Shown here: one piece after another, positions 1 through 45,475 of the stretch
Layout: every line of letters begins with the position of its first letter
How positions within the stretch are numbered: position 1 is the stretch's first letter
Origin: Atribacterota bacterium
GTDB taxonomy: Bacteria > Atribacterota > Atribacteria > Atribacterales > Caldatribacteriaceae
NCBI GenBank assembly: GCA_039638595.1
Contig: JBDIWM010000012.1
Location: 1-45,475 of the forward strand
Direction of reading: 5' to 3'
DNA length: 45,475 bases
Program-made: the position numbers and the translations under genes
The notes under the pieces: generated by a model
Database searches by the model: none
Told to the model about the DNA's origin: nothing
The model's input: only the letters and a program-made list of their open reading frames with translations

Positions 1-426
1 AGGCATGAAAGCACCGGGAGTCTGGGTATAGAGCTCCTCGGCTTTCAGCACCGCTCCGCGCATACCCTTCTCTGCCGGGGTAAGGACGATTTCGGCGCCA
101 AAGTGGGCGAGGATTTTCCGTCGTTCAACCGAGACGCTTTCTGGCATGGTCAGGATAAGGCGATATCCTCGTTGAGCACAGATGAAAGCCAGGCCGATAC
201 CGGTGTTACCACTTGTGGGTTCAATGACTGTCGATTCCGGACCGAGAAGCCCTTGTTTTTCTGCTTCTTCAATCATAGAGACGGCTATACGGTCTTTCAC
301 GCTCCCACATGGATTGAAGAATTCGAGTTTTGCCGCTACTTTTGCAGGAAGCCCTGAAGCAAGTTTCGTCAAGTACACAAGGGGAGTGTTACCAATGAGT
401 TTGGTGATATTTTCAGCGATGTGCAT
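1..426 (-). CDS. cysK: Cysteine synthase (O-acetylserine sulfhydrylase), 3' end cut by window edge
   Basis: PLP-dependent enzyme making L-cysteine from O-acetylserine and sulfide in the cytoplasm. About 142 N-terminal codons are visible of a family usually near 300-320 residues; the rest lies outside the window. The product opens [17 protein letters not shown], the standard start of the family. It then shows the PLP-lysine motif GSVKDR (K44) and the substrate-binding TSGNTGIG loop (residues 71-78). The ATG at 426 follows a GGGAGG Shine-Dalgarno six bases upstream. The upstream small zinc-ribbon frame ends inside this start region, so the two are probably translationally coupled. A consensus promoter lies at 642-670. 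Family is certain; cysteine synthase versus cystathionine beta-synthase-like paralogue cannot be settled from the N-terminus alone. Confidence 0.93.
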
Positions 427-564
427 GGGTTTCCTCCCTCTCGCCAAGAGTTACAAAGGGATTGAGCACTTCCCCACAGAAAAAGCACACCGAGAGCAGT
501 CCATCACAAATCCACTGGAGCTCTCCACACCGGGCGCAGGATACCAGATTTCCATCCCCACCAT
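413..564 (-). pseudogene. Small two-CxxC zinc-ribbon peptide upstream of cysK, apparently frameshifted
   Basis: An AAAGGAGGT Shine-Dalgarno precedes the ATG at 564, but the frame from that ATG gives a featureless peptide. One frame over is an open frame encoding CARCGELQWIC followed by CFFCGEVLNPF, i.e. paired CxxC knuckles of a rubredoxin/zinc-ribbon type, and it ends in a TGA overlapping the cysK start by 14 bases. That frame has no usable start codon of its own. Adding one G to the GGGG run six codons or fewer after the ATG joins them into a 50-residue protein beginning MVGDGNLVSC. I therefore read this as a real gene with an indel (sequencing error or mutation). The function is unknown; a metal-binding accessory to sulfur metabolism is only a guess. 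Confidence 0.5.
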
Positions 565-641
565 GGTCTTACCTCCTTTGCTATGCAATTAGCATTTGAA
601 TTCTCTTCCCTAAAGATTATAAAAACTATCATTTTGGTAGA

Positions 642-670
642 ATTATAAGGTAAAACTTTTCCGATGTCAA
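642..670 (-). promoter_or_regulatory. Consensus sigma-A promoter of the zinc-ribbon/cysK operon
   Basis: On the minus strand TTGACA (670-665) and TATAAT (647-642) are separated by exactly 17 bases: a perfect housekeeping promoter. Just downstream, 626-640 holds a short inverted repeat (CTATC / GGTAG around ATTTT) in a position where a repressor could sit over the start of transcription. Confidence 0.85.
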
Positions 671-778
671 GGTTCCCGAAGGATTCCTTACGCCGGCGCA
701 GACGGAACCAGGTTTGGGGCGCAAACTCTTACTTCCACCGAGTCCCAGTACCTGAATTGCTTTGGGGGAGTGTCCTCA

Positions 779-806
779 CCCCCGCTTCTTCCGGAAGAAG
801 CGGGGG
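779..806. repeat. Perfect 28-bp palindrome after the chemoreceptor gene
   Basis: Two 14-base arms (CCCCCGCTTCTTCC and its exact complement) meet without a spacer, eight bases past the stop of the chemoreceptor gene. The RNA would form a very strong hairpin. There is no T-run after it on the minus strand, so it is not a textbook intrinsic terminator; it may stabilise the 3' end or bind a protein. Confidence 0.7.
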
Positions 807-813
807 AAAACCA

Positions 814-3087
814 CTACACCCTGAAGCGTTCCACCAGGGTCCGCAGCTCGTCAGCCAATTTGGCCAAGGATTCGGCAGCTGAGGTGAGCTCCTCCAGGGA
901 AGCGCTCTCCTCTTCGGTGGAGGCGGAGACTTCCTGGCTGGAAGCGGCGTTCTCTTCAGCCACCGCGGCCACGGCATTGATGCGCTCGGTGATGCTGGCC
1001 ACCGCCTGCACCACCTCCTGGATTCCCCGGGCAGCGTCTTCGGAGAGGGACTCCACCTCACTGGAGCGTTTCTGGAGGAAATCCTGACTTTTGCGAGCCT
1101 GGTCAAACCGTGAGGCCAGGTTCTCCAGGCCGCTTGTGGAACTCTCCAGAGCCTTGATGATCTGGGTGAAGCTCTGGGTAACCCTCTCCCCCTGGGCCAC
1201 GCCCTCTTCCACCTGGTGGGTGGCTCGTTTCATCCGCTCCACGGCATTGCGGGTATCCTGGCCAATCTGGTTGATGAGGTGGGCAATCTGCTGGGCAGCC
1301 TGAGCGGAGTTCTCGGCGAGTTTGCGCACCTCTTCGGCCACCACCGCAAATCCTCGTCCGGCTTCTCCTGCCCGGGCGGCTTCAATGGCGGCATTGAGGG
1401 CCAGGAGGTTAGTCTGTTCGGCAATCCCGGTGATGACTTCCACAATCTTCCCGATTTCCTGGGAACGCTGGTCGAGGGTCTCGATGGCCTGGGAGACGTC
1501 CTGGGCCACATCGGCGATGGCATGGATGTTGCCGGAGAGAACCCGAAGAAGCTCCTGCCCCCGCTGGGCTTCCTCCCGGCTCTCTTTCCCCTGGGCAAGG
1601 CTCAGGTTCATGGCCCTTTCGATTTCCTGAAGGGCTTGGAAGTTCTCCTCCACACTCCGGACCATCTCTTGCAGGGCAGCGAGATTCCGTTCGGTGGCTT
1701 TGGCCAGATCATCGACTCGCCGGGCGATGAGCCCTGCCTCCTGGGTGATACGCTCTAAGTCCTGGCTTTGAGAGCTTGAGCCCTCGGCCACCTGGGAGAT
1801 GGTGCGGGCGATTTCCTGGGTGGTTTTAGAAATCTCCCCGATGGATGAGGAAAGCTCCTCACCGGAGGAAGCTAACTGGGAAGCCACGTTGGTAATCTGG
1901 ACCACCATCCCCCGCAGGTTTTCGGTCATCACCCTGAAGGCTCGGCTGAGGAGGGCGGTTTCATCCTGGCCCCGCACCTCGGCAAAATGCACCTGCAGGT
2001 CACCCTGGGCCATCTTCTCTGCTCCCTGGGCTAAGGCCTGGAGGGGTCTACTGAGAGAACCAGAGACGAACAAGATGATGAGGACCACCACCGCCACTCC
2101 GGCCAAGAGGAAAAGAAGAGAGCGCAGGAAATTCTGGTTGGCTTCCAGGAAGACCTCTTCGGGGGGAACTGCGGCGGTAGCCACCCATGGCTCTTTGACC
2201 TGCCCCACGAAAATGGGGGCATAGGCTTTCAGTACATACCTTTGTAAAGCTCCAGAGTACTCCATTCCGATATAGGTTTGGCCTTTTCGCATCGTCTCCA
2301 TAATGAGGGAAGCGTTACTCTGTGCTTCTCCCCAGATCTGGCCAACCCGCTCGATTTGAGGCTGGGCTACTACAATTCCCTTAAAAGAGGAAAGACGCAA
2401 GAAGCCAGATTGGAAAATACGCGTAGTGCTCACGTATTTTTGAAACCTTTCTAACGCCATATCCACTCCTGCTACCCCCACCACCTTGCCCTCTCTTTTA
2501 ATGGGCACCGAACAGGTGGTCATGAGCACCTTTTTTCCAGCAATCTCGTACTCGTATGGTTCAAGGAGCACTTCATTTCCACTGTTGCGAGCCAAAAGGT
2601 AGTAATCCCCCGCTCCTGGGGTTTCGTAATCACGCAGGGGTTCAAGGAAGATGGACCCTCCTTGCCGATACAGGTAGGGGATGAAGCGACCGGTATCGTC
2701 ATGGCCCTCTTGGCCCCGAAACTCTTGGTCTTTTCCATCCAGGGCATTGGGTTCAAAACACACCCACACCCCGAGAAAGTCCTCATTTCCTTCCAGGACC
2801 TGGCGGAGCATTCCCAAGAAAACCTCCCGCCGGTGTTCTGCGGGAATCGTCTCAAATCTGGAGAACACCTGGGCCATGGTCCGGGCAGCATCCATGGCCA
2901 CACTCAGGATAGCCTCTGCCCGGTTTGCGAATTCCTTGGAGGTGGCCTCCATCAACCTCCGGGCGTCGCTATAGGCTTTCTCGCGATTCGTGAAATTCTG
3001 CCAGAGGACTACGCCCGCAAGCACCGCCACCACCGGAAGAAGAATCTGCAGGTACAGCTTACCTCGAATAGAGCGAAGCGAACCCAT
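814..3087 (-). CDS. Methyl-accepting chemotaxis protein with periplasmic dCache-like sensor
   Basis: A 757-residue inner-membrane chemoreceptor. There is an N-terminal signal anchor (about residues 12-30) and a roughly 290-residue extracytoplasmic double-Cache-like region (about 31-320, with the typical [16 protein letters not shown] stretch). TM2 lies at about 322-344, a HAMP linker follows to about 395, and a long coiled-coil signalling domain has the conserved hairpin tip at about 557-594 ([18 protein letters not shown]). No C-terminal CheR-tethering pentapeptide is visible. The role is to sense a small extracellular solute and control CheA-CheW. The start ATG at 3087 has GGGGAGG ten bases upstream. 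The gene is monocistronic, with its own promoter; no che gene is in the window, so the partners lie elsewhere. Confidence 0.93.
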
Positions 3088-3126
3088 CGTTTGTTCCTCC
3101 CCAGAATGTTTGTTTTTCCTTTTTTT

Positions 3127-3156
3127 ATCCTAAATTTGGTATGTCCATTCTGTCAA
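3127..3156 (-). promoter_or_regulatory. Sigma-A-like promoter of the chemoreceptor gene
   Basis: Minus-strand TTGACA (3156-3151) is followed after 18 bases by TAGGAT (3132-3127), about 40 bases before the ATG. This matches the housekeeping consensus better than the flagellar sigma-28 consensus. Confidence 0.6.
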
Positions 3157-3462
3157 GGGAGAGGATTAAGCGCCGATTAAAGTAGTATTGTTGAAATCTT
3201 AAATGTTTGTGGATGTTTTGGTGTAAGGAATGGAAATGCTTCCACAAAAGTTCGCCTTTCTTCTGTTCTTGATAGGGCGGTTAGGAGCATGAAGGTAAAG
3301 TAATCGCAAGACCGAGCAAAACCAGCAGGAGCAGAAGGGTTTCTTGTATGTATTGTCAGTTGATTCTATGGTAAAATTGAATTCAGAGCCCTGGAAAAAT
3401 GGACTTTTGGCCTTTTCAGCGAGGGTCGAAGGGGGTATCGTTTTGAAGGTTAAGTTTGCAGG
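3157..3462. other. Divergent intergenic region between chemoreceptor and HD-GYP genes
   Basis: No convincing gene. The only plus-strand promoter element I see is an extended -10 (TGG TAAAAT, about 3370-3378) roughly 85 bases before the HD-GYP start. I looked for a GEMM-type c-di-GMP riboswitch, which would fit the flanking genes, and did not find its conserved core. Confidence 0.5.
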
Positions 3463-4767
3463 ATGTTTTGGCCAAAACGGATTGGTGAACTGAACCGGGG
3501 TACTGGCGTGGTCCAAAAGTTGTCGCTCAACCTCATCGATATGGTTAAAGGTATTTCCGAATGTGTGGATCTGGTCAATCCGGCCTTTTCCAAACACCAC
3601 GCAAAGGTAGCTTACATTGCCCTGAATATTGCGCAAAGCATGAACCTGCCTTTGGATGAAAAGCGGGATCTGGTTATCGCGAGCCTTCTCCATGACGTGG
3701 GTGCACTTTCGACCGAGGAAAGACTGCAATATTTAGCTTTTGAAGCCGATTTTGAATTCAACAATCCTCACGGACATGCAGCAACAGGGCATCACCTTTT
3801 CAAACAATTTGAACCCTTCTTTGGCCCAGCGTTACTCATCAAGCACCATCATACCTACTATAGGGATATGGAGAGAAACACCGTTCCCTCTGGAGCGTGC
3901 ATTCTTCAATTGGCTGATCGGGTAGCGGTATTGGCCAAAAGTGGCGATGAGATTCCGGTGCGGGAAATAGAGAGCAAAGTGTATGCCCAGCGGACCAGAA
4001 TGTTTCACCCTGATGTCGTCGATGTATTTCTGGATATTTCTCAAAGTGCACATTTCTGGCCTGGTATGGAGCGTGTACCGTTGGATGTACTCGTCGAGGA
4101 GAATGGTTTGGATACCACGGTGGATATGGACTTAGAGGAATTACGTTCTTTTGCCTCTATCCTTCATGTCATTATCGATTTTCGGAGTCGATTCACCGCT
4201 TGGCACTCGTGTGGAGTTGCCGGGGTTGCGGTCGAGCTGGCCAGGCATTTTGGTTTTTCAGAAGAATCGCTCAAACTCATGGAAATCGCGGGTAATCTCC
4301 ATGATCTTGGTAAGGTCGCCATTCCCATAGAGATTTTGGAAAAACCCGATACCCTAACTGAAGAAGAATTCACCTTGGTTAAGAGTCATGCGTACTATAC
4401 CTACCGGGTTCTTCAACAAATCAAGGACTTGGAAACGATCACTATTTGGGGTTCTTTCCATCATGAAAAACTGGACGGAAGTGGGTATCCCTTTAGCCTT
4501 AAAGGAGAAGATTTGCCGCTGGGATCGAGAATTATGGCGGTATCTGATATATTTAGCGCTTTAACCGAGGATCGTCCTTATCGGAGCGGGTTAAGCGTAA
4601 GTGATGCACTCGGATACATCAAAGGCCTGGTTGGGGATGACAAAATCGACAAAAACGTCTTTTCAGTCCTGGAGGCAGAAAGCGACTACATCGTAGAAAA
4701 GCTCTCTTCCATAAAGGAAGAAAGTATAAAGAGGTTTGATGCTTTTTATTCTGACGTGGAGGTGTAG
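3463..4767 (+). CDS. Tandem HD / HD-GYP domain protein, probable c-di-GMP phosphodiesterase
   Basis: A soluble 434-residue protein with two HD modules. The N-terminal one has H45/H46, the HD pair at 77-78 and a triple His at 128-130. The C-terminal one is a full HD-GYP domain: HDLGK (280-284), HHEKLDGSGYP (333-343) and the SDIFSALTEDRPYR signature (361-374). HD-GYP proteins hydrolyse cyclic di-GMP, and the intact GYP motif argues for activity. No membrane segment is seen. An in-frame stop lies just before ATG 3463, so the start cannot be further upstream; its Shine-Dalgarno is weak. The hemerythrin gene follows three bases after the stop, which suggests that the two proteins act together as an oxygen- or NO-responsive second-messenger module. 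Confidence 0.9.
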   Translation: MFWPKRIGELNRGTGVVQKLSLNLIDMVKGISECVDLVNPAFSKHHAKVAYIALNIAQSMNLPLDEKRDLVIASLLHDVGALSTEERLQYLAFEADFEFNNPHGHAATGHHLFKQFEPFFGPALLIKHHHTYYRDMERNTVPSGACILQLADRVAVLAKSGDEIPVREIESKVYAQRTRMFHPDVVDVFLDISQSAHFWPGMERVPLDVLVEENGLDTTVDMDLEELRSFASILHVIIDFRSRFTAWHSCGVAGVAVELARHFGFSEESLKLMEIAGNLHDLGKVAIPIEILEKPDTLTEEEFTLVKSHAYYTYRVLQQIKDLETITIWGSFHHEKLDGSGYPFSLKGEDLPLGSRIMAVSDIFSALTEDRPYRSGLSVSDALGYIKGLVGDDKIDKNVFSVLEAESDYIVEKLSSIKEESIKRFDAFYSDVEV

Positions 4768-4770
4768 AAT

Positions 4771-5169
4771 ATGCCGTTACTGTGGAACGATTCGTTACTG
4801 ACTGGAGTTAGCATTGTCGATGACCAACACAGGGAACTTTTTAGGAGAATCAATGAACTTCTAGACTCTGCAGGAAAGGGTCGAGAAAAGGTACGGGAAA
4901 TCACCACCTTTTTGCAAAACTATATCATCACGCACTTCGAAACGGAACAGAAGCTCATGGTCAAGTCTCACTACCCTGACTATGAAAACCACAAACACTC
5001 CCATGATCAGTACTCGCAAGAGTTCAAAACGTTGAAAGAGGGTATCGACCAGGAGGGGGCCAGTCTGAGCCTGACCGTTAAAATGAATAACCTCTTGATT
5101 GATTGGTGGATTAACCACATCAATCGAGTTGACAAAAAAATGGCTGAATTCATCCGGGATAAGATATAG
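4771..5169 (+). CDS. Bacteriohemerythrin
   Basis: A single-domain, 132-residue four-helix-bundle protein with a non-heme di-iron O2-binding site. All seven expected ligands are in place: H20 (DDQH), H55 and E59 (HFETE), H74 and H78 (HKHSH), H116 and D121 (HINRVD). The length is typical. An AGGAGGT-like sequence (GTGGAGGTG at the end of the preceding gene) sits before the ATG, and the genes are only three bases apart, so they are co-translated. In an anaerobe it may scavenge or sense O2 or NO. Its coupling to the HD-GYP protein suggests that it feeds redox information to c-di-GMP turnover; that link is inference. Confidence 0.93.
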   Translation: MPLLWNDSLLTGVSIVDDQHRELFRRINELLDSAGKGREKVREITTFLQNYIITHFETEQKLMVKSHYPDYENHKHSHDQYSQEFKTLKEGIDQEGASLSLTVKMNNLLIDWWINHINRVDKKMAEFIRDKI

Positions 5170-5316
5170 GTCATCACATCTTTGCCTCTGGGGGAAAGCG
5201 ACTGAGTATACCATAAACCACTCCGGGTTTTCTTTCTTTGGAGTGCCTCGGTAGTAACTTCATTGATGCGCGGTGGTTATGGAGATCCTTCCCGTAGCGG
5301 AGGGAGAGTTTTCGGA

Positions 5317-5781
5317 TTAATCCCATCTGTATGCTTGAGGAGTACCCCAGAGCTCTACACGCCGATACTTTGGGTGTGGGGCTTGGAAATGGACGAGAAT
5401 GGGCGCATGGTCCAAATCTGAATGCTCTTCGAAAAACAACCGGTCGCCGAAACGGATTGTTTCTAGGACTAAAGGCAACTCCCGGCGGAATATGGCATCC
5501 CTTAGGGCTAAGGAACCGAAAACCAGCCCTCCGCCTACGTGGCAGTAGAGATGGAGGGCCAAGCCTTCCAAGTCCTGTAACCATTCTCCCAGCACTTCGT
5601 CACGCATGAATTTACTCTTGAGGGAAGAAAGCGCTTTATGGTTGTACTCCTTTCCTATGGTGAGGAAAAGGTCTCCGGTGGCATCAGAGTGGGTCAAGGT
5701 GTAGCGACGGGGCAGAACTGGTTCCCTTTCGGTCACGCCGATGAAGCGGACATGGAGTTTCTCTGTTCGGAGTCGCCCCAT
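5317..5781 (-). CDS. Staygreen (SGR / Mg-dechelatase) family protein
   Basis: A 154-residue soluble protein whose core RRYTLTHSDATGDLFLTIG followed by YN and the later CHVGGG segment is the signature of the staygreen family. The plant proteins extract Mg from chlorophyll a; some homologues from non-photosynthetic bacteria are reported to have the same activity in vitro, but their native substrate is unknown. The gene starts five bases after the stop of the MFS transporter with no strong SD of its own, indicating coupling. As the third gene of the uvsE operon, it has nothing to do with photosynthesis genes in view. Family assignment is fairly firm; the in vivo role is open. Confidence 0.82.
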   Translation of the reverse strand: MGRLRTEKLHVRFIGVTEREPVLPRRYTLTHSDATGDLFLTIGKEYNHKALSSLKSKFMRDEVLGEWLQDLEGLALHLYCHVGGGLVFGSLALRDAIFRRELPLVLETIRFGDRLFFEEHSDLDHAPILVHFQAPHPKYRRVELWGTPQAYRWD

Positions 5782-5786
5782 GGTTT

Positions 5787-6995
5787 TTATCTCTGTGCTT
5801 CTGGGCAGGCTACATCTGGGACAAAGAGGACTCGCCGCCAGCTATAGTAGGCAAGCCAACCCATTATCACTGCTCCCAATGCTCCAGGTGCTACGGTTCC
5901 AACTCGACCCAGGAGAAATCCCCCGATGGTGGGAGAGAGAACTCGGGTTAAGCTCCCCAGTGCTGCGGAGAGACCGAGGGTACCTCCCACCTCTTCCGGC
6001 CACACTGAACGGGTGAGAGCGCTGTTGATGGCGATCCTCACGGTACCTCCGGCCAAAGATAGGGGGACAAGTACCAGGAGTAACCAGGGCAAAGAAGGGG
6101 TCAGGGCCCAGCTGAGGAGTGAGAGGGCCAAAAGCACGCTTCCACCAAAAATCATCTGTTTGTCGGTGAGTCGCCGAGTGAGAAACCGAATGCCCACGCC
6201 CTGCACCACGACCACCAGAATCCCCACATAGGTGAACACATAGCTTGTGGTTCGGGCATCAAGACCCAGACGAGCGCGGGCAAAAAGAGCAAAAGCCGTC
6301 TCAAAAATGGTGAAAGCTAAACTATAGAGAAGCTGGACCTGTAAAAGCGGTCCTACACAGGGTAATCGCAGGGCTTCCCAAAGGGCTTTGAGGGAAAAAG
6401 ACGCTCGGGGTTCCTGAGCCCGTCGTTTTCGCTCTTCCTGGGGCAGCGACTCCGGGAGCCAGAGGAATACGCCGATAAGGTTAAGGAGCGAGAGACCCGC
6501 TGCCCAGAGAGCTGGTCGAGCATAGTTTTCCCCGAAAGAGAGAACCCCTCCCAGGAAGGGGCCAAAGATGAAACCCAGACCAAACGCCGCGCCGAGTAAC
6601 CCAAACCCTTGCGTGCGTTCCCTGTCCTGGGTAACATCGCTCACGTAGGCCTGGGCCAAAGAGATATTCCCTCCAAAGAGACCATCCACGATGCGGCTGA
6701 GGAAAATCATCCGCAATGAGCGAGCCAAACCCAGTAAGAGAAACCCAATCACCGTGGAGGCAAGGGAGAGAAGAAGAAGCGGTTTTCGCCCAAAACGGTC
6801 GGAAAGGCGACCGATGATTGGGGTTCCTACAAGTTGCGCGAAAGCATTGGCCCCTAAGATGAGCCCCACCACTTCAGCAGTCGCCCCAAACGTGGTGGCG
6901 TAGTAGGGTAAGAGGGGTAAGATCAGGCTGAAACCCAGTACGTCTACAAAAACAAAAAGCGTAATGAGCACCAGCGGGAGTTTTTCTCGTTTCAT
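5787..6995 (-). CDS. Major facilitator superfamily transporter, TetA-like drug/proton antiporter family
   Basis: A 402-residue integral membrane protein with 12 predicted helices. The hallmark loop 2-3 motif A is present (GRLSDRFGRKP, about residues 62-72), the motif C-like glycine-rich helix (GAAFGLGFIFGPFLGG) lies in TM5, and a central cytoplasmic loop is rich in charged residues (LPQEERKRRAQEPR). These features fit the DHA1 drug:H+ antiporter group (TetA/Bcr type). The ATG overlaps the uvsE stop (ATGA), with AGGAGG seven bases upstream inside uvsE. The substrate is unknown; its place between a UV-repair nuclease and a staygreen-like protein could mean export of a toxic pigment or photoproduct, but that is speculative. 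Confidence 0.88.
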   Translation of the reverse strand: MKREKLPLVLITLFVFVDVLGFSLILPLLPYYATTFGATAEVVGLILGANAFAQLVGTPIIGRLSDRFGRKPLLLLSLASTVIGFLLLGLARSLRMIFLSRIVDGLFGGNISLAQAYVSDVTQDRERTQGFGLLGAAFGLGFIFGPFLGGVLSFGENYARPALWAAGLSLLNLIGVFLWLPESLPQEERKRRAQEPRASFSLKALWEALRLPCVGPLLQVQLLYSLAFTIFETAFALFARARLGLDARTTSYVFTYVGILVVVVQGVGIRFLTRRLTDKQMIFGGSVLLALSLLSWALTPSLPWLLLVLVPLSLAGGTVRIAINSALTRSVWPEEVGGTLGLSAALGSLTRVLSPTIGGFLLGRVGTVAPGALGAVIMGWLAYYSWRRVLFVPDVACPEAQR

Positions 6996-7927
6996 AACTC
7001 TTCCTCCTTTTTGGATATGTCCCGAAACTGAGTGACAAGGCGTTCATCGCCGAAGGATCGGGCGATCGCTAACGCCTGGAGAGCGCTTTGCTCCTTGTCT
7101 TTGATCTCTAACATTAAATCGAAGTCGTAAGGATGGCTTTCTTCCAAAAACCTTTGGAAATCGGCTTCATCCAGAGTGAGGGCATGACGTCCCGTGCGAC
7201 CTGCAAAAAGTGGAGACGAGTAGTCCACGATGGGGATGCCATCGCCTTCTTTCCAGGTTTTAGAGGCCGCTTCAAGTGCTTTCGAAAAGGAGTGATGGTC
7301 GGGGTTCAAGCGCCAGTGGAGCACGTCGAACACCACCGGCACCCCCAGAACGGCACTCACAGAGAGGCAATCGTCCAAGGTGTAGAGTCGTTCGTCGTGT
7401 TCCACCACCAACCGTTCCTGAATGGTTGGGTCTAAGGAACGGAATGTTTCGATAAAACGGCTTAAAGCGGCCTTCTTATTCCCGTACTGTCCTCCTAAGT
7501 GGATTTGAATTTTGGCCGTTTGGTCGAAGCCCATCAGGTTCAAAACCCGATTGTGATAAACAAGGTCGGCGATGGCTGCTTCCACCGTTTCTCTCCTGGG
7601 AGAGTTTAAAACGGTGTACTGCCCTGGGTGCATGGAAATGCGCATACCGTAAAGACGAACCAGGGTTCCAACTCGGCTGAACGTTTCGGCGAATTCCTCT
7701 TCCCAGGGATACCGATTCCTGGGATGGGAGGCAAGAGGAACGAGGTCAGAGGTGATACGTAAAAAAAGGAGTCCCCGCTGGGCGTTCCAGCGGATGATTT
7801 CCTCAAGGCAGGCTAAATTCTGAGCCACCGTCTCCCGCAAGCGCTCCCAGGAGAGGGAGGCTAACCGAAAGGTTCGGTCAGGGCGGCAGGAAAGACCCAG
7901 ATTGATACAGGGATAACCGATGCGCAT
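6992..7927 (-). CDS. uvsE: UV DNA damage endonuclease UvsE
   Basis: A TIM-barrel, metal-dependent endonuclease that nicks DNA 5' to cyclobutane dimers and 6-4 photoproducts, giving an alternative to UvrABC. From ATG 7927 the 311-residue product begins MRIGYPCINLGLSC, the characteristic family N-terminus. It continues with the conserved LFLRITSDLVP, HPGQY, HLGGQYGNK, ERLVVEHDER and VVFDVLHW segments that supply metal ligands. A longer frame to 8005 exists, but AAGGAG lies correctly before 7927 and the extra 26 residues are low-complexity and charged. It is first gene of a three-gene operon; the transcript probably starts near 8077 (promoter 8084-8112). Confidence 0.95.
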   Translation of the reverse strand: MRIGYPCINLGLSCRPDRTFRLASLSWERLRETVAQNLACLEEIIRWNAQRGLLFLRITSDLVPLASHPRNRYPWEEEFAETFSRVGTLVRLYGMRISMHPGQYTVLNSPRRETVEAAIADLVYHNRVLNLMGFDQTAKIQIHLGGQYGNKKAALSRFIETFRSLDPTIQERLVVEHDERLYTLDDCLSVSAVLGVPVVFDVLHWRLNPDHHSFSKALEAASKTWKEGDGIPIVDYSSPLFAGRTGRHALTLDEADFQRFLEESHPYDFDLMLEIKDKEQSALQALAIARSFGDERLVTQFRDISKKEEEL

Positions 7928-8410
7928 CGGGTTCTCCGCTCCTTCTACCCTCTTTTCACTATCCCTCTTTCTGTCTTGTCTCTTCCCAAATTGTCTTTCG
8001 CCCAAAGCCCTGTTTCCTTGAGTTCCCGCATGGGCTTCGTTCCCCGACTGGCCTGGTCCTTACTGGAGTAAGGTCCACCCTTTATTGTAGATAACAGGGT
8101 TAAAAAACACAATGACCTTCTGGGGTCTTGAGGATGGTGGAGGATGGCTTTTGATAGCCGAGCGGATACGATGAGAGTGGATAATCACATACCCCAGTGA
8201 GAACGCAAAAACTCCAAAATAGGCACACGGGGTTCTCCAGAAAGGGAATTCCAGGTGGTTTGACTTGGTCCACACCGTTTACGATCTTGTTTTCCTTAGC
8301 CGGAAACCCGCAAGTGTTTTTGCCAATGCGTACCGTTTGAGGGTGCCCTGAGGCCTTCTCAATACGTGTAGGAAGAGCACGAAAAAAAAGAGTGTATGCG
8401 GTCGCTTTAA
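7928..8410. other. Long uvsE leader and intergenic DNA
   Basis: Apart from the promoter/operator at 8055-8112 I see no gene. The leader between the expected transcription start and uvsE is about 150 bases. A 71-codon minus-strand frame inside 8060-8275 has no SD and no recognisable features, and it spans the promoter, so I do not call it. Confidence 0.5.
8055..8112 (-). promoter_or_regulatory. Promoter and operator-like repeat of the uvsE operon
   Basis: Minus-strand TTGTGT (8112-8107) and TACAAT (8089-8084) are 17 bases apart. Immediately after the expected transcription start is an imperfect inverted repeat, arms GGTCCTTACT (8055-8064) and AGTAAGGTCC (8067-8076), with one mismatch. Its position is ideal for a repressor. 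It does not resemble a Gram-positive LexA box. Confidence 0.6.
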
Positions 8411-8442
8411 TGAAAAAGCCAAGCCCTGTAGGGCTTGGCTTT
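8411..8442 (-). terminator. Intrinsic terminator of the LacI-SBP/ABC/dehydrogenase operon
   Basis: A perfect 12-bp stem (AAAGCCAAGCCC, loop of four, complement at 8431-8442) is followed on the minus strand by TTTTT. It lies 26 bases beyond the last gene of the operon. Confidence 0.88.
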
Positions 8443-8467
8443 AAAGATCTTTGCTTTTAGGAATTCA

Positions 8468-9385
8468 TCAAACACCCACTTTTTTGAGTATCCCATCCAC
8501 GAACTGCTTGGCCCGGGGAACATCGGCTTCATCAAGGTGCTCGATAATTAGGGGGATATTGGGATGATTTTTACTCAATCTTCCGAGGTAGAGTTCGTAG
8601 TTGAGGATGCCTAGTCCGGGAGCTGGTAACTCCACCGCCCCCGCACCTCGGAAGGTGTGAGATTCTGGAGCATCCAGTGCAGCGTGTTTCTCCTCAAGGA
8701 TTTCGGCCTTCTTGATGTCTTTGGCATGGGCAATCTTCACCTTGTTTTGAAAGATGTCCACAAGGTCCATGATCCGGTTGAGAGTACCGTCGACATCTTG
8801 AATGGTGCATTCATCGAAAAAGTTGGTGGGGTCTAAAAGCATTCCCAAGCCAGGGTGATAACCAATGTCAGCGAAAAGTCGTATGACTTCATCGATGGAT
8901 CCAATGACGTTGTTGACGTAATTTTCCACCAGAAAAACAGCTCCAGAATCGTAGGCGAGTTGCGCAAGTTCGAGGATTATTCCCCGTGCTTCCTCGTATC
9001 CTTCTTCAGTTTTGTTTTTGGGATGGTGTACCCAGTCACTCTCTGGATTAAACGTTCCGGTTTCACTGACCACGTACGGTGAACCAAGGTCACGAGCGTG
9101 ACGTATCAGGGTTTTTAAGTAGGCGAGGCGTTTCTCTCGTTCTTTGGGATCGGGATGGACGATATTGGTGTACCCTGAAACCACGCAAATCGGTAAATTT
9201 GCCTCTCGAAAGGCATCACGAATCCGCCAGCACTTTTCCCTGGTAATGGCCTCCGGAGTGGAAAAGTCAAAATCCCGGAAAGTGAGGTCGAGCTGAACGG
9301 TGGTGAAGCCCAGCTCTTTAATGCGTTGGATGGTTTGGTGGAGCGAATAAGGAAAGTACCCGTTGAAAATACCCACGTGAATCAT
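8468..9385 (-). CDS. Sugar phosphate isomerase/epimerase-like TIM-barrel protein
   Basis: A 305-residue protein of the xylose-isomerase-like/AP-endonuclease-2 superfamily (IolE/IolI, hexulose epimerase relatives). It has alternating beta-alpha units starting with MIHVGIFNGYFP, and candidate metal ligands in VENYVNN (E), DPTNFFD (D), IAHAKDI (H) and LIIEHLDE (E). ATG 9385 has GGAGGT seven bases upstream; an upstream GTG at 9394 is too close to the SD. It is last gene of the operon, directly after a Gfo/Idh/MocA dehydrogenase. That pairing is typical of inositol-like or keto-sugar catabolism, where the dehydrogenase makes a keto-sugar and this enzyme isomerises or dehydrates it. The exact substrate cannot be read from the sequence. 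Confidence 0.85.
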   Translation of the reverse strand: MIHVGIFNGYFPYSLHQTIQRIKELGFTTVQLDLTFRDFDFSTPEAITREKCWRIRDAFREANLPICVVSGYTNIVHPDPKEREKRLAYLKTLIRHARDLGSPYVVSETGTFNPESDWVHHPKNKTEEGYEEARGIILELAQLAYDSGAVFLVENYVNNVIGSIDEVIRLFADIGYHPGLGMLLDPTNFFDECTIQDVDGTLNRIMDLVDIFQNKVKIAHAKDIKKAEILEEKHAALDAPESHTFRGAGAVELPAPGLGILNYELYLGRLSKNHPNIPLIIEHLDEADVPRAKQFVDGILKKVGV

Positions 9386-9403
9386 CAATATCACCTCCGA
9401 AAT

Positions 9404-10480
9404 CTACGATTCGAGAATTTCCCTTAACGGTACAGCCCGTTTTTCACGATGAGATACGTAACACGCTTCCACCATGGCCATGGTTTTGAGGTTATCGGTG
9501 CCGCTATTTTCCGGCTCAGTGCCTTGTTCCAGGGCTTTCATAAGTTCTCCCATGGTGTACTTGAAAGCTCCAGGAAACCAGGTTTCTTTGAGATCAGGGG
9601 TAATCCACGCTTCACCAATTTTTTTAGAGTAGAAACTCATGGTGCTCGGTCCCCCGGAGGGCCAGCCTATACTCAACTTGGCGACGCCTTCCGTGCCTTC
9701 AATTTTGTAAAAAACGCCGAAACCAGGTGGATCCCAGGTGAAACCATCATCCCAGGCCGAAGCCAGCAGTCCGTCACTGTACTCCAGGATATAGGCTCCG
9801 AGATACTCCCCTTTGTATGGACAACCCGGGTAGGTCGTGCCATGGGCATAAATCCGCTCGGGGAGACCAAACCAGTAACGAAACTGGTCAAGGTGGTGCA
9901 CGCTCATGTTAAGGAACATGAGTCGTTCGTAATCGAGTATGTAATGTTGCCAGTGAGGTTTGAAACGGAGTTCAATAGTGGCAATCACCGGTTTTCCCAG
10001 AAGCCCTCTTTGTAACAGGAAACGGGTGGCCTGAACCGCAGGGTCGTAGCGTCCATTCTGGTTCACCGCTAACGTCACTCCGTGTCGCTGGCAAAGATCC
10101 ACAATCTTTTTTGCATCTTGATAGTTAGTGGCCAGTGGCTTTTGGGCTAAAATGCCCTTTTTCCGGTAAGGAAGAATTTGTTCAATCACTTCAAGTTGGA
10201 GGTGAGGTGGATAAGCAATGTCCACGATTTCCACATCTGGATTCGCAGCAAGTTTCCGGATATCGTCATACACCTGAGGAATTTGGTGCGTTCGAGCCAG
10301 ATCCTCCGCCTGGGCAATGTCTTCAGGACGAGTGGCGATGGCCACCACCTGGTATCCTGCTTCCCGGTATGCTGGAAGGTGGCAGCTCCTCACGATGAAT
10401 CCCGAACCAATAATTCCGATGCCAAAGTCGTTTTTTTTCCCCATTTCCGGGATGTACTGCAGTTCAAAATGGACATCCAT
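9404..10480 (-). CDS. Gfo/Idh/MocA family NAD(P)-dependent oxidoreductase
   Basis: A 358-residue cytoplasmic dehydrogenase. The N-terminal Rossmann fold begins FGIGIIGSGFIVRSCHLPAY, and the family EKP motif appears as AQKPLA (Glu replaced by Gln), with the catalytic-site segment NMSVHHLDQFRYWFG in the C-terminal alpha/beta domain. Family members oxidise a ring hydroxyl of cyclitols or sugars (for example myo-inositol). ATG 10480 is preceded by AAAGGGGG; a TTG six bases upstream is less likely. It lies between the UroD-like gene and the TIM-barrel gene in the same operon. The Gln in place of Glu in the EKP motif is a mild oddity. Confidence 0.9.
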   Translation of the reverse strand: MDVHFELQYIPEMGKKNDFGIGIIGSGFIVRSCHLPAYREAGYQVVAIATRPEDIAQAEDLARTHQIPQVYDDIRKLAANPDVEIVDIAYPPHLQLEVIEQILPYRKKGILAQKPLATNYQDAKKIVDLCQRHGVTLAVNQNGRYDPAVQATRFLLQRGLLGKPVIATIELRFKPHWQHYILDYERLMFLNMSVHHLDQFRYWFGLPERIYAHGTTYPGCPYKGEYLGAYILEYSDGLLASAWDDGFTWDPPGFGVFYKIEGTEGVAKLSIGWPSGGPSTMSFYSKKIGEAWITPDLKETWFPGAFKYTMGELMKALEQGTEPENSGTDNLKTMAMVEACYVSHREKRAVPLREILES

Positions 10481-10512
10481 ACACAAACCCCCTTTACATC
10501 TTCGTTTTCACT

Positions 10513-11775
10513 CTATCGGTACTCGGCTACCGTTTCAAAAAGTGCCAAAAGATTTTCGACTGGAATGTTCGCCTGGATGTTGTGGACACTGGCGAACACG
10601 AATCCTCCCCCTTTTTTGAAAATTTCGATGAGTCGTCGAGCTTCGTTTCGTACTTCTTCAGGTGTTCCAAAGGGGAGAGTGGTTTGCGTGTTGATTCCTC
10701 CACCCCAGAAGGTAAAGTGGTGCCCAAACTCGCGCTTTAGGATTTCTGGGTTCATTGAAGCAGCCGAAATTTGTACTGGGTTGAGGATGTCGAATCCGGC
10801 TTCCATGAGGTCTGGAAGGAGGTCATATACCGCTCCGCAGGTGTGGATGAACGTCTTCCAGGTAGTGTGTTCATGGACCCAGGCGTTGATCTTGGTGTGG
10901 AAAGGTTTAAACAGAGCTTGGTAAAGTTTGGGAGAGATGAAGGACGCGTGTTGTGACCCGAAATCAGCTCCAGATATGACGATTACCTGTATTCGTTCTC
11001 CCACCGCCTGGTGGAACGTTTCGAGGTTTTTGAGACCAATTTCGGTCATGCGAGCAAAAACCTCCTGGAGAAATGCTTGACGGCTCACCAAGGAAATGTA
11101 CCATTCTTCGATGTCACGAATACCCTTGGGTGCTTTCAGGGAGGGTCCAGGAACGAAGGCGATATCTCCCAAATTGGTGCCAGGAACACCTGAAGAAACG
11201 ATCGCATACTCAGTTTCTTCAAAAAGTCGTCGGGATTCGTTCTCAAAGTAGGAGAGTTCCTCTTCGGTAAGAAGGTTGTACTCCTCAATTTGGTCTTCGA
11301 CGCGGAGATTAGTTTCGTCAAATGGTTCCTGGCGAATCAGGGCATCGTGGTAAAATCCTCCTTTGGGCATTTTGGCACATGGAGCACATGACATATCTCC
11401 CTGAGGATACTGACAGATGTCTCCATGGGCTTCAGGAACGGTGTTGAACTTTTCAGGGACCAAGAGGGGAGTGCCATCGAAAAATGTCCAGGGCTTCCAA
11501 TTTTCATTCCGGTACCCAAAAAAATTTGCCTGGGGCATTAACGGCACGGTGTCAATCCCTAAAACTTCGCGCAGGGCGTTGTCCACTTCACCTAACATTT
11601 GGTACGGGTCGACGACTTTGACGGGGTCCTCGGGAGCGATGAGTCCTAAGGCCACTTTTATTTTATGCAGGCTTGAAACGTGGATACCAGTAATCATCGT
11701 CGATCCTAAATCAACGGGTAACTTGTCGGTTTCCTCGTGGTTAAGCGCTCTTATGATCCTTTCTCTTGGTTTCAT
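10513..11775 (-). CDS. Uroporphyrinogen decarboxylase-fold methyltransferase-like protein (copy 1)
   Basis: A 420-residue protein of the UroD/MtaA superfamily, which includes corrinoid-dependent methyltransferases as well as heme-pathway UroD. It opens MKPRERIIRALNHEETDKLPVD, the usual family start. It carries IHTCGAVYDLLPDL (His-x-Cys, two of the zinc ligands of the methyltransferase branch), followed by GFDILNPVQ and FWGGGINTQ. The heme-pathway decarboxylase would not be expected in a sugar operon, and the HxC motif supports a zinc methyltransferase-like or unknown role. The SD (GGAGGAGG) is about 14 bases upstream. A second family member sits in the divergent operon (22423-23604). Confidence 0.82.
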   Translation of the reverse strand: MKPRERIIRALNHEETDKLPVDLGSTMITGIHVSSLHKIKVALGLIAPEDPVKVVDPYQMLGEVDNALREVLGIDTVPLMPQANFFGYRNENWKPWTFFDGTPLLVPEKFNTVPEAHGDICQYPQGDMSCAPCAKMPKGGFYHDALIRQEPFDETNLRVEDQIEEYNLLTEEELSYFENESRRLFEETEYAIVSSGVPGTNLGDIAFVPGPSLKAPKGIRDIEEWYISLVSRQAFLQEVFARMTEIGLKNLETFHQAVGERIQVIVISGADFGSQHASFISPKLYQALFKPFHTKINAWVHEHTTWKTFIHTCGAVYDLLPDLMEAGFDILNPVQISAASMNPEILKREFGHHFTFWGGGINTQTTLPFGTPEEVRNEARRLIEIFKKGGGFVFASVHNIQANIPVENLLALFETVAEYR

Positions 11776-11809
11776 TGTTATTTTGCCATCCTCCTCCCTC
11801 TTTCGAGGT

Positions 11810-12751
11810 CTATATTACACTCTCTTCTCGAGCATACACCAAAAGTAGAATGAGCAGAGCAATACCGTAAACAATTTGTCGTCCCCCTTCTCCCAGATTG
11901 AGGGTGACCAGCAAACTGGAAAGAGCGGTGAGAAAAGTAGCTCCTAGCAAAACTCCTCCATAAGAACCTTTTCCGCCCTGCAGAGAAATACCACCAATCA
12001 CGACGGCAATGATGGAAGGAAAGGTGTAAGCGGCGCCAAGGTCCATGTGGGATGTTCCCGTGTATCCAAGAAGGAGAAACCCAGCGACGGTGGCCATCAA
12101 AGCACTCAGGGTGTATACAAGTACAAGCTGTGGAGCAATGCGTGTACCAGAGAAAAAAGCCGCGACCGGGTTCGCACCGATACCATAAATCCGTTGCCCG
12201 AAACGGCTGTAACGGAGAACCATGGTGAAAAGGAGAGAAAGCCCCAACCAAAAAAAGAGCATGTTGGGAAAACCCAGGCTACGACCGGTACCCAGAGCAA
12301 GGAGGATGTTACTTGCCCTTCCGGTGGGTTGTCCTCCGCATACAATCTGCACAAAACCCTGCACCAAACTCCCCATGCCGAGTGTCATGATCACCGGAGG
12401 GATTCGAACGTAGGCGATGCCAATACCGTTCAAAACACCGAAAAAGGCTCCAGTTCCCAAAACGACTGGGAGTGCGATGAGAAGGCGAAGGTTGTTTCCC
12501 ACGATGAGTTGCGAGCTTAAGACTGCACTTAGGGAAACCAGAGAACCAACGGAGAGATCAATTCCTTCGTTGCCCGAAATCACCACCAGAGTCTGACCCA
12601 TGGCTACGATGCCAAGAAAGGCCGATATTCCTACAATATTGCCAATGTTGGAAAAAGAAGAAAAACCGGGATTGATGAAAGAGCCGAGCAGAAAGAGCAA
12701 AACTATGAGCAGAAAAACCGGAAAATACTGTTTGAACGCATTCTTGAACAC
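11810..12751 (-). CDS. CUT2 sugar ABC transporter permease (RbsC-like), second permease
   Basis: A 313-residue polytopic membrane protein of the branched-chain/ribose permease family, with about 8-10 hydrophobic helices. The motif GNEGIDLSVGSLVSLSAV and the segment AVVIGGISLQGGKGSYGG are diagnostic of RbsC/XylH proteins. The start is GTG 12751, with AGGGGGG eight bases upstream. It pairs with the permease at 12764-13702, forming a heteromeric channel with the ATPase at 13710-15218 and the binding protein at 15272-16318. Confidence 0.93.
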   Translation of the reverse strand: MFKNAFKQYFPVFLLIVLLFLLGSFINPGFSSFSNIGNIVGISAFLGIVAMGQTLVVISGNEGIDLSVGSLVSLSAVLSSQLIVGNNLRLLIALPVVLGTGAFFGVLNGIGIAYVRIPPVIMTLGMGSLVQGFVQIVCGGQPTGRASNILLALGTGRSLGFPNMLFFWLGLSLLFTMVLRYSRFGQRIYGIGANPVAAFFSGTRIAPQLVLVYTLSALMATVAGFLLLGYTGTSHMDLGAAYTFPSIIAVVIGGISLQGGKGSYGGVLLGATFLTALSSLLVTLNLGEGGRQIVYGIALLILLLVYAREESVI

Positions 12752-12763
12752 CTTTGTACCCCC

Positions 12764-13702
12764 CTAACGTCGATATTGGGTCAGCACAGCAAGACCAATG
12801 GCTCCAACGATGATCGTTCCTTTGATGAAGTCCTGATAAAGCGATGGTACACCCACCAAAAGAATAATGTTACTGATAAAAAAGAGAAGTATCGCTCCCA
12901 GCATTGGTCCAATCACACCACCTCTTCCCCCGCGGAGAGAATTGCCACCGATGGCCACAGCCGCAATGGAGGTTAAGGTTACTGGTGTGCCCACTCGAGC
13001 ATCTCCCGAAGCAACAAGACCGGTCAATGCTACAGCCGCCAGGGCCAGAAAGAAACTGCTCAACATGTAGGTCATAAGGATGACCTGACGGTGATCAATT
13101 CCCGAGAGAACGCTGGAGATGCGATTTCCACCAACTGCATAGATTTTTCTCCCTAAGGGTTTTCGCACCGTCAACCACCAGATGAGAAGTGCTACAACGA
13201 TAAGAAAAAGAGGTAAGGGGAATTGTAGACGTCCGCTCTGAAAGAGCCGATAGAGCCATTTTGGGACGTGTCCTCCCGGTTGAGGCATGATGAGGAGGGC
13301 TATACCGCTCCAAACGAAGGCGGTGGCAAAGGTGGTCACGATAGGGGGAAGGCGTAAGTATCCCACGAAGTACCCGTTGACCATGCCTCCTAGAAGGGCA
13401 ATCGCAAAGGCGATGATGATACCAGCAAGAACGCTGCCCAGTGTGTTTTGGAAAAGGGTTGCCATAACGACGTTGAGGAGCGACAGCATTGCCCCGGTCG
13501 AAAGGTCGATGTTACCGCTCAAAATGACTACTGCCTGGGACATCGCTACGAGCACAAGAGGCGTGAAGGTGCTGAGATTGGAGTAGAGAACACGATAAGT
13601 AAGGACACGAGGTTGTAGGTACACGTTAATGGAAAAAATGACCAGAAAAACGAATAAACTGGAAAGAGCAGGATAGTTTGAAAAGTGCCAGGATTTTTTC
13701 AT
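12764..13702 (-). CDS. CUT2 sugar ABC transporter permease (RbsC-like), first permease
   Basis: A 312-residue multi-pass membrane protein with the family motifs SGNIDLSTGAMLSLLNV and AIGGNSLRGGRGG. The frame is open upstream to 13771, but ATG 13702 lies seven bases after the ATPase stop with a TGGTGAG-type SD overlapping that stop. The product then begins MKKSWHFSNYPALSS, and the upstream extension overlaps the ATPase. It forms the translocation path with the next permease. Confidence 0.92.
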   Translation of the reverse strand: MKKSWHFSNYPALSSLFVFLVIFSINVYLQPRVLTYRVLYSNLSTFTPLVLVAMSQAVVILSGNIDLSTGAMLSLLNVVMATLFQNTLGSVLAGIIIAFAIALLGGMVNGYFVGYLRLPPIVTTFATAFVWSGIALLIMPQPGGHVPKWLYRLFQSGRLQFPLPLFLIVVALLIWWLTVRKPLGRKIYAVGGNRISSVLSGIDHRQVILMTYMLSSFFLALAAVALTGLVASGDARVGTPVTLTSIAAVAIGGNSLRGGRGGVIGPMLGAILLFFISNIILLVGVPSLYQDFIKGTIIVGAIGLAVLTQYRR

Positions 13703-13709
13703 GTTTTTC

Positions 13710-15218
13710 TCACCATTCCACACATAAACTCGATGCAATGAGCCGACTTTCGCATATTTCTTCGGTATCAACTTCGTCTACGATCCGGCCACCGTACATG
13801 ACGAGCACTCGATCACAATTTTCAATTAGTTCTCGATTATCACTGGCAAAAAGGATAACACTTAAACCTTTTGCCCGCATGGTGTGGATGAGGTCGTAAA
13901 TTTCTTTTCTTGCTCCAACATCAACTCCTTTGGTTGGGTCGTTGAGAAGGATGATGCGGGGCTGAAGTGTAAGCCATTTGCCGATAACCACTTTTTGTTG
14001 ATTTCCTCCACTCAGGTAACGGACTTGTTGGTCTAAATGGGCATAGACAAGGCGAAGTTGTTCGAAGGTTTCTTTCGCTTTTTGCCTATGGTCGGTGTAT
14101 GGGACCCATCGTTTTTTCGAAGTATTCAAAGAGGGATAGAAAAAGTTAAAGAGGATGCTCTGTTCCAGAAATAGCCCTTCTTTTTGTCGATCGCCGGGGA
14201 TGAGAACAATGCCGGCATTGATGGCTTCAGACGGATGGGAGAAATGAGTTTCCTGACCATTGAGCTTTATGGTTCCTGAACTTTTGGATATTGCTCCAAA
14301 GAGGGCTAGCAGAACCTCTTCTTGACCGTGACCCTGTAAACCACCGATGCCTAGGAATTCACCCTGACGGAGGGTCAGAGAAATATCTTTGACTTTATCG
14401 CCCACCTTGAGATGGATGACTTCTAAGATCGTCATTGGAGTTTGTTTGGTTGTTCCAGGCTCGGGACAAGATTTTTTCTGCTCGCTCTGTTCCACTTCAC
14501 CGACCATGAGTTCCACGATTTTTCTTTGGTCGCAGTGGTTGTTTCGAAGATCGATTTCTCCTGCGTTCTTTCCATTTCGGAGCACCGCTACTCGGTCGCA
14601 AATCTCGATAACTTCATTGATACGATGGGAAATAAAAATGATGAGTTTCCCCTTTTCTCTCTCTTCTCGAATCGCTTCGAATACTTGTTTCACCTTTTCA
14701 TGGTCTAAAGAGGCGGTGGGCTCGTCCAAAAGGAGAACGTTTGGGTCCCAGGACATGGCTTTGATGATTTCCACCATTTGACGAAGGTCGGGAGATAGTT
14801 TTTCGACTTTGAGGTTTACATCGATTGATAAGCCAAATTTTTGTAGCCATTTTGCCGTAAAGGCCCGAGATTGCTGGTTGTCGAGTAATTTTCTCGGTGT
14901 GAGGAATTCGTGGTCCAGCACGACGTTTTCCCAGATGCTCATGCTTTCAATCAAGCTCAAATTTTGGTGGGCCATAAGGATTCCCAGTGCTCGAGCCTCC
15001 CGAGGATGATGGAATTGTACCCTCTGTCCATCGATCGAGATGTTTCCCAAATCGGGACGAATGGTGCCCGTAATAATACGCGACAGGGTGGTTTTCCCTG
15101 AACCGTTGGCGCCCACCAGTCCCAAAATTTCACCACTTTGGCAAAAGAGGGAAACCCCACCTAAAGCTTTGATTGCTCCAAAACTCTTCTCTATCCCATC
15201 AATGCGTAATTCTCTCAT
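13710..15218 (-). CDS. CUT2 sugar ABC transporter ATPase, duplicated nucleotide-binding domains (RbsA/MglA-like)
   Basis: A 502-residue cytoplasmic ATPase with two ABC domains. The first has Walker A GANGSGKTT and Walker B VLLLDEPTASLDHE with a weak signature (LSPDLRQ). The second has a degenerate Walker A (GLQGHGQEE), the signature LSGGNQQKV and an unusual Walker B, ILLNDPTKGVDVG, in which Asp-Glu is replaced by Asn-Asp. Asymmetric sites are common in this family. ATG 15218 is preceded by GGGAGG. A stem-loop (15232-15259) ends just before the SD. It energises import by the two following permeases. Confidence 0.95.
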   Translation of the reverse strand: MRELRIDGIEKSFGAIKALGGVSLFCQSGEILGLVGANGSGKTTLSRIITGTIRPDLGNISIDGQRVQFHHPREARALGILMAHQNLSLIESMSIWENVVLDHEFLTPRKLLDNQQSRAFTAKWLQKFGLSIDVNLKVEKLSPDLRQMVEIIKAMSWDPNVLLLDEPTASLDHEKVKQVFEAIREEREKGKLIIFISHRINEVIEICDRVAVLRNGKNAGEIDLRNNHCDQRKIVELMVGEVEQSEQKKSCPEPGTTKQTPMTILEVIHLKVGDKVKDISLTLRQGEFLGIGGLQGHGQEEVLLALFGAISKSSGTIKLNGQETHFSHPSEAINAGIVLIPGDRQKEGLFLEQSILFNFFYPSLNTSKKRWVPYTDHRQKAKETFEQLRLVYAHLDQQVRYLSGGNQQKVVIGKWLTLQPRIILLNDPTKGVDVGARKEIYDLIHTMRAKGLSVILFASDNRELIENCDRVLVMYGGRIVDEVDTEEICESRLIASSLCVEW

Positions 15219-15231
15219 TTTTTTCCTCCCT

Positions 15232-15259
15232 CTCCCCTCTCCGGAAATGGAGAGGGGAG
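15232..15259 (-). promoter_or_regulatory. Stem-loop between binding protein and ATPase genes
   Basis: Perfect 11-bp stem, arms CTCCCCTCTCC and GGAGAGGGGAG around a six-base loop, located between the binding-protein stop and the ATPase SD. No U-run follows on the minus strand, so it is more likely an mRNA-processing or stability element than a terminator. Similar elements occur at the other three importer operons. Confidence 0.7.
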
Positions 15260-15271
15260 AACCTTAATCGA

Positions 15272-16318
15272 TTACTGAAAAAGGGCGTCCAGTTCTTCTT
15301 CGGTAGGAATCTGATCCAAGAAATACGAATCCTCTTTATCCTTCACCGTCTCGTAGAGCTGGTCAAAGTTCTCGTTAGTCACGACCATGACCGGGATATA
15401 GTAGTATTTCCCGTCCCGAAGAACACCGGGTTTGAATTGTTTTCCCTGGAGAAGCCGCACGGCAAAACCCAGCCCTAAGGCTCCAGCCGCACCTGGAGGA
15501 TTGGTAATACCGATGGTATCAAAATCCATTTCATCCTTGAGCCGTTTCCATTCTCTCAGGAAGGCCACCATGGTCTCTCCAGTGAGCACTTTTGGCAAAG
15601 TTTGACCCGAAGCTAAGTATGCACGGATCACTCCCAGGGCCATTCCATCCTGGGACTGAACTCCATCAACGTCCGGATGCGCAGCCAGGAGGTTGGACAT
15701 CACCTGTTGTGCCCTGGCTTGATCCCAATCACCGTTTGCTGTGGCCACAATCTGAATTTCCGGATAGTTCTTATAAACGTCGGTCGCTCCTTTGACTCTT
15801 TCCACGTTTGCCGGATGACCGGCTAACCCGTCAATACGAATGATTTTTCCTCGACCATTGAGTTTTTCAACCGTCCACTCGGCAAGTTTCTTCCCCCACT
15901 CGTACTGATTGATGGTGACGTTACAGGCCACTTCTTCGCTCGTCACTGGCTGGTCAATTGCCAAAACCAGAATTCCTCGAGAGACGGCTTCCTCAATGGC
16001 TGGGTTCAATGCATCTGGAGAGTTCGGGTTTAAAAGAATTGCATCGGGTTGCATGTTCATCAAGTTGCGAAAGTCAGCAATTTGAGCCTGAATGTCGAGG
16101 CCAGAGTTTTTGACGATGATTCGGTCCACGATACCCATTTCCTGGTACTTCTTTCCCAACTCTTCGATTGCAGCGATCATTTGGGTTCGCCAGCTATTTC
16201 CAATATACCCGTTACTGACTGCAATCACAAACCCCTTTCCCAGTGCCACCGCTGTGAAAAGCGTGACGGTGAGGAAAATTCCCAGGAACCATACCATTCC
16301 ACTTTGCTTTTTTACCAC
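15272..16318 (-). CDS. CUT2 sugar ABC transporter substrate-binding protein (RbsB-like)
   Basis: A 348-residue periplasmic-binding-protein-type-4 family protein. A Sec signal peptide (KK followed by MVWFLGIFLTVTLFTAVALG) leads into the mature start FVIAVSNGYIGNSWRTQ. The two-lobed fold shows the typical MQPDAILLNPNSPDALNPAIEEAVSRG and DQARAQQVMSNLLAAHPDVDGV segments. The start is GTG 16318, with GGGGGTAGGG upstream. It is the first transport gene, 79 bases after the LacI-SBP fusion gene and apparently co-transcribed with it. The ligand is probably a pentose, hexose or cyclitol; it cannot be specified from sequence. Confidence 0.93.
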   Translation of the reverse strand: MVKKQSGMVWFLGIFLTVTLFTAVALGKGFVIAVSNGYIGNSWRTQMIAAIEELGKKYQEMGIVDRIIVKNSGLDIQAQIADFRNLMNMQPDAILLNPNSPDALNPAIEEAVSRGILVLAIDQPVTSEEVACNVTINQYEWGKKLAEWTVEKLNGRGKIIRIDGLAGHPANVERVKGATDVYKNYPEIQIVATANGDWDQARAQQVMSNLLAAHPDVDGVQSQDGMALGVIRAYLASGQTLPKVLTGETMVAFLREWKRLKDEMDFDTIGITNPPGAAGALGLGFAVRLLQGKQFKPGVLRDGKYYYIPVMVVTNENFDQLYETVKDKEDSYFLDQIPTEEELDALFQ

Positions 16319-16397
16319 GTGACCCTACCCCCTTTTTGATTGTTGATTGACCACCAAAACTGACTGAAAGACCTGGCTCTGGACGTTACGCTGCACA

Positions 16398-18653
16398 TCA
16401 CCTCCTTACGTAGTGGAAGGAAAAGGCATTCATCATCTCCTGTGCCTTTTGAAGGGCCTGTTTTGGGTTCGTCTGCCCATGGAGGGCTTCTTGAATACAG
16501 CACCCAATCACGTGCTCTAAATACTTCTGTTCCACAACTTCAATTCCCAGATGCGGAACTGCCGCTCTTTTCTTAGTTTTGGCGAAAGCCTTTTCTGCTA
16601 ACCGAGCCCAGGGGAGGGCACGAACCAGTTCTGCAGACTGGTACACGCTGAAGTGGGCGGTGCAACCACCAAGGAGTGAGAAAGGAATGGCAAGCTCTGA
16701 GGAACATCCCCAGCGAATGAATTCAAAAGCAGCGTCGACGTATCGACTCTTGGCATGAATTCCCAGTGACCAGCCACCGAGCACCGAAACCCTTCCAGGA
16801 ACTTCTTCAATGCCGACTCGATCGTAGACTCTGGATGACTGATGATGGAACGCCAGATTCACGTTGGACGTAAACATCACCATCATGGCTGCTTTGCCAT
16901 TGGCGAAATGTTCAACCTGTTTTCCCCACCAGTTACTGGGTGGTGGCGCGTAGTGGAATGTTTCAAGGTACGCCCGTAGGGCTTCGACTCCCTGAGGGGA
17001 CGCAATCGTGGGGTGACCAGTGCGGTCAAAAATTTCCCCTCCGTAACTCCAAAGACGGGGAAGGAATTCACACATGATGGCGGTGTCGTTCAGTGCTCCG
17101 ACTGTGGTTCCGTACTCTACCGGAGAATGAGGATTGAATTGTCGGGTGAAAAAACGAGCAACCTGGTTGTAGGTGTCCCAGTCACCCGGGGGTACCAGTT
17201 CTTTTTTATATTGATCGTAAAATAGGGTTTTCATCCGACCATCTTCGAAAAGGTCGCGTCGATAGAAGAGGAGTTGCACTCCAAAATAAAACGGTATCGC
17301 AAAGTAGCGCCCGTTGACCAAGGCGTAGCTTTCTAAGACTCCAGGAATAAAGCCGTAGAAGGGTTCGGAAGTCAGGGAAATCATGGGTGTGAGGTCATAG
17401 AGACGATTGGCATACACACACTCTGGTAGCCAAGAGACATCCACCATAAACACATCGAATTCGCTTTCCGGGTTTTTCATCACTTCTTGATACAGTTCTT
17501 CGTAAGGGAACGCTTGTAAAAACACCTTGGTTTTAGAACGAGCAAGGAAATCTTGGATCAGAGACTGGATGGCATCGTAGCAGGGGTCAGACAGCATAGC
17601 CACTCGAATCGACACAGTCGATTTTCTTGGTCGTTTTATGCTCAGAGAATCTTTTTGGACGAAAAAGCGTTCCAGATATACCGGGGTTACCTCTCGGCGA
17701 GGGCGGTCCACCAGACTCTGGGTTGCCTGCACCAGCATTTCGGCAGCCCGGCGTCCAATTTTAAGACCAGGACGACTGATTTCTACTACGTTGCGACTCT
17801 CTTTGACGGCTTTCCAATTTTCTCGGCCTAAATAGTAGACTTTAGTGGCGAGACCCAAGTAATCTGAAGCGTCAATGATTGCCCTGGCATGAACGTGATT
17901 GGTTGCGACGACATGGCTGACATCAGGGTTATCCCGCAAAATCGGGAAGAATTTTTGAAATGCAGCTGTCCACCCTAACGGAGCGTCAACATGGATTACC
18001 AAGGAGGCTAACGTATCGAGTTCGCTGAGAAAAGTTTCGTAGAAGATCTGCTCGCAGAAAAAAACACGGCTTGCAGTAAGGAAAAGGATTCGACGAACAT
18101 GTTTCTCTGCGCGGAGCAGAGAAGCCGTGAATAGGGCTAACGCCTGATAATCAGCCGAAAGGAAGTTTCCTCTATGTTCGAGGGCATCGAGCGGTACCCG
18201 ATCGATGCATACCCAAGACAGAGAAGTCTCTTGTAAGCGGTCGAAAAAGAGAGTTTCCTGGACTGAGGAAGGGATACTCGCCATACCGGCCATTCTCTGT
18301 TGAACAATTTCCTGAAGCGCTCGCTCCTCGTTTACCCAAAGGTCCTGGGTAAGAAACAGGGTAAAGCCATAGTCGTGGTTTTTAAGAAAGTCATCAAATC
18401 CCTGAACAATCTGGGCATAGTACGGTTCTTCGAGCGTCGGTACAATCAGACCAAAAGTAGGAGTCAGCTGGGATTTTAGGGCTCGAGCATGAACGTTGGG
18501 CCGAAAATCGCATTGCTGGAGCACTTCTTCAACTTTGCGACGACTCTCAAGACTCACTTTTTTCGGATTATTCAGAACATTGGAAACCGTTGCCGGAGAA
18601 ACCCCGGCTATTTTGGCGATATCTCGAATGGTTACTCGACCAGAGTTCTTCAT
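16398..18653 (-). CDS. LacI-family repressor fused to an extracellular-type (MalE-like) solute-binding domain
   Basis: A 751-residue protein with three modules. Residues 1-60 are a LacI helix-turn-helix (RVTIRDIAKIAGVSPATVS, then RPNVHARAL). About 64-335 is a LacI-type effector domain (TFGLIVPTLEEPYYAQIV onward, ending VYLERFFV). About 347-745 is a complete family-1 solute-binding fold (YFAIPFYFGVQLLFYRRDLFE, LWSYGGEIFDRTG, FANGKAAMMVMF, VLGGWSLGIHAKSR). There is no signal peptide or membrane segment, so the binding fold must work in the cytoplasm, presumably as a second sensor. Normal LacI proteins are about 330-350 residues. A longer frame to TTG 18719 overlaps the -35 TTGACA of the promoter, so ATG 18653 is the start, although no SD is visible. 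It leads the operon down to 8468. Confidence 0.9.
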   Translation of the reverse strand: MKNSGRVTIRDIAKIAGVSPATVSNVLNNPKKVSLESRRKVEEVLQQCDFRPNVHARALKSQLTPTFGLIVPTLEEPYYAQIVQGFDDFLKNHDYGFTLFLTQDLWVNEERALQEIVQQRMAGMASIPSSVQETLFFDRLQETSLSWVCIDRVPLDALEHRGNFLSADYQALALFTASLLRAEKHVRRILFLTASRVFFCEQIFYETFLSELDTLASLVIHVDAPLGWTAAFQKFFPILRDNPDVSHVVATNHVHARAIIDASDYLGLATKVYYLGRENWKAVKESRNVVEISRPGLKIGRRAAEMLVQATQSLVDRPRREVTPVYLERFFVQKDSLSIKRPRKSTVSIRVAMLSDPCYDAIQSLIQDFLARSKTKVFLQAFPYEELYQEVMKNPESEFDVFMVDVSWLPECVYANRLYDLTPMISLTSEPFYGFIPGVLESYALVNGRYFAIPFYFGVQLLFYRRDLFEDGRMKTLFYDQYKKELVPPGDWDTYNQVARFFTRQFNPHSPVEYGTTVGALNDTAIMCEFLPRLWSYGGEIFDRTGHPTIASPQGVEALRAYLETFHYAPPPSNWWGKQVEHFANGKAAMMVMFTSNVNLAFHHQSSRVYDRVGIEEVPGRVSVLGGWSLGIHAKSRYVDAAFEFIRWGCSSELAIPFSLLGGCTAHFSVYQSAELVRALPWARLAEKAFAKTKKRAAVPHLGIEVVEQKYLEHVIGCCIQEALHGQTNPKQALQKAQEMMNAFSFHYVRR

Positions 18654-18719
18654 AAAACGTTTTAAAACCGTTTTATACTTCGTTTTTAAAATAGTATAAA
18701 GGAGATTAATTTTTGTCAA
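18654..18719 (-). promoter_or_regulatory. Promoter and tandem operators of the LacI-SBP operon
   Basis: Minus-strand TTGACA (18719-18714) and TACTAT (18696-18691) are 17 bases apart. Between the start of transcription and the ATG lie two abutting palindromes, AAAACGTTTT (18654-18663) and AAAACCGTTTT (18664-18674; near-palindrome). Their centres are one helical turn apart. They look like LacI-family half-site pairs around a central CG and are well placed for autorepression. Confidence 0.72.
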
Positions 18720-19227
18720 GGAGTATTTAAAAAATCAAATAATTAATAAAAGGTGTTCACGAGATTTTGAAATGATTATAGTAAGTTTTCAACGATGCCG
18801 AGGGGCTTGTAGTTCTTTGGTTTAAAGGTTCATTTTTATCGCAGTGAGCATGTCTTTATCTAAACGATTGCGCTGGTATCGATTTATTGAGGGAAAAGTC
18901 TCTTTACAACCATCTTTACTGGTCTGGTTCGGGATACCTGTGCGCCTTTTAATTTTTTGAGCTTTGTCAGAATTTTCACTGCTTCTTTGTGCAGTATAGA
19001 GAAATAGAGGTTCCTCTTTTCATATCCGTGAGAAAGTTTTCCAGAATCGACTCACCTGTGAAATGATGAGGGGAAAGAATGATCCGTGTAATGTTTCATG
19101 GAATGGATATTCTTCAAGGCCGACCCCTTCGGTCTTGTACCGATGGTAATCGGGGGGACCCCGCTTTTTGCTGATCTTTCCTTTTTGAAGCACTGGAAAC
19201 GGAGTCCGATTTATTTCTAAAACATCT
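18720..19227. other. Long divergent intergenic region with terminator-like structure
   Basis: No protein-coding gene is supported. At 19140-19168 the plus strand can form either CCGAT-ggta-ATCGG (19140-19153) or CGGGG-gga-CCCCG (19151-19163) followed by CTTTTT. These are mutually exclusive, and the second is terminator-like. Another small hairpin lies at 19120-19134. This could end a short plus-strand RNA made from the upstream 400 bases; no known riboswitch class was recognised. Confidence 0.4.
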
Positions 19228-19261
19228 AATGTTGACAAACATTAATAGTCTTCATTAAAAT
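19228..19261 (+). promoter_or_regulatory. Promoter of the MalEFG-type operon with operator over the -35
   Basis: TTGACA (19232-19237) and TAAAAT (19256-19261) are 18 bases apart. An inverted repeat, AATGTT (19228-19233) / AACATT (19238-19243) with a GACA centre, overlaps the -35 box, the placement expected for a repressor site. It differs from the AAAACG-type sites in front of the LacI-SBP gene. Confidence 0.72.
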
Positions 19262-19292
19262 TAATTCATTATATATTTAAGGGGGGATACAT

Positions 19293-20598
19293 ATGAAAGG
19301 AAAAGCTTTGGTGGACTGGGTTTTTTTGTGTTGTTTTGCTTTCCCTCGGTGTGGGGATGGTCCTTGCCGCAGAACCCGACTTCAGTAAAGTTCCTGCTGC
19401 ACCCAAGCCAGAAAAACTCACCGTGGTTCTCTACGAGCCAGTAGAGCAAAAGGCTGCCCTGGAAGTAAGCAAGCTCTTTGAGCAGCAATTTGGAATCAAG
19501 GTGGAAGTGAATGCTATTCCCTGGGCAAATCTCCACGAAAAAATCATCGTTGACCTTACTGCTCGGACGGGAACGTACGATATTATTTTCATCCCAGGCT
19601 TGTGGTCTCTGGAGTTCATCTATGCAGGCTATATCGAACCTCTCAATAAGTATTGGAACGACCCTAATCTCCCGCGTTTTGACATCGAAGACTACCCCCA
19701 AAGCATTGTGAACCTGCTTACCTACCAGGGGAACACCTATTGGATTCCCCATCACGGAAGCACCCAAGTCCTCTTTTATCGTAAGGATCTCTTTGAACAA
19801 GCAGGGGCAACGCTGCCTGCGACATACGACGACTTGTTTGATTTAGCAAGTAAGTTCACCAATAACCCCAATTTTCCCGATGTATGGGGCTTTGGTACGA
19901 CTCCAAAACAGGGAGAGTGGGCTTCAAGCACCTGGAGCACCTGGCTTTGGTCGTGGGGTGGAGAGTACTTTGACGAGCAATGGAATCCCATTTTTAATGA
20001 CCAGGTTGGAGTCGATTCTCTTAAAGCTTACGCGGAAGCAGTGAATAAATTCTCTCCTCCTGATGCGCCGAACTGGGGTAACGAAGAATCTGGTGCAGCC
20101 TTTCAGCAAGGGCGTTTGGCCATGCTCCAGATGTGGCCCTACCTGGGAGCTGCGATGGAGGATCCCACCCAGTCTAAAGTAGTCGGAAAAGTTGGTTATG
20201 CACCGATGCCCAAAAAGGTGAAGCGAGTTCCACGGTTGGGTTCGTGGGGAGGGACGGTGTCGGCATTCTCCAAGAACAAAGAATGGGCGTACATGTGGTT
20301 GGCTTTCTTCAACTCCAGGGAGATGGTGGAGAAAATCCACGTTCCTGAAGGAGTTCCGGTATGTCGCCTTTCAATCATTCAAACCTTGGAATCGCAAATT
20401 CCTTGGCAAAGAGCAGTAAATATCAGTTTTGAGGATACCAAAGAAAGACCTGGAATACCTGAAATCTCTTCCATCATCGATGTGTGGGGACTTGCCGTTT
20501 CTAAGGTGGTTACAGGGCAGGCCGGTGTCAAGGATGCTCTGGACGAAGCAGCGGTCAAGGTGAGAGAAATTCTCGACGAAGCCGGTTACTACAAATAA
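19293..20598 (+). CDS. CUT1 ABC transporter substrate-binding protein (MalE-like), signal peptide frameshifted
   Basis: A family-1 extracellular solute-binding protein. The mature part (AAEPDFSKVPAAPKPEKLTVVLYEP onward) is intact, with the blocks YWIPHHGSTQVLFYRKDLFE, WLWSWGGEYFDEQWNP and GGTVSAFSKNKEW. ATG 19293 has AAGGGGGG eight bases upstream, but its frame leaves the mature frame at a run of seven T (19321-19327). Removing one T restores a normal signal peptide beginning MKGKALVDWVF and a protein of about 434 residues. Without it only a TTG at 19336, with no SD and half a signal peptide, is available. This may be a sequencing error or a phase-variable tract. It is followed by a strong stem-loop and two permeases. 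Confidence 0.9.
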
Positions 20599-20612
20599 AC
20601 CCTAATCTAAAG

Positions 20613-20651
20613 AAACGGGAAAAACAGACGGTGCCACTGTTTTTCCCGTTT
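20613..20651 (+). promoter_or_regulatory. Stem-loop between binding protein and permease genes
   Basis: Perfect 15-bp stem, arm AAACGGGAAAAACAG (20613-20627), nine-base loop, complement at 20637-20651. It lies 14 bases after the binding-protein stop and ends 13 bases before the permease ATG, which lacks a visible SD. It is followed by AAAATTG rather than a T-run, so full termination is not expected. Confidence 0.75.
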
Positions 20652-20664
20652 AAAATTGAATGCC

Positions 20665-21547
20665 ATGGCTGAGAAAAGGCTTACTCCTTACATAATGCTT
20701 TTACCCATATTAGTCGGTCTATTCATACTGGTGTATTTTCCGCTCCTTAGCACTCTTTTCTTATCGTTTGTGAGGTATTTTTTGAATAAGCCAAATATTC
20801 CTATGCAGTTTATTGGTCTCAAAAACTATGTGAGCGTATTCTCCCACCCCGACTTCTGGCAGGCCCTCAAAAATACCTTGATTTTTATGCTCGTTTCCAC
20901 TGTGCTCTCGATCTTTATGGGCCTTATCATTGCCATCCTCTTCAATAGGGATTTCACGGGGAAGAATGTTTTCCTCTCCCTGATTCTGCTTCCCATGATG
21001 GTTGCTCCGATCGCTTCGGCTCTTTGCTGGAAATTCCTCTTCGATGGGCAGTGGGGGGGCAGTGAACTACTTTGTCCAGTTTTTTGGAGGCACGAGGCAG
21101 GCTTGGCTTGCGGATCCGCGTTTTGCCCTCTATGCTGTCGCAGTTGCTGATATCTGGCTCTATATTCCCTTTGTCTTTTTGGTTCTGTATACTAGCCTCC
21201 AGGTTATTCCGAATGAGCCCTTAGAAGCAGCCCGTATCGACGGAGCGACAGGATGGCAGATATTCATGAGGATTATTTTCCCGCTCCTTATCCCGAGCTT
21301 CCTTCTTATCCTCATCATTCGTCTGGTGGATACGTTTCGGGTCTTTGACCTTGTGTATGTGATGACCAATGGAGGGCCGGGGGGAAGAACGGCGACGCTA
21401 GGATTCTTAAGCTATGAATGGATTTTCCGACACTTCAATATGGGAAGAGGTTCAGTAATAGCCATTTTCATTCTTGGTGCGGTAATTCTTATATCCTGGT
21501 ATTTCATCAAAGTCTTGCAATTGCAATTTCTTGAACAGGTCAAATGA
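20665..21547 (+). CDS. CUT1 ABC transporter permease (MalF/UgpA-like), frameshifted at a G7 run
   Basis: A MalF-type permease of about 293 residues with six helices. It starts MAEKRLTPYIMLLPILVGLF and has the cytoplasmic coupling (EAA) loop EAARIDGATGWQIFMRIIFPLL. The reading frame breaks at seven G (21053-21059): the upstream frame runs on to a meaningless tail and stops at 21150. Deleting one G joins WKFLFDGQWG to AVNYFVQFFGG and continues to 21547 without interruption. Both halves are well conserved in style, so the gene was functional recently or is functional with a corrected read. It partners the next permease; no ATPase gene is in this operon, so a shared MsmK/UgpC-type ATPase elsewhere is implied. 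Confidence 0.88.
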
Positions 21548-21565
21548 GAGAGGGGATGGAAAAGC

Positions 21566-22402
21566 GTGAAGGGCCCTGAGTCGAAAAGCCTGCTCTGGTG
21601 GATAGGATTCTACAGCGCACTTTGCATCATTGTTTTCTTTGTCCTCTTTCCCATTTTCTGGATTGTGACGACTTCCCTTAAGCAAAGAATCGATGTATAC
21701 ACCGAAAAACCGGTGCTCTTTTTCCGAGCCACCTTGGAGAATTACCAGCGAGTTTTCCGACTCCAGGATTTTTCCCGATATCTCTTGAATGGTTTCATCG
21801 TTGCCACAAGCACCACCTTCATCATCATGTACTTTGGCGCCCTTGGAGCCTATGCCCTGACGAGGTGGAAATTCCGTGGCTACAATTGGGTTTCTCTGGC
21901 CATCATTGCTGCCCGGATGTTTCCTCCCATTGCCTTGCTCCCTTCTTTCTTCCTTTTTGCTTCACGCTTCGGTATCATCGATACCCGCCAGGTTGTGATC
22001 TTTGCACATTCCACTTATGGCTTACCCTTTATTATCTTCATGCTGGCTGGATTTTTCAGACAAATACCGAGGGACCTCGATGAAGCAGCGCTCATTGACG
22101 GTTGCTCCTATTTCGCTCTCTTTAACCGCATCATGCTTCCCAGTGTTGCCCCTGGGCTTGCCGCAACTGCCATTCTCTCCTTCGTCTGGTCCTGGAATGA
22201 ATTTCTCTTTGCTCTGGTCCTCACCAGGGCTTCTTCTAAAACGTTACCGGTGGTCATTTCCGAGTTCATTGGTTTTGTCCAGGTGGATTGGCAGGGGCTC
22301 ACCGCCATGGCCACTCTTTTGGTGGTTCCCTCTATCATCATCACCTTTTTTACCCAGCAGTACTTAGTAAGGGGTCTTACTGCTGGTGCGGTGAAAGGCT
22401 AA
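21566..22402 (+). CDS. CUT1 ABC transporter permease (MalG/UgpE-like)
   Basis: A 278-residue inner-membrane permease with six predicted helices. It has the MalG-type opening (ending FPIFWIVTTSLKQ) and the EAA coupling loop DEAALIDGCSYFALFNRIMLPSV. The start is GTG 21566, with AGAGGGG about ten bases upstream. It lies 18 bases after the frameshifted MalF-like gene and 20 bases before the UroD-like gene. Confidence 0.92.
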   Translation: MKGPESKSLLWWIGFYSALCIIVFFVLFPIFWIVTTSLKQRIDVYTEKPVLFFRATLENYQRVFRLQDFSRYLLNGFIVATSTTFIIMYFGALGAYALTRWKFRGYNWVSLAIIAARMFPPIALLPSFFLFASRFGIIDTRQVVIFAHSTYGLPFIIFMLAGFFRQIPRDLDEAALIDGCSYFALFNRIMLPSVAPGLAATAILSFVWSWNEFLFALVLTRASSKTLPVVISEFIGFVQVDWQGLTAMATLLVVPSIIITFFTQQYLVRGLTAGAVKG

Positions 22403-22422
22403 TTGTTGAGGGGGTGAAGAGT

Positions 22423-23604
22423 ATGCAGGAAGAAAAAGAAGGAAGGGTCAATAAAGAGGCCTGGGAGACCATCAAGAGGTACTACCTCTATTGGTGGAAT
22501 AATGACTTCTTGGATCGTATTCCTCTCTGGGTGACTGCTCCTAGGGACGATCCCCAATCGCTGGAAATCCTCACTGGGAAAAGTCTCTGGGTCGGTAAGG
22601 AAGAACGATTCGACAGTGAAAAAGTCATTCGAAACGCCCAAGAAATACTCCGAGCAACGTTCTATGGTGGTCTGGCGTTTCCCTGCTACTTTCCAAATTT
22701 TGGGACTGATGTGTTCTCTGCATACTTAGGGGCCGAAATTGAGTTCTCCGATTCCTTTCCACCCGTTTCCACTGGACCTTCGTTCATCAAGGAGGGTGTC
22801 ATCCCAGTTTCCTGGGCAAAGTGGGGTCACCCTGTGCTCACTGACTATACCGATCTCTCCCAACTGCGCATCCACGAAGACGGTGTGTACTGGCAGAAGA
22901 CCAAAGAGTTCGTTACTCGGGTCTTAGAAATTTCACGAGGGGAATTCTTTGTGGGTGCCACCGACATCCACCCCAGTATGGATGCTCTGGCGGTCTTGCG
23001 CGGGAGCCCTCAAAACCTCTGCCTCGACCTTGTCGATAACCCGGAGGGGGTTAAGAAAGCCATGGTTTTCCTCTGGAACGCCTGGGTGAGGGTTTATGAG
23101 GAGACTTACTACAGTCTGATTCTCGGCCAACAAGAGGGAACTACTGCCTGGATTAACCTCTGGGCGCCAGGGAAGTTCTACCCAGTGGAAAATGACCTCT
23201 CGCTCTTGATTTCCACCGACCTATACCGAGAATTCTTCCTGGAGGAATTGGTGAACGAAATCAATTATTTAGACTACTCGATTTACCACCTGGACGGAGA
23301 GGGAGCCCTCCACCACCTGGAGATGATTCTTGACATTCCTAAACTGAACGCCGTTCAGTGGGTCGCTGGTGCGGGGGAAAGCACAACCGGGGTAGCCAAG
23401 TGGATTCCTCTCTATCAGAAAATCCAGTCGAGGAGCAAAGCAATCATCGTGTACTGTGCTCCAGGAGAGGTTGAGCTCGTGGTAAGCGCGCTTCGTCCCG
23501 AAGGACTTCTCATCTCGGTCAATTGCGAGAGCGAGAAAGAAGCTAAAGAACTCCTCGGTCACTACGGATGGGAAGGAGTATACTGGTGGCTTCAGGAAGA
23601 GTAA
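22423..23604 (+). CDS. UroD/methyltransferase-fold protein of unknown function (copy 2)
   Basis: A 393-residue protein of the UroD-like superfamily, starting MQEEKEGRVNKEAWETIKRYYLYWW at ATG 22423 (SD GAGGGGGTG). In place of the His-x-Cys zinc motif of the methyltransferase branch it has YHLDGEGALHHLEMIL (His-x-Asp), followed by LNAVQWVAGAG, so metal binding and chemistry may differ from copy 1. Its place as the last gene after a sugar importer repeats the arrangement in the divergent operon. This suggests a common but undefined step in carbohydrate metabolism, not heme synthesis. Confident of the fold family, not of the function. Confidence 0.75.
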   Translation: MQEEKEGRVNKEAWETIKRYYLYWWNNDFLDRIPLWVTAPRDDPQSLEILTGKSLWVGKEERFDSEKVIRNAQEILRATFYGGLAFPCYFPNFGTDVFSAYLGAEIEFSDSFPPVSTGPSFIKEGVIPVSWAKWGHPVLTDYTDLSQLRIHEDGVYWQKTKEFVTRVLEISRGEFFVGATDIHPSMDALAVLRGSPQNLCLDLVDNPEGVKKAMVFLWNAWVRVYEETYYSLILGQQEGTTAWINLWAPGKFYPVENDLSLLISTDLYREFFLEELVNEINYLDYSIYHLDGEGALHHLEMILDIPKLNAVQWVAGAGESTTGVAKWIPLYQKIQSRSKAIIVYCAPGEVELVVSALRPEGLLISVNCESEKEAKELLGHYGWEGVYWWLQEE

Positions 23605-23922
23605 AACCCTTTCCGAACTAAAATGGTCAGAAAGAGCGGTTCTTTGCGCAAGAGGACCTTCCCTGGGTGAAAGGAGTTGGGTATTTTTCTCTGAAGAGCG
23701 GTTGTGAACCTTCTGGATGTGCGAACGGTGGATGGATTCGTCAAAGGGAGTACTCCCTGGTACTGTCCAAAACAAAGACGGTGCAGAGTAAGAAGCTCTG
23801 AATAGGGCTCTTTCTAATCCTGGGTTCTGGAGAAAAGTTAGGGCGAGAGTTTCCTTCCTGAGGAGGAAATACTTTTGAACGATGGCAAATACTTTACCCC
23901 TTTAAAACCCTGAGAGGGGATT
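23605..23922. other. Convergent intergenic region with a weak terminator candidate
   Basis: No gene. A short hairpin (TTTCCT / AGGAAA, 23850-23869) followed by TACTTTT could end the plus-strand operon. A second weak stem (CCCCT / AGGGG, 23899-23921) sits directly after the stop of the minus-strand DUF4130 gene. Confidence 0.35.
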
Positions 23923-24684
23923 TCACAGGAAGGGGAATGGGTTTTTGGGCCAGAATTCGGTTAGAAATGGTCTGACTCGAAGAGGTAACCTCATCCGTTG
24001 TCGGGAATGGCTTTTCCGTTCGGGAACGGCGATTTCGGTGATGTATGCTTGCCAGAGGGTTAAAAAAGGGTCTTCTCCAGGGGATGGGTCGAGTTGTATG
24101 GCGTCCACCCACAGTAGGGCGGTTTGCTTGTCTTGAAAGGAAAAGAGGAGCCTTCGTCGGGAGTCGAAAATGAGAAAATTTTCGTTGGGGAAACGGCGGA
24201 CAAAGTGCTGATAAAGCCGGGGAAGGACGTTTAAAGACGGTTCGAAACGGGCAAAGAGAAAACGATTCTTGAGTTCCACAAACCGCAGAAGCCCCAACCA
24301 GCGGTGATGCTCACGATGGAAGGCTCTTTCGGCCCGGTAAAGATGGAGGACATGTTCATTGGTCAGGTCTTTCCAGACCTGAGGTTGTTGTACGCTCTCT
24401 CTGAGAAGCCGAACGAGGGAAATTTCCACCAGGGCTTGGTCACAGAGGTAAAAGAGCGGAAGTTTGAGGAAGATTTCTCGGGGCAGCATGACCTTAAGCT
24501 GTCTATAGAACTCCTGCGCCAGTTGAGGTTGAGTGGTGGTGGGTTCAGCAAAGAAGTCACCGTTCTCTGGGTTAAGTCGTTCGTTCACTACCTGTAATCC
24601 TTCCAGGGACCGTTCCCTCGGGAAAAGAGTGGCCAGAAGGGTCAAGAATCCTTCAAATGTCCCATCATAGGTGACCACTGACAT
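23923..24684 (-). CDS. DUF4130 / TIGR03915-type DNA-metabolism protein
   Basis: A 253-residue protein starting MSVVTYDGTFEGFLTLLATL, the family hallmark. It contains the typical LTNEHVLHLYRAERAFHREHHRWLGLLRF region, the FARFEP segment and FPNENFLIFDSRRR. Family members are nearly always next to a radical-SAM partner and are often fused to, or adjacent to, a family-4 uracil-DNA glycosylase. The biochemical activity is unknown. ATG 24684 overlaps the end of the radical-SAM gene by 20 bases, so translation is coupled. No glycosylase domain is present in this copy. Confidence 0.85.
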   Translation of the reverse strand: MSVVTYDGTFEGFLTLLATLFPRERSLEGLQVVNERLNPENGDFFAEPTTTQPQLAQEFYRQLKVMLPREIFLKLPLFYLCDQALVEISLVRLLRESVQQPQVWKDLTNEHVLHLYRAERAFHREHHRWLGLLRFVELKNRFLFARFEPSLNVLPRLYQHFVRRFPNENFLIFDSRRRLLFSFQDKQTALLWVDAIQLDPSPGEDPFLTLWQAYITEIAVPERKSHSRQRMRLPLRVRPFLTEFWPKNPFPFL

Positions 24685-25915
24685 GGGGTATTTCCATAAG
24701 TTCCGGGAAAAGCGAGAGTTGCCGCGTTTCCAGGGCTTTTCTTCGTGAACCAGAGAGCGTGACAAGGGGTTTTCCTCGTAGAGTGAGGAAGTAACGTGCT
24801 CGCTTGAGAACCACCCCAAGCTTTTGCAATACCCCTTCCGAGAGGGTTCCGTAACGGCGAGCCTGAAGGATTCGTTTCCCTGAAACTGGGCCAATTCCCG
24901 GCACCCGAATGAGCTTTTGGTACGAAGCGGTGGTCACTTCAACCGGAAAGAGTTCCGGGTGCCTCAGGGCCCAGGCTATTTTGGGATCCGTATCAAGGGA
25001 GAGATATTCTCCCTCTTCGAAGAGGTCCTCCGTGGTGAATCCGTAAAATCGAAGAAGCCAATCCGCCTGGTAGAGTCGATGTTCACGCAAGAAAGGTGGT
25101 TCAACCAGGGCTGGAAGGGTCTCGTCCTGATTAACCGGGATGTAGGCAGAGTAGTAGACCCGTCGAACGAAGCGCTTATGATAGAGGACTTCTGCGAAGG
25201 AGAGCATGGTTCTGTCGGTATCTGGTGTGGCTCCCACGATCATCTGGGTCGACGCTGGAGCTTTACGGGTCCGCTCTCGGTAAATTTCTCGCACAATCTG
25301 CAGGGGCCTGTAGAGCTCAGGAAGCGTTTTTTGAGGGCTCAGTCGTCTCAGTGAGGTTTCGGTCGGAAACTCGATATTGGTACTCACCCGGTCGGCGAGG
25401 AGAAAGGCTTCCTCGATGAGTTCCCGGGACGTTCCAGGGATGAGTTTGAGGTGGATGTAGCCGTGGAACCGGTACGCCTGGCGCAAAATTTTGACTGCCC
25501 GAATCATCAGCTCCATGGTTGCATCGGGGTGTCGGTGCATTCCGGAACTCAAGAAAAGACCCTCGATGTAGTTGCGGCGGTAGAATTCAACCGTGATGGT
25601 GGCAATTTCTTCAGGGGTAAGCATGGCTCGGGGGACGTCGTTAGAAACCCGGTTGAGGCAGTATTTACAGTCATTGACACAGAAGTTCGTCATGAGGATT
25701 TTGAGAAGCGACACGCACCGTCCATCCGCAGAGAACGTATGGCATATTCCGCTGAGGTGCGAGTTTCCCAATCCGTAAGGATGGGTTTCTCGCCTTCCTC
25801 CAGAACTACTGCAGGAGTTATCGTAGCGAGCAGACATCGCCAGAACCGAAAGCCGGGTCAAAAGGTCACTTTTGGGTACCAAAATCAAAGGACCCTGGGA
25901 GCGCGCTTCTGCCAT
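24665..25915 (-). CDS. Putative DNA modification/repair radical SAM protein (TIGR03916-like)
   Basis: A 416-residue protein. It has a [4Fe-4S] radical-SAM motif CVNDCKYC (C79, C83, C86), upstream family residues YDNSCSSSGG and GICHTF, the conserved GLFLSSGMHRHPDATMELM, and a C-terminal helix-hairpin-helix (RVPGIGPVSGKRILQARR) that suggests DNA binding. It works with the coupled DUF4130 protein. ATG 25915 is chosen because a promoter (25934-25962) places the RNA start only about 12 bases upstream; a TTG at 25945 would lie upstream of the -10. The SD is GGGGTGGTG. Confidence 0.9.
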   Translation of the reverse strand: MAEARSQGPLILVPKSDLLTRLSVLAMSARYDNSCSSSGGRRETHPYGLGNSHLSGICHTFSADGRCVSLLKILMTNFCVNDCKYCLNRVSNDVPRAMLTPEEIATITVEFYRRNYIEGLFLSSGMHRHPDATMELMIRAVKILRQAYRFHGYIHLKLIPGTSRELIEEAFLLADRVSTNIEFPTETSLRRLSPQKTLPELYRPLQIVREIYRERTRKAPASTQMIVGATPDTDRTMLSFAEVLYHKRFVRRVYYSAYIPVNQDETLPALVEPPFLREHRLYQADWLLRFYGFTTEDLFEEGEYLSLDTDPKIAWALRHPELFPVEVTTASYQKLIRVPGIGPVSGKRILQARRYGTLSEGVLQKLGVVLKRARYFLTLRGKPLVTLSGSRRKALETRQLSLFPELMEIPHVSGHL

Positions 25916-25933
25916 TGACGACACCACCCCAAA

Positions 25934-25962
25934 AGTGTATCCCAAAGGTTTTTACCGGTCAA
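25934..25962 (-). promoter_or_regulatory. Promoter of the radical-SAM/DUF4130 pair
   Basis: Minus-strand TTGACC (25962-25957) and TACACT (25939-25934) are separated by 17 bases and lie immediately before the radical-SAM start. Confidence 0.7.
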
Positions 25963-26353
25963 TAAGTCGTGTTGACTCAACATGTTTGCTAAAAAAGAGA
26001 AAAAATCGAGCGCAATTGACCAGATTAAGAAAATGGAGCTTTTTAAAGCTCGGCTACGGGCTACGTCTGTACGTCAAGAACGCGAGACACGTTTTCAAAA
26101 AAGCCATAGATAACGGTTCGCGGCGTTCATCCCTATGGTGAAAAAATCCTGGTACAACGACAATCCTCTCGGGCAATTTTAAGAGGGCGATTAACGGTCA
26201 ACATCGAGTGTGATACACTAAAGGAATCTGGATATCCCAAGGAACGTTGTACATCGCTGGGGAAGCTCTGGAAAAGGAAAAGTTTTTGCTGCTCCCGATG
26301 GGTGGCAAAGTCACGCGCACGCTTGCTCTGTGTTCATCGATGCTCGCATCTTG
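25963..26353. other. Intergenic region, no supported gene
   Basis: Holds a small perfect stem (GAGCTTT / AAAGCTC, 26036-26051) and a 43-codon lysine/arginine-rich plus-strand frame from ATG 25983 without an SD, which I do not call. No clear terminator for the 26.3-39.8 kb operon was found here. Confidence 0.4.
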
Positions 26354-27394
26354 TCATCGTATCTCTACCCACCGTTTCGTACGGGAAGAGGTATACGCGG
26401 CTTCGACGACTTTCAGGTTTCGCAAACCGATTTCGGAGTGGATGAGTGGCTTTTCTCCTCCCTGGATCCAGACGCTCATGGCGTCAAACTCCTCGGCGTA
26501 CAGGGGTTTGGGGTCAAGATTTACTTTGTAAAATCCATCCGCAGTCCGTACCTGAGCGGCGTTGTACCCTCCCTCCGCTTCTTTGAGAAAGACTTCCATT
26601 TCTCCGCCCCCATCCTGGCCGATGGTTCGTCGACAGAGTACCGCACCAAGGGTTCCATAAATTTCGAGGACATTGCGTGAGGCTTCGTCGGGAACGTTGA
26701 AGAAAGTATCGACTATCCCCTGTGCACCGTTTGGAAAACGGAGCAGAGCCGTCGCCGTGTCTTCGACTTCATAAGGGTGAACTGTGGAAGCAGTGGAGGC
26801 AATGACTTCCTGCGCCTCGCCCAGGAACCACTCTAAAAGGTCGATACAGTGACAACCCATGTCGGCAAGTGACCCTCCACCCCCGAGCTCTCTTTTTTGA
26901 CGCCATGCCCCGGGTAAAGGAGGATACCAGCAGGTGAGTTGGGCCCGTGCACCAACCACGGTTCCGAGTTTTCCCTCTCCAATCATCCTTTTAATCAAAC
27001 GATGGTAGACATTGTAACGCATCATAAAAGCAACGCCTAATTTCAGCCTTTTTTCCTCTGCCAGGGCGATGATTTCCTCAGCTTCCTCGACTTTCATCGC
27101 CATCGGTTTTTCCACCAGCACGTGTTTCCCTGCTTTGAGGGCGTCCTTGCACTGCTTTGAATGGGCAAAAACCGGAGAAGCAATGTATACCGCTTCGCAA
27201 TCACTCCGTAAAAGCTCTTCAACAGACGTCGTCGCGTAAGGAATGGAAAAAGTTTGCGCTATTTCCCGCAGGACTCTTTCTTCGACGTCCATTACTGAAA
27301 CGACGGTACTCTCCTTAGCATAATGCACAACTTCTGGAATACTCCTTCGTCGGGCAATTCCTCCTGCCCCAATGATTCCCCAGCGGACTGACAA
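26354..27394 (-). CDS. Gfo/Idh/MocA family NAD(P)-dependent oxidoreductase
   Basis: A 346-residue dehydrogenase with the Rossmann start VRWGIIGAGGIARRRSIPEV, the catalytic EKP motif (VLVEKPMAM) and the C-domain signature GGGSLADMGCHCIDLLEWFLG. It probably oxidises a sugar or cyclitol hydroxyl. The likely start is TTG 27394, with AGGAGG seven bases upstream, giving a 13-base gap after the cyclase gene; a longer ATG frame to 27430 would overlap that gene and has no SD. It is the last gene of the PocR-kinase cluster and probably acts on the imported substrate or its deaminated product. Confidence 0.9.
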   Translation of the reverse strand: MSVRWGIIGAGGIARRRSIPEVVHYAKESTVVSVMDVEERVLREIAQTFSIPYATTSVEELLRSDCEAVYIASPVFAHSKQCKDALKAGKHVLVEKPMAMKVEEAEEIIALAEEKRLKLGVAFMMRYNVYHRLIKRMIGEGKLGTVVGARAQLTCWYPPLPGAWRQKRELGGGGSLADMGCHCIDLLEWFLGEAQEVIASTASTVHPYEVEDTATALLRFPNGAQGIVDTFFNVPDEASRNVLEIYGTLGAVLCRRTIGQDGGGEMEVFLKEAEGGYNAAQVRTADGFYKVNLDPKPLYAEEFDAMSVWIQGGEKPLIHSEIGLRNLKVVEAAYTSSRTKRWVEIR

Positions 27395-27407
27395 GGCACT
27401 CACCTCC

Positions 27408-28100
27408 TCAAACGTGGTCATCATTTTCAATAAAAATCGCTCTACATGGCGCCCCGGACGTTCCTTTGAGGTTGATGGGCAAACAAATTAACGTCCCTCG
27501 TGGAGAGGAGATCCTCTCCAATCCGATCAGAGGGGCAAGCAGTAAAATGTCGTGAGCGAAAAGCTTACCTAACATACTCCCTTTTTCGCCTTCCTCATCA
27601 TCTGACCAGGCGGATTCAATGCAGGGCACATCGACGCCGAGAAGGCTTATATTCTGTTCAATTATCCAGAGGAGAGCTTCTTCATCAAAATTGGGGCAAG
27701 ACAACACATACCCTGGAGTATTCCATCGTGTTCCCCATCCGGTGTCAATCAAAAGTGCCTCGCCTGGAGAAATTGGGGGAGTGTTTTTTTCTAAAATTTG
27801 GCGGCCAATGATGCTTTTTTCTCGTTGCGTTGGTAACCTGAGAATTTTTGCAGAGAGATAAAAACGTTCAAGCGGATATTGGTCTAGAGTTTTTCCATCT
27901 TTGAGAATATGGGATCCAGCCTCAAGGTAGGTCCCAGAAATCGTTGACAGCACCACCTTTGAGGCAAAAAATCCATTATTGTCGATTGAGGCAATATGGT
28001 TGATCTCGACACGTGGGACGATGTGTTCTAAGCCTGGTAACTCATGGTATCCCCACAGACCATTCTCAATGGGACCGGTGAGGTCAAACAACTTTCCCAT
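27408..28100 (-). CDS. Cyclase/kynurenine-formamidase family protein with altered metal motif
   Basis: A 230-residue member of the metal-dependent cyclase/hydrolase family (kynurenine formamidase, isatin hydrolase). It has the core LIDTGWGTRW and the late GVDVPCIESAW. The usual HxGTHxDxPxH metal motif reads ISGTYLEAGSH here: two His and the Asp are replaced by Ile, Tyr and Glu, and only the last His remains. It may use a different metal geometry or catalyse a different hydrolysis or lactone-opening step. ATG 28100 follows GGGAGG by seven bases; an upstream in-frame ATG at 28118 is less well placed. It lies between an SDR and a Gfo/Idh/MocA gene. Confidence 0.8.
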   Translation of the reverse strand: MGKLFDLTGPIENGLWGYHELPGLEHIVPRVEINHIASIDNNGFFASKVVLSTISGTYLEAGSHILKDGKTLDQYPLERFYLSAKILRLPTQREKSIIGRQILEKNTPPISPGEALLIDTGWGTRWNTPGYVLSCPNFDEEALLWIIEQNISLLGVDVPCIESAWSDDEEGEKGSMLGKLFAHDILLLAPLIGLERISSPRGTLICLPINLKGTSGAPCRAIFIENDDHV

Positions 28101-28120
28101 AAAGAACCCTCCCATCATCT

Positions 28121-28882
28121 CTATTTTGCCGTGTATCCACCATCGACCGGCAGTACCGCTCCGGTTACGAAAGAGGCGTCTTCAGAAGCCAAAAAACAAA
28201 TGGCTTCGGCAATTTCTTCAGGTTGGGCAAACCTCCCCAAGGGATGCATTTCGGCGATCTTTCGCATGGCTTCTTCGCGGTCCCGTTCCAGGCGGAATAG
28301 CCTTTCAATCATCGGGGTAAGGGTCGTACCAGGACACACGCAATTGACGCGGATGTTGTATGGTGCATAGTCGACTGCCATCTGACGACTCAATTGAATC
28401 ACGCCACCTTTGGAAGCACAGTATACCGCTGAGTTCGGCCATCCGAGAAGACCAGAAATGGAGGAAATATTGATGATTACCCCGCTGCGCTGGCGCATCA
28501 TGAGGGGTAAAACTGCTTTTGCCACCAGGAAACACCCTTTGAGGTTGACCGCCATAATTTTATCCCATTCCTCTTCATGAGTATGGCACAAATCAGCGCT
28601 GAATTCTAAAGCAGCATTATTGACCAGCACGTCAATCCTGCCAAAGTGTTCTATCACTGCATTCACGGCTTCCATGACCGTATCCCAATTCGAGACGTCA
28701 ACTTCCAAGGGTATGCCCACACCATTTTCTTGCTGGATTAAATGCACGGTTTCTTTCGCACGGATAAAATCTTTGTCAAGAACACACACCTTCCCCCCTC
28801 GGTACGCGAACAGGAGAGCAGTCGCTCTCCCGATCCCTGACCCTGCTCCAGTGATTACAATTACCTTTTGATTGAAAATCAT
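28121..28882 (-). CDS. Short-chain dehydrogenase/reductase (SDR), second of a tandem pair
   Basis: A classical SDR of about 253 residues. It has the cofactor motif TGAGSGIG, an Asp at the end of beta-2 (VLDKD) favouring NAD(H), NNAA, and the catalytic Ser/Tyr/Lys set in NISSISG and YCASK. ATG 28882 has GGAG eight bases upstream; the ATG at 28888 overlaps the preceding stop (ATGA) but is too close to the SD. It is a paralogue of the adjacent SDR and probably oxidises or reduces successive hydroxyl/keto groups of the same substrate. Confidence 0.92.
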   Translation of the reverse strand: MIFNQKVIVITGAGSGIGRATALLFAYRGGKVCVLDKDFIRAKETVHLIQQENGVGIPLEVDVSNWDTVMEAVNAVIEHFGRIDVLVNNAALEFSADLCHTHEEEWDKIMAVNLKGCFLVAKAVLPLMMRQRSGVIINISSISGLLGWPNSAVYCASKGGVIQLSRQMAVDYAPYNIRVNCVCPGTTLTPMIERLFRLERDREEAMRKIAEMHPLGRFAQPEEIAEAICFLASEDASFVTGAVLPVDGGYTAK

Positions 28883-28884
28883 CG

Positions 28885-29679
28885 TCATATCTCCTTTACA
28901 CCATTTGCAGTATAGCCACCGTCAACCGGTAAGGCAACACCGGTGATGAACGAAGCAGCATCGGATGCCAAAAAAGCGCATACTGAGGCAATCTCTTCGG
29001 GTTGTCCAATCCGATTTATTAGGGCCATCTTAGCAAACTTATCTCGGGTGGCATGCGGATCCTTTTGAAGACTCAGATAGTTGCGGAACATCTCGGTCTC
29101 GATAAAGCCTGGGCAGATACAATTCACCCTGATTCCATGACTGGCGTAATCAAGGGCCATGGCCTTGGTTAAAAGAACTACTCCCCCCTTTGAGGCACAA
29201 TAGGAGGCTAACATTGGACTACCCAATAATCCTCGGATAGAGGCGATGTTAACAATCGATCCTTTCTTTCTAGCAATGAAGTGGGGCAGCACCGCTTTGG
29301 CAGTGAGCATATATCCTTTTAAATTGACTTCGACTACCCGGTCCCAATCTTTCTCTGTAATTTCATGTACCCTGTCTGGAGAAGAGGGACTTCCTATTCC
29401 ACTGTTATTCACTAACACATCGATTACGCCATATTTTTCAATGAGCGCCGATACCATTTCGTCGACTTCACGGGCCACACTTACATCCGCTTGGAGCATC
29501 ATGCCCTCGCTTCCCTGGGTAAACACCATTTCTAAGGTTTTTTCCGCTCCATCCCTGTTTTTATGATAGTTAATACCCACAATGGCGCCCTCTTGGGCGA
29601 AACGCACCGCAATGGCCTGACCGATGCCGGAACCTGCGCCAGTTACCAGAACTACCTTATGGATAAAACGCCTTATCAC
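28885..29679 (-). CDS. Short-chain dehydrogenase/reductase (SDR), first of a tandem pair
   Basis: A 264-residue classical SDR: TGAGSGIG, NNSG, catalytic NIASIRG and YCASK, and the C-terminal ASFITGVALPVDGGYTANG typical of the family. The start is GTG 29679, with AGGGGGG eight bases upstream. A longer frame to 29721 overlaps the permease gene. Unlike the next SDR, its beta-2 end reads INYHKN, which suits NADP(H) better. Confidence 0.92.
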   Translation of the reverse strand: MIRRFIHKVVLVTGAGSGIGQAIAVRFAQEGAIVGINYHKNRDGAEKTLEMVFTQGSEGMMLQADVSVAREVDEMVSALIEKYGVIDVLVNNSGIGSPSSPDRVHEITEKDWDRVVEVNLKGYMLTAKAVLPHFIARKKGSIVNIASIRGLLGSPMLASYCASKGGVVLLTKAMALDYASHGIRVNCICPGFIETEMFRNYLSLQKDPHATRDKFAKMALINRIGQPEEIASVCAFLASDAASFITGVALPVDGGYTANGVKEI

Positions 29680-29692
29680 AATTGCATCCCCC

Positions 29693-30670
29693 CTAATCCA
29701 CTCGATGGCGAGTTTTCCCAAGAAAAAAAGTAATAAGAGGCATCATAATTCCTTCTTGACCAACCACGACGATGAGGATAATTCCTAATACGATGACGGA
29801 CCAGAACGGGTTCAAGCCTAAGAGGCTGAAACCGTTAATCAAGAGGAACATGGCGAAAATACCCAAAAGCGAACCGAGTAAGGAACCCTTGCCACCTTTA
29901 ATGGATGTACCACCAATGACGACTGCAGTGATCACCTCAAGAGGAGCATTTAAACCGGCGTCAGGAATCGCTGCCCGAATTCGAATCACTAGGAGTAGGC
30001 CCGCCAGAGCCGACAAGAGCCCGCTGAAGATATACACAAAACACTTTATTGTATTCACTGGTACTCCAGAGAGAAACGCAGTGCGTTCATTTCCCCCCAG
30101 GGCAAAGATGTATCGGCCCAGAATCGTTCTTTTTAGGAGGAGAGCGGTAAATGCAGCGCAAATGATTAAAATGATAAACAGAGAGGGAATCCCAAAAACA
30201 TACATGTCTCCCAGACTGAGCAAAGATTCTGGAAAGGCTGTGATGGTCTTACCCCGCATAAACCCGTATACGATGCTACGCACCATGGTCATCGTCGCTA
30301 AAGTGACCACAAAGGGTTGTAAACGAAGCTTAATGATGAACAGAGTGTTCATCAAGCCGACCAACACCCCCGCTAAAAGCGAGAAGGAAATGGCAAAAAA
30401 GAGGGGTAGACCTGAGAGTACGGAATAACCTGCAATCATACCACTCAAAGCCATAACCGCTCCGATTGAAAGGTCAAAGCCACCGCTAATGAAAGTCACT
30501 GTCACTGCCGTAGCTAACACTCCGAGTTCACTCATTCGAGTGAGCAGGGATGAGATATTCCCATAGGTCAAAAAGGTCGGAGAAAGAAAAGAGAGCGAAA
30601 ACATAATGACCACGTTTACCAAAAGCAGTGCAATAATGATCTTTGTCTGGCTGGTCAATGCGTATCTCAT
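29693..30670 (-). CDS. CUT2 sugar ABC transporter permease (RbsC-like)
   Basis: A 325-residue polytopic permease with SGGFDLSIGAVMALSGM and VVIGGTSIKGGKGS motifs of the RbsC family. ATG 30670 (MRYALTSQTK) has AGGAGA about nine bases upstream; the extension to 30700 overlaps the preceding permease. It is second permease of the importer in the PocR-kinase cluster. Confidence 0.93.
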   Translation of the reverse strand: MRYALTSQTKIIIALLLVNVVIMFSLSFLSPTFLTYGNISSLLTRMSELGVLATAVTVTFISGGFDLSIGAVMALSGMIAGYSVLSGLPLFFAISFSLLAGVLVGLMNTLFIIKLRLQPFVVTLATMTMVRSIVYGFMRGKTITAFPESLLSLGDMYVFGIPSLFIILIICAAFTALLLKRTILGRYIFALGGNERTAFLSGVPVNTIKCFVYIFSGLLSALAGLLLVIRIRAAIPDAGLNAPLEVITAVVIGGTSIKGGKGSLLGSLLGIFAMFLLINGFSLLGLNPFWSVIVLGIILIVVVGQEGIMMPLITFFLGKTRHRVD

Positions 30671-30686
30671 CGGTTCGTTTCTCCTG

Positions 30687-31658
30687 CTATCGTTCCGCAA
30701 AGGGTTGACCGTGACTTCTCATCTGCCGTAGCGAGTCAAGGGAAATAGCCAACACCACAAGAATGCCGGTTACCAGACCTTGCCAATACGGATCGACTGC
30801 TCGCATGGTCAGACCAGTCAAAATGAGACCCATTAAGGTCGCACCAAAAAAGGTTCCTAAAATACTTCCTGTGCCCCCAAAGATGCTCGTTCCACCAATC
30901 ACCACTGCTGCGATCGCGTTCATCTCATATCCCACACCTGCTTGAGGCTGAATAAAACCACTTCGACCAATTAAAATGAGACCGGCGAAAGCGGAAAGAA
31001 ATCCGGAGAGTGTGTAGACGATAACTTTGTATTTTATTACCGGTACGCCTGAGTAGAGAGCTGCCTGTTCACCGCCTCCAATGGCGTATATATTTCTTCC
31101 GAAACGGGTGCGCAGAGTGATAAACATAAATACCAAAATAACGACCAGGAGGAAGAGGAAAGGGAGGTAACCTCTTCCAACGATTGTGTACGCTGCGGGA
31201 ATGGGGGTAATATAAATTCCTCGAGTAATCACCATAGTGATTCCGCGGAAGATATTCATTGTACCGAGTGTAATGATGAGTGCCGGGACCGAAATCCTGG
31301 TAATCAGGATACCATTGGTGAAGCCCAGTATAGTTCCAAGGAAGAGAATCAGGGGGTAAATCAGCCAGATTGGCCTCCCTTGAGGAATTCCTGCTCCACC
31401 AATGCTGATCGAAAAGGCAAGGATTGAGCCTACAGAAAGATCGATTCCACCGGTGAGGATTACAAGCGTCATACCTGTAGAGATGATTCCCACCACCGCA
31501 ATTTGTCTGGAGAGATTCTCAAAATTTCTCACAGCCCAAAAACCAGATGTAGTGAACGAGAAGAACACAACCATAAGAAGAATGTAGAGCAAAATAGGAA
31601 GTTCACGAAACTTGGCCCTGTCGAATAGATGCCAAAGAACGATTCTTTTTCCAGTCAT
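30687..31658 (-). CDS. CUT2 sugar ABC transporter permease (RbsC-like)
   Basis: A 323-residue permease starting MTGKRIVLWHLFDR, with TGGIDLSVGSILAFSISIGG and AVVIGGTSIFGGTGS signatures. The ATG overlaps the ATPase stop (ATGA), with GGAAGGGAG upstream inside that gene. It forms the membrane channel with the following permease. Confidence 0.94.
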   Translation of the reverse strand: MTGKRIVLWHLFDRAKFRELPILLYILLMVVFFSFTTSGFWAVRNFENLSRQIAVVGIISTGMTLVILTGGIDLSVGSILAFSISIGGAGIPQGRPIWLIYPLILFLGTILGFTNGILITRISVPALIITLGTMNIFRGITMVITRGIYITPIPAAYTIVGRGYLPFLFLLVVILVFMFITLRTRFGRNIYAIGGGEQAALYSGVPVIKYKVIVYTLSGFLSAFAGLILIGRSGFIQPQAGVGYEMNAIAAVVIGGTSIFGGTGSILGTFFGATLMGLILTGLTMRAVDPYWQGLVTGILVVLAISLDSLRQMRSHGQPFAER

Positions 31659-33154
31659 TGCTCCCTTCCTCCGGTAAGAATATACATGATTTTTTCTGGG
31701 GTTACTTCTTCCCGCCGAAATTCTTTCACTAGGCGTCCACCCCTCATACAGTATATGCGATCCGAGATTCCCATGATTTCGGGAAGCTCTGACGAAATAA
31801 AGATTATACCCTTTCCCTCCTGGGTGAGGTCGTTCATGATTTTATAGATTTCGTATTTGGCCCCCACATCGATGCCACGGGTCGGTTCGTCAAAAATGAA
31901 AATTTCGGATTTTGTCGCAAGGAGTTTTGATATAACAACTTTTTGTTGATTCCCTCCAGAGAGGGTTTCCACTATCTGGTCTGGATGGTACACCTTGATT
32001 TGCAAGTCTTTGATGAATCGGTCAACTACCCTTGACTCGGTTTGACGGTCAACCCACAAGCGGGAAGAGAGCCTACGCAAGATTGAGAGAGCAATATTTT
32101 CTCGTACAGGAAGACACAGTACCAAACCCTCTCCTTTTCGATCTTCAGGAAGATAGGCGATTCCAGCTTGAAAAGCTTCTCGAGGGTTTGAAAATCCGGG
32201 GAATATTCTTTGTTTCACCTGAATTTCTCCAGCATGTGGGTACGTGGCTCCAAAAAGGGTTCGAGCTAGTTCAGTTCTACCAGCTCCTATTAATCCTGCG
32301 AAACCGACAATTTCTCCCTGGTAAAGGGAAAAACTGACTTCTTCAAATTCGCCTTTTCGCGAGAGATTCCGTACCTCCAGAAGTTTTTGTCCCCGTTTTC
32401 TCTCCCGAAAGGGAAAACGTTCGTTCATTGAGCGACCTACCATCATTCGGATGACTTCGTCAGGATTGGAGGCATTCTTTTGAACTGACCCGATGTACTT
32501 CCCGTCTCTGAGCACTGTAATCATATCGCAAATGCGGAATATTTCCTCTATTTTGTGTGACACGTAAATGACAGTGATTCCTGAATCTTTAAGACGTTGA
32601 ATAAGCGAGAAGAGTTGTTCCACCTCGTGCTCCGTCAAGGATGAGGTCGGTTCATCCATGACGATGACTTTGGCGTTGAGAACCAATGCCTTGCAGATTT
32701 CCACTATTTGTTGATTAGCAATCGAAAGCCGCCCAACGAGGTCATCCGGGTGGATCGTTGAGTCCAAATAACGCAAAACCTTTTGACTTTGCTCACGCAT
32801 AGAGTTCCGATCGATTATGCCTCCTCGAAGCACTGGTTCTCTGCCCAAGAAAATGTTTTCAAAAACAGGGAGTTCTCGAATCATGGTGAGCTCTTGAAAA
32901 ATCGTTGCGACACCCAAACTCTGAGCATGGTGGGGCGAACGGAATGCCACAGCTTGGCCATCGATAAAAACCCGCCCCTCGTAATCGGTGATTATCCCCG
33001 ACAATATCTTGATGAGAGTACTTTTTCCTGCCCCGTTTTCACCGACCAAGCCGTGGACCTCGCCCTTTGCAATTGAAAAAGACACATCGTTGAGTGCTTG
33101 TACACCGGGAAAGCTTTTTGAAATGTGGTCGAACGCGATCATGATGTTTGCCAT
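31655..33154 (-). CDS. CUT2 sugar ABC transporter ATPase, duplicated domains (RbsA-like)
   Basis: A 499-residue ATPase. NBD1 has Walker A GENGAGKST and Walker B VIVMDEPTSSLTEHE. NBD2 has a degenerate Walker A (GLIGAGRTE), the signature LSGGNQQKV and a complete Walker B (IFIFDEPTRGIDVG). The start ATG 33154 has no SD; it lies eight bases after a strong stem-loop (33163-33199), so initiation may depend on the hairpin or on coupling. Confidence 0.95.
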   Translation of the reverse strand: MANIMIAFDHISKSFPGVQALNDVSFSIAKGEVHGLVGENGAGKSTLIKILSGIITDYEGRVFIDGQAVAFRSPHHAQSLGVATIFQELTMIRELPVFENIFLGREPVLRGGIIDRNSMREQSQKVLRYLDSTIHPDDLVGRLSIANQQIVEICKALVLNAKVIVMDEPTSSLTEHEVEQLFSLIQRLKDSGITVIYVSHKIEEIFRICDMITVLRDGKYIGSVQKNASNPDEVIRMMVGRSMNERFPFRERKRGQKLLEVRNLSRKGEFEEVSFSLYQGEIVGFAGLIGAGRTELARTLFGATYPHAGEIQVKQRIFPGFSNPREAFQAGIAYLPEDRKGEGLVLCLPVRENIALSILRRLSSRLWVDRQTESRVVDRFIKDLQIKVYHPDQIVETLSGGNQQKVVISKLLATKSEIFIFDEPTRGIDVGAKYEIYKIMNDLTQEGKGIIFISSELPEIMGISDRIYCMRGGRLVKEFRREEVTPEKIMYILTGGREQ

Positions 33155-33162
33155 AAGCGTGG

Positions 33163-33199
33163 AGCGTGTAAGGGAGGTCTAATGTTTCCCTTACACGCT
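33163..33199 (-). promoter_or_regulatory. Stem-loop between binding protein and ATPase genes
   Basis: 13-bp perfect stem (arms 33163-33175 and 33187-33199, AGCGTGTAAGGGA and its complement) with an 11-base loop, situated after the binding-protein stop and just before the SD-less ATPase start. No T-run follows. Confidence 0.75.
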
Positions 33200-33209
33200 A
33201 ACCTCATGC

Positions 33210-34184
33210 TCAAAAATCAAATATGTCGACGTTCTCCGGGGTTAACAGAGTATCAGGAACGTATGAGAAGCGTTCTTCCGGTATCGTAACCGGGACGCCT
33301 GCCCAACCGAAATCCTGTCCGGGCTCGGGGAGAGATTTGCTGATTAAGTAATTGTAGGCAATTTGAACGCCGAGATACGTCATTTGAGCTGGGTCGAGCG
33401 CCAACGCTCCTTTCACCCAGCCTTTCTTCACTGCTTCTGCGTTTTGTTTTGGAAGTGCAACACCCCAAACAGCGACCTTCCCCGCTAAGCCGGCATTCAC
33501 TAATGCCTGCACGGCGGCAGGGACACCGGTCGTAACGGTGCTGGCAAAACCGGCAAGATCAGGATGGGCCTGGAGGATTGACTCACACTGGCTGAGTGCT
33601 TTTTCGTAATCATTATCATTCGCAAAAACTCCCACGATGCTGATTTCAGGATATTCGCTCAGCACCTTCTCTATGGCTTGTTGTCTTTTGGCTAAGAACG
33701 GCGAACCTAAACCGCCGGTCAAAATGGCTACTTTCCCTTTGTATCCTATTTCTTCTGCTAGCCCTTTTCCAATGTTGATCCCACTCTGGGTTGGTTCCCA
33801 ACCAGATGCAGTCCAAATCACCTCCGTTCCAGGGGCACCGATATCGAAACCAAAAACGGGGATACCCTTTTTAATGGCATCTGATATCGGCTTCGCCATT
33901 GCTTCGGCATCTACAGCAGCTAAGACAATCGCATCAACGCCCCGATTTACCTGGTCTTTAAAAAAGTCAAGTTGACGGGCTGCGTCTTCGCGTTCCGGTG
34001 CCGTAAAAACAACTTTGATACCGAGATCTTGAGCCGCTTTTTTTGCTCCCTCTTCACATCGAACCCACCAAGGATGTCCTAGAGAAAGGGGAATGACAGC
34101 AATTTCAACGTCTTTTGCTCCCACTGTCCACACAAGACCTAAACAGAGGATCACCGTCACCAAACCAAACCCGATTTTCTTCAT
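33210..34184 (-). CDS. CUT2 sugar ABC transporter substrate-binding protein (RbsB-like)
   Basis: A 324-residue secreted binding protein. The signal peptide MKKIGFGLVTVILCLGLVWTV ends at GA-KDVEIAVIPLSLGHPWW, followed by the sugar-binding-domain segments VNRGVDAIVLAAVDAEAMAKPISDA and VFGFDIGAPG. ATG 34184 is preceded by AAGGAGGT; a GTG nine bases upstream is inside the SD spacing and less likely. The PWW near the N-terminus places an aromatic stack in the ligand site, as in ribose/galactose binders. The ligand is predicted to be an amino-sugar or cyclitol from context only. Confidence 0.93.
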   Translation of the reverse strand: MKKIGFGLVTVILCLGLVWTVGAKDVEIAVIPLSLGHPWWVRCEEGAKKAAQDLGIKVVFTAPEREDAARQLDFFKDQVNRGVDAIVLAAVDAEAMAKPISDAIKKGIPVFGFDIGAPGTEVIWTASGWEPTQSGINIGKGLAEEIGYKGKVAILTGGLGSPFLAKRQQAIEKVLSEYPEISIVGVFANDNDYEKALSQCESILQAHPDLAGFASTVTTGVPAAVQALVNAGLAGKVAVWGVALPKQNAEAVKKGWVKGALALDPAQMTYLGVQIAYNYLISKSLPEPGQDFGWAGVPVTIPEERFSYVPDTLLTPENVDIFDF

Positions 34185-34251
34185 ACCGAACACCTCCTTG
34201 TTTTAGTCCCGACTTTATCGTCGGTGTGACGACCATCCCACCTCTCCTTAT

Positions 34252-35559
34252 TTACACACCACGTTGCATTTCGGAGACGGCTTCGAGTACCCCATCGGCC
34301 ATGTATTGCATTTGTTCTTCATTAAGGCCGTACAACGGAAGATGGGTAAAACGGTGGTTAAAAACTTCTTCGGTTGCCGGACAACTGGCTTCGATTTCTT
34401 CTATCGGATATCCCATTCTTTTCACGACTTCAAATTTATAAAGGGGTGCAAAGTGGGGAATATTGGTAATACCTTTTTCGTTCAGTTTCTGTTTCAAAGT
34501 TTGCACGTCTCCCCCGGCTTTTCTGGGATCAATTTGGAGCAGGAACAAATGGTGTGCGGAACGGGTCTCAATGGTATCCATAGGGGGGAGAATAATTGCG
34601 TCATTTGCTCTGAACCTTTCCACTAAATATTCAGCATTGTGGCGCCTTTCCGAAATGACAGCATCCAGGCGTTTCATTTGTTGTAAAAGTCCAACCGCTT
34701 GTATTTCTGTTGAAGAACTATTGCCCGCAACAAAGGGACCATATTTGCCATCCAGGGCGATCACGTCATACAACCAATTTTTGATTTTTCGACTCAAATC
34801 GAGGCCCAAAAAACGGCATTTTCCAAAATGCTCACCAATGGGGAGATTGGTACAGATGACACCACCCTCTCCAAATGAGGTGATGTTTTTTACCTCGTGA
34901 AAGCTAAAAACGCCAAAATGGCCAATGGTGCCGATTTTTCGCCCCTTGTACTCTGCACCGAAAGCGTGCGCTGCGTCTTCGATGACCACGAGATTGTGTT
35001 TTTCCGCTAATTCAATGATAGGATCCATATCCACTGGCCAACCACCAATGTGGACGGGAATAATGACCTTGGTCCGTTTAGTAATTTTTCGTTCCACATC
35101 CGCGGGATCCATATTGATGGAACGTGGATCGACATCGGCAAATACGACCTTGGCACCAACCGAGAGAGGATAGGCAATGGTTGCAATGAATGTGATTGCA
35201 GGGGCTATGACCTCATCCCCCGGTCCTAAGTTGGCGTATTTGTAAGCGATTTCAAAGCCGGCCGTTGCATTGGTGAGAAAAGCACAATACTTTACTCCTA
35301 AGTAATTTTTCACCGTTTCCTCAAGCTCGAGTACCTTTGCTCCCAAAGAGAGTTTTCCGGGAGCCTTGCTAAAGTTGCTGAGCCGGTAAATTGCTTTTTT
35401 CGTTTCTTCAAAGGCTTCATCGTAGCCATCGGTGTTCTTCTGCAGAAGAAATCGAACCAGTTCAATAACGTCATCCGCATTGTAGTTTTCACCTACTGCG
35501 GCCCAGGGAACCTTTGCTGGACCAGTGTCATAACGAAAATCAGAAGGTGTTCTTCCCAT
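34252..35559 (-). CDS. DegT/DnrJ/EryC1/StrS-family PLP aminotransferase
   Basis: A 435-residue sugar aminotransferase. It has FLTNATAGFEIAYKY (cofactor phosphate region), DAAHAFGAEYKGRKIG, and the PLP lysine in FSFHEVKNITSFGEGG (normally SFxxxKxxTxGEGG). Family members transfer an amino group between an amino acid and a keto-sugar or keto-cyclitol. ATG 35559 has GGGAG eight bases upstream. It lies next to alanine dehydrogenase and in front of an ABC importer. This suggests catabolism: an imported amino-sugar or amino-cyclitol donates its nitrogen to pyruvate, and the resulting alanine is oxidised by the neighbour. The family is better known for biosynthesis, so this direction is inference. 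Confidence 0.9.
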   Translation of the reverse strand: MGRTPSDFRYDTGPAKVPWAAVGENYNADDVIELVRFLLQKNTDGYDEAFEETKKAIYRLSNFSKAPGKLSLGAKVLELEETVKNYLGVKYCAFLTNATAGFEIAYKYANLGPGDEVIAPAITFIATIAYPLSVGAKVVFADVDPRSINMDPADVERKITKRTKVIIPVHIGGWPVDMDPIIELAEKHNLVVIEDAAHAFGAEYKGRKIGTIGHFGVFSFHEVKNITSFGEGGVICTNLPIGEHFGKCRFLGLDLSRKIKNWLYDVIALDGKYGPFVAGNSSSTEIQAVGLLQQMKRLDAVISERRHNAEYLVERFRANDAIILPPMDTIETRSAHHLFLLQIDPRKAGGDVQTLKQKLNEKGITNIPHFAPLYKFEVVKRMGYPIEEIEASCPATEEVFNHRFTHLPLYGLNEEQMQYMADGVLEAVSEMQRGV

Positions 35560-35619
35560 CTTTTTCACTCCCTTCTTATTTCTCGAGATTTTTGTCCCAA
35601 ACACATTGATTCTGATCTC

Positions 35620-36723
35620 TCAAATAACCTCTTCCAACGCTTGGTAAGGCAAGTGATGTGCTTCTGCGACTGCACGATTCGTGAGAACCCCCTTGTACAC
35701 GTTTACCCCTTTAGCCAGAGCTCGGTCAATTTTGAAGATTTCTTCCCCATGCGTTGCAATCTTCATAACGTAGGGAAGTGTTGATTGGCATAGAGCGAGA
35801 GTAGAGGTACGGGGGTAGATGCCAGGAATGTTCGTAACACAGTAGTGGATGATACCATGCATTTCATACGTTGGTTTTTCATGGGTAGTGGGTAAAGAGG
35901 TCTCTACACAGCCACCCTGGTCGATGGAAACATCGACGATGACGGATCCCTTTCTCATGGTAGCGACCATCTCTTTCGTCACCAATTTCGGTGTTTTTGC
36001 GCCGGGAAGAAGAACTGCCCCAATCAAAAGATCACAATCAGTCAACTCCTCTGTGAGGTCGTACTCTGAGGTTTTACGGAAGGAAACGTTGGGAGGCAGA
36101 ATGTTTTCAAGCTGTCGCATTCTCTCTTCGTCAATTTCAAATATGACCACGTGTGAACGAAGGCCAGCGGCTAATTTTGCTGCATTTAATCCTACTGTTC
36201 CACCGCCAAGAATGACCACCTTTGCCGGTGGTACTCCTGGAACACCACTTATCAATACTCCTTCTCCACCGTAAAACTTAGAGAGAAGGAGGGCGCCAAT
36301 TAACACTGAAGCCCGACCCGCTACCTCGCTCATTGGTTCTAACAGCACAAGGCGTTTATGTTCTTCCACTGTTTCATACGCAACACCAATAATTCGGCTA
36401 TCTACGAGGGCTTCGGTGAGAGCTTTGTTGGAGGCCAAATGTAAATACGTGAAAAGGATTTGGTTGGGACGCAGGAAATCAAGTTCTTCTGGCAAAGGTT
36501 CTTTTACTTTTAGAACTAACTCGGCGTTTTCAAAAAGCTCTCTTTTCTCGACAATCGAAGCTCCTGAACGGACAAAGTCATGGTCTGAAAAACCACTACC
36601 CAGTCCTGCGCCTCTCTCAATGATTACTCGGTGTCCTTTCTTTGAGAGAGCCATAACGCCCGCTGGTGTCATCGCGACCCGGTACTCATGATCCTTAATC
36701 TCTCTGGGCACTCCAATAACCAT
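35620..36723 (-). CDS. ald: Alanine dehydrogenase
   Basis: A 367-residue NAD-dependent enzyme (L-alanine + NAD + water to pyruvate + ammonia + NADH). From ATG 36723 it begins MVIGVPREIKDHEYRVAMTP. Key residues are present: the substrate Lys in VLKVKEPLPEE, His in YLHLAS, the Rossmann GGGTVGLNAA, and the catalytic Asp in IVDVSIDQGG. The length matches the family (about 370). An AAGGAGGAA SD lies about ten bases upstream; a longer TTG/ATG frame to 36783 is excluded by that SD. Its operon position before the DegT aminotransferase suggests that it recycles alanine to pyruvate and releases ammonia. Confidence 0.96.
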   Translation of the reverse strand: MVIGVPREIKDHEYRVAMTPAGVMALSKKGHRVIIERGAGLGSGFSDHDFVRSGASIVEKRELFENAELVLKVKEPLPEELDFLRPNQILFTYLHLASNKALTEALVDSRIIGVAYETVEEHKRLVLLEPMSEVAGRASVLIGALLLSKFYGGEGVLISGVPGVPPAKVVILGGGTVGLNAAKLAAGLRSHVVIFEIDEERMRQLENILPPNVSFRKTSEYDLTEELTDCDLLIGAVLLPGAKTPKLVTKEMVATMRKGSVIVDVSIDQGGCVETSLPTTHEKPTYEMHGIIHYCVTNIPGIYPRTSTLALCQSTLPYVMKIATHGEEIFKIDRALAKGVNVYKGVLTNRAVAEAHHLPYQALEEVI

Positions 36724-36740
36724 GATGAGCGTTCCTCCTT

Positions 36741-36756
36741 CTGAGCCCAGGCTCAG
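36741..36756 (-). promoter_or_regulatory. Small hairpin before the alanine dehydrogenase SD
   Basis: Seven-base inverted repeat CTGAGCC / GGCTCAG with a two-base centre, immediately upstream of the ald Shine-Dalgarno in the 119-base gap after the response-regulator gene. TATACT about 50 bases further upstream could be a -10, but no good -35 accompanies it. Confidence 0.35.
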
Positions 36757-36842
36757 GACTCCCAAGAAGTACCAGAAAAACACAGGAGAATCAAAACTCC
36801 GTGTTTTAGTATAGTAAGGAGGAAAGAGCGAAGAAAACGAGG

Positions 36843-38459
36843 TTATCTTTTGATTTTGTCAGAAATTTTTTGATTTTTTGAAAAACAATTTTTTCCTTTG
36901 CGAAATTGCTGCGGAGTCATGCCTTCAAACTTACGGAACACCTCGCTGAAGTAACGGACATTTTCGGATCCCACACGATTTGCAACCTCCGATACACTGA
37001 AATTTCCTTGACAGAGAAGCTTTCGGGCTATAGCCATTCTTCTTTCGGCGAGGTGTTGGGAAAACGTTTTCCCCGTTTCTTGCTTAATTAAGAAACTCAA
37101 ATACGCGGGGCTTAAGTCAACCACATGGGCAAGTTTTGTCAGGCTCATGTTCTCACAGCAATGTTGGTCGAGGAATTGAAGACACCTGCGTACGACGACA
37201 GAAGAGCCGATATTGTTTTTCTGAAACACTTCGAGGATGGCTTCAAGGTATTTCTGGAGCCAGATGAAAAGATCGTCCCGAGTGTGGAGCTTTTCAATTT
37301 CCCTGCTCCGTATAAAAGGGTTGAGGGCATTTGGTATGGGTACCTTCTCTTCGAGAGCAAAACGGAATGCCATCGCGGCTACGTAAAATGTTAGTTGAGC
37401 ATATTGAGGGGGATCACCACGATTTCTGTCTAAACAGTCAAAAACTTCTGTTAATTTTTGCATTACCATGGATTTATTACCGAGCCGGACATAATGGAGT
37501 AAATTCCTCCACACTTCTTCCGGGAAGAAGGTTATTATGGGCAATGGTGATTCCTGTGTTTCCATGGAAACTAAAAAGATTTTTGGTCTTAAAGAATTCA
37601 TTGCTTGTTGGTACGCTTTGTCAAGATTAAAGAGTGTCACTCGGTCACTGTAAGCTACTAAAAAAACCTGAGACACTCTCTTCTGCAGCTCATCACAAAG
37701 AATGTGCGTAAAAAGAGGCATAGAACTGGGGAAGGGAGGAGAAAGGATAGTTACAAAAGTACCGTTATCCTCCTGAAAGATTGACATCGTTTTGCCTCCC
37801 ATTTGCTCAAGGATAGATCGAATGTTGTTTTCCACTTTAGAGCAGAAGCTCCTGTAGCGCCGTGTATCCATAGATAAAACTTGATAGGAATCATAGATAG
37901 TCGCAACGAGCACGATCGCCTCTTCGGTTTTTATATTGAGCAGTTTTATTCTTCTCTTGAAATCCAGAGGCGAAAGCTCGTTTTTGATGAGTTGATGAAA
38001 GGTTTTTTCTAAAAACGCGGACGAGCAGTTCTTCACTCTGATTTCTAACTTTTTTCGTTCCAAGCGAGCTTGTTCTTCTCGCAGAAGACTTGACCGCACT
38101 TTTTCGAGGACTCTATGGAGTTCCTCCGGATTGCACGGTTTCAAAAGGTAATCTGTTACCCCTAATTGTATCGCTTTTTTGAGCAATTGGAAGTCGTTGT
38201 ACCCGCTCAGAATGACTACCTTGACTTCGGGAAAGGAAACTTTGATTTTTTCGAGGGCCGTTAGCCCATCCATAATTGGCATCCTCACATCCAGAATGAT
38301 TGCTTGAGGTCGGAGCGCTATTATTTTGTCTATTAAATCATGACCGTTTTCAGCTTCACCAATCACTTTATAGTCTCTCGAGTCGGCCAAAAGGTACCGA
38401 ATACCTCTCCGCACCAGCTCTTCATCGTCGGCAACAAGAATAGAGATAGTTTTACCCAT
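36843..38459 (-). CDS. AraC-type response regulator (YesN-like)
   Basis: A 538-residue DNA-binding response regulator. The receiver domain (residues 1-125) has acidic pair D11/D12, phospho-acceptor D57 (LDVRMPIMDG) and K107 (LKP). A middle region of about 290 residues follows, then a C-terminal AraC double helix-turn-helix (LTKLAHVVDLSPAYLSFLIKQ, then SVSEVANRVG and FRKFEGMTPQQFRK). The start overlaps the kinase gene by eight bases, giving strict co-translation. It probably activates the adjacent ald-to-dehydrogenase operon in response to the PocR-domain kinase. Confidence 0.93.
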   Translation of the reverse strand: MGKTISILVADDEELVRRGIRYLLADSRDYKVIGEAENGHDLIDKIIALRPQAIILDVRMPIMDGLTALEKIKVSFPEVKVVILSGYNDFQLLKKAIQLGVTDYLLKPCNPEELHRVLEKVRSSLLREEQARLERKKLEIRVKNCSSAFLEKTFHQLIKNELSPLDFKRRIKLLNIKTEEAIVLVATIYDSYQVLSMDTRRYRSFCSKVENNIRSILEQMGGKTMSIFQEDNGTFVTILSPPFPSSMPLFTHILCDELQKRVSQVFLVAYSDRVTLFNLDKAYQQAMNSLRPKIFLVSMETQESPLPIITFFPEEVWRNLLHYVRLGNKSMVMQKLTEVFDCLDRNRGDPPQYAQLTFYVAAMAFRFALEEKVPIPNALNPFIRSREIEKLHTRDDLFIWLQKYLEAILEVFQKNNIGSSVVVRRCLQFLDQHCCENMSLTKLAHVVDLSPAYLSFLIKQETGKTFSQHLAERRMAIARKLLCQGNFSVSEVANRVGSENVRYFSEVFRKFEGMTPQQFRKGKNCFSKNQKISDKIKR

Positions 38460-39813
38460 CGATCCATCCGCCTCGCCTCAAGGCGAAAGGGATACAAAGT
38501 CGAATCGTGGTACCCACATTTTTAATACTCTCTATGGCAAATTGGTACTTACTCCCATAATAATAGGCCATTCGTTTTTGAATATTCACCAAACCAATGC
38601 GGCGGCGTTGAGTGGTATGGTCTCTGCTAATCAATTCCTCTTCTTCGCATTCCTTCTTTATCATTAGGGATCTTTGTAAAGCGTCTGACATTCCGATCCC
38701 GTTATCTGATATTTCAAGTACGGCCTTACTTTCTTCTTCCAACCACCCGGAAATGGTGATTGTACCAGACACGCCCTTGGGTTCGATTCCATGCTCAATG
38801 GCGTTCTCGACGAGCGGTTGCAAAACGAACTTGGGAAAAGGAAAACTGAGTATCGTTGGTTGGACATTAATAACGTAAGATATTTTATCGCCATATCGTA
38901 TTTTTTGAATCAAAAGATAGTTTTCCACATGTTCAAGCTCCTCGCGAAGAGTAACAATGCCACCCTTGCGATCCAGGCTGTAACGCAATAATTTGCCTAA
39001 GGCATATACCACTTTTTGGATGTCTTTTGCTCCGTGCAGGGTTGCCAACCATTGAATGGAATCTAACGCATTGTAGAGAAAATGAGGGTTGATTTGTGCT
39101 TCGAGAGCCTTCAATTCTGTCTCTTTCAAACGAATTTCTGCGTTTTTAATGCGTTTTTCAAGAAGAAGCATTGCCTTCATTTCGTCAATTTTTTGAACGT
39201 TGCGAGCGTTGCGCTCTTTTTCTCTTATACTCTGAACGACTAAATTAACCACTTTGTCGGCGATTGCGTGAAGCAGCCGTGCAATGGCTTTTACTTTGGG
39301 CAGGTCTAAAATAGGTACTTTATCCAACGCTTGAACCTGTTCCTCTATGAAGGTCTCTGGAAAAAGAGCGAGGCATTTTCGTACCCGCGCCCTGTATCGT
39401 TCGTCAGGGCTTTTGAGTAAAATTTGGCCACAAACGACCGAACCAATGTGTAATCCCTCTACAACGATAGGAACAGCAATGTCAACTAAACCTGCATGAC
39501 AATGGTAGATAAAAGGGCTCCCAGCTTGAAAAGCTTTGAGGGCTCCTTCAATACCAGATTTCATGCATCGTGTATGACCTTCTGGAGAAAAAAACATTCG
39601 TCGACAAAAAAGACAAAAATTCTCTGGGGGTGCCGGCATGATGAGTTCCCCATCTATGCTTTGGATGGCGGTATAAAGGCCGGTGGTTTTGCAAAAAGCA
39701 TCCAATAACTCTTGGAGTAAATTGCTACTACCGACAATGCGGACTAAACCGAAAAAGTCCGATTTCGAATTTGTTTTCCCTTGGCTTATAGTGCAACCCC
39801 TCCTTATCTTCAA
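38452..39813 (-). CDS. Cytoplasmic PocR-domain sensor histidine kinase (LytS/YesM-type catalytic region)
   Basis: A soluble kinase of about 445-453 residues without any membrane span. Residues about 25-195 form a PocR sensory domain with its Cys cluster (C67 and C70 in CLFCR, C83, C105 in YHCHAGL). A coiled coil follows (about 196-235). The His_kinase/HATPase region has the phospho-accepting H244 (INPHFLYNAL) and the ATP lid motifs VENAIEHGI, DNGIGM and RIGLVNIQKRM. PocR domains bind small polyols or hydrocarbon derivatives. The start is uncertain: TTG 39813 has no SD, whereas a perfect AAGGAGGGG points to an in-frame ATA at 39789. It is co-translated with the response regulator. Confidence 0.9.
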   Translation of the reverse strand: MKIRRGCTISQGKTNSKSDFFGLVRIVGSSNLLQELLDAFCKTTGLYTAIQSIDGELIMPAPPENFCLFCRRMFFSPEGHTRCMKSGIEGALKAFQAGSPFIYHCHAGLVDIAVPIVVEGLHIGSVVCGQILLKSPDERYRARVRKCLALFPETFIEEQVQALDKVPILDLPKVKAIARLLHAIADKVVNLVVQSIREKERNARNVQKIDEMKAMLLLEKRIKNAEIRLKETELKALEAQINPHFLYNALDSIQWLATLHGAKDIQKVVYALGKLLRYSLDRKGGIVTLREELEHVENYLLIQKIRYGDKISYVINVQPTILSFPFPKFVLQPLVENAIEHGIEPKGVSGTITISGWLEEESKAVLEISDNGIGMSDALQRSLMIKKECEEEELISRDHTTQRRRIGLVNIQKRMAYYYGSKYQFAIESIKNVGTTIRLCIPFALRRGGWIDG

Positions 39814-40173
39814 TAAAAGCAGCGCACGACACGATTTTTCCTTCTATGGAAAGTATATTTTATATTACCAAAGATTATTCCCAAAAGAGATTTCTCTTTA
39901 AGAGAGTAACCGCGGTCAATTCCAGTTTTGCGTTGCAATCTCGTGAAAGACAGGAATTGCCTCGTTACGAGCGGTGTTCATTTTTGTCGTTTTAGATTTT
40001 ACCATCGATTTGAAGAATACAGTCTATCCAAAGAACGTTTTCCTGGAGCACATGCCTTTTTGATCTCAAGCAATAGGGTTTTGATGAAACGATGGTAAAA
40101 TCCTTATAGTCTTTTCTGGTTTTCTGACGGTTTGGGTCGGGCTTCGAGCCTTTGCAAACACGAGGTGCTGAAC
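39814..40173. other. Intergenic region upstream of the PocR kinase
   Basis: AT-rich stretch with a short inverted repeat (AAAGAGA / TCTCTTT, 39884-39899) upstream of the kinase and TATAAA/TATACT -10-like boxes on the minus strand without a good -35. The 13-bp inverted repeats at 39995-40102 are described separately. No gene is supported up to the small ORF at 40174. Confidence 0.4.
39995..40102. repeat. 13-bp inverted repeats bracketing an 82-bp non-coding segment
   Basis: GATTTTACCATCG at 39995-40007 recurs as its exact complement at 40090-40102. Such long arms are unlikely by chance at this distance. They could form a large RNA hairpin, a DNA loop between two regulator sites, or the ends of a tiny mobile element; no target-site duplication is obvious. 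Confidence 0.5.
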
Positions 40174-40479
40174 GTGACGAAAAAAGCATTTTGTAAGGCG
40201 TTTCTTCTTAGCTGTATTACTCTCCTTGCTAATGCGATTTCCCCATTTGCCTTTCTATTGGCTATGCTGAACATAACTTGGTTAGAAAACGTACGATTCC
40301 AGGTTTTTTTACTTTTGATTCCTGACCGTGAAAAGTTTCTTATTGGTTGTCTTTTTGGGGCGTCGGGTAAAGAAAGATTCGTTTCTTTTGAGGATGAACG
40401 TTTTCTCATACATTGGCCAGGCAAGGGTGAAATTTTCTTCTTTTTTGGTACGGGGCTCGGTGGTTTAGCTATTTTCTGA
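40174..40479 (+). CDS. Small hydrophobic protein of unknown function (doubtful)
   Basis: A possible 101-residue membrane protein. GTG 40174 has GAGGTG six bases upstream, and the product begins MTKKAFCKAFLLSCITLL with a positive N-terminus and two or three hydrophobic stretches, ending in FFFFGTGLGGLAIF. It matches no family I recognise, and its codon usage is rougher than its neighbours. It may be a chance frame in a non-coding gap; the SD and the membrane-like N-terminus are the only arguments for it. Confidence 0.3.
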   Translation: MTKKAFCKAFLLSCITLLANAISPFAFLLAMLNITWLENVRFQVFLLLIPDREKFLIGCLFGASGKERFVSFEDERFLIHWPGKGEIFFFFGTGLGGLAIF

Positions 40480-40595
40480 ACTTTGATATTGCTTTATTGC
40501 TTATTTCTCAAAGCGCAACCAGGACTGCTTTCGACTTTTTCGTGACAAGTCTCGTACATTTGAGCAAATACACATGATACTTTGTTACGAAACTA

Positions 40596-40660
40596 TTGAC
40601 AAGGGGGGGTCGCTCAGATAGTATAGGTGGCAAGTAATCGGCGGCGTTCCAAGGAATGCC
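40596..40660 (+). promoter_or_regulatory. Promoter and leader hairpin of the RhaS/LsrB-like ABC operon
   Basis: TTGACA (40596-40601) and TAGTAT (40619-40624) are 17 bases apart. The short leader contains a stem GGCGTTCC (40643-40650) / GGAATGCC (40653-40660) ending just before the SD of the binding-protein gene, so it may modulate initiation. A run of seven G lies in the spacer. Confidence 0.75.
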
Positions 40661-40676
40661 GAAAGGGGGTAGGATG

Positions 40677-41678
40677 ATGAAAAAGCTGTCCTGGTTGGGA
40701 GTAGTGGTGGTGCTTGTTCTTGTTTTTGGGTTGAATGCTTCTCTTTTTGCTCAGGAGAAGAAGTACGAGATTGTCATGGTGGCTAAACACGAAGGTATTG
40801 CCTGGTTTGATGATATGCGTGCTGGGGTGGAAGCTTTCGGTAAGGAACATCCTGATGTGACTGCCTACCAGATTGCCCCAGAGGGCGGAGACCCGGCCAA
40901 ACAGGTACAGATGTTTGAGGACCTGATTGCTAAGGGTGTGGATGCTATACTCGTGGTTCCCAATGACCCCAAGGCCATGATTCCGGTGATTCAAAAAGCG
41001 AAAGCCGCTGGGATTGTAGTAATAAGCCATGAAGCAGAAGAACTCAAAGGAATTGTGGATTACGACATGGAAGCCTTCCGGAATGAAGATTTTGGGGTAC
41101 TCATGTTTGAAACCCTGGCCCGGGAGATGAACTACGAGGGAGAGTACGTGGGGATGGTGGGTGCTTTGACCATGCAAACCCATATGCAGTGGTACGGAGC
41201 CGGTCGCAAATACGTAGAGGAGAAGTATCCGAAGATGAAGTTTGTTCTTAAGGAACCGGTGGAAGACTTTAACACTGAACAGGTTGCCTACCAGAGGGCC
41301 AAAGAGTTGTTGCGTGCTTACCCTAACATTAAGGGAATGTTTGGGTGTTCGGTATCTTCCACCATCATGCAAGCTCAGGCGGTGGAAGAATTGGGATTGC
41401 AGAACAAAATCGCTGTGGTGGGGCTTTCACTTCCCTCCACGGGGAAGGCCTACCTTGAGTCTGGTGCCCTTCGCCAGGGTCAGTGCTGGAGACCCTTTGA
41501 TGCTGGATATGTCTGCGCTATGATCGCCTACAAAATCCTGAAGGGTGAACCCATCGAAACCGGGATGAATTTAGGTAAACCTGGTTACGAAAGTGTCACG
41601 GTTACCGAAGATGGCATTATTTATGGAAATGCACCGCTGGTATTGACCAAGGACAACGTAGACGAGTATCCATTCTGA
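40677..41678 (+). CDS. CUT2 ABC transporter substrate-binding protein (RhaS/LsrB-like)
   Basis: A 333-residue secreted binding protein. The signal peptide MKKLSWLGVVVVLVLVFGLNASLFAQ leads into KKYEIVMVAKHEGIAWFDDM. The segment IAKGVDAILVVPNDPKAMIPVIQKA is typical of the rhamnose/autoinducer-2 binding subfamily. The best start is ATG 40677, seven bases after AGGGGG; ATG 40674 and an upstream frame from 40656 are less well spaced. The AI-2-specific residues cannot be confirmed by eye, so the ligand may equally be rhamnose or another deoxy-sugar. It heads the operon and is followed by a stem-loop. Confidence 0.92.
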   Translation: MKKLSWLGVVVVLVLVFGLNASLFAQEKKYEIVMVAKHEGIAWFDDMRAGVEAFGKEHPDVTAYQIAPEGGDPAKQVQMFEDLIAKGVDAILVVPNDPKAMIPVIQKAKAAGIVVISHEAEELKGIVDYDMEAFRNEDFGVLMFETLAREMNYEGEYVGMVGALTMQTHMQWYGAGRKYVEEKYPKMKFVLKEPVEDFNTEQVAYQRAKELLRAYPNIKGMFGCSVSSTIMQAQAVEELGLQNKIAVVGLSLPSTGKAYLESGALRQGQCWRPFDAGYVCAMIAYKILKGEPIETGMNLGKPGYESVTVTEDGIIYGNAPLVLTKDNVDEYPF

Positions 41679-41694
41679 GTTTGTGGCCTCAATT

Positions 41695-41730
41695 ACCCCA
41701 GTTCCCACCATGTGGGATGGGAACTGGGGT
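41695..41730 (+). promoter_or_regulatory. Stem-loop between binding protein and ATPase genes
   Basis: 12-bp perfect stem (ACCCCAGTTCCC at 41695-41706 and its complement at 41719-41730) 16 bases after the binding-protein stop. No T-run follows; the ATPase SD begins a few bases later. Confidence 0.75.
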
Positions 41731-41745
41731 GCAGAGGGAGTGAAT

Positions 41746-43242
41746 ATGCCAGACTCTCGGGTCATTTTAAAGCTTGAACGTATTAATAAGACCTTCCCCG
41801 GCGTACAGGCCCTGAAGGATGTGAGCATGGAAGTCCGCCATGGGGAAGTTCACTGTCTGGTAGGGGAAAATGGCTCGGGGAAATCCACACTAATTCGTAT
41901 CATTTCCGGGGTAGATTCGCCGGATAGTGGGACCATTACCGTGAATGGTAATTCCTACAGAGGTCTTACCGTTCCCCAGGCCATGAGAGAAGGGATTCAG
42001 GTCATCTATCAGGACCTTTCCCTTTTTCCGGACCTTACCGTGGGAGAGAACGTGATGTTCAACTGGCTGGTAGAACGGTCGGGCTGGATTGTAAACCGGA
42101 AGGAGTACCTCCGGAGAGCTGAAGAAGAGTTAGAGCGTCTGGGAGTGTCCATTGACCTTAGGGAGCGGGTCAGTAACTTATCCATGAGTCAGCGGCAAAT
42201 CGTGGCCATTGCTCGGGCCTTGGCGCTTGATGCTCGGTTACTTGTCTTTGACGAACCCACCACCGCTTTGACCCGGAAAGAAATCGATACCTTGCTGCAA
42301 ACCATCATGGAATTGAAAGGGCGAGGAATTTCCTCCATATTTGTGAGCCATAAGCTCGACGAAGTCTTTCGCATTGCTGATGTGATCACGGTCATCCGTG
42401 ATGGAGTAAAGATTGGGGATTTCAAATCCCAGGAGCTGGATGAACGGAAGCTATCATTCTATATGACAGGGAGGGAAATCCAGTACAAGCAGTTTACCCC
42501 ACCGGAGAAAGAACGTCCATGTGTTCTAGAGTTGCATAATCTCTCTCGAAAGCCCCATTTTACCGATATTTCCTTTTGTATCCGGGAAGGAGAGATTGTG
42601 GGACTTATCGGACCCTTAGGAGCTGGTCGGACAGAGCTTGCCCTTTCTCTTTTTGGACTCAATCGGCCCCATTCTGGGAAGGTCATCTATCAGGGGAAAG
42701 AAGTGGTTATCGAAAGCCCGGCCCAGGCTCGAGAGATGGGTATCGTACTGTTGCCTGAAGACCGTCATGTTCAGGGTCTTTTTCGCACCAAACCCATCAT
42801 GGAAAATCTGATTTCCTCAATTTTGGAACGCTTAAAACGCTTTTTGGCCATCGATTTCGTGAAGGCCCAAAGAGAAAGCCAACGAATCTTTGCAGAACTC
42901 CACATCAAGGCTCCATCCCTTGATACTGTTGCGGAAGCGTTATCAGGAGGAAACCAGCAGCGGGTGGTGCTAGGAAAGTGGCTGGTTACCAACCCCAAGC
43001 TTTTTATTCTCGATAGCCCCACGGTGGGTATCGACGTAGGCTCGAAAGCGGAAATCTACGAGATCATCCAGAATCTGGCCCGCAGCGGTATTGCGGTACT
43101 CCTCATTTCTGATGAAGTTTCGGAGATTTACCACAACTGTAACCGGGTGGTGGTCATGCGAGATGGGAGAGTGGTGAGCATTCTCGATGTTCAGAAAACA
43201 AGCGAAGAGATGTTAAGAGACCTCGTCGAAGGAAGGATATGA
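41746..43242 (+). CDS. CUT2 ABC transporter ATPase, duplicated domains (RhaT/LsrA-like)
   Basis: A 498-residue ATPase. NBD1 has Walker A GENGSGKST and Walker B LLVFDEPTTALTRKE. NBD2 has Walker A-like GPLGAGRTE, the signature LSGGNQQRV and Walker B LFILDSPTVGIDVG, in which the catalytic Glu is replaced by Ser, so the second site is probably non-hydrolytic. ATG 41746 has GGAG five bases upstream; an open frame back to 41683 runs through the stem-loop and is not coding. Confidence 0.95.
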   Translation: MPDSRVILKLERINKTFPGVQALKDVSMEVRHGEVHCLVGENGSGKSTLIRIISGVDSPDSGTITVNGNSYRGLTVPQAMREGIQVIYQDLSLFPDLTVGENVMFNWLVERSGWIVNRKEYLRRAEEELERLGVSIDLRERVSNLSMSQRQIVAIARALALDARLLVFDEPTTALTRKEIDTLLQTIMELKGRGISSIFVSHKLDEVFRIADVITVIRDGVKIGDFKSQELDERKLSFYMTGREIQYKQFTPPEKERPCVLELHNLSRKPHFTDISFCIREGEIVGLIGPLGAGRTELALSLFGLNRPHSGKVIYQGKEVVIESPAQAREMGIVLLPEDRHVQGLFRTKPIMENLISSILERLKRFLAIDFVKAQRESQRIFAELHIKAPSLDTVAEALSGGNQQRVVLGKWLVTNPKLFILDSPTVGIDVGSKAEIYEIIQNLARSGIAVLLISDEVSEIYHNCNRVVVMRDGRVVSILDVQKTSEEMLRDLVEGRI

Positions 43243-43243
43243 A

Positions 43244-44263
43244 GTGGGGAGAAAACGGTTTTTGCTCCAAGAGGCGCTAAAAAAACAGGAAACGGTTCTT
43301 CTTTTCATTCTCGTTGCCTACTGTGTTTTTGTGACTCTGGTCAATCCAGTTTTTCTATCGCTGGATAACATCTTCGACGTGGTCAAAAGTAGTGCGGGAA
43401 TGATGATTCTGGCCATGGGAATTCTGGTGGTGCTCATTTCTGGAGGAATTGACGTTTCCTTCACCGCGATTGCCATCTTCAGTGGTTATACTACCATCCG
43501 GTTCATGCTAGTTTACAAAGTGGACCATCTTCTTTTGGCATTCGTGATGTCGGCGATAATTGGACTATTTTTAGGTTTTGTGAACGGAGTGCTGGTACAT
43601 CGGTTTCAGCTTCGACCTCTCATTGTGACGTTGGGTACCCAGAATATTTTTATCGGAGTTTTGTCGGTGGTTTTTGGTACCAAGTTCATCCCCGTTGCCC
43701 AGATGCCCAAAACCATCGTCCGCTTTGGAACCCGACCCCTTTTTGCCATACCCCTGGCTTCAGGAGGTGCGGCAGGATTGACACCCTTTCTTATTCCTGT
43801 GACCATAGCTGTTTTCCTGACCTGGTTCATCCTGAACTATACCTTACTGGGGCGCAGTATCTATGCTCTGGGGAGTAGCCCAGTCGCTGCACAGAGAGCC
43901 GGTCTTAACATTGCCTTTTTGCGATATTTTGCCTACTCTTATATTGGGTTTCTGGCGGGGTTGATGGGGATTGTCTATGCCGCTGAAGTGCGCTCTTTGA
44001 ACCCCATTTCCCTGGTGGGACAGGAACTGAGCATCATCGCTGCGGCGGTACTCGGAGGGGCTAAGCTCACTGGTGGGAGCGGAACGGTCCTTGGAACGGT
44101 TCTAGGGGTACTCATTGTGTCCATTTTGAATACCACCCTCATTCTCATTGGATTGTCATCGTCGTGGAATGATTTTTTTATTGGGATCATCATTCTCCTC
44201 AGTGTAGGCGTGACTTCGTATCGGAATAAGAGGGAGAACGAACGGAATTTAATTTTCTCGTAG
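43244..44263 (+). CDS. CUT2 ABC transporter permease (RbsC-like)
   Basis: A 339-residue multi-pass permease. The cytoplasmic N-terminus MGRKRFLLQEALKKQE leads into hydrophobic helices with SGGIDVSFTAIAIFSGY and AAAVLGGAKLTGGSGT. The start is GTG 43244, one base after the ATPase stop; AAGGATAT upstream serves as SD. It is first of two permeases of the RhaS/LsrB-like system. Confidence 0.93.
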   Translation: MGRKRFLLQEALKKQETVLLFILVAYCVFVTLVNPVFLSLDNIFDVVKSSAGMMILAMGILVVLISGGIDVSFTAIAIFSGYTTIRFMLVYKVDHLLLAFVMSAIIGLFLGFVNGVLVHRFQLRPLIVTLGTQNIFIGVLSVVFGTKFIPVAQMPKTIVRFGTRPLFAIPLASGGAAGLTPFLIPVTIAVFLTWFILNYTLLGRSIYALGSSPVAAQRAGLNIAFLRYFAYSYIGFLAGLMGIVYAAEVRSLNPISLVGQELSIIAAAVLGGAKLTGGSGTVLGTVLGVLIVSILNTTLILIGLSSSWNDFFIGIIILLSVGVTSYRNKRENERNLIFS

Positions 44264-44273
44264 GGTGTTTCGC

Positions 44274-45248
44274 ATGCGGATATCGGTAAACACGATAATT
44301 CTTCTTGCGGCTTTCAGTCTTGTGCTTTTGGTTATCGCGCTGAGTTTGGGTGGGAGTTTTTTCAACACCCGGAACATTGTTTCTATGGGCTTTCAAATTC
44401 CCGAGTTTGGTTTTCTGGCTCTGGCGATGTCATTAGCCATGTTGACTGGGGGCATTGACCTCTCCGTTATCGGTAATATGAACCTTTCGGGAATTCTGGC
44501 GGCTCTCCTTTTGACCAATGCGTCGCTTCTTGAGCGCCTTGGGGTGGGTATGGTCATTTTTCTCGCTGTTCTGACTGCACTTTTGGTGGGGCTCATCTGT
44601 GGGATGCTTAACGGAGTGCTCGTTGGGTTTATCCGAGTTCCCCCGATGCTCGCCACCATCGGCACCATGCTCCTCTATTCGGGTATCGGAATGGCCATCA
44701 CCGGTGGCCGGGGAGTGGTGGGTTTCCCAGACGCATTCATGGTTTTCGGTAATGCTCGCTTGATGGGGATTCCAGCCCCGCTTCTTCTCATGATTTTGGT
44801 CTTCATTGGGGTTGGACTTGCCCTGGAACGAACGGTCTGGGGAAAAAGCGTATACCTGGTGGGGAGCAATTACGTGGCTGCACTCTTTTCTGGGGTTCGG
44901 GTTACGAAAACCATTGTGTTCACCTATTTACTGGGTGGTTTCATGTGCGGAGTTTCGGCGATCGTGCTCATTTCTCGGGTGAATTCAGCCAGAGTCGGCT
45001 ACGGTGATACCTATCTTTTGCAGGCTATTCTTGTTTCGGTTATGGGAGGGATTACTCCGGATGGGGGCGTAGGAAAAATTAGTGGGGTTCTTTTGAGTAT
45101 CCTTCTCCTTCAATCGCTTTCTAGCACCTTTACCCTCTTTGCCATCACCCCCTATGCCCGAGGTCTCATTTATGGAAGTATGCTTTTAGCCATCATGGTG
45201 GCAAACTCTTTTTACACCCGGCGGGAACGAAAACGTGTTAAAGTGTAA
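44274..45248 (+). CDS. CUT2 ABC transporter permease (RbsC-like)
   Basis: A 324-residue permease starting MRISVNTIILLAAFSLV, with LTGGIDLSVIGNMNLSGI and SVMGGITPDGGVGKISG motifs. ATG 44274 follows AGGGTG; a GTG at 44265 is in frame but lies inside that SD. Second permease of the importer. Confidence 0.93.
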   Translation: MRISVNTIILLAAFSLVLLVIALSLGGSFFNTRNIVSMGFQIPEFGFLALAMSLAMLTGGIDLSVIGNMNLSGILAALLLTNASLLERLGVGMVIFLAVLTALLVGLICGMLNGVLVGFIRVPPMLATIGTMLLYSGIGMAITGGRGVVGFPDAFMVFGNARLMGIPAPLLLMILVFIGVGLALERTVWGKSVYLVGSNYVAALFSGVRVTKTIVFTYLLGGFMCGVSAIVLISRVNSARVGYGDTYLLQAILVSVMGGITPDGGVGKISGVLLSILLLQSLSSTFTLFAITPYARGLIYGSMLLAIMVANSFYTRRERKRVKV

Positions 45249-45267
45249 TCCTTAAGGAGGTGTGCGT

Positions 45268-45475
45268 ATGCAGGAAGGTGATCTCATTCAGGTAGCCTAT
45301 GTGGTGCGGGATTTAGAGGGAGCCATGAAGTTCTACGTGGAAACCCTGGGTATCAAACCCTGGGCTATTTACACCTTTGCTCCACCAGCCCTGGAGCGTT
45401 CCACCGCCTGGGGAAAACCCTCAGACCATACCTTTCGCATCGCTTTAGCGCAGGCTGGATCGGTGCAGATCGAGC
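45268..45475 (+). CDS. VOC (glyoxalase/dioxygenase) family protein, 3' end cut by window edge
   Basis: The first 69 residues of a vicinal-oxygen-chelate fold protein: QVAYVVRDLEGAMKFYVETLGI is the classic first beta-alpha-beta-beta-beta module, ending VQIE, where a metal-ligand Glu is expected. AAGGAGGTG is placed seven bases before ATG 45268. It lies 19 bases after the permease stop, so it belongs to the same operon and may be an isomerase, lyase or dioxygenase acting on the imported compound. The rest is outside the window. Confidence 0.85.
   Translation, partial: MQEGDLIQVAYVVRDLEGAMKFYVETLGIKPWAIYTFAPPALERSTAWGKPSDHTFRIALAQAGSVQIE

Follow-up and report, generated by a model that had tools for sequence, protein, structure and literature searches.

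Genes for Staygreen (SGR) proteins recur beside genes for heliorhodopsin and photolyase in Lokiarchaeia and Anaerolineae, and SGRs of the family that includes AbSGR-h and the homologue described here very probably belong to light- and UV-stress gene sets. This homologue is encoded on a 45,475-nucleotide stretch of DNA (the window; contig JBDIWM010000012.1, positions 1 to 45,475) from an Atribacterota genome, GCA_039638595.1, in a predicted operon with genes for the UV-damage endonuclease UvsE and an MFS transporter; that operon, too, probably belongs to such a set. In our best explanation, to which we give about an even chance, the three genes together make up a small operon for light/UV stress in which SGR would demetallate a photosensitising tetrapyrrole and the MFS transporter would act in export.

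Genes and borders of the predicted operon

All three genes lie on the reverse strand. The first, uvsE (6992–7927; PF03851, 4.1e-59), encodes a protein of 311 aa that passes the TIGR00629 equivalog model of NCBIfam (195 bits, cut-off 124.45); its open reading frame starts with an ATG at 7927, and an alternative TTG start lies at 8005. It overlaps by 4 bases the gene for a 402-aa MFS transporter of the drug:H+ antiporter type (5787–6995; PF07690 (MFS_1), 4.9e-51), which is followed after a 5-base gap by the gene for the 154-aa SGR, a Mg-dechelatase homologue (5317–5781; PF12638, 1.2e-46). Open reading frames and Pfam and NCBIfam scans confirmed the coordinates, strand and families given in a preliminary description of this DNA, as well as the close spacing that it had noted. 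The best NCBIfam matches of the MFS protein are TetA-group tetracycline exporters, all far under their cut-offs; assignment as a tetracycline exporter was rejected (NF012174, 184 bits against a cut-off of 475), leaving a general MFS_1 member.

AAGGAG- and AGGAGG-like ribosome sites, read by eye, precede uvsE and the MFS gene. The single promoter that had been proposed for the three genes was not recovered, a sigma-70 scan of 5100–8500 giving no sigma-70-like match; uvsE, MFS and SGR are presumably co-transcribed. A stem-loop with a T-run (8417–8450, reverse strand, found by direct sequence reading) lies 3′ of the upstream gene (8468–9394) and likely separates it from the operon. On the SGR side, the border is formed by a convergent hemerythrin gene (4771–5169, forward strand) that ends at 5169; an HD-domain gene (3463–4767, forward strand) is likewise convergent with the operon, and this order is kept in the sister genome. 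Farther away, a URO-D-family methyltransferase gene (10513–11775, reverse strand), MtaA/CmuA-like but below cut-offs and in a sugar-metabolism setting, is no evidence for porphyrin metabolism.

The SGR protein and its catalytic residues

The window SGR matches the Pfam Staygreen profile with 158.7 bits (cut-off 27) over positions 2–146 of 147, and is 51% identical over its whole length to AbSGR-h (crystal structure PDB 7Y5Y; 1.4e-48). In the alignment, its residues H31, D33 and D61 correspond to the catalytic H32, D34 and D62 of AbSGR-h. That protein is an active Mg-dechelatase whose activity is lost in the D34N and D62N mutants and reduced by H32A (PMC8531759). By this homology, the window SGR is a predicted Mg-dechelatase. 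The full H/D/D triad is present in 50–51 of 56 aligned rows; one row (L030) is incomplete at the first two positions, and the triad is missing from the Priestia and C. difficile proteins and from two divergent Chloroflexota copies (L058 and L059, in genomes G203 and G236). These non-HDD Staygreen proteins (L058, L059, L090 and L091, the Priestia and C. difficile proteins included), which read QGD, QGD, PQN and YED, probably have another function.

The locus in a sister genome

SGR is rare in the phylum, occurring in 2 of 50 genomes, that of the window (G000) and a sister (G003). In the sister, the MFS, SGR, hemerythrin, HD and MCP genes stand in the window order, with identical adjacency and spacing of MFS and SGR, on a 6.8 kb contig for which mis-binning is possible. 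Upstream of MFS, only a uvsE remnant is found (41% over 56 residues, with stops); an intact uvsE lies on a different contig. Past the remnant, the sister contig holds the 3′ end of a TIGR03915 DNA-repair gene, and blastn aligned positions 6709–6831 of this locus (L004) with 23935–24057 of the window (75.6%, 1e-18). In the window, the gene for the TIGR03915 putative DNA-repair protein (23923–24894, reverse strand; 165.7 bits) is accompanied by that for its partner, the putative DNA modification/repair radical SAM protein TIGR03916 (24665–25945, reverse strand; 522 bits, cut-off 343.5). Because the TIGR03915 3′ end borders the uvsE remnant in the sister, this gene would have stood next to the operon before an insertion of ~16 kb. 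Originally, uvsE, MFS and SGR probably followed directly on the repair pair; in the window, ~16 kb of other genes has since come between them.

Neighbours of SGR in other lineages

A search of genome contigs, class-wide searches and plasmid matches yielded 55 distinct SGR proteins, whose neighbours were identified by clustering followed by Pfam and NCBIfam scans. No viral SGR was confirmed in IMG/VR. Plasmid-borne Bacillota homologues (Peribacillus, Cytobacillus, Priestia and C. difficile) were treated as divergent; catalytic residues are missing in two of the four, and no light theme appears among their neighbours listed. Neighbour families of the other SGRs comprise heliorhodopsin (PF18761, 1e-100), photolyase, DUF523/DUF1722, CrtI, CrtB, lycopene-cyclase-domain proteins, a MerR regulator with B12-binding domains, MsrA, MsrB and peroxiredoxin, together with TspO-like proteins that match their family weakly (3e-6). 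The light/UV module suggested in the preliminary description gained support in its broad form, SGRs of three other lineages being found near heliorhodopsin, photolyase, DUF523/DUF1722 and carotenoid genes, and also near a B12-binding MerR regulator, MsrA/MsrB and peroxiredoxin.

A proximity test measured how far SGR lies from heliorhodopsin, photolyase, UvdE and TspO genes, located over whole genomes. Within 5 kb of SGR, heliorhodopsin was found in 11 of 38 genomes (expected 0.16; p 5e-18), photolyase in 6 of 18 (expected 0.08; p 1e-10), a TspO-like gene in 4 of 22 (expected 0.1; p 3e-6) and uvsE in 1 of 25, the window itself (expected 0.11; p 0.10); these counts are lower bounds because contigs are fragmented, and the p-values serve as guides, the null being uniform gene placement and the genomes being related. 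Redundancy was controlled by collapsing SGRs at 65% identity with random representatives, which gave about 5 of 16 for heliorhodopsin (median p 5e-9), about 3 of 11.5 for photolyase (median p 1.5e-5), about 2 of 12 for TspO (p 0.002) and, within 10 kb, about 1.9 of 10 for uvsE (p 0.004, window included).

Heliorhodopsin is carried by 39 of 46 SGR-positive genomes (window and sister left aside) versus 6 of 32 SGR-negative genomes, the latter picked in list order. The corresponding counts are 23/25 versus 5/22 in Lokiarchaeia and 11/14 versus 1/10 in Anaerolineae, and heliorhodopsin also adjoins SGR in one Bathyarchaeon. No heliorhodopsin was found in the window genome or the sister. uvsE adjoins heliorhodopsin (≤5 kb) in 8 of the 21 genomes having both, and is thereby linked to the same light theme. 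Of 47 genomes surveyed, no more than 21 have a member of the four tested light/UV/TspO families at 10 kb or less from SGR.

The neighbourhood survey proposed in the preliminary description thus gave a divided answer: linkage of staygreen genes to heliorhodopsin and photolyase recurs, but linkage to uvsE is not conserved. The two genes are 10 kb or less apart in 3 of 25 genomes having both, window counted, and in 2 of 23 when window and sister are left out (p 0.013). With this low frequency and the remnant in the sister, the uvsE–staygreen pairing fails the test of conserved association set in the preliminary description and was rejected as a general rule.

Gene order at individual loci illustrates the linkage. 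On one strand, L051 carries heliorhodopsin, a B12-binding MerR regulator, DUF1475, SGR and DUF523/DUF1722, and L050 carries CrtI, CrtB, a lycopene-cyclase-domain protein, an unassigned frame, DUF523/DUF1722, heliorhodopsin and SGR. The order is Rieske, heliorhodopsin and SGR in L052; MsrA, peroxiredoxin (other strand), SGR, MsrB, DUF523/DUF1722 and heliorhodopsin in L007; and DUF523/DUF1722, a fatty-acid-hydroxylase-family protein, CrtI, a lycopene-cyclase-domain protein and SGR in L102, where uvsE is 8 kb and a partial heliorhodopsin 10 kb away. Photolyase adjoins SGR in L022 (heliorhodopsin, a racemase-like gene named by sequence reading with no scan match, photolyase, SGR) and in L112 (SGR, photolyase, DUF523/DUF1722). 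L009, whose SGR is identical to the aligned residues of 7Y5Y, reads photolyase, SDR, NmrA-like, DegV-like (after DUF1475), TspO-like, DUF4345, DUF3159 and SGR, the NmrA-like and DegV-like names coming from sequence reading with no scan match. In its relative L008 (523–2942), uvsE and photolyase with a 4-base overlap head a series of genes on one strand that closes with SGR. Lokiarchaeal loci L011 and L020 parallel the window with photolyase, DUF523/DUF1722, MFS and SGR; the MFS gene was given no weight as support, such genes being common.

Further features of these loci were recorded. A Rieske oxygenase lies near SGR in L052 (−1949) and L017 (−3766), and its identification as pheophorbide oxygenase was rejected, the match being to VanA_C. 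In many Lokiarchaeia (L010, L011, L015, L016, L018–L022, L024, L025, L027 and others), SGR is directly followed by a same-strand gene for a class I SAM methyltransferase, at +575 from the SGR start. A second Lokiarchaeal SGR copy (L087, G068:C1:3184683-3185129) is interrupted by a TAA within its matched stretch and is possibly decaying.

In the SGR tree, the window protein and its counterpart in the sister group with two Anaerolineae SGRs encoded directly behind heliorhodopsin, those of L050 and L052 (94/79, just below the starred level). With this moderate support, the tree fits acquisition of SGR from the heliorhodopsin-linked Anaerolineae side.

Discussion

No large Mg/Co-chelatase subunit (CobN/BchH, PF02514) was found in the window genome, which is 97% complete, and PF02514 is missing in 36 of 48 SGR-positive genomes, the window genome included and one sub-threshold match counted as present. 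A Mg-tetrapyrrole made by the host through the known route is therefore unlikely, and any such compound would be exogenous. That the SGR substrate is a Mg-tetrapyrrole falls, in our estimate, just short of an even chance. In the proposed mechanism, UvsE would nick DNA at UV lesions, and SGR would strip a photosensitising tetrapyrrole, chlorophyll-type or related, of its central metal (most likely Mg2+); this tetrapyrrole would be taken up or encountered by the host, not made. The MFS pump would then export the demetallated product or another toxic compound; the metal-free tetrapyrrole may be a step toward export or breakdown. The demetallation chemistry is extrapolated from AbSGR-h, and we infer the SGR substrate, the MFS cargo and light induction of the operon. 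The suggested tetrapyrrole role is based on the conserved catalytic residues, on the activity that has been published for the homologue with 51% identity, and on TspO-like neighbours with weak family matches.

This best reading is favoured by the gene families and their spacing, the H/D/D residues, the heliorhodopsin/photolyase linkage, the lack of PF02514 and the tree position. Against it stand the uvsE–SGR pair, unkept in the sister, the lack of heliorhodopsin in the window genome and the linkage in only 21 of 47 genomes. Moreover, Mg removal alone does not end photosensitisation by chlorophyll, and a metal-free porphyrin can still sensitise, so an advantage of demetallation is not obvious, which also speaks against it.

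SGR could sit in a light-stress set and yet have as its native substrate another damaged metallo-tetrapyrrole, such as a Zn, Ni or Co form or a light-damaged corrinoid or haem precursor, with Mg removal in vitro as a side activity. We consider this rather unlikely. The broad substrate range and low specificity of AbSGR-h (PMC11006732) would agree with it, as would the B12-binding MerR regulator adjoining SGR in L051 and the missing large chelatase subunit in G000 and across the 36 of 48 genomes; however, AbSGR-h acts on chlorophyll a and its derivatives with high activity (PMC8531759, PMC11006732), and no observation points to a specific alternative substrate.

It is improbable that SGR is a scavenging enzyme that begins the breakdown of chlorophyll from phototroph detritus for Mg, phytol or nitrogen, its light/UV neighbours reflecting life near phototrophs and the MFS protein importing or exporting pigment fragments. 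Repair, carotenoid, Msr and light-sensor neighbours better fit protection, and neither a pheophytinase nor a set of genes for tetrapyrrole catabolism was seen. That most hosts are without the large chelatase subunit does suit scavenging, and so does the Rieske oxygenase near SGR in L052 and L017; in plant chlorophyll breakdown, too, a Rieske oxygenase acts after SGR, but the neighbours found here match VanA_C and not the pheophorbide oxygenase model. Very unlikely, finally, is a fortuitous or recent assembly of co-transcribed genes that share no function. The sister has lost uvsE at the locus with MFS, SGR and the outer flanks kept, and SGR is sporadic in the phylum (2/50), as such an assembly would predict; yet the sister keeps MFS and SGR adjacent with the same spacing, a DNA-repair gene (TIGR03915) borders its operon, and at other loci the proximity of SGR to photolyase or heliorhodopsin far exceeds chance.

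To our knowledge, the function of heliorhodopsin is largely open. What SGR homologues do physiologically in bacteria and archaea was described in 2021 as unknown (PMC8531759), and the AbSGR-h publications do not give its genomic context (PMC8531759, PMC11006732). The SGR enzyme family is known, but its genomic association with heliorhodopsin appears new within the limited literature searched, where no paper was found that treats heliorhodopsin together with staygreen, stay-green or chlorophyll degradation. The recurrent linkage with heliorhodopsin and photolyase in Lokiarchaeia and Anaerolineae ties the questions of SGR and heliorhodopsin roles to each other, both being testable, and gives a concrete lead to what SGR does in microbes that make no chlorophyll. 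We consider it possible rather than probable that prokaryotic SGR is a dedicated light-stress member, alongside heliorhodopsin and B12-binding MerR sensors, that demetallates photosensitising tetrapyrroles in hosts making no chlorophyll, and that the plant enzyme was recruited from it. If true, this would give non-phototrophs, Asgard archaea included, a reason to keep a chlorophyll-demetalling enzyme, and would suggest where the enzyme behind Mendel's green peas came from.

Plants use SGR in senescence. Plant STAY-GREEN (SGR/NYE1) and the window protein share the Pfam Staygreen family, a likeness at family level, whereas plants make chlorophyll and the window host has no large Mg-chelatase subunit; the chlorophyll metabolism of phototrophs differs from the window genome in the same CobN/BchH-family subunit. 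AbSGR-h, from Anaerolineae bacterium SM23_63, shares with the window SGR its family over the full length, 51% identity, H/D/D residues and a non-phototrophic host. With UvsE/UvdE alternative excision repair, the window shares a uvsE above the TIGR00629 equivalog cut-off, but differs in the SGR pairing, which the sister has lost; we know of no usual uvsE locus that carries SGR. A bacterial ancestry has been proposed for plant SGRs (Obata 2019, cited in PMC8531759). Bulzu et al. (PMC8612252), whose main text does not mention stay-green, reported carotenoid genes, photolyases and UvdE on the flanks of Znf-heliorhodopsins. The same carotenoid, photolyase and UvdE families are found here around SGR: the window has the UV-repair gene of such photoprotection clusters, uvsE (6992–7927), and heliorhodopsin itself, missing from the window genome, is present at many of its relatives' SGR loci.

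Follow-up and report, generated by a model that had tools for sequence, protein, structure and literature searches.

A LacI-type regulator with a predicted cytoplasmic MalE-type sensor domain, probably heading a CUT2/URO-D operon in an Atribacterota bacterium

The stretch of Atribacterota DNA analysed here (the window, 45,475 nucleotides) encodes a 751-aa fusion regulator in which a LacI helix-turn-helix (HTH) and a PBP-I core are followed by a MalE-type solute-binding protein (SBP) domain (16398..18653, minus strand). We consider it probable that this protein is a LacI-type autorepressor heading a CUT2/URO-D operon, and that its MalE-type (PBP-II) domain, kept in the cytoplasm, is the main ligand sensor. 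The ligand and the allostery of the regulator are inferred.

The assignment as a fusion is based on the reading frame, Pfam and NCBIfam searches, AlphaFold modelling and colinear homologues. The frame runs from an ATG at 18653 to a TGA at 16400-16398 and contains no internal stops, in agreement with the coordinates and the uninterrupted 751 residues of the preliminary description, which did not give the strand; an alternative upstream start, a TTG at 18719, would yield a product of 773 aa. The LacI HTH claimed in that description (residues 8-53; 18495..18632, minus strand) is recognised by Pfam PF00356 with an E value of 1.7e-16 and 60.1 bits, over the curated cut-off of 27, and is followed in the AlphaFold model by a hinge helix at residues 54-60, so the N-terminal part of the protein has both elements typical of the LacI/GalR factors. 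The model of the whole protein has a mean pLDDT of 89.3 and a pTM of 0.84. Its effector-binding and solute-binding modules are joined by a flexible linker (residues 329-346; 17616..17669, minus strand), recognised by the model and by its lack of column conservation, in which pLDDT falls below 50 at residues 334-344.

The solute-binding half constitutes a complete MalE/TMBP-type domain (residues 347-751; 16401..17615, minus strand), matched by SBP_bac_1 (PF01547) at residues 360-649 with an E value of 1.7e-19 and 71.4 bits, also over its cut-off (26), and its residues 344-745 superimpose in VIA on 5iai with a Z score of 46.0 and an rmsd of 2.0 over 379 residues. Neither a signal peptide nor a membrane stretch was found at the fusion junction, where 19-residue hydropathy peaks at 0.67 (and at 1.18 for the protein as a whole), whereas values of at least 1.6 are reached within the first 60 residues by 46 of 50 frames of stand-alone SBPs, a set that contains duplicates. 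Such values occur somewhere in 10 of 84 fusions, which counts against a cytoplasmic location; one lies at the junction (1.64, locus L064), and another (L090) in what seems to be a start called too early. Thus, the family-1 binding-protein fold of about 400 residues without a signal peptide, and the proposal of three modules in one protein expected to stay in the cytoplasm, are both sustained by the domain searches, the model and the hydropathy.

The LacI/RbsB-type PBP-I core (residues about 63-328; 17670..18467, minus strand), recognised through NCBIfam, models and alignments, is divergent in sequence, with its pocket residues replaced. In the window protein, Peripla_BP_1 is matched only at an E value of 0.0014, below the Pfam cut-off, and Peripla_BP_3 was not found by the Pfam search; among 66 family members, Peripla_BP_1, Peripla_BP_4 and Peripla_BP_3 are matched at an E value of 0.01 in 47, 44 and 26 cases, respectively. 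Since the Foldseek/VIA rows obtained with the whole model covered almost exclusively the SBP half, the N half was modelled separately, and this model gave matches to CcpA, PurR, LacI and RbsR that extend across about 310-345 columns. Taking into account these matches, the alignment of the NCBIfam PurR model over residues 8-333 (under its cut-off) and the alternating alpha/beta fold predicted by AlphaFold with high confidence, the core can be regarded as present. The full LacI/RbsB-type effector domain previously described is therefore upheld in fold and topology, but not by the Pfam PBP-I models, which stay under their cut-offs in this protein.

The residues conserved in each module suggest where the ligand may be sensed. 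The pocket Arg and Asp that are hallmarks of LacI are present in 83% and 94% of 18 stand-alone LacIs, but among 40 fusions the figures fall to 0% and 10%, and this replacement makes a single main sensor in the SBP domain at least as likely as a pair of ligands. Columns that are at least 80% identical among the fusions number 47 of 399 in PBP-II and 6 of 266 in PBP-I, although the PBP-II figure is partly structural and is inflated because the loci were retrieved by a PBP-II pattern. Within this domain, Asp405, aligned to the Asp of the MDV motif of TMBP, is conserved in 98% of the fusions. Residue 628, located in the GGW loop (codon at 16770..16772, minus strand, placed by the clade alignment), separates the two clades into which the family tree divides, being Trp in 30 of 30 rows of clade A, to which the window protein belongs, and Gly in 34 of 36 rows of clade B. 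In alignments, Trp628 falls on the Trp of the GGW motif in sugar-binding proteins of solved structure and, judging from the alignment end points, presumably corresponds to Trp287 of an alpha-glycoside-binding protein for which W287A/F mutants have been reported.

The strongest alternative, which we nevertheless regard as rather unlikely, is a dual input, in which PBP-I and PBP-II would each bind a ligand (a catabolite alongside the substrate, for example), with the two signals integrated at the level of DNA binding. The PBP-I fold is complete, and R152 and E201 are kept in 88% and 68% of the fusions (R152 is nearly invariant in the row set A4) without being among the columns conserved in stand-alone LacIs. 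Moreover, R294/L, in the same core, is one of the four clean switches between the clades. These features indicate that PBP-I may bind something too. However, the canonical pocket residues are replaced and constrained columns are far fewer than in PBP-II in this core, which we infer to be mainly a dimer scaffold, or else the holder of a retooled second site.

The regulated genes are suggested by the neighbourhood. Downstream on the minus strand follow a CUT2 solute-binding protein of the RbsB/AlsB-like type (15272..16318; PF13407, NCBIfam below cut-off), an RbsA-like CUT2 ATPase (13710..15218; Pfam/NCBIfam), two CUT2 permeases (12764..13771 and 11810..12751; both PF02653), a URO-D superfamily protein whose nearest models, the MtaA/CmuA methyltransferases, are matched far below their cut-offs (10513..11775), a Gfo/Idh/MocA oxidoreductase (9404..10486) and a xylose-isomerase-like TIM barrel (8468..9394). 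Only 79 bases separate the fusion stop from the start of the CUT2 SBP gene, and no terminator-like site was found between them; by its arrangement, the fusion gene is most likely the first gene of a CUT2 operon. This spacing and a linkage extending across the clade give substance to the connection with the CUT2 importer proposed in the preliminary description. In clade A (34 rows, the window included), 24 rows carry the CUT2/URO-D label and no locus has a GDPD gene, and in clade B (41 rows), 26 carry the GDPD/iron-type label and none that of CUT2/URO-D. These labels were assigned from tblastn by priority, CUT2/URO-D first (by hand for the window), and a clade A locus (L077) matches CUT2 and also an iron-type ATPase and permease, so it would be wrong to consider clade A as free of iron-type rows. 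A recognised CUT2/URO-D neighbour is absent from 10 of the 34 clade A rows, and such an absence is weak evidence given the unequal locus lengths (median 13.2 kb).

It might also be proposed that the SBP domain serves to contact other proteins, for instance the cytoplasmic side of an importer or its ATPase, and reports transport instead of sensing a ligand. Signalling systems employing solute-binding proteins are known, and members of the family adjoin three kinds of importer (CUT2, CUT1 and iron-type). Yet the importers differ in type while the SBP domain does not, and the near-invariance of Asp405, together with the variation of residue 628 by clade, fits better with the choice of a ligand, making this proposal improbable.

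As regards the candidate operator, a tandem palindrome, AAAACGTTTT/AAAACCGTTTT, detected by motif searches of the genome and the window, abuts the start codon (18654..18674, no strand assigned). Allowing up to 3 mismatches, it has a single match in the whole genome (2.13 Mb), located at the start of the fusion gene, and the reversed control of the pattern likewise gives one match. The 16-base palindrome of the window has 6 of 8 pairs, which 16% of its shuffles attain, so the local case for an operator depends on the tandem form and its rarity. TAAAACGTTTTA occurs within 1 mismatch at 4 places in the genome (22 for its reversed control), and AAAACNGTTTT is not enriched within the window (5 vs 3.48). 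Across the family, 21 of 79 upstream regions contain a CG-centred palindrome in which 7 or more of the 8 pairs are formed (100 shuffles gave a mean of 1.57 and a maximum of 4), and AACGTT occurs in 31 of 79 (5.5 in shuffles, maximum of 11). The motif ATTGGAACGTGTCAAT is found within 4 mismatches in 32 of 79 (2.4 in shuffles), a count that is circular because the motif was derived from these same regions. Upstream of the candidate operator there is a promoter-like TTGACA-17-TACTAT (18691..18719, minus strand; 10/12 match), but shuffled sequences give hits of this kind at about the same rate (4.3 ± 2.0 expected, against 7 observed). Control of the divergently encoded CUT1 importer, also envisaged in the preliminary description, is not supported, the tandem site being found only at the fusion's own start; no other CG-centred 16-mer with at least 6 of 8 pairs was found between 18120 and 19400, and the CUT1 SBP gene (19336..20598, plus strand) is given as context, without evidence of fusion control. 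The nearest relative of the window protein (L059) adjoins CUT1 genes, which leaves the idea of CUT1 regulation some plausibility.

Under the preferred explanation, the LacI-type autorepressor would dimerise through its HTH and PBP-I core, bind the tandem palindrome beside its own start and block transcription of the fusion gene and the CUT2 genes. The sugar brought in by the importer, or a compound derived from that sugar, would then enter the cytoplasmic SBP domain, causing it to close. In LacI, the tetramerisation helix sits at the C-terminal end of the core; the SBP domain would hang from this same end, and its closure may loosen DNA binding. Since the linker is unconserved and floppy, the coupling between the domains is left unexplained by this proposal.

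The architecture is not a one-off, as the search across genomes indicates. A scan of genome contigs for which only the window protein served as query gave no relatives; a later scan, whose query was an alignment of only the binding-protein halves of six fusions, gave 587 matching stretches and 483 confirmed relatives, the best 80 of which were studied, so the size of the family is a lower bound. The same one-gene LacI-SBP fusion is present in 78 of these 80 loci, mostly from Bacillota, and the family is found in five named phyla. The other two are L085, truncated where its contig begins, and L126, a 357 aa ORF starting 67 bases into its contig. HTH, PBP-I, linker and SBP are colinear within one gene, and Pfam LacI and SBP_bac_1 are both matched at an E value of 0.01 in all 66 proteins scanned. 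This recurrence leaves a practically negligible chance that the gene is an assembly artefact or a read-through from a LacI gene into an SBP gene, a join that is imaginable given that contig C34 of the same genome, and relatives, carry a LacI gene and a CUT1-type SBP gene about 60-100 bases apart in the same frame, but the C34 pair retains its stops and a signal peptide-like SBP start, and the join lies at the same place in five further records. Open frames of 808-859 aa in G000 (contig C34), G002, G009 and G005 were considered as paralogous fusions and rejected; translation of those of G000, G002 and G005 reveals a LacI gene and, after stops, an SBP gene that shares its frame, and the ORF list of G009 likewise contains two genes. 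Such same-frame pairs suggest how a fusion of this type can arise.

Quick-method trees place the fusions on one side of a branch with an SH-aLRT of 99, both for the SBP half (58 of 84 fusions, filtered at 60% identity, with 22 of the 50 stand-alone SBPs) and for the LacI half (40 of 84 fusions, hand-picked, and all 18 stand-alone LacIs found). This is consistent with, although not proof of, a single origin, because the stand-alone controls come mostly from the phylum of the window. Among the stand-alone SBPs, the one closest to the fusions (G017, L045) is itself encoded one gene away from a gene of the LacI-like type. The clade tree omits 9 near-copies of the 84 fusions, and row set A3 comprises 65 of the 78, the 13 omitted being mostly close to kept rows. 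For the residue comparison, clades were read off the tree, and L108 and L115, which are not in it, were placed by likeness. The window protein has a long branch (1.34) and carries the clade B letter at HTH residue 12, another of the four switches. In its phylum, 23 of 50 genomes gave a match with an E value of 1e-40 or better; among the matches listed, the sole fusion is that of the window, the others being frames of 420-521 aa. It is plausible that the gene was acquired from Bacillota or Spirochaetota by transfer.

On a wider scale, and with a confidence somewhat short of an even chance, it can be proposed that one ancient fusion brought an importer-type MalE fold into the cytoplasm, where this fold took over ligand sensing from the LacI core, and that Trp628/Gly splits a widespread, undescribed family into a sugar-responsive clade (CUT2/URO-D) and one responsive to phosphodiester- or phosphate-type ligands (GDPD/iron-type). 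If so, a class of transcription factors that act in the cytoplasm is recorded in databases under the name of extracellular binding proteins, and the operons around CUT2/URO-D and GDPD importers have lacked their assigned regulator. The family would then parallel, in nature, the engineered regulators, with a MalE-type pocket coupled to a LacI core by evolution; the way in which a second Venus-flytrap domain drives LacI allostery would be directly testable, and the family might provide modular biosensor parts.

LysR-type regulators also sense their ligands inside the cell through a PBP-II effector domain, but in them a small PBP-II directly follows a winged HTH, without a PBP-I core. The complete fold of the SBP half is shared with the family-1 SBPs of CUT1 importers (TMBP 1eu8, Thermotoga maritima MalE3 6dtq, 5iai and SmoF; Z 42-46, rmsd 2.0-2.5), as are the GGW loop and the counterpart of Asp405, whereas the fusion lacks a signal peptide and is joined to a DNA-binding protein. 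Full-length colinear homologues are encoded on a Rhizobium rhizoryzae plasmid (WP_165137324.1, 31% identical to the window protein) and on Escherichia coli plasmids (WP_032176963.1, 24%), in neighbourhoods different from that of the window; both are annotated as 'extracellular solute-binding protein', the LacI half having been missed. No description of a natural LacI-SBP fusion was found in open-licence PMC papers, a literature in which the architecture thus lacks a characterised counterpart, as had been anticipated. With the LacI/GalR factors (CcpA, RbsR, PurR and LacI), the fusion has in common the HTH, the hinge and the PBP-I core topology; many members of the fusion family also have CG-centred palindromes upstream. 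The LacI/GalR factors end after a single PBP-I core, and a comparative survey describes their make-up as an HTH with a single effector-binding domain (PMC4052901); the fusion adds about 400 residues of a second complete ligand-binding domain, PBP-II, its canonical PBP-I pocket residues being replaced, so it has to be considered a variant and not a standard member. Engineered allosteric regulators built from binding domains (PMC6079105) presumably join such domains to LacI-type DNA-binding parts; these are artificial, whereas the fusion is a natural join in which the LacI core has been kept.

The gene at 16398-18653 runs on the minus strand as a single open frame of 751 codons, from the ATG at 18653 to the TGA at 16400-16398, so that the uninterrupted frame of the preliminary description stands. 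Pfam places a LacI helix-turn-helix (HTH) at residues 8-53 and SBP_bac_1 at residues 360-649, both well above cut-off, together with a Peripla_BP_1 match (E 0.0014) below it. The region between HTH and SBP_bac_1 is a complete PBP-I core, although its sequence has here diverged beyond what Pfam recognises. Three lines of evidence place it there: the PurR model of NCBIfam spans residues 8-333 without reaching its cut-off; the AlphaFold model, for which 66 fusions were aligned (mean pLDDT 89.3, pTM 0.84), has the strand/helix alternation typical of the LacI core; and the N half, modelled separately, matches CcpA, RbsR, PurR and LacI, the matches covering about 310-345 columns. Core-only rows (RbsB, CcpA cores) are matched at an rmsd of about 3 and full LacI-type proteins at about 8-18, the latter indicating that the placement of the HTH relative to the core is not reproduced. 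Following a predicted floppy segment (residues 334-344), the C-terminal half is a whole solute-binding protein, residues 344-745 superposing both on 5iai (379 residues at rmsd 2.0, Z 46.0) and, with Z 44.9 and rmsd 2.0, on MalE3 in its maltose-bound form (6dtq). Thus, the three modules first proposed, including the full effector domain, are recovered, HTH and SBP by Pfam and PBP-I by the PurR model and structure prediction. The lack of a signal peptide noted there also holds: no hydrophobic stretch is found at the LacI/SBP junction (0.67 on a 19-residue scale), whereas on that scale 1.6 is attained close to the N end in 46 of 50 frames of stand-alone SBPs, and therefore the protein should stay cytoplasmic.

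The LacI-SBP fusion is real, and it is not unique. When GTDB species genomes were scanned with SBP halves only and the best 80 of 483 confirmed relatives were kept, 78 loci carried the same single-frame fusion (720-818 codons, with the LacI HTH at the N end or close to it), the two exceptions being a contig-cut locus and a 357-codon frame close to a contig start. By phylum, the 80 loci belong to Bacillota (68), Spirochaetota (6), Pseudomonadota (3), Planctomycetota (1) and Chloroflexota (1), with one unassigned. PF00356 and PF01547 are both matched at E 0.01 in all 66 proteins of an alignment of the window protein with 65 of the 78 single-frame fusions. Among plasmids, tblastn detects full-length homologues, each in one piece, in Rhizobium rhizoryzae (95% covered, E 7e-88), Proteus mirabilis and E. 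coli. Of the 2509 plasmid records with a match, 51 have 80% or more of the query together in one place, and 27 of the 30 plasmid records listed are from E. coli. Complete E. coli genomes carry the gene in 46 of 5426 cases, 44 of the 46 places being plasmid-borne. Six fusion proteins, from the window and from plasmid- or phage-filed records, are colinear over their whole length. No NCBIfam model fits, the matches being mainly to LacI-family models and reaching no cut-off in the three proteins with cut-offs shown, and most of the deposited fusion records listed are labelled 'extracellular solute-binding protein'. Among 50 Atribacterota genomes (matches at E 1e-40 or better), the fusion was found in the window's own genome only.

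Some of these records deserve comment. MT836780 and MT837991, unverified and filed as Bacteriophage sp., carry the fusion regulator beside genes resembling ordinary bacterial metabolism, and may be bacterial contigs. NZ_OL790811, a 4.08 Mb Proteus entry in the plasmid collection with only 45 features listed, looks chromosomal.

In quick trees of each half, fusions fall on one side of a branch with an SH-aLRT of 99, both for the SBP half (58 of 84 fusions, 22 stand-alone SBPs) and for the LacI half (40 of 84 fusions, 18 stand-alone LacIs). This separation in both halves fits a single fusion event followed by spread, as far as controls taken largely from one phylum can show. The window's own genome also holds (G000:C34; locus L038, 10081-12516) a LacI gene and, 60 bases after it and in frame with it, an SBP gene; relatives share this order, and fusions could arise from such a pair.

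The full-length tree of 75 fusions contains two clades, each supported at 100, with different neighbouring genes. In clade A, which holds the window protein (34 rows), 24 rows are labelled CUT2/URO-D, four CUT1, and six have none recognised; GDPD is present in none, and an iron-type ATPase plus permease in one, L077, which has CUT2 too. In clade B (41 rows), the label is GDPD or iron-type ABC for 26 rows, MBL/MgtC for three, CUT1 for five and CUT2/URO-D for no row, with none recognised in seven; here the names MBL fold, MFS and MgtC/SapB come from record annotation, and GDPD and iron/phosphonate-type ABC from our reading of the sequences without a family search. Over 85 loci, CUT2 (ATPase plus permease) occurs in 21, URO-D in 18 and both in 14; GDPD in 28, iron-type ATPase plus permease in 20 and both in 16; CUT2 never occurs with GDPD, nor the iron type with URO-D. 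The window conforms to clade A: the fusion is followed, all on the minus strand, by the genes for the CUT2 SBP, the ATPase, two permeases, the URO-D protein, the Gfo/Idh/MocA oxidoreductase and the TIM-barrel protein. In Proteus mirabilis (L051, 5816-11196) and on E. coli plasmids (L052, 5314-10640), the fusion is divergent from a common block of MBL-fold, MFS and MgtC/SapB genes, those of Proteus being named by likeness.

Only 79 bases, with no terminator-like site, separate the fusion stop from the CUT2 SBP gene. Upstream, a promoter-like TTGACA-17-TACTAT (18719-18691, minus), of a kind that shuffles yield about as often, precedes AAAACGGTTTTAAAACGTTTT, which abuts the fusion ATG on the minus strand and whose 12-base arms are 92% complementary. 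Taking into account the terminator-free gap and the position of this site, the fusion is most likely the first operon gene and the site a candidate operator for the whole operon, in keeping with the suggested link to the downstream CUT2 importer. When up to three mismatches are allowed, the 2.13 Mb genome has a single copy of the 21-base site, which matches itself on both strands, the reversed control also giving one hit; TAAAACGTTTTA occurs exactly once. The fusion ATG has no Shine-Dalgarno-like sequence in front of it (18653-18684, minus), the tandem palindrome standing there instead. At the other end of the gene, a 28-codon frame (16398-16312, minus), whose ATG overlaps the fusion TGA (TGATG) 2 bases behind AGGAGG, extends into the beginning of the CUT2 SBP gene, where it ends, and is a possible coupling peptide.

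For 79 fusions, the region from 200 bases upstream of the start to base 40 of the gene was compared with shuffles. CG-centred palindromes of at least 7/8 pairs are found in 21 of these regions, while 100 shuffles average 1.57 and never exceed 4; the AACGTT core is found in 31, versus 5.5 and at most 11 in shuffles, both counts being inflated by near-copies. The core is present in 24 of 35 clade A and 7 of 44 clade B regions, and AACGTG/CACGTT in 13 of the latter 44. The window's own palindrome has 6/8 pairs, a score that 16% of its shuffles attain as well. Among CG-centred palindromes of at least 6/8 pairs within 15200-19400, only that at 18651-18666 has the AACGTT core, and no comparable site precedes the CUT1 operon, so that the supposed control of this divergent importer is not borne out. 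In that operon (plus strand), the first permease spans two overlapping frames of 164 and 181 codons (20656-21547) and thus looks frameshifted or mis-sequenced, and the protein following the permeases (22288-23604) is matched by neither Pfam nor NCBIfam at E 0.001. There is a further exact copy of AAAACGTTTT at 37061-37070, within a response-regulator/AraC gene (36843-38459); within one mismatch the window holds 10 copies versus 3.45 expected, above every one of 100 shuffles.

With regard to the sensing domain, the LacI-pocket Arg (F204 in the window protein) is found in 83% of 18 stand-alone LacIs versus 0% of 40 fusions; for the leading Asp of the GFDD motif (G276 in the window protein) the shares are 94% and 10%. 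Both positions are presumably sugar contacts. Columns at least 80% identical number 47 of 399 in PBP-II, 6 of 266 in PBP-I and 19 of 58 in HTH plus hinge, the PBP-II figure being partly ascertainment, since a nine-residue PBP-II pattern served to find the loci. A clean change of residue from one clade to the other (each at least 75%) is limited to four columns: 12, where the window protein carries the clade B letter, and 60 (HTH/hinge), R294/L (PBP-I) and W628/G (PBP-II). W628 is the GGW-loop Trp, present likewise in SmoF, 5iai, GacH and TMBP; going by where the alignments begin and end, its counterpart is W287 in an alpha-glycoside-binding protein, a residue mutated in deposited sugar complexes according to their titles. 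Asp405, 98% conserved, aligns to the TMBP MDV Asp. From the replaced LacI pocket, the PBP-II conservation, the W628/G switch and Asp405, we read PBP-II as the putative ligand sensor, its pocket adapted to the operon type, carrying Trp where the neighbours are CUT2/URO-D and Gly where they are GDPD/iron-type. A retooled second site in PBP-I is possible, since fusions keep R152 (88%) and E201 (68%), neither among the conserved stand-alone-LacI columns.

Beyond the fusion architecture, the family, the operon linkage and the palindromes, which the computations establish, we lean towards an autorepressor of the CUT2/URO-D operon that is released by a cytoplasmic ligand in the SBP domain. The fusion would bind DNA as a dimer and would repress, rather than activate, the operon including its own gene, until a ligand of presumed class entered the SBP domain and, by a presumed allosteric route, relieved repression. 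In the window, the CUT2, Gfo/Idh/MocA and TIM-barrel neighbours point to a sugar or polyol derivative as the probable ligand.

No natural LacI-SBP fusion was found described in the literature searched, which agrees with the earlier statement that this is not a characterised regulator class; the nearest idea appears in a paper on engineered regulators (PMC6079105). Taking this into account, together with the single effector domain of the LacI family as described in a comparative survey of LacI regulons (PMC4052901), the fusion is a variant new to described LacI-type regulators, present unrecognised in public genomes: to the one effector domain of that survey, it adds an SBP domain.
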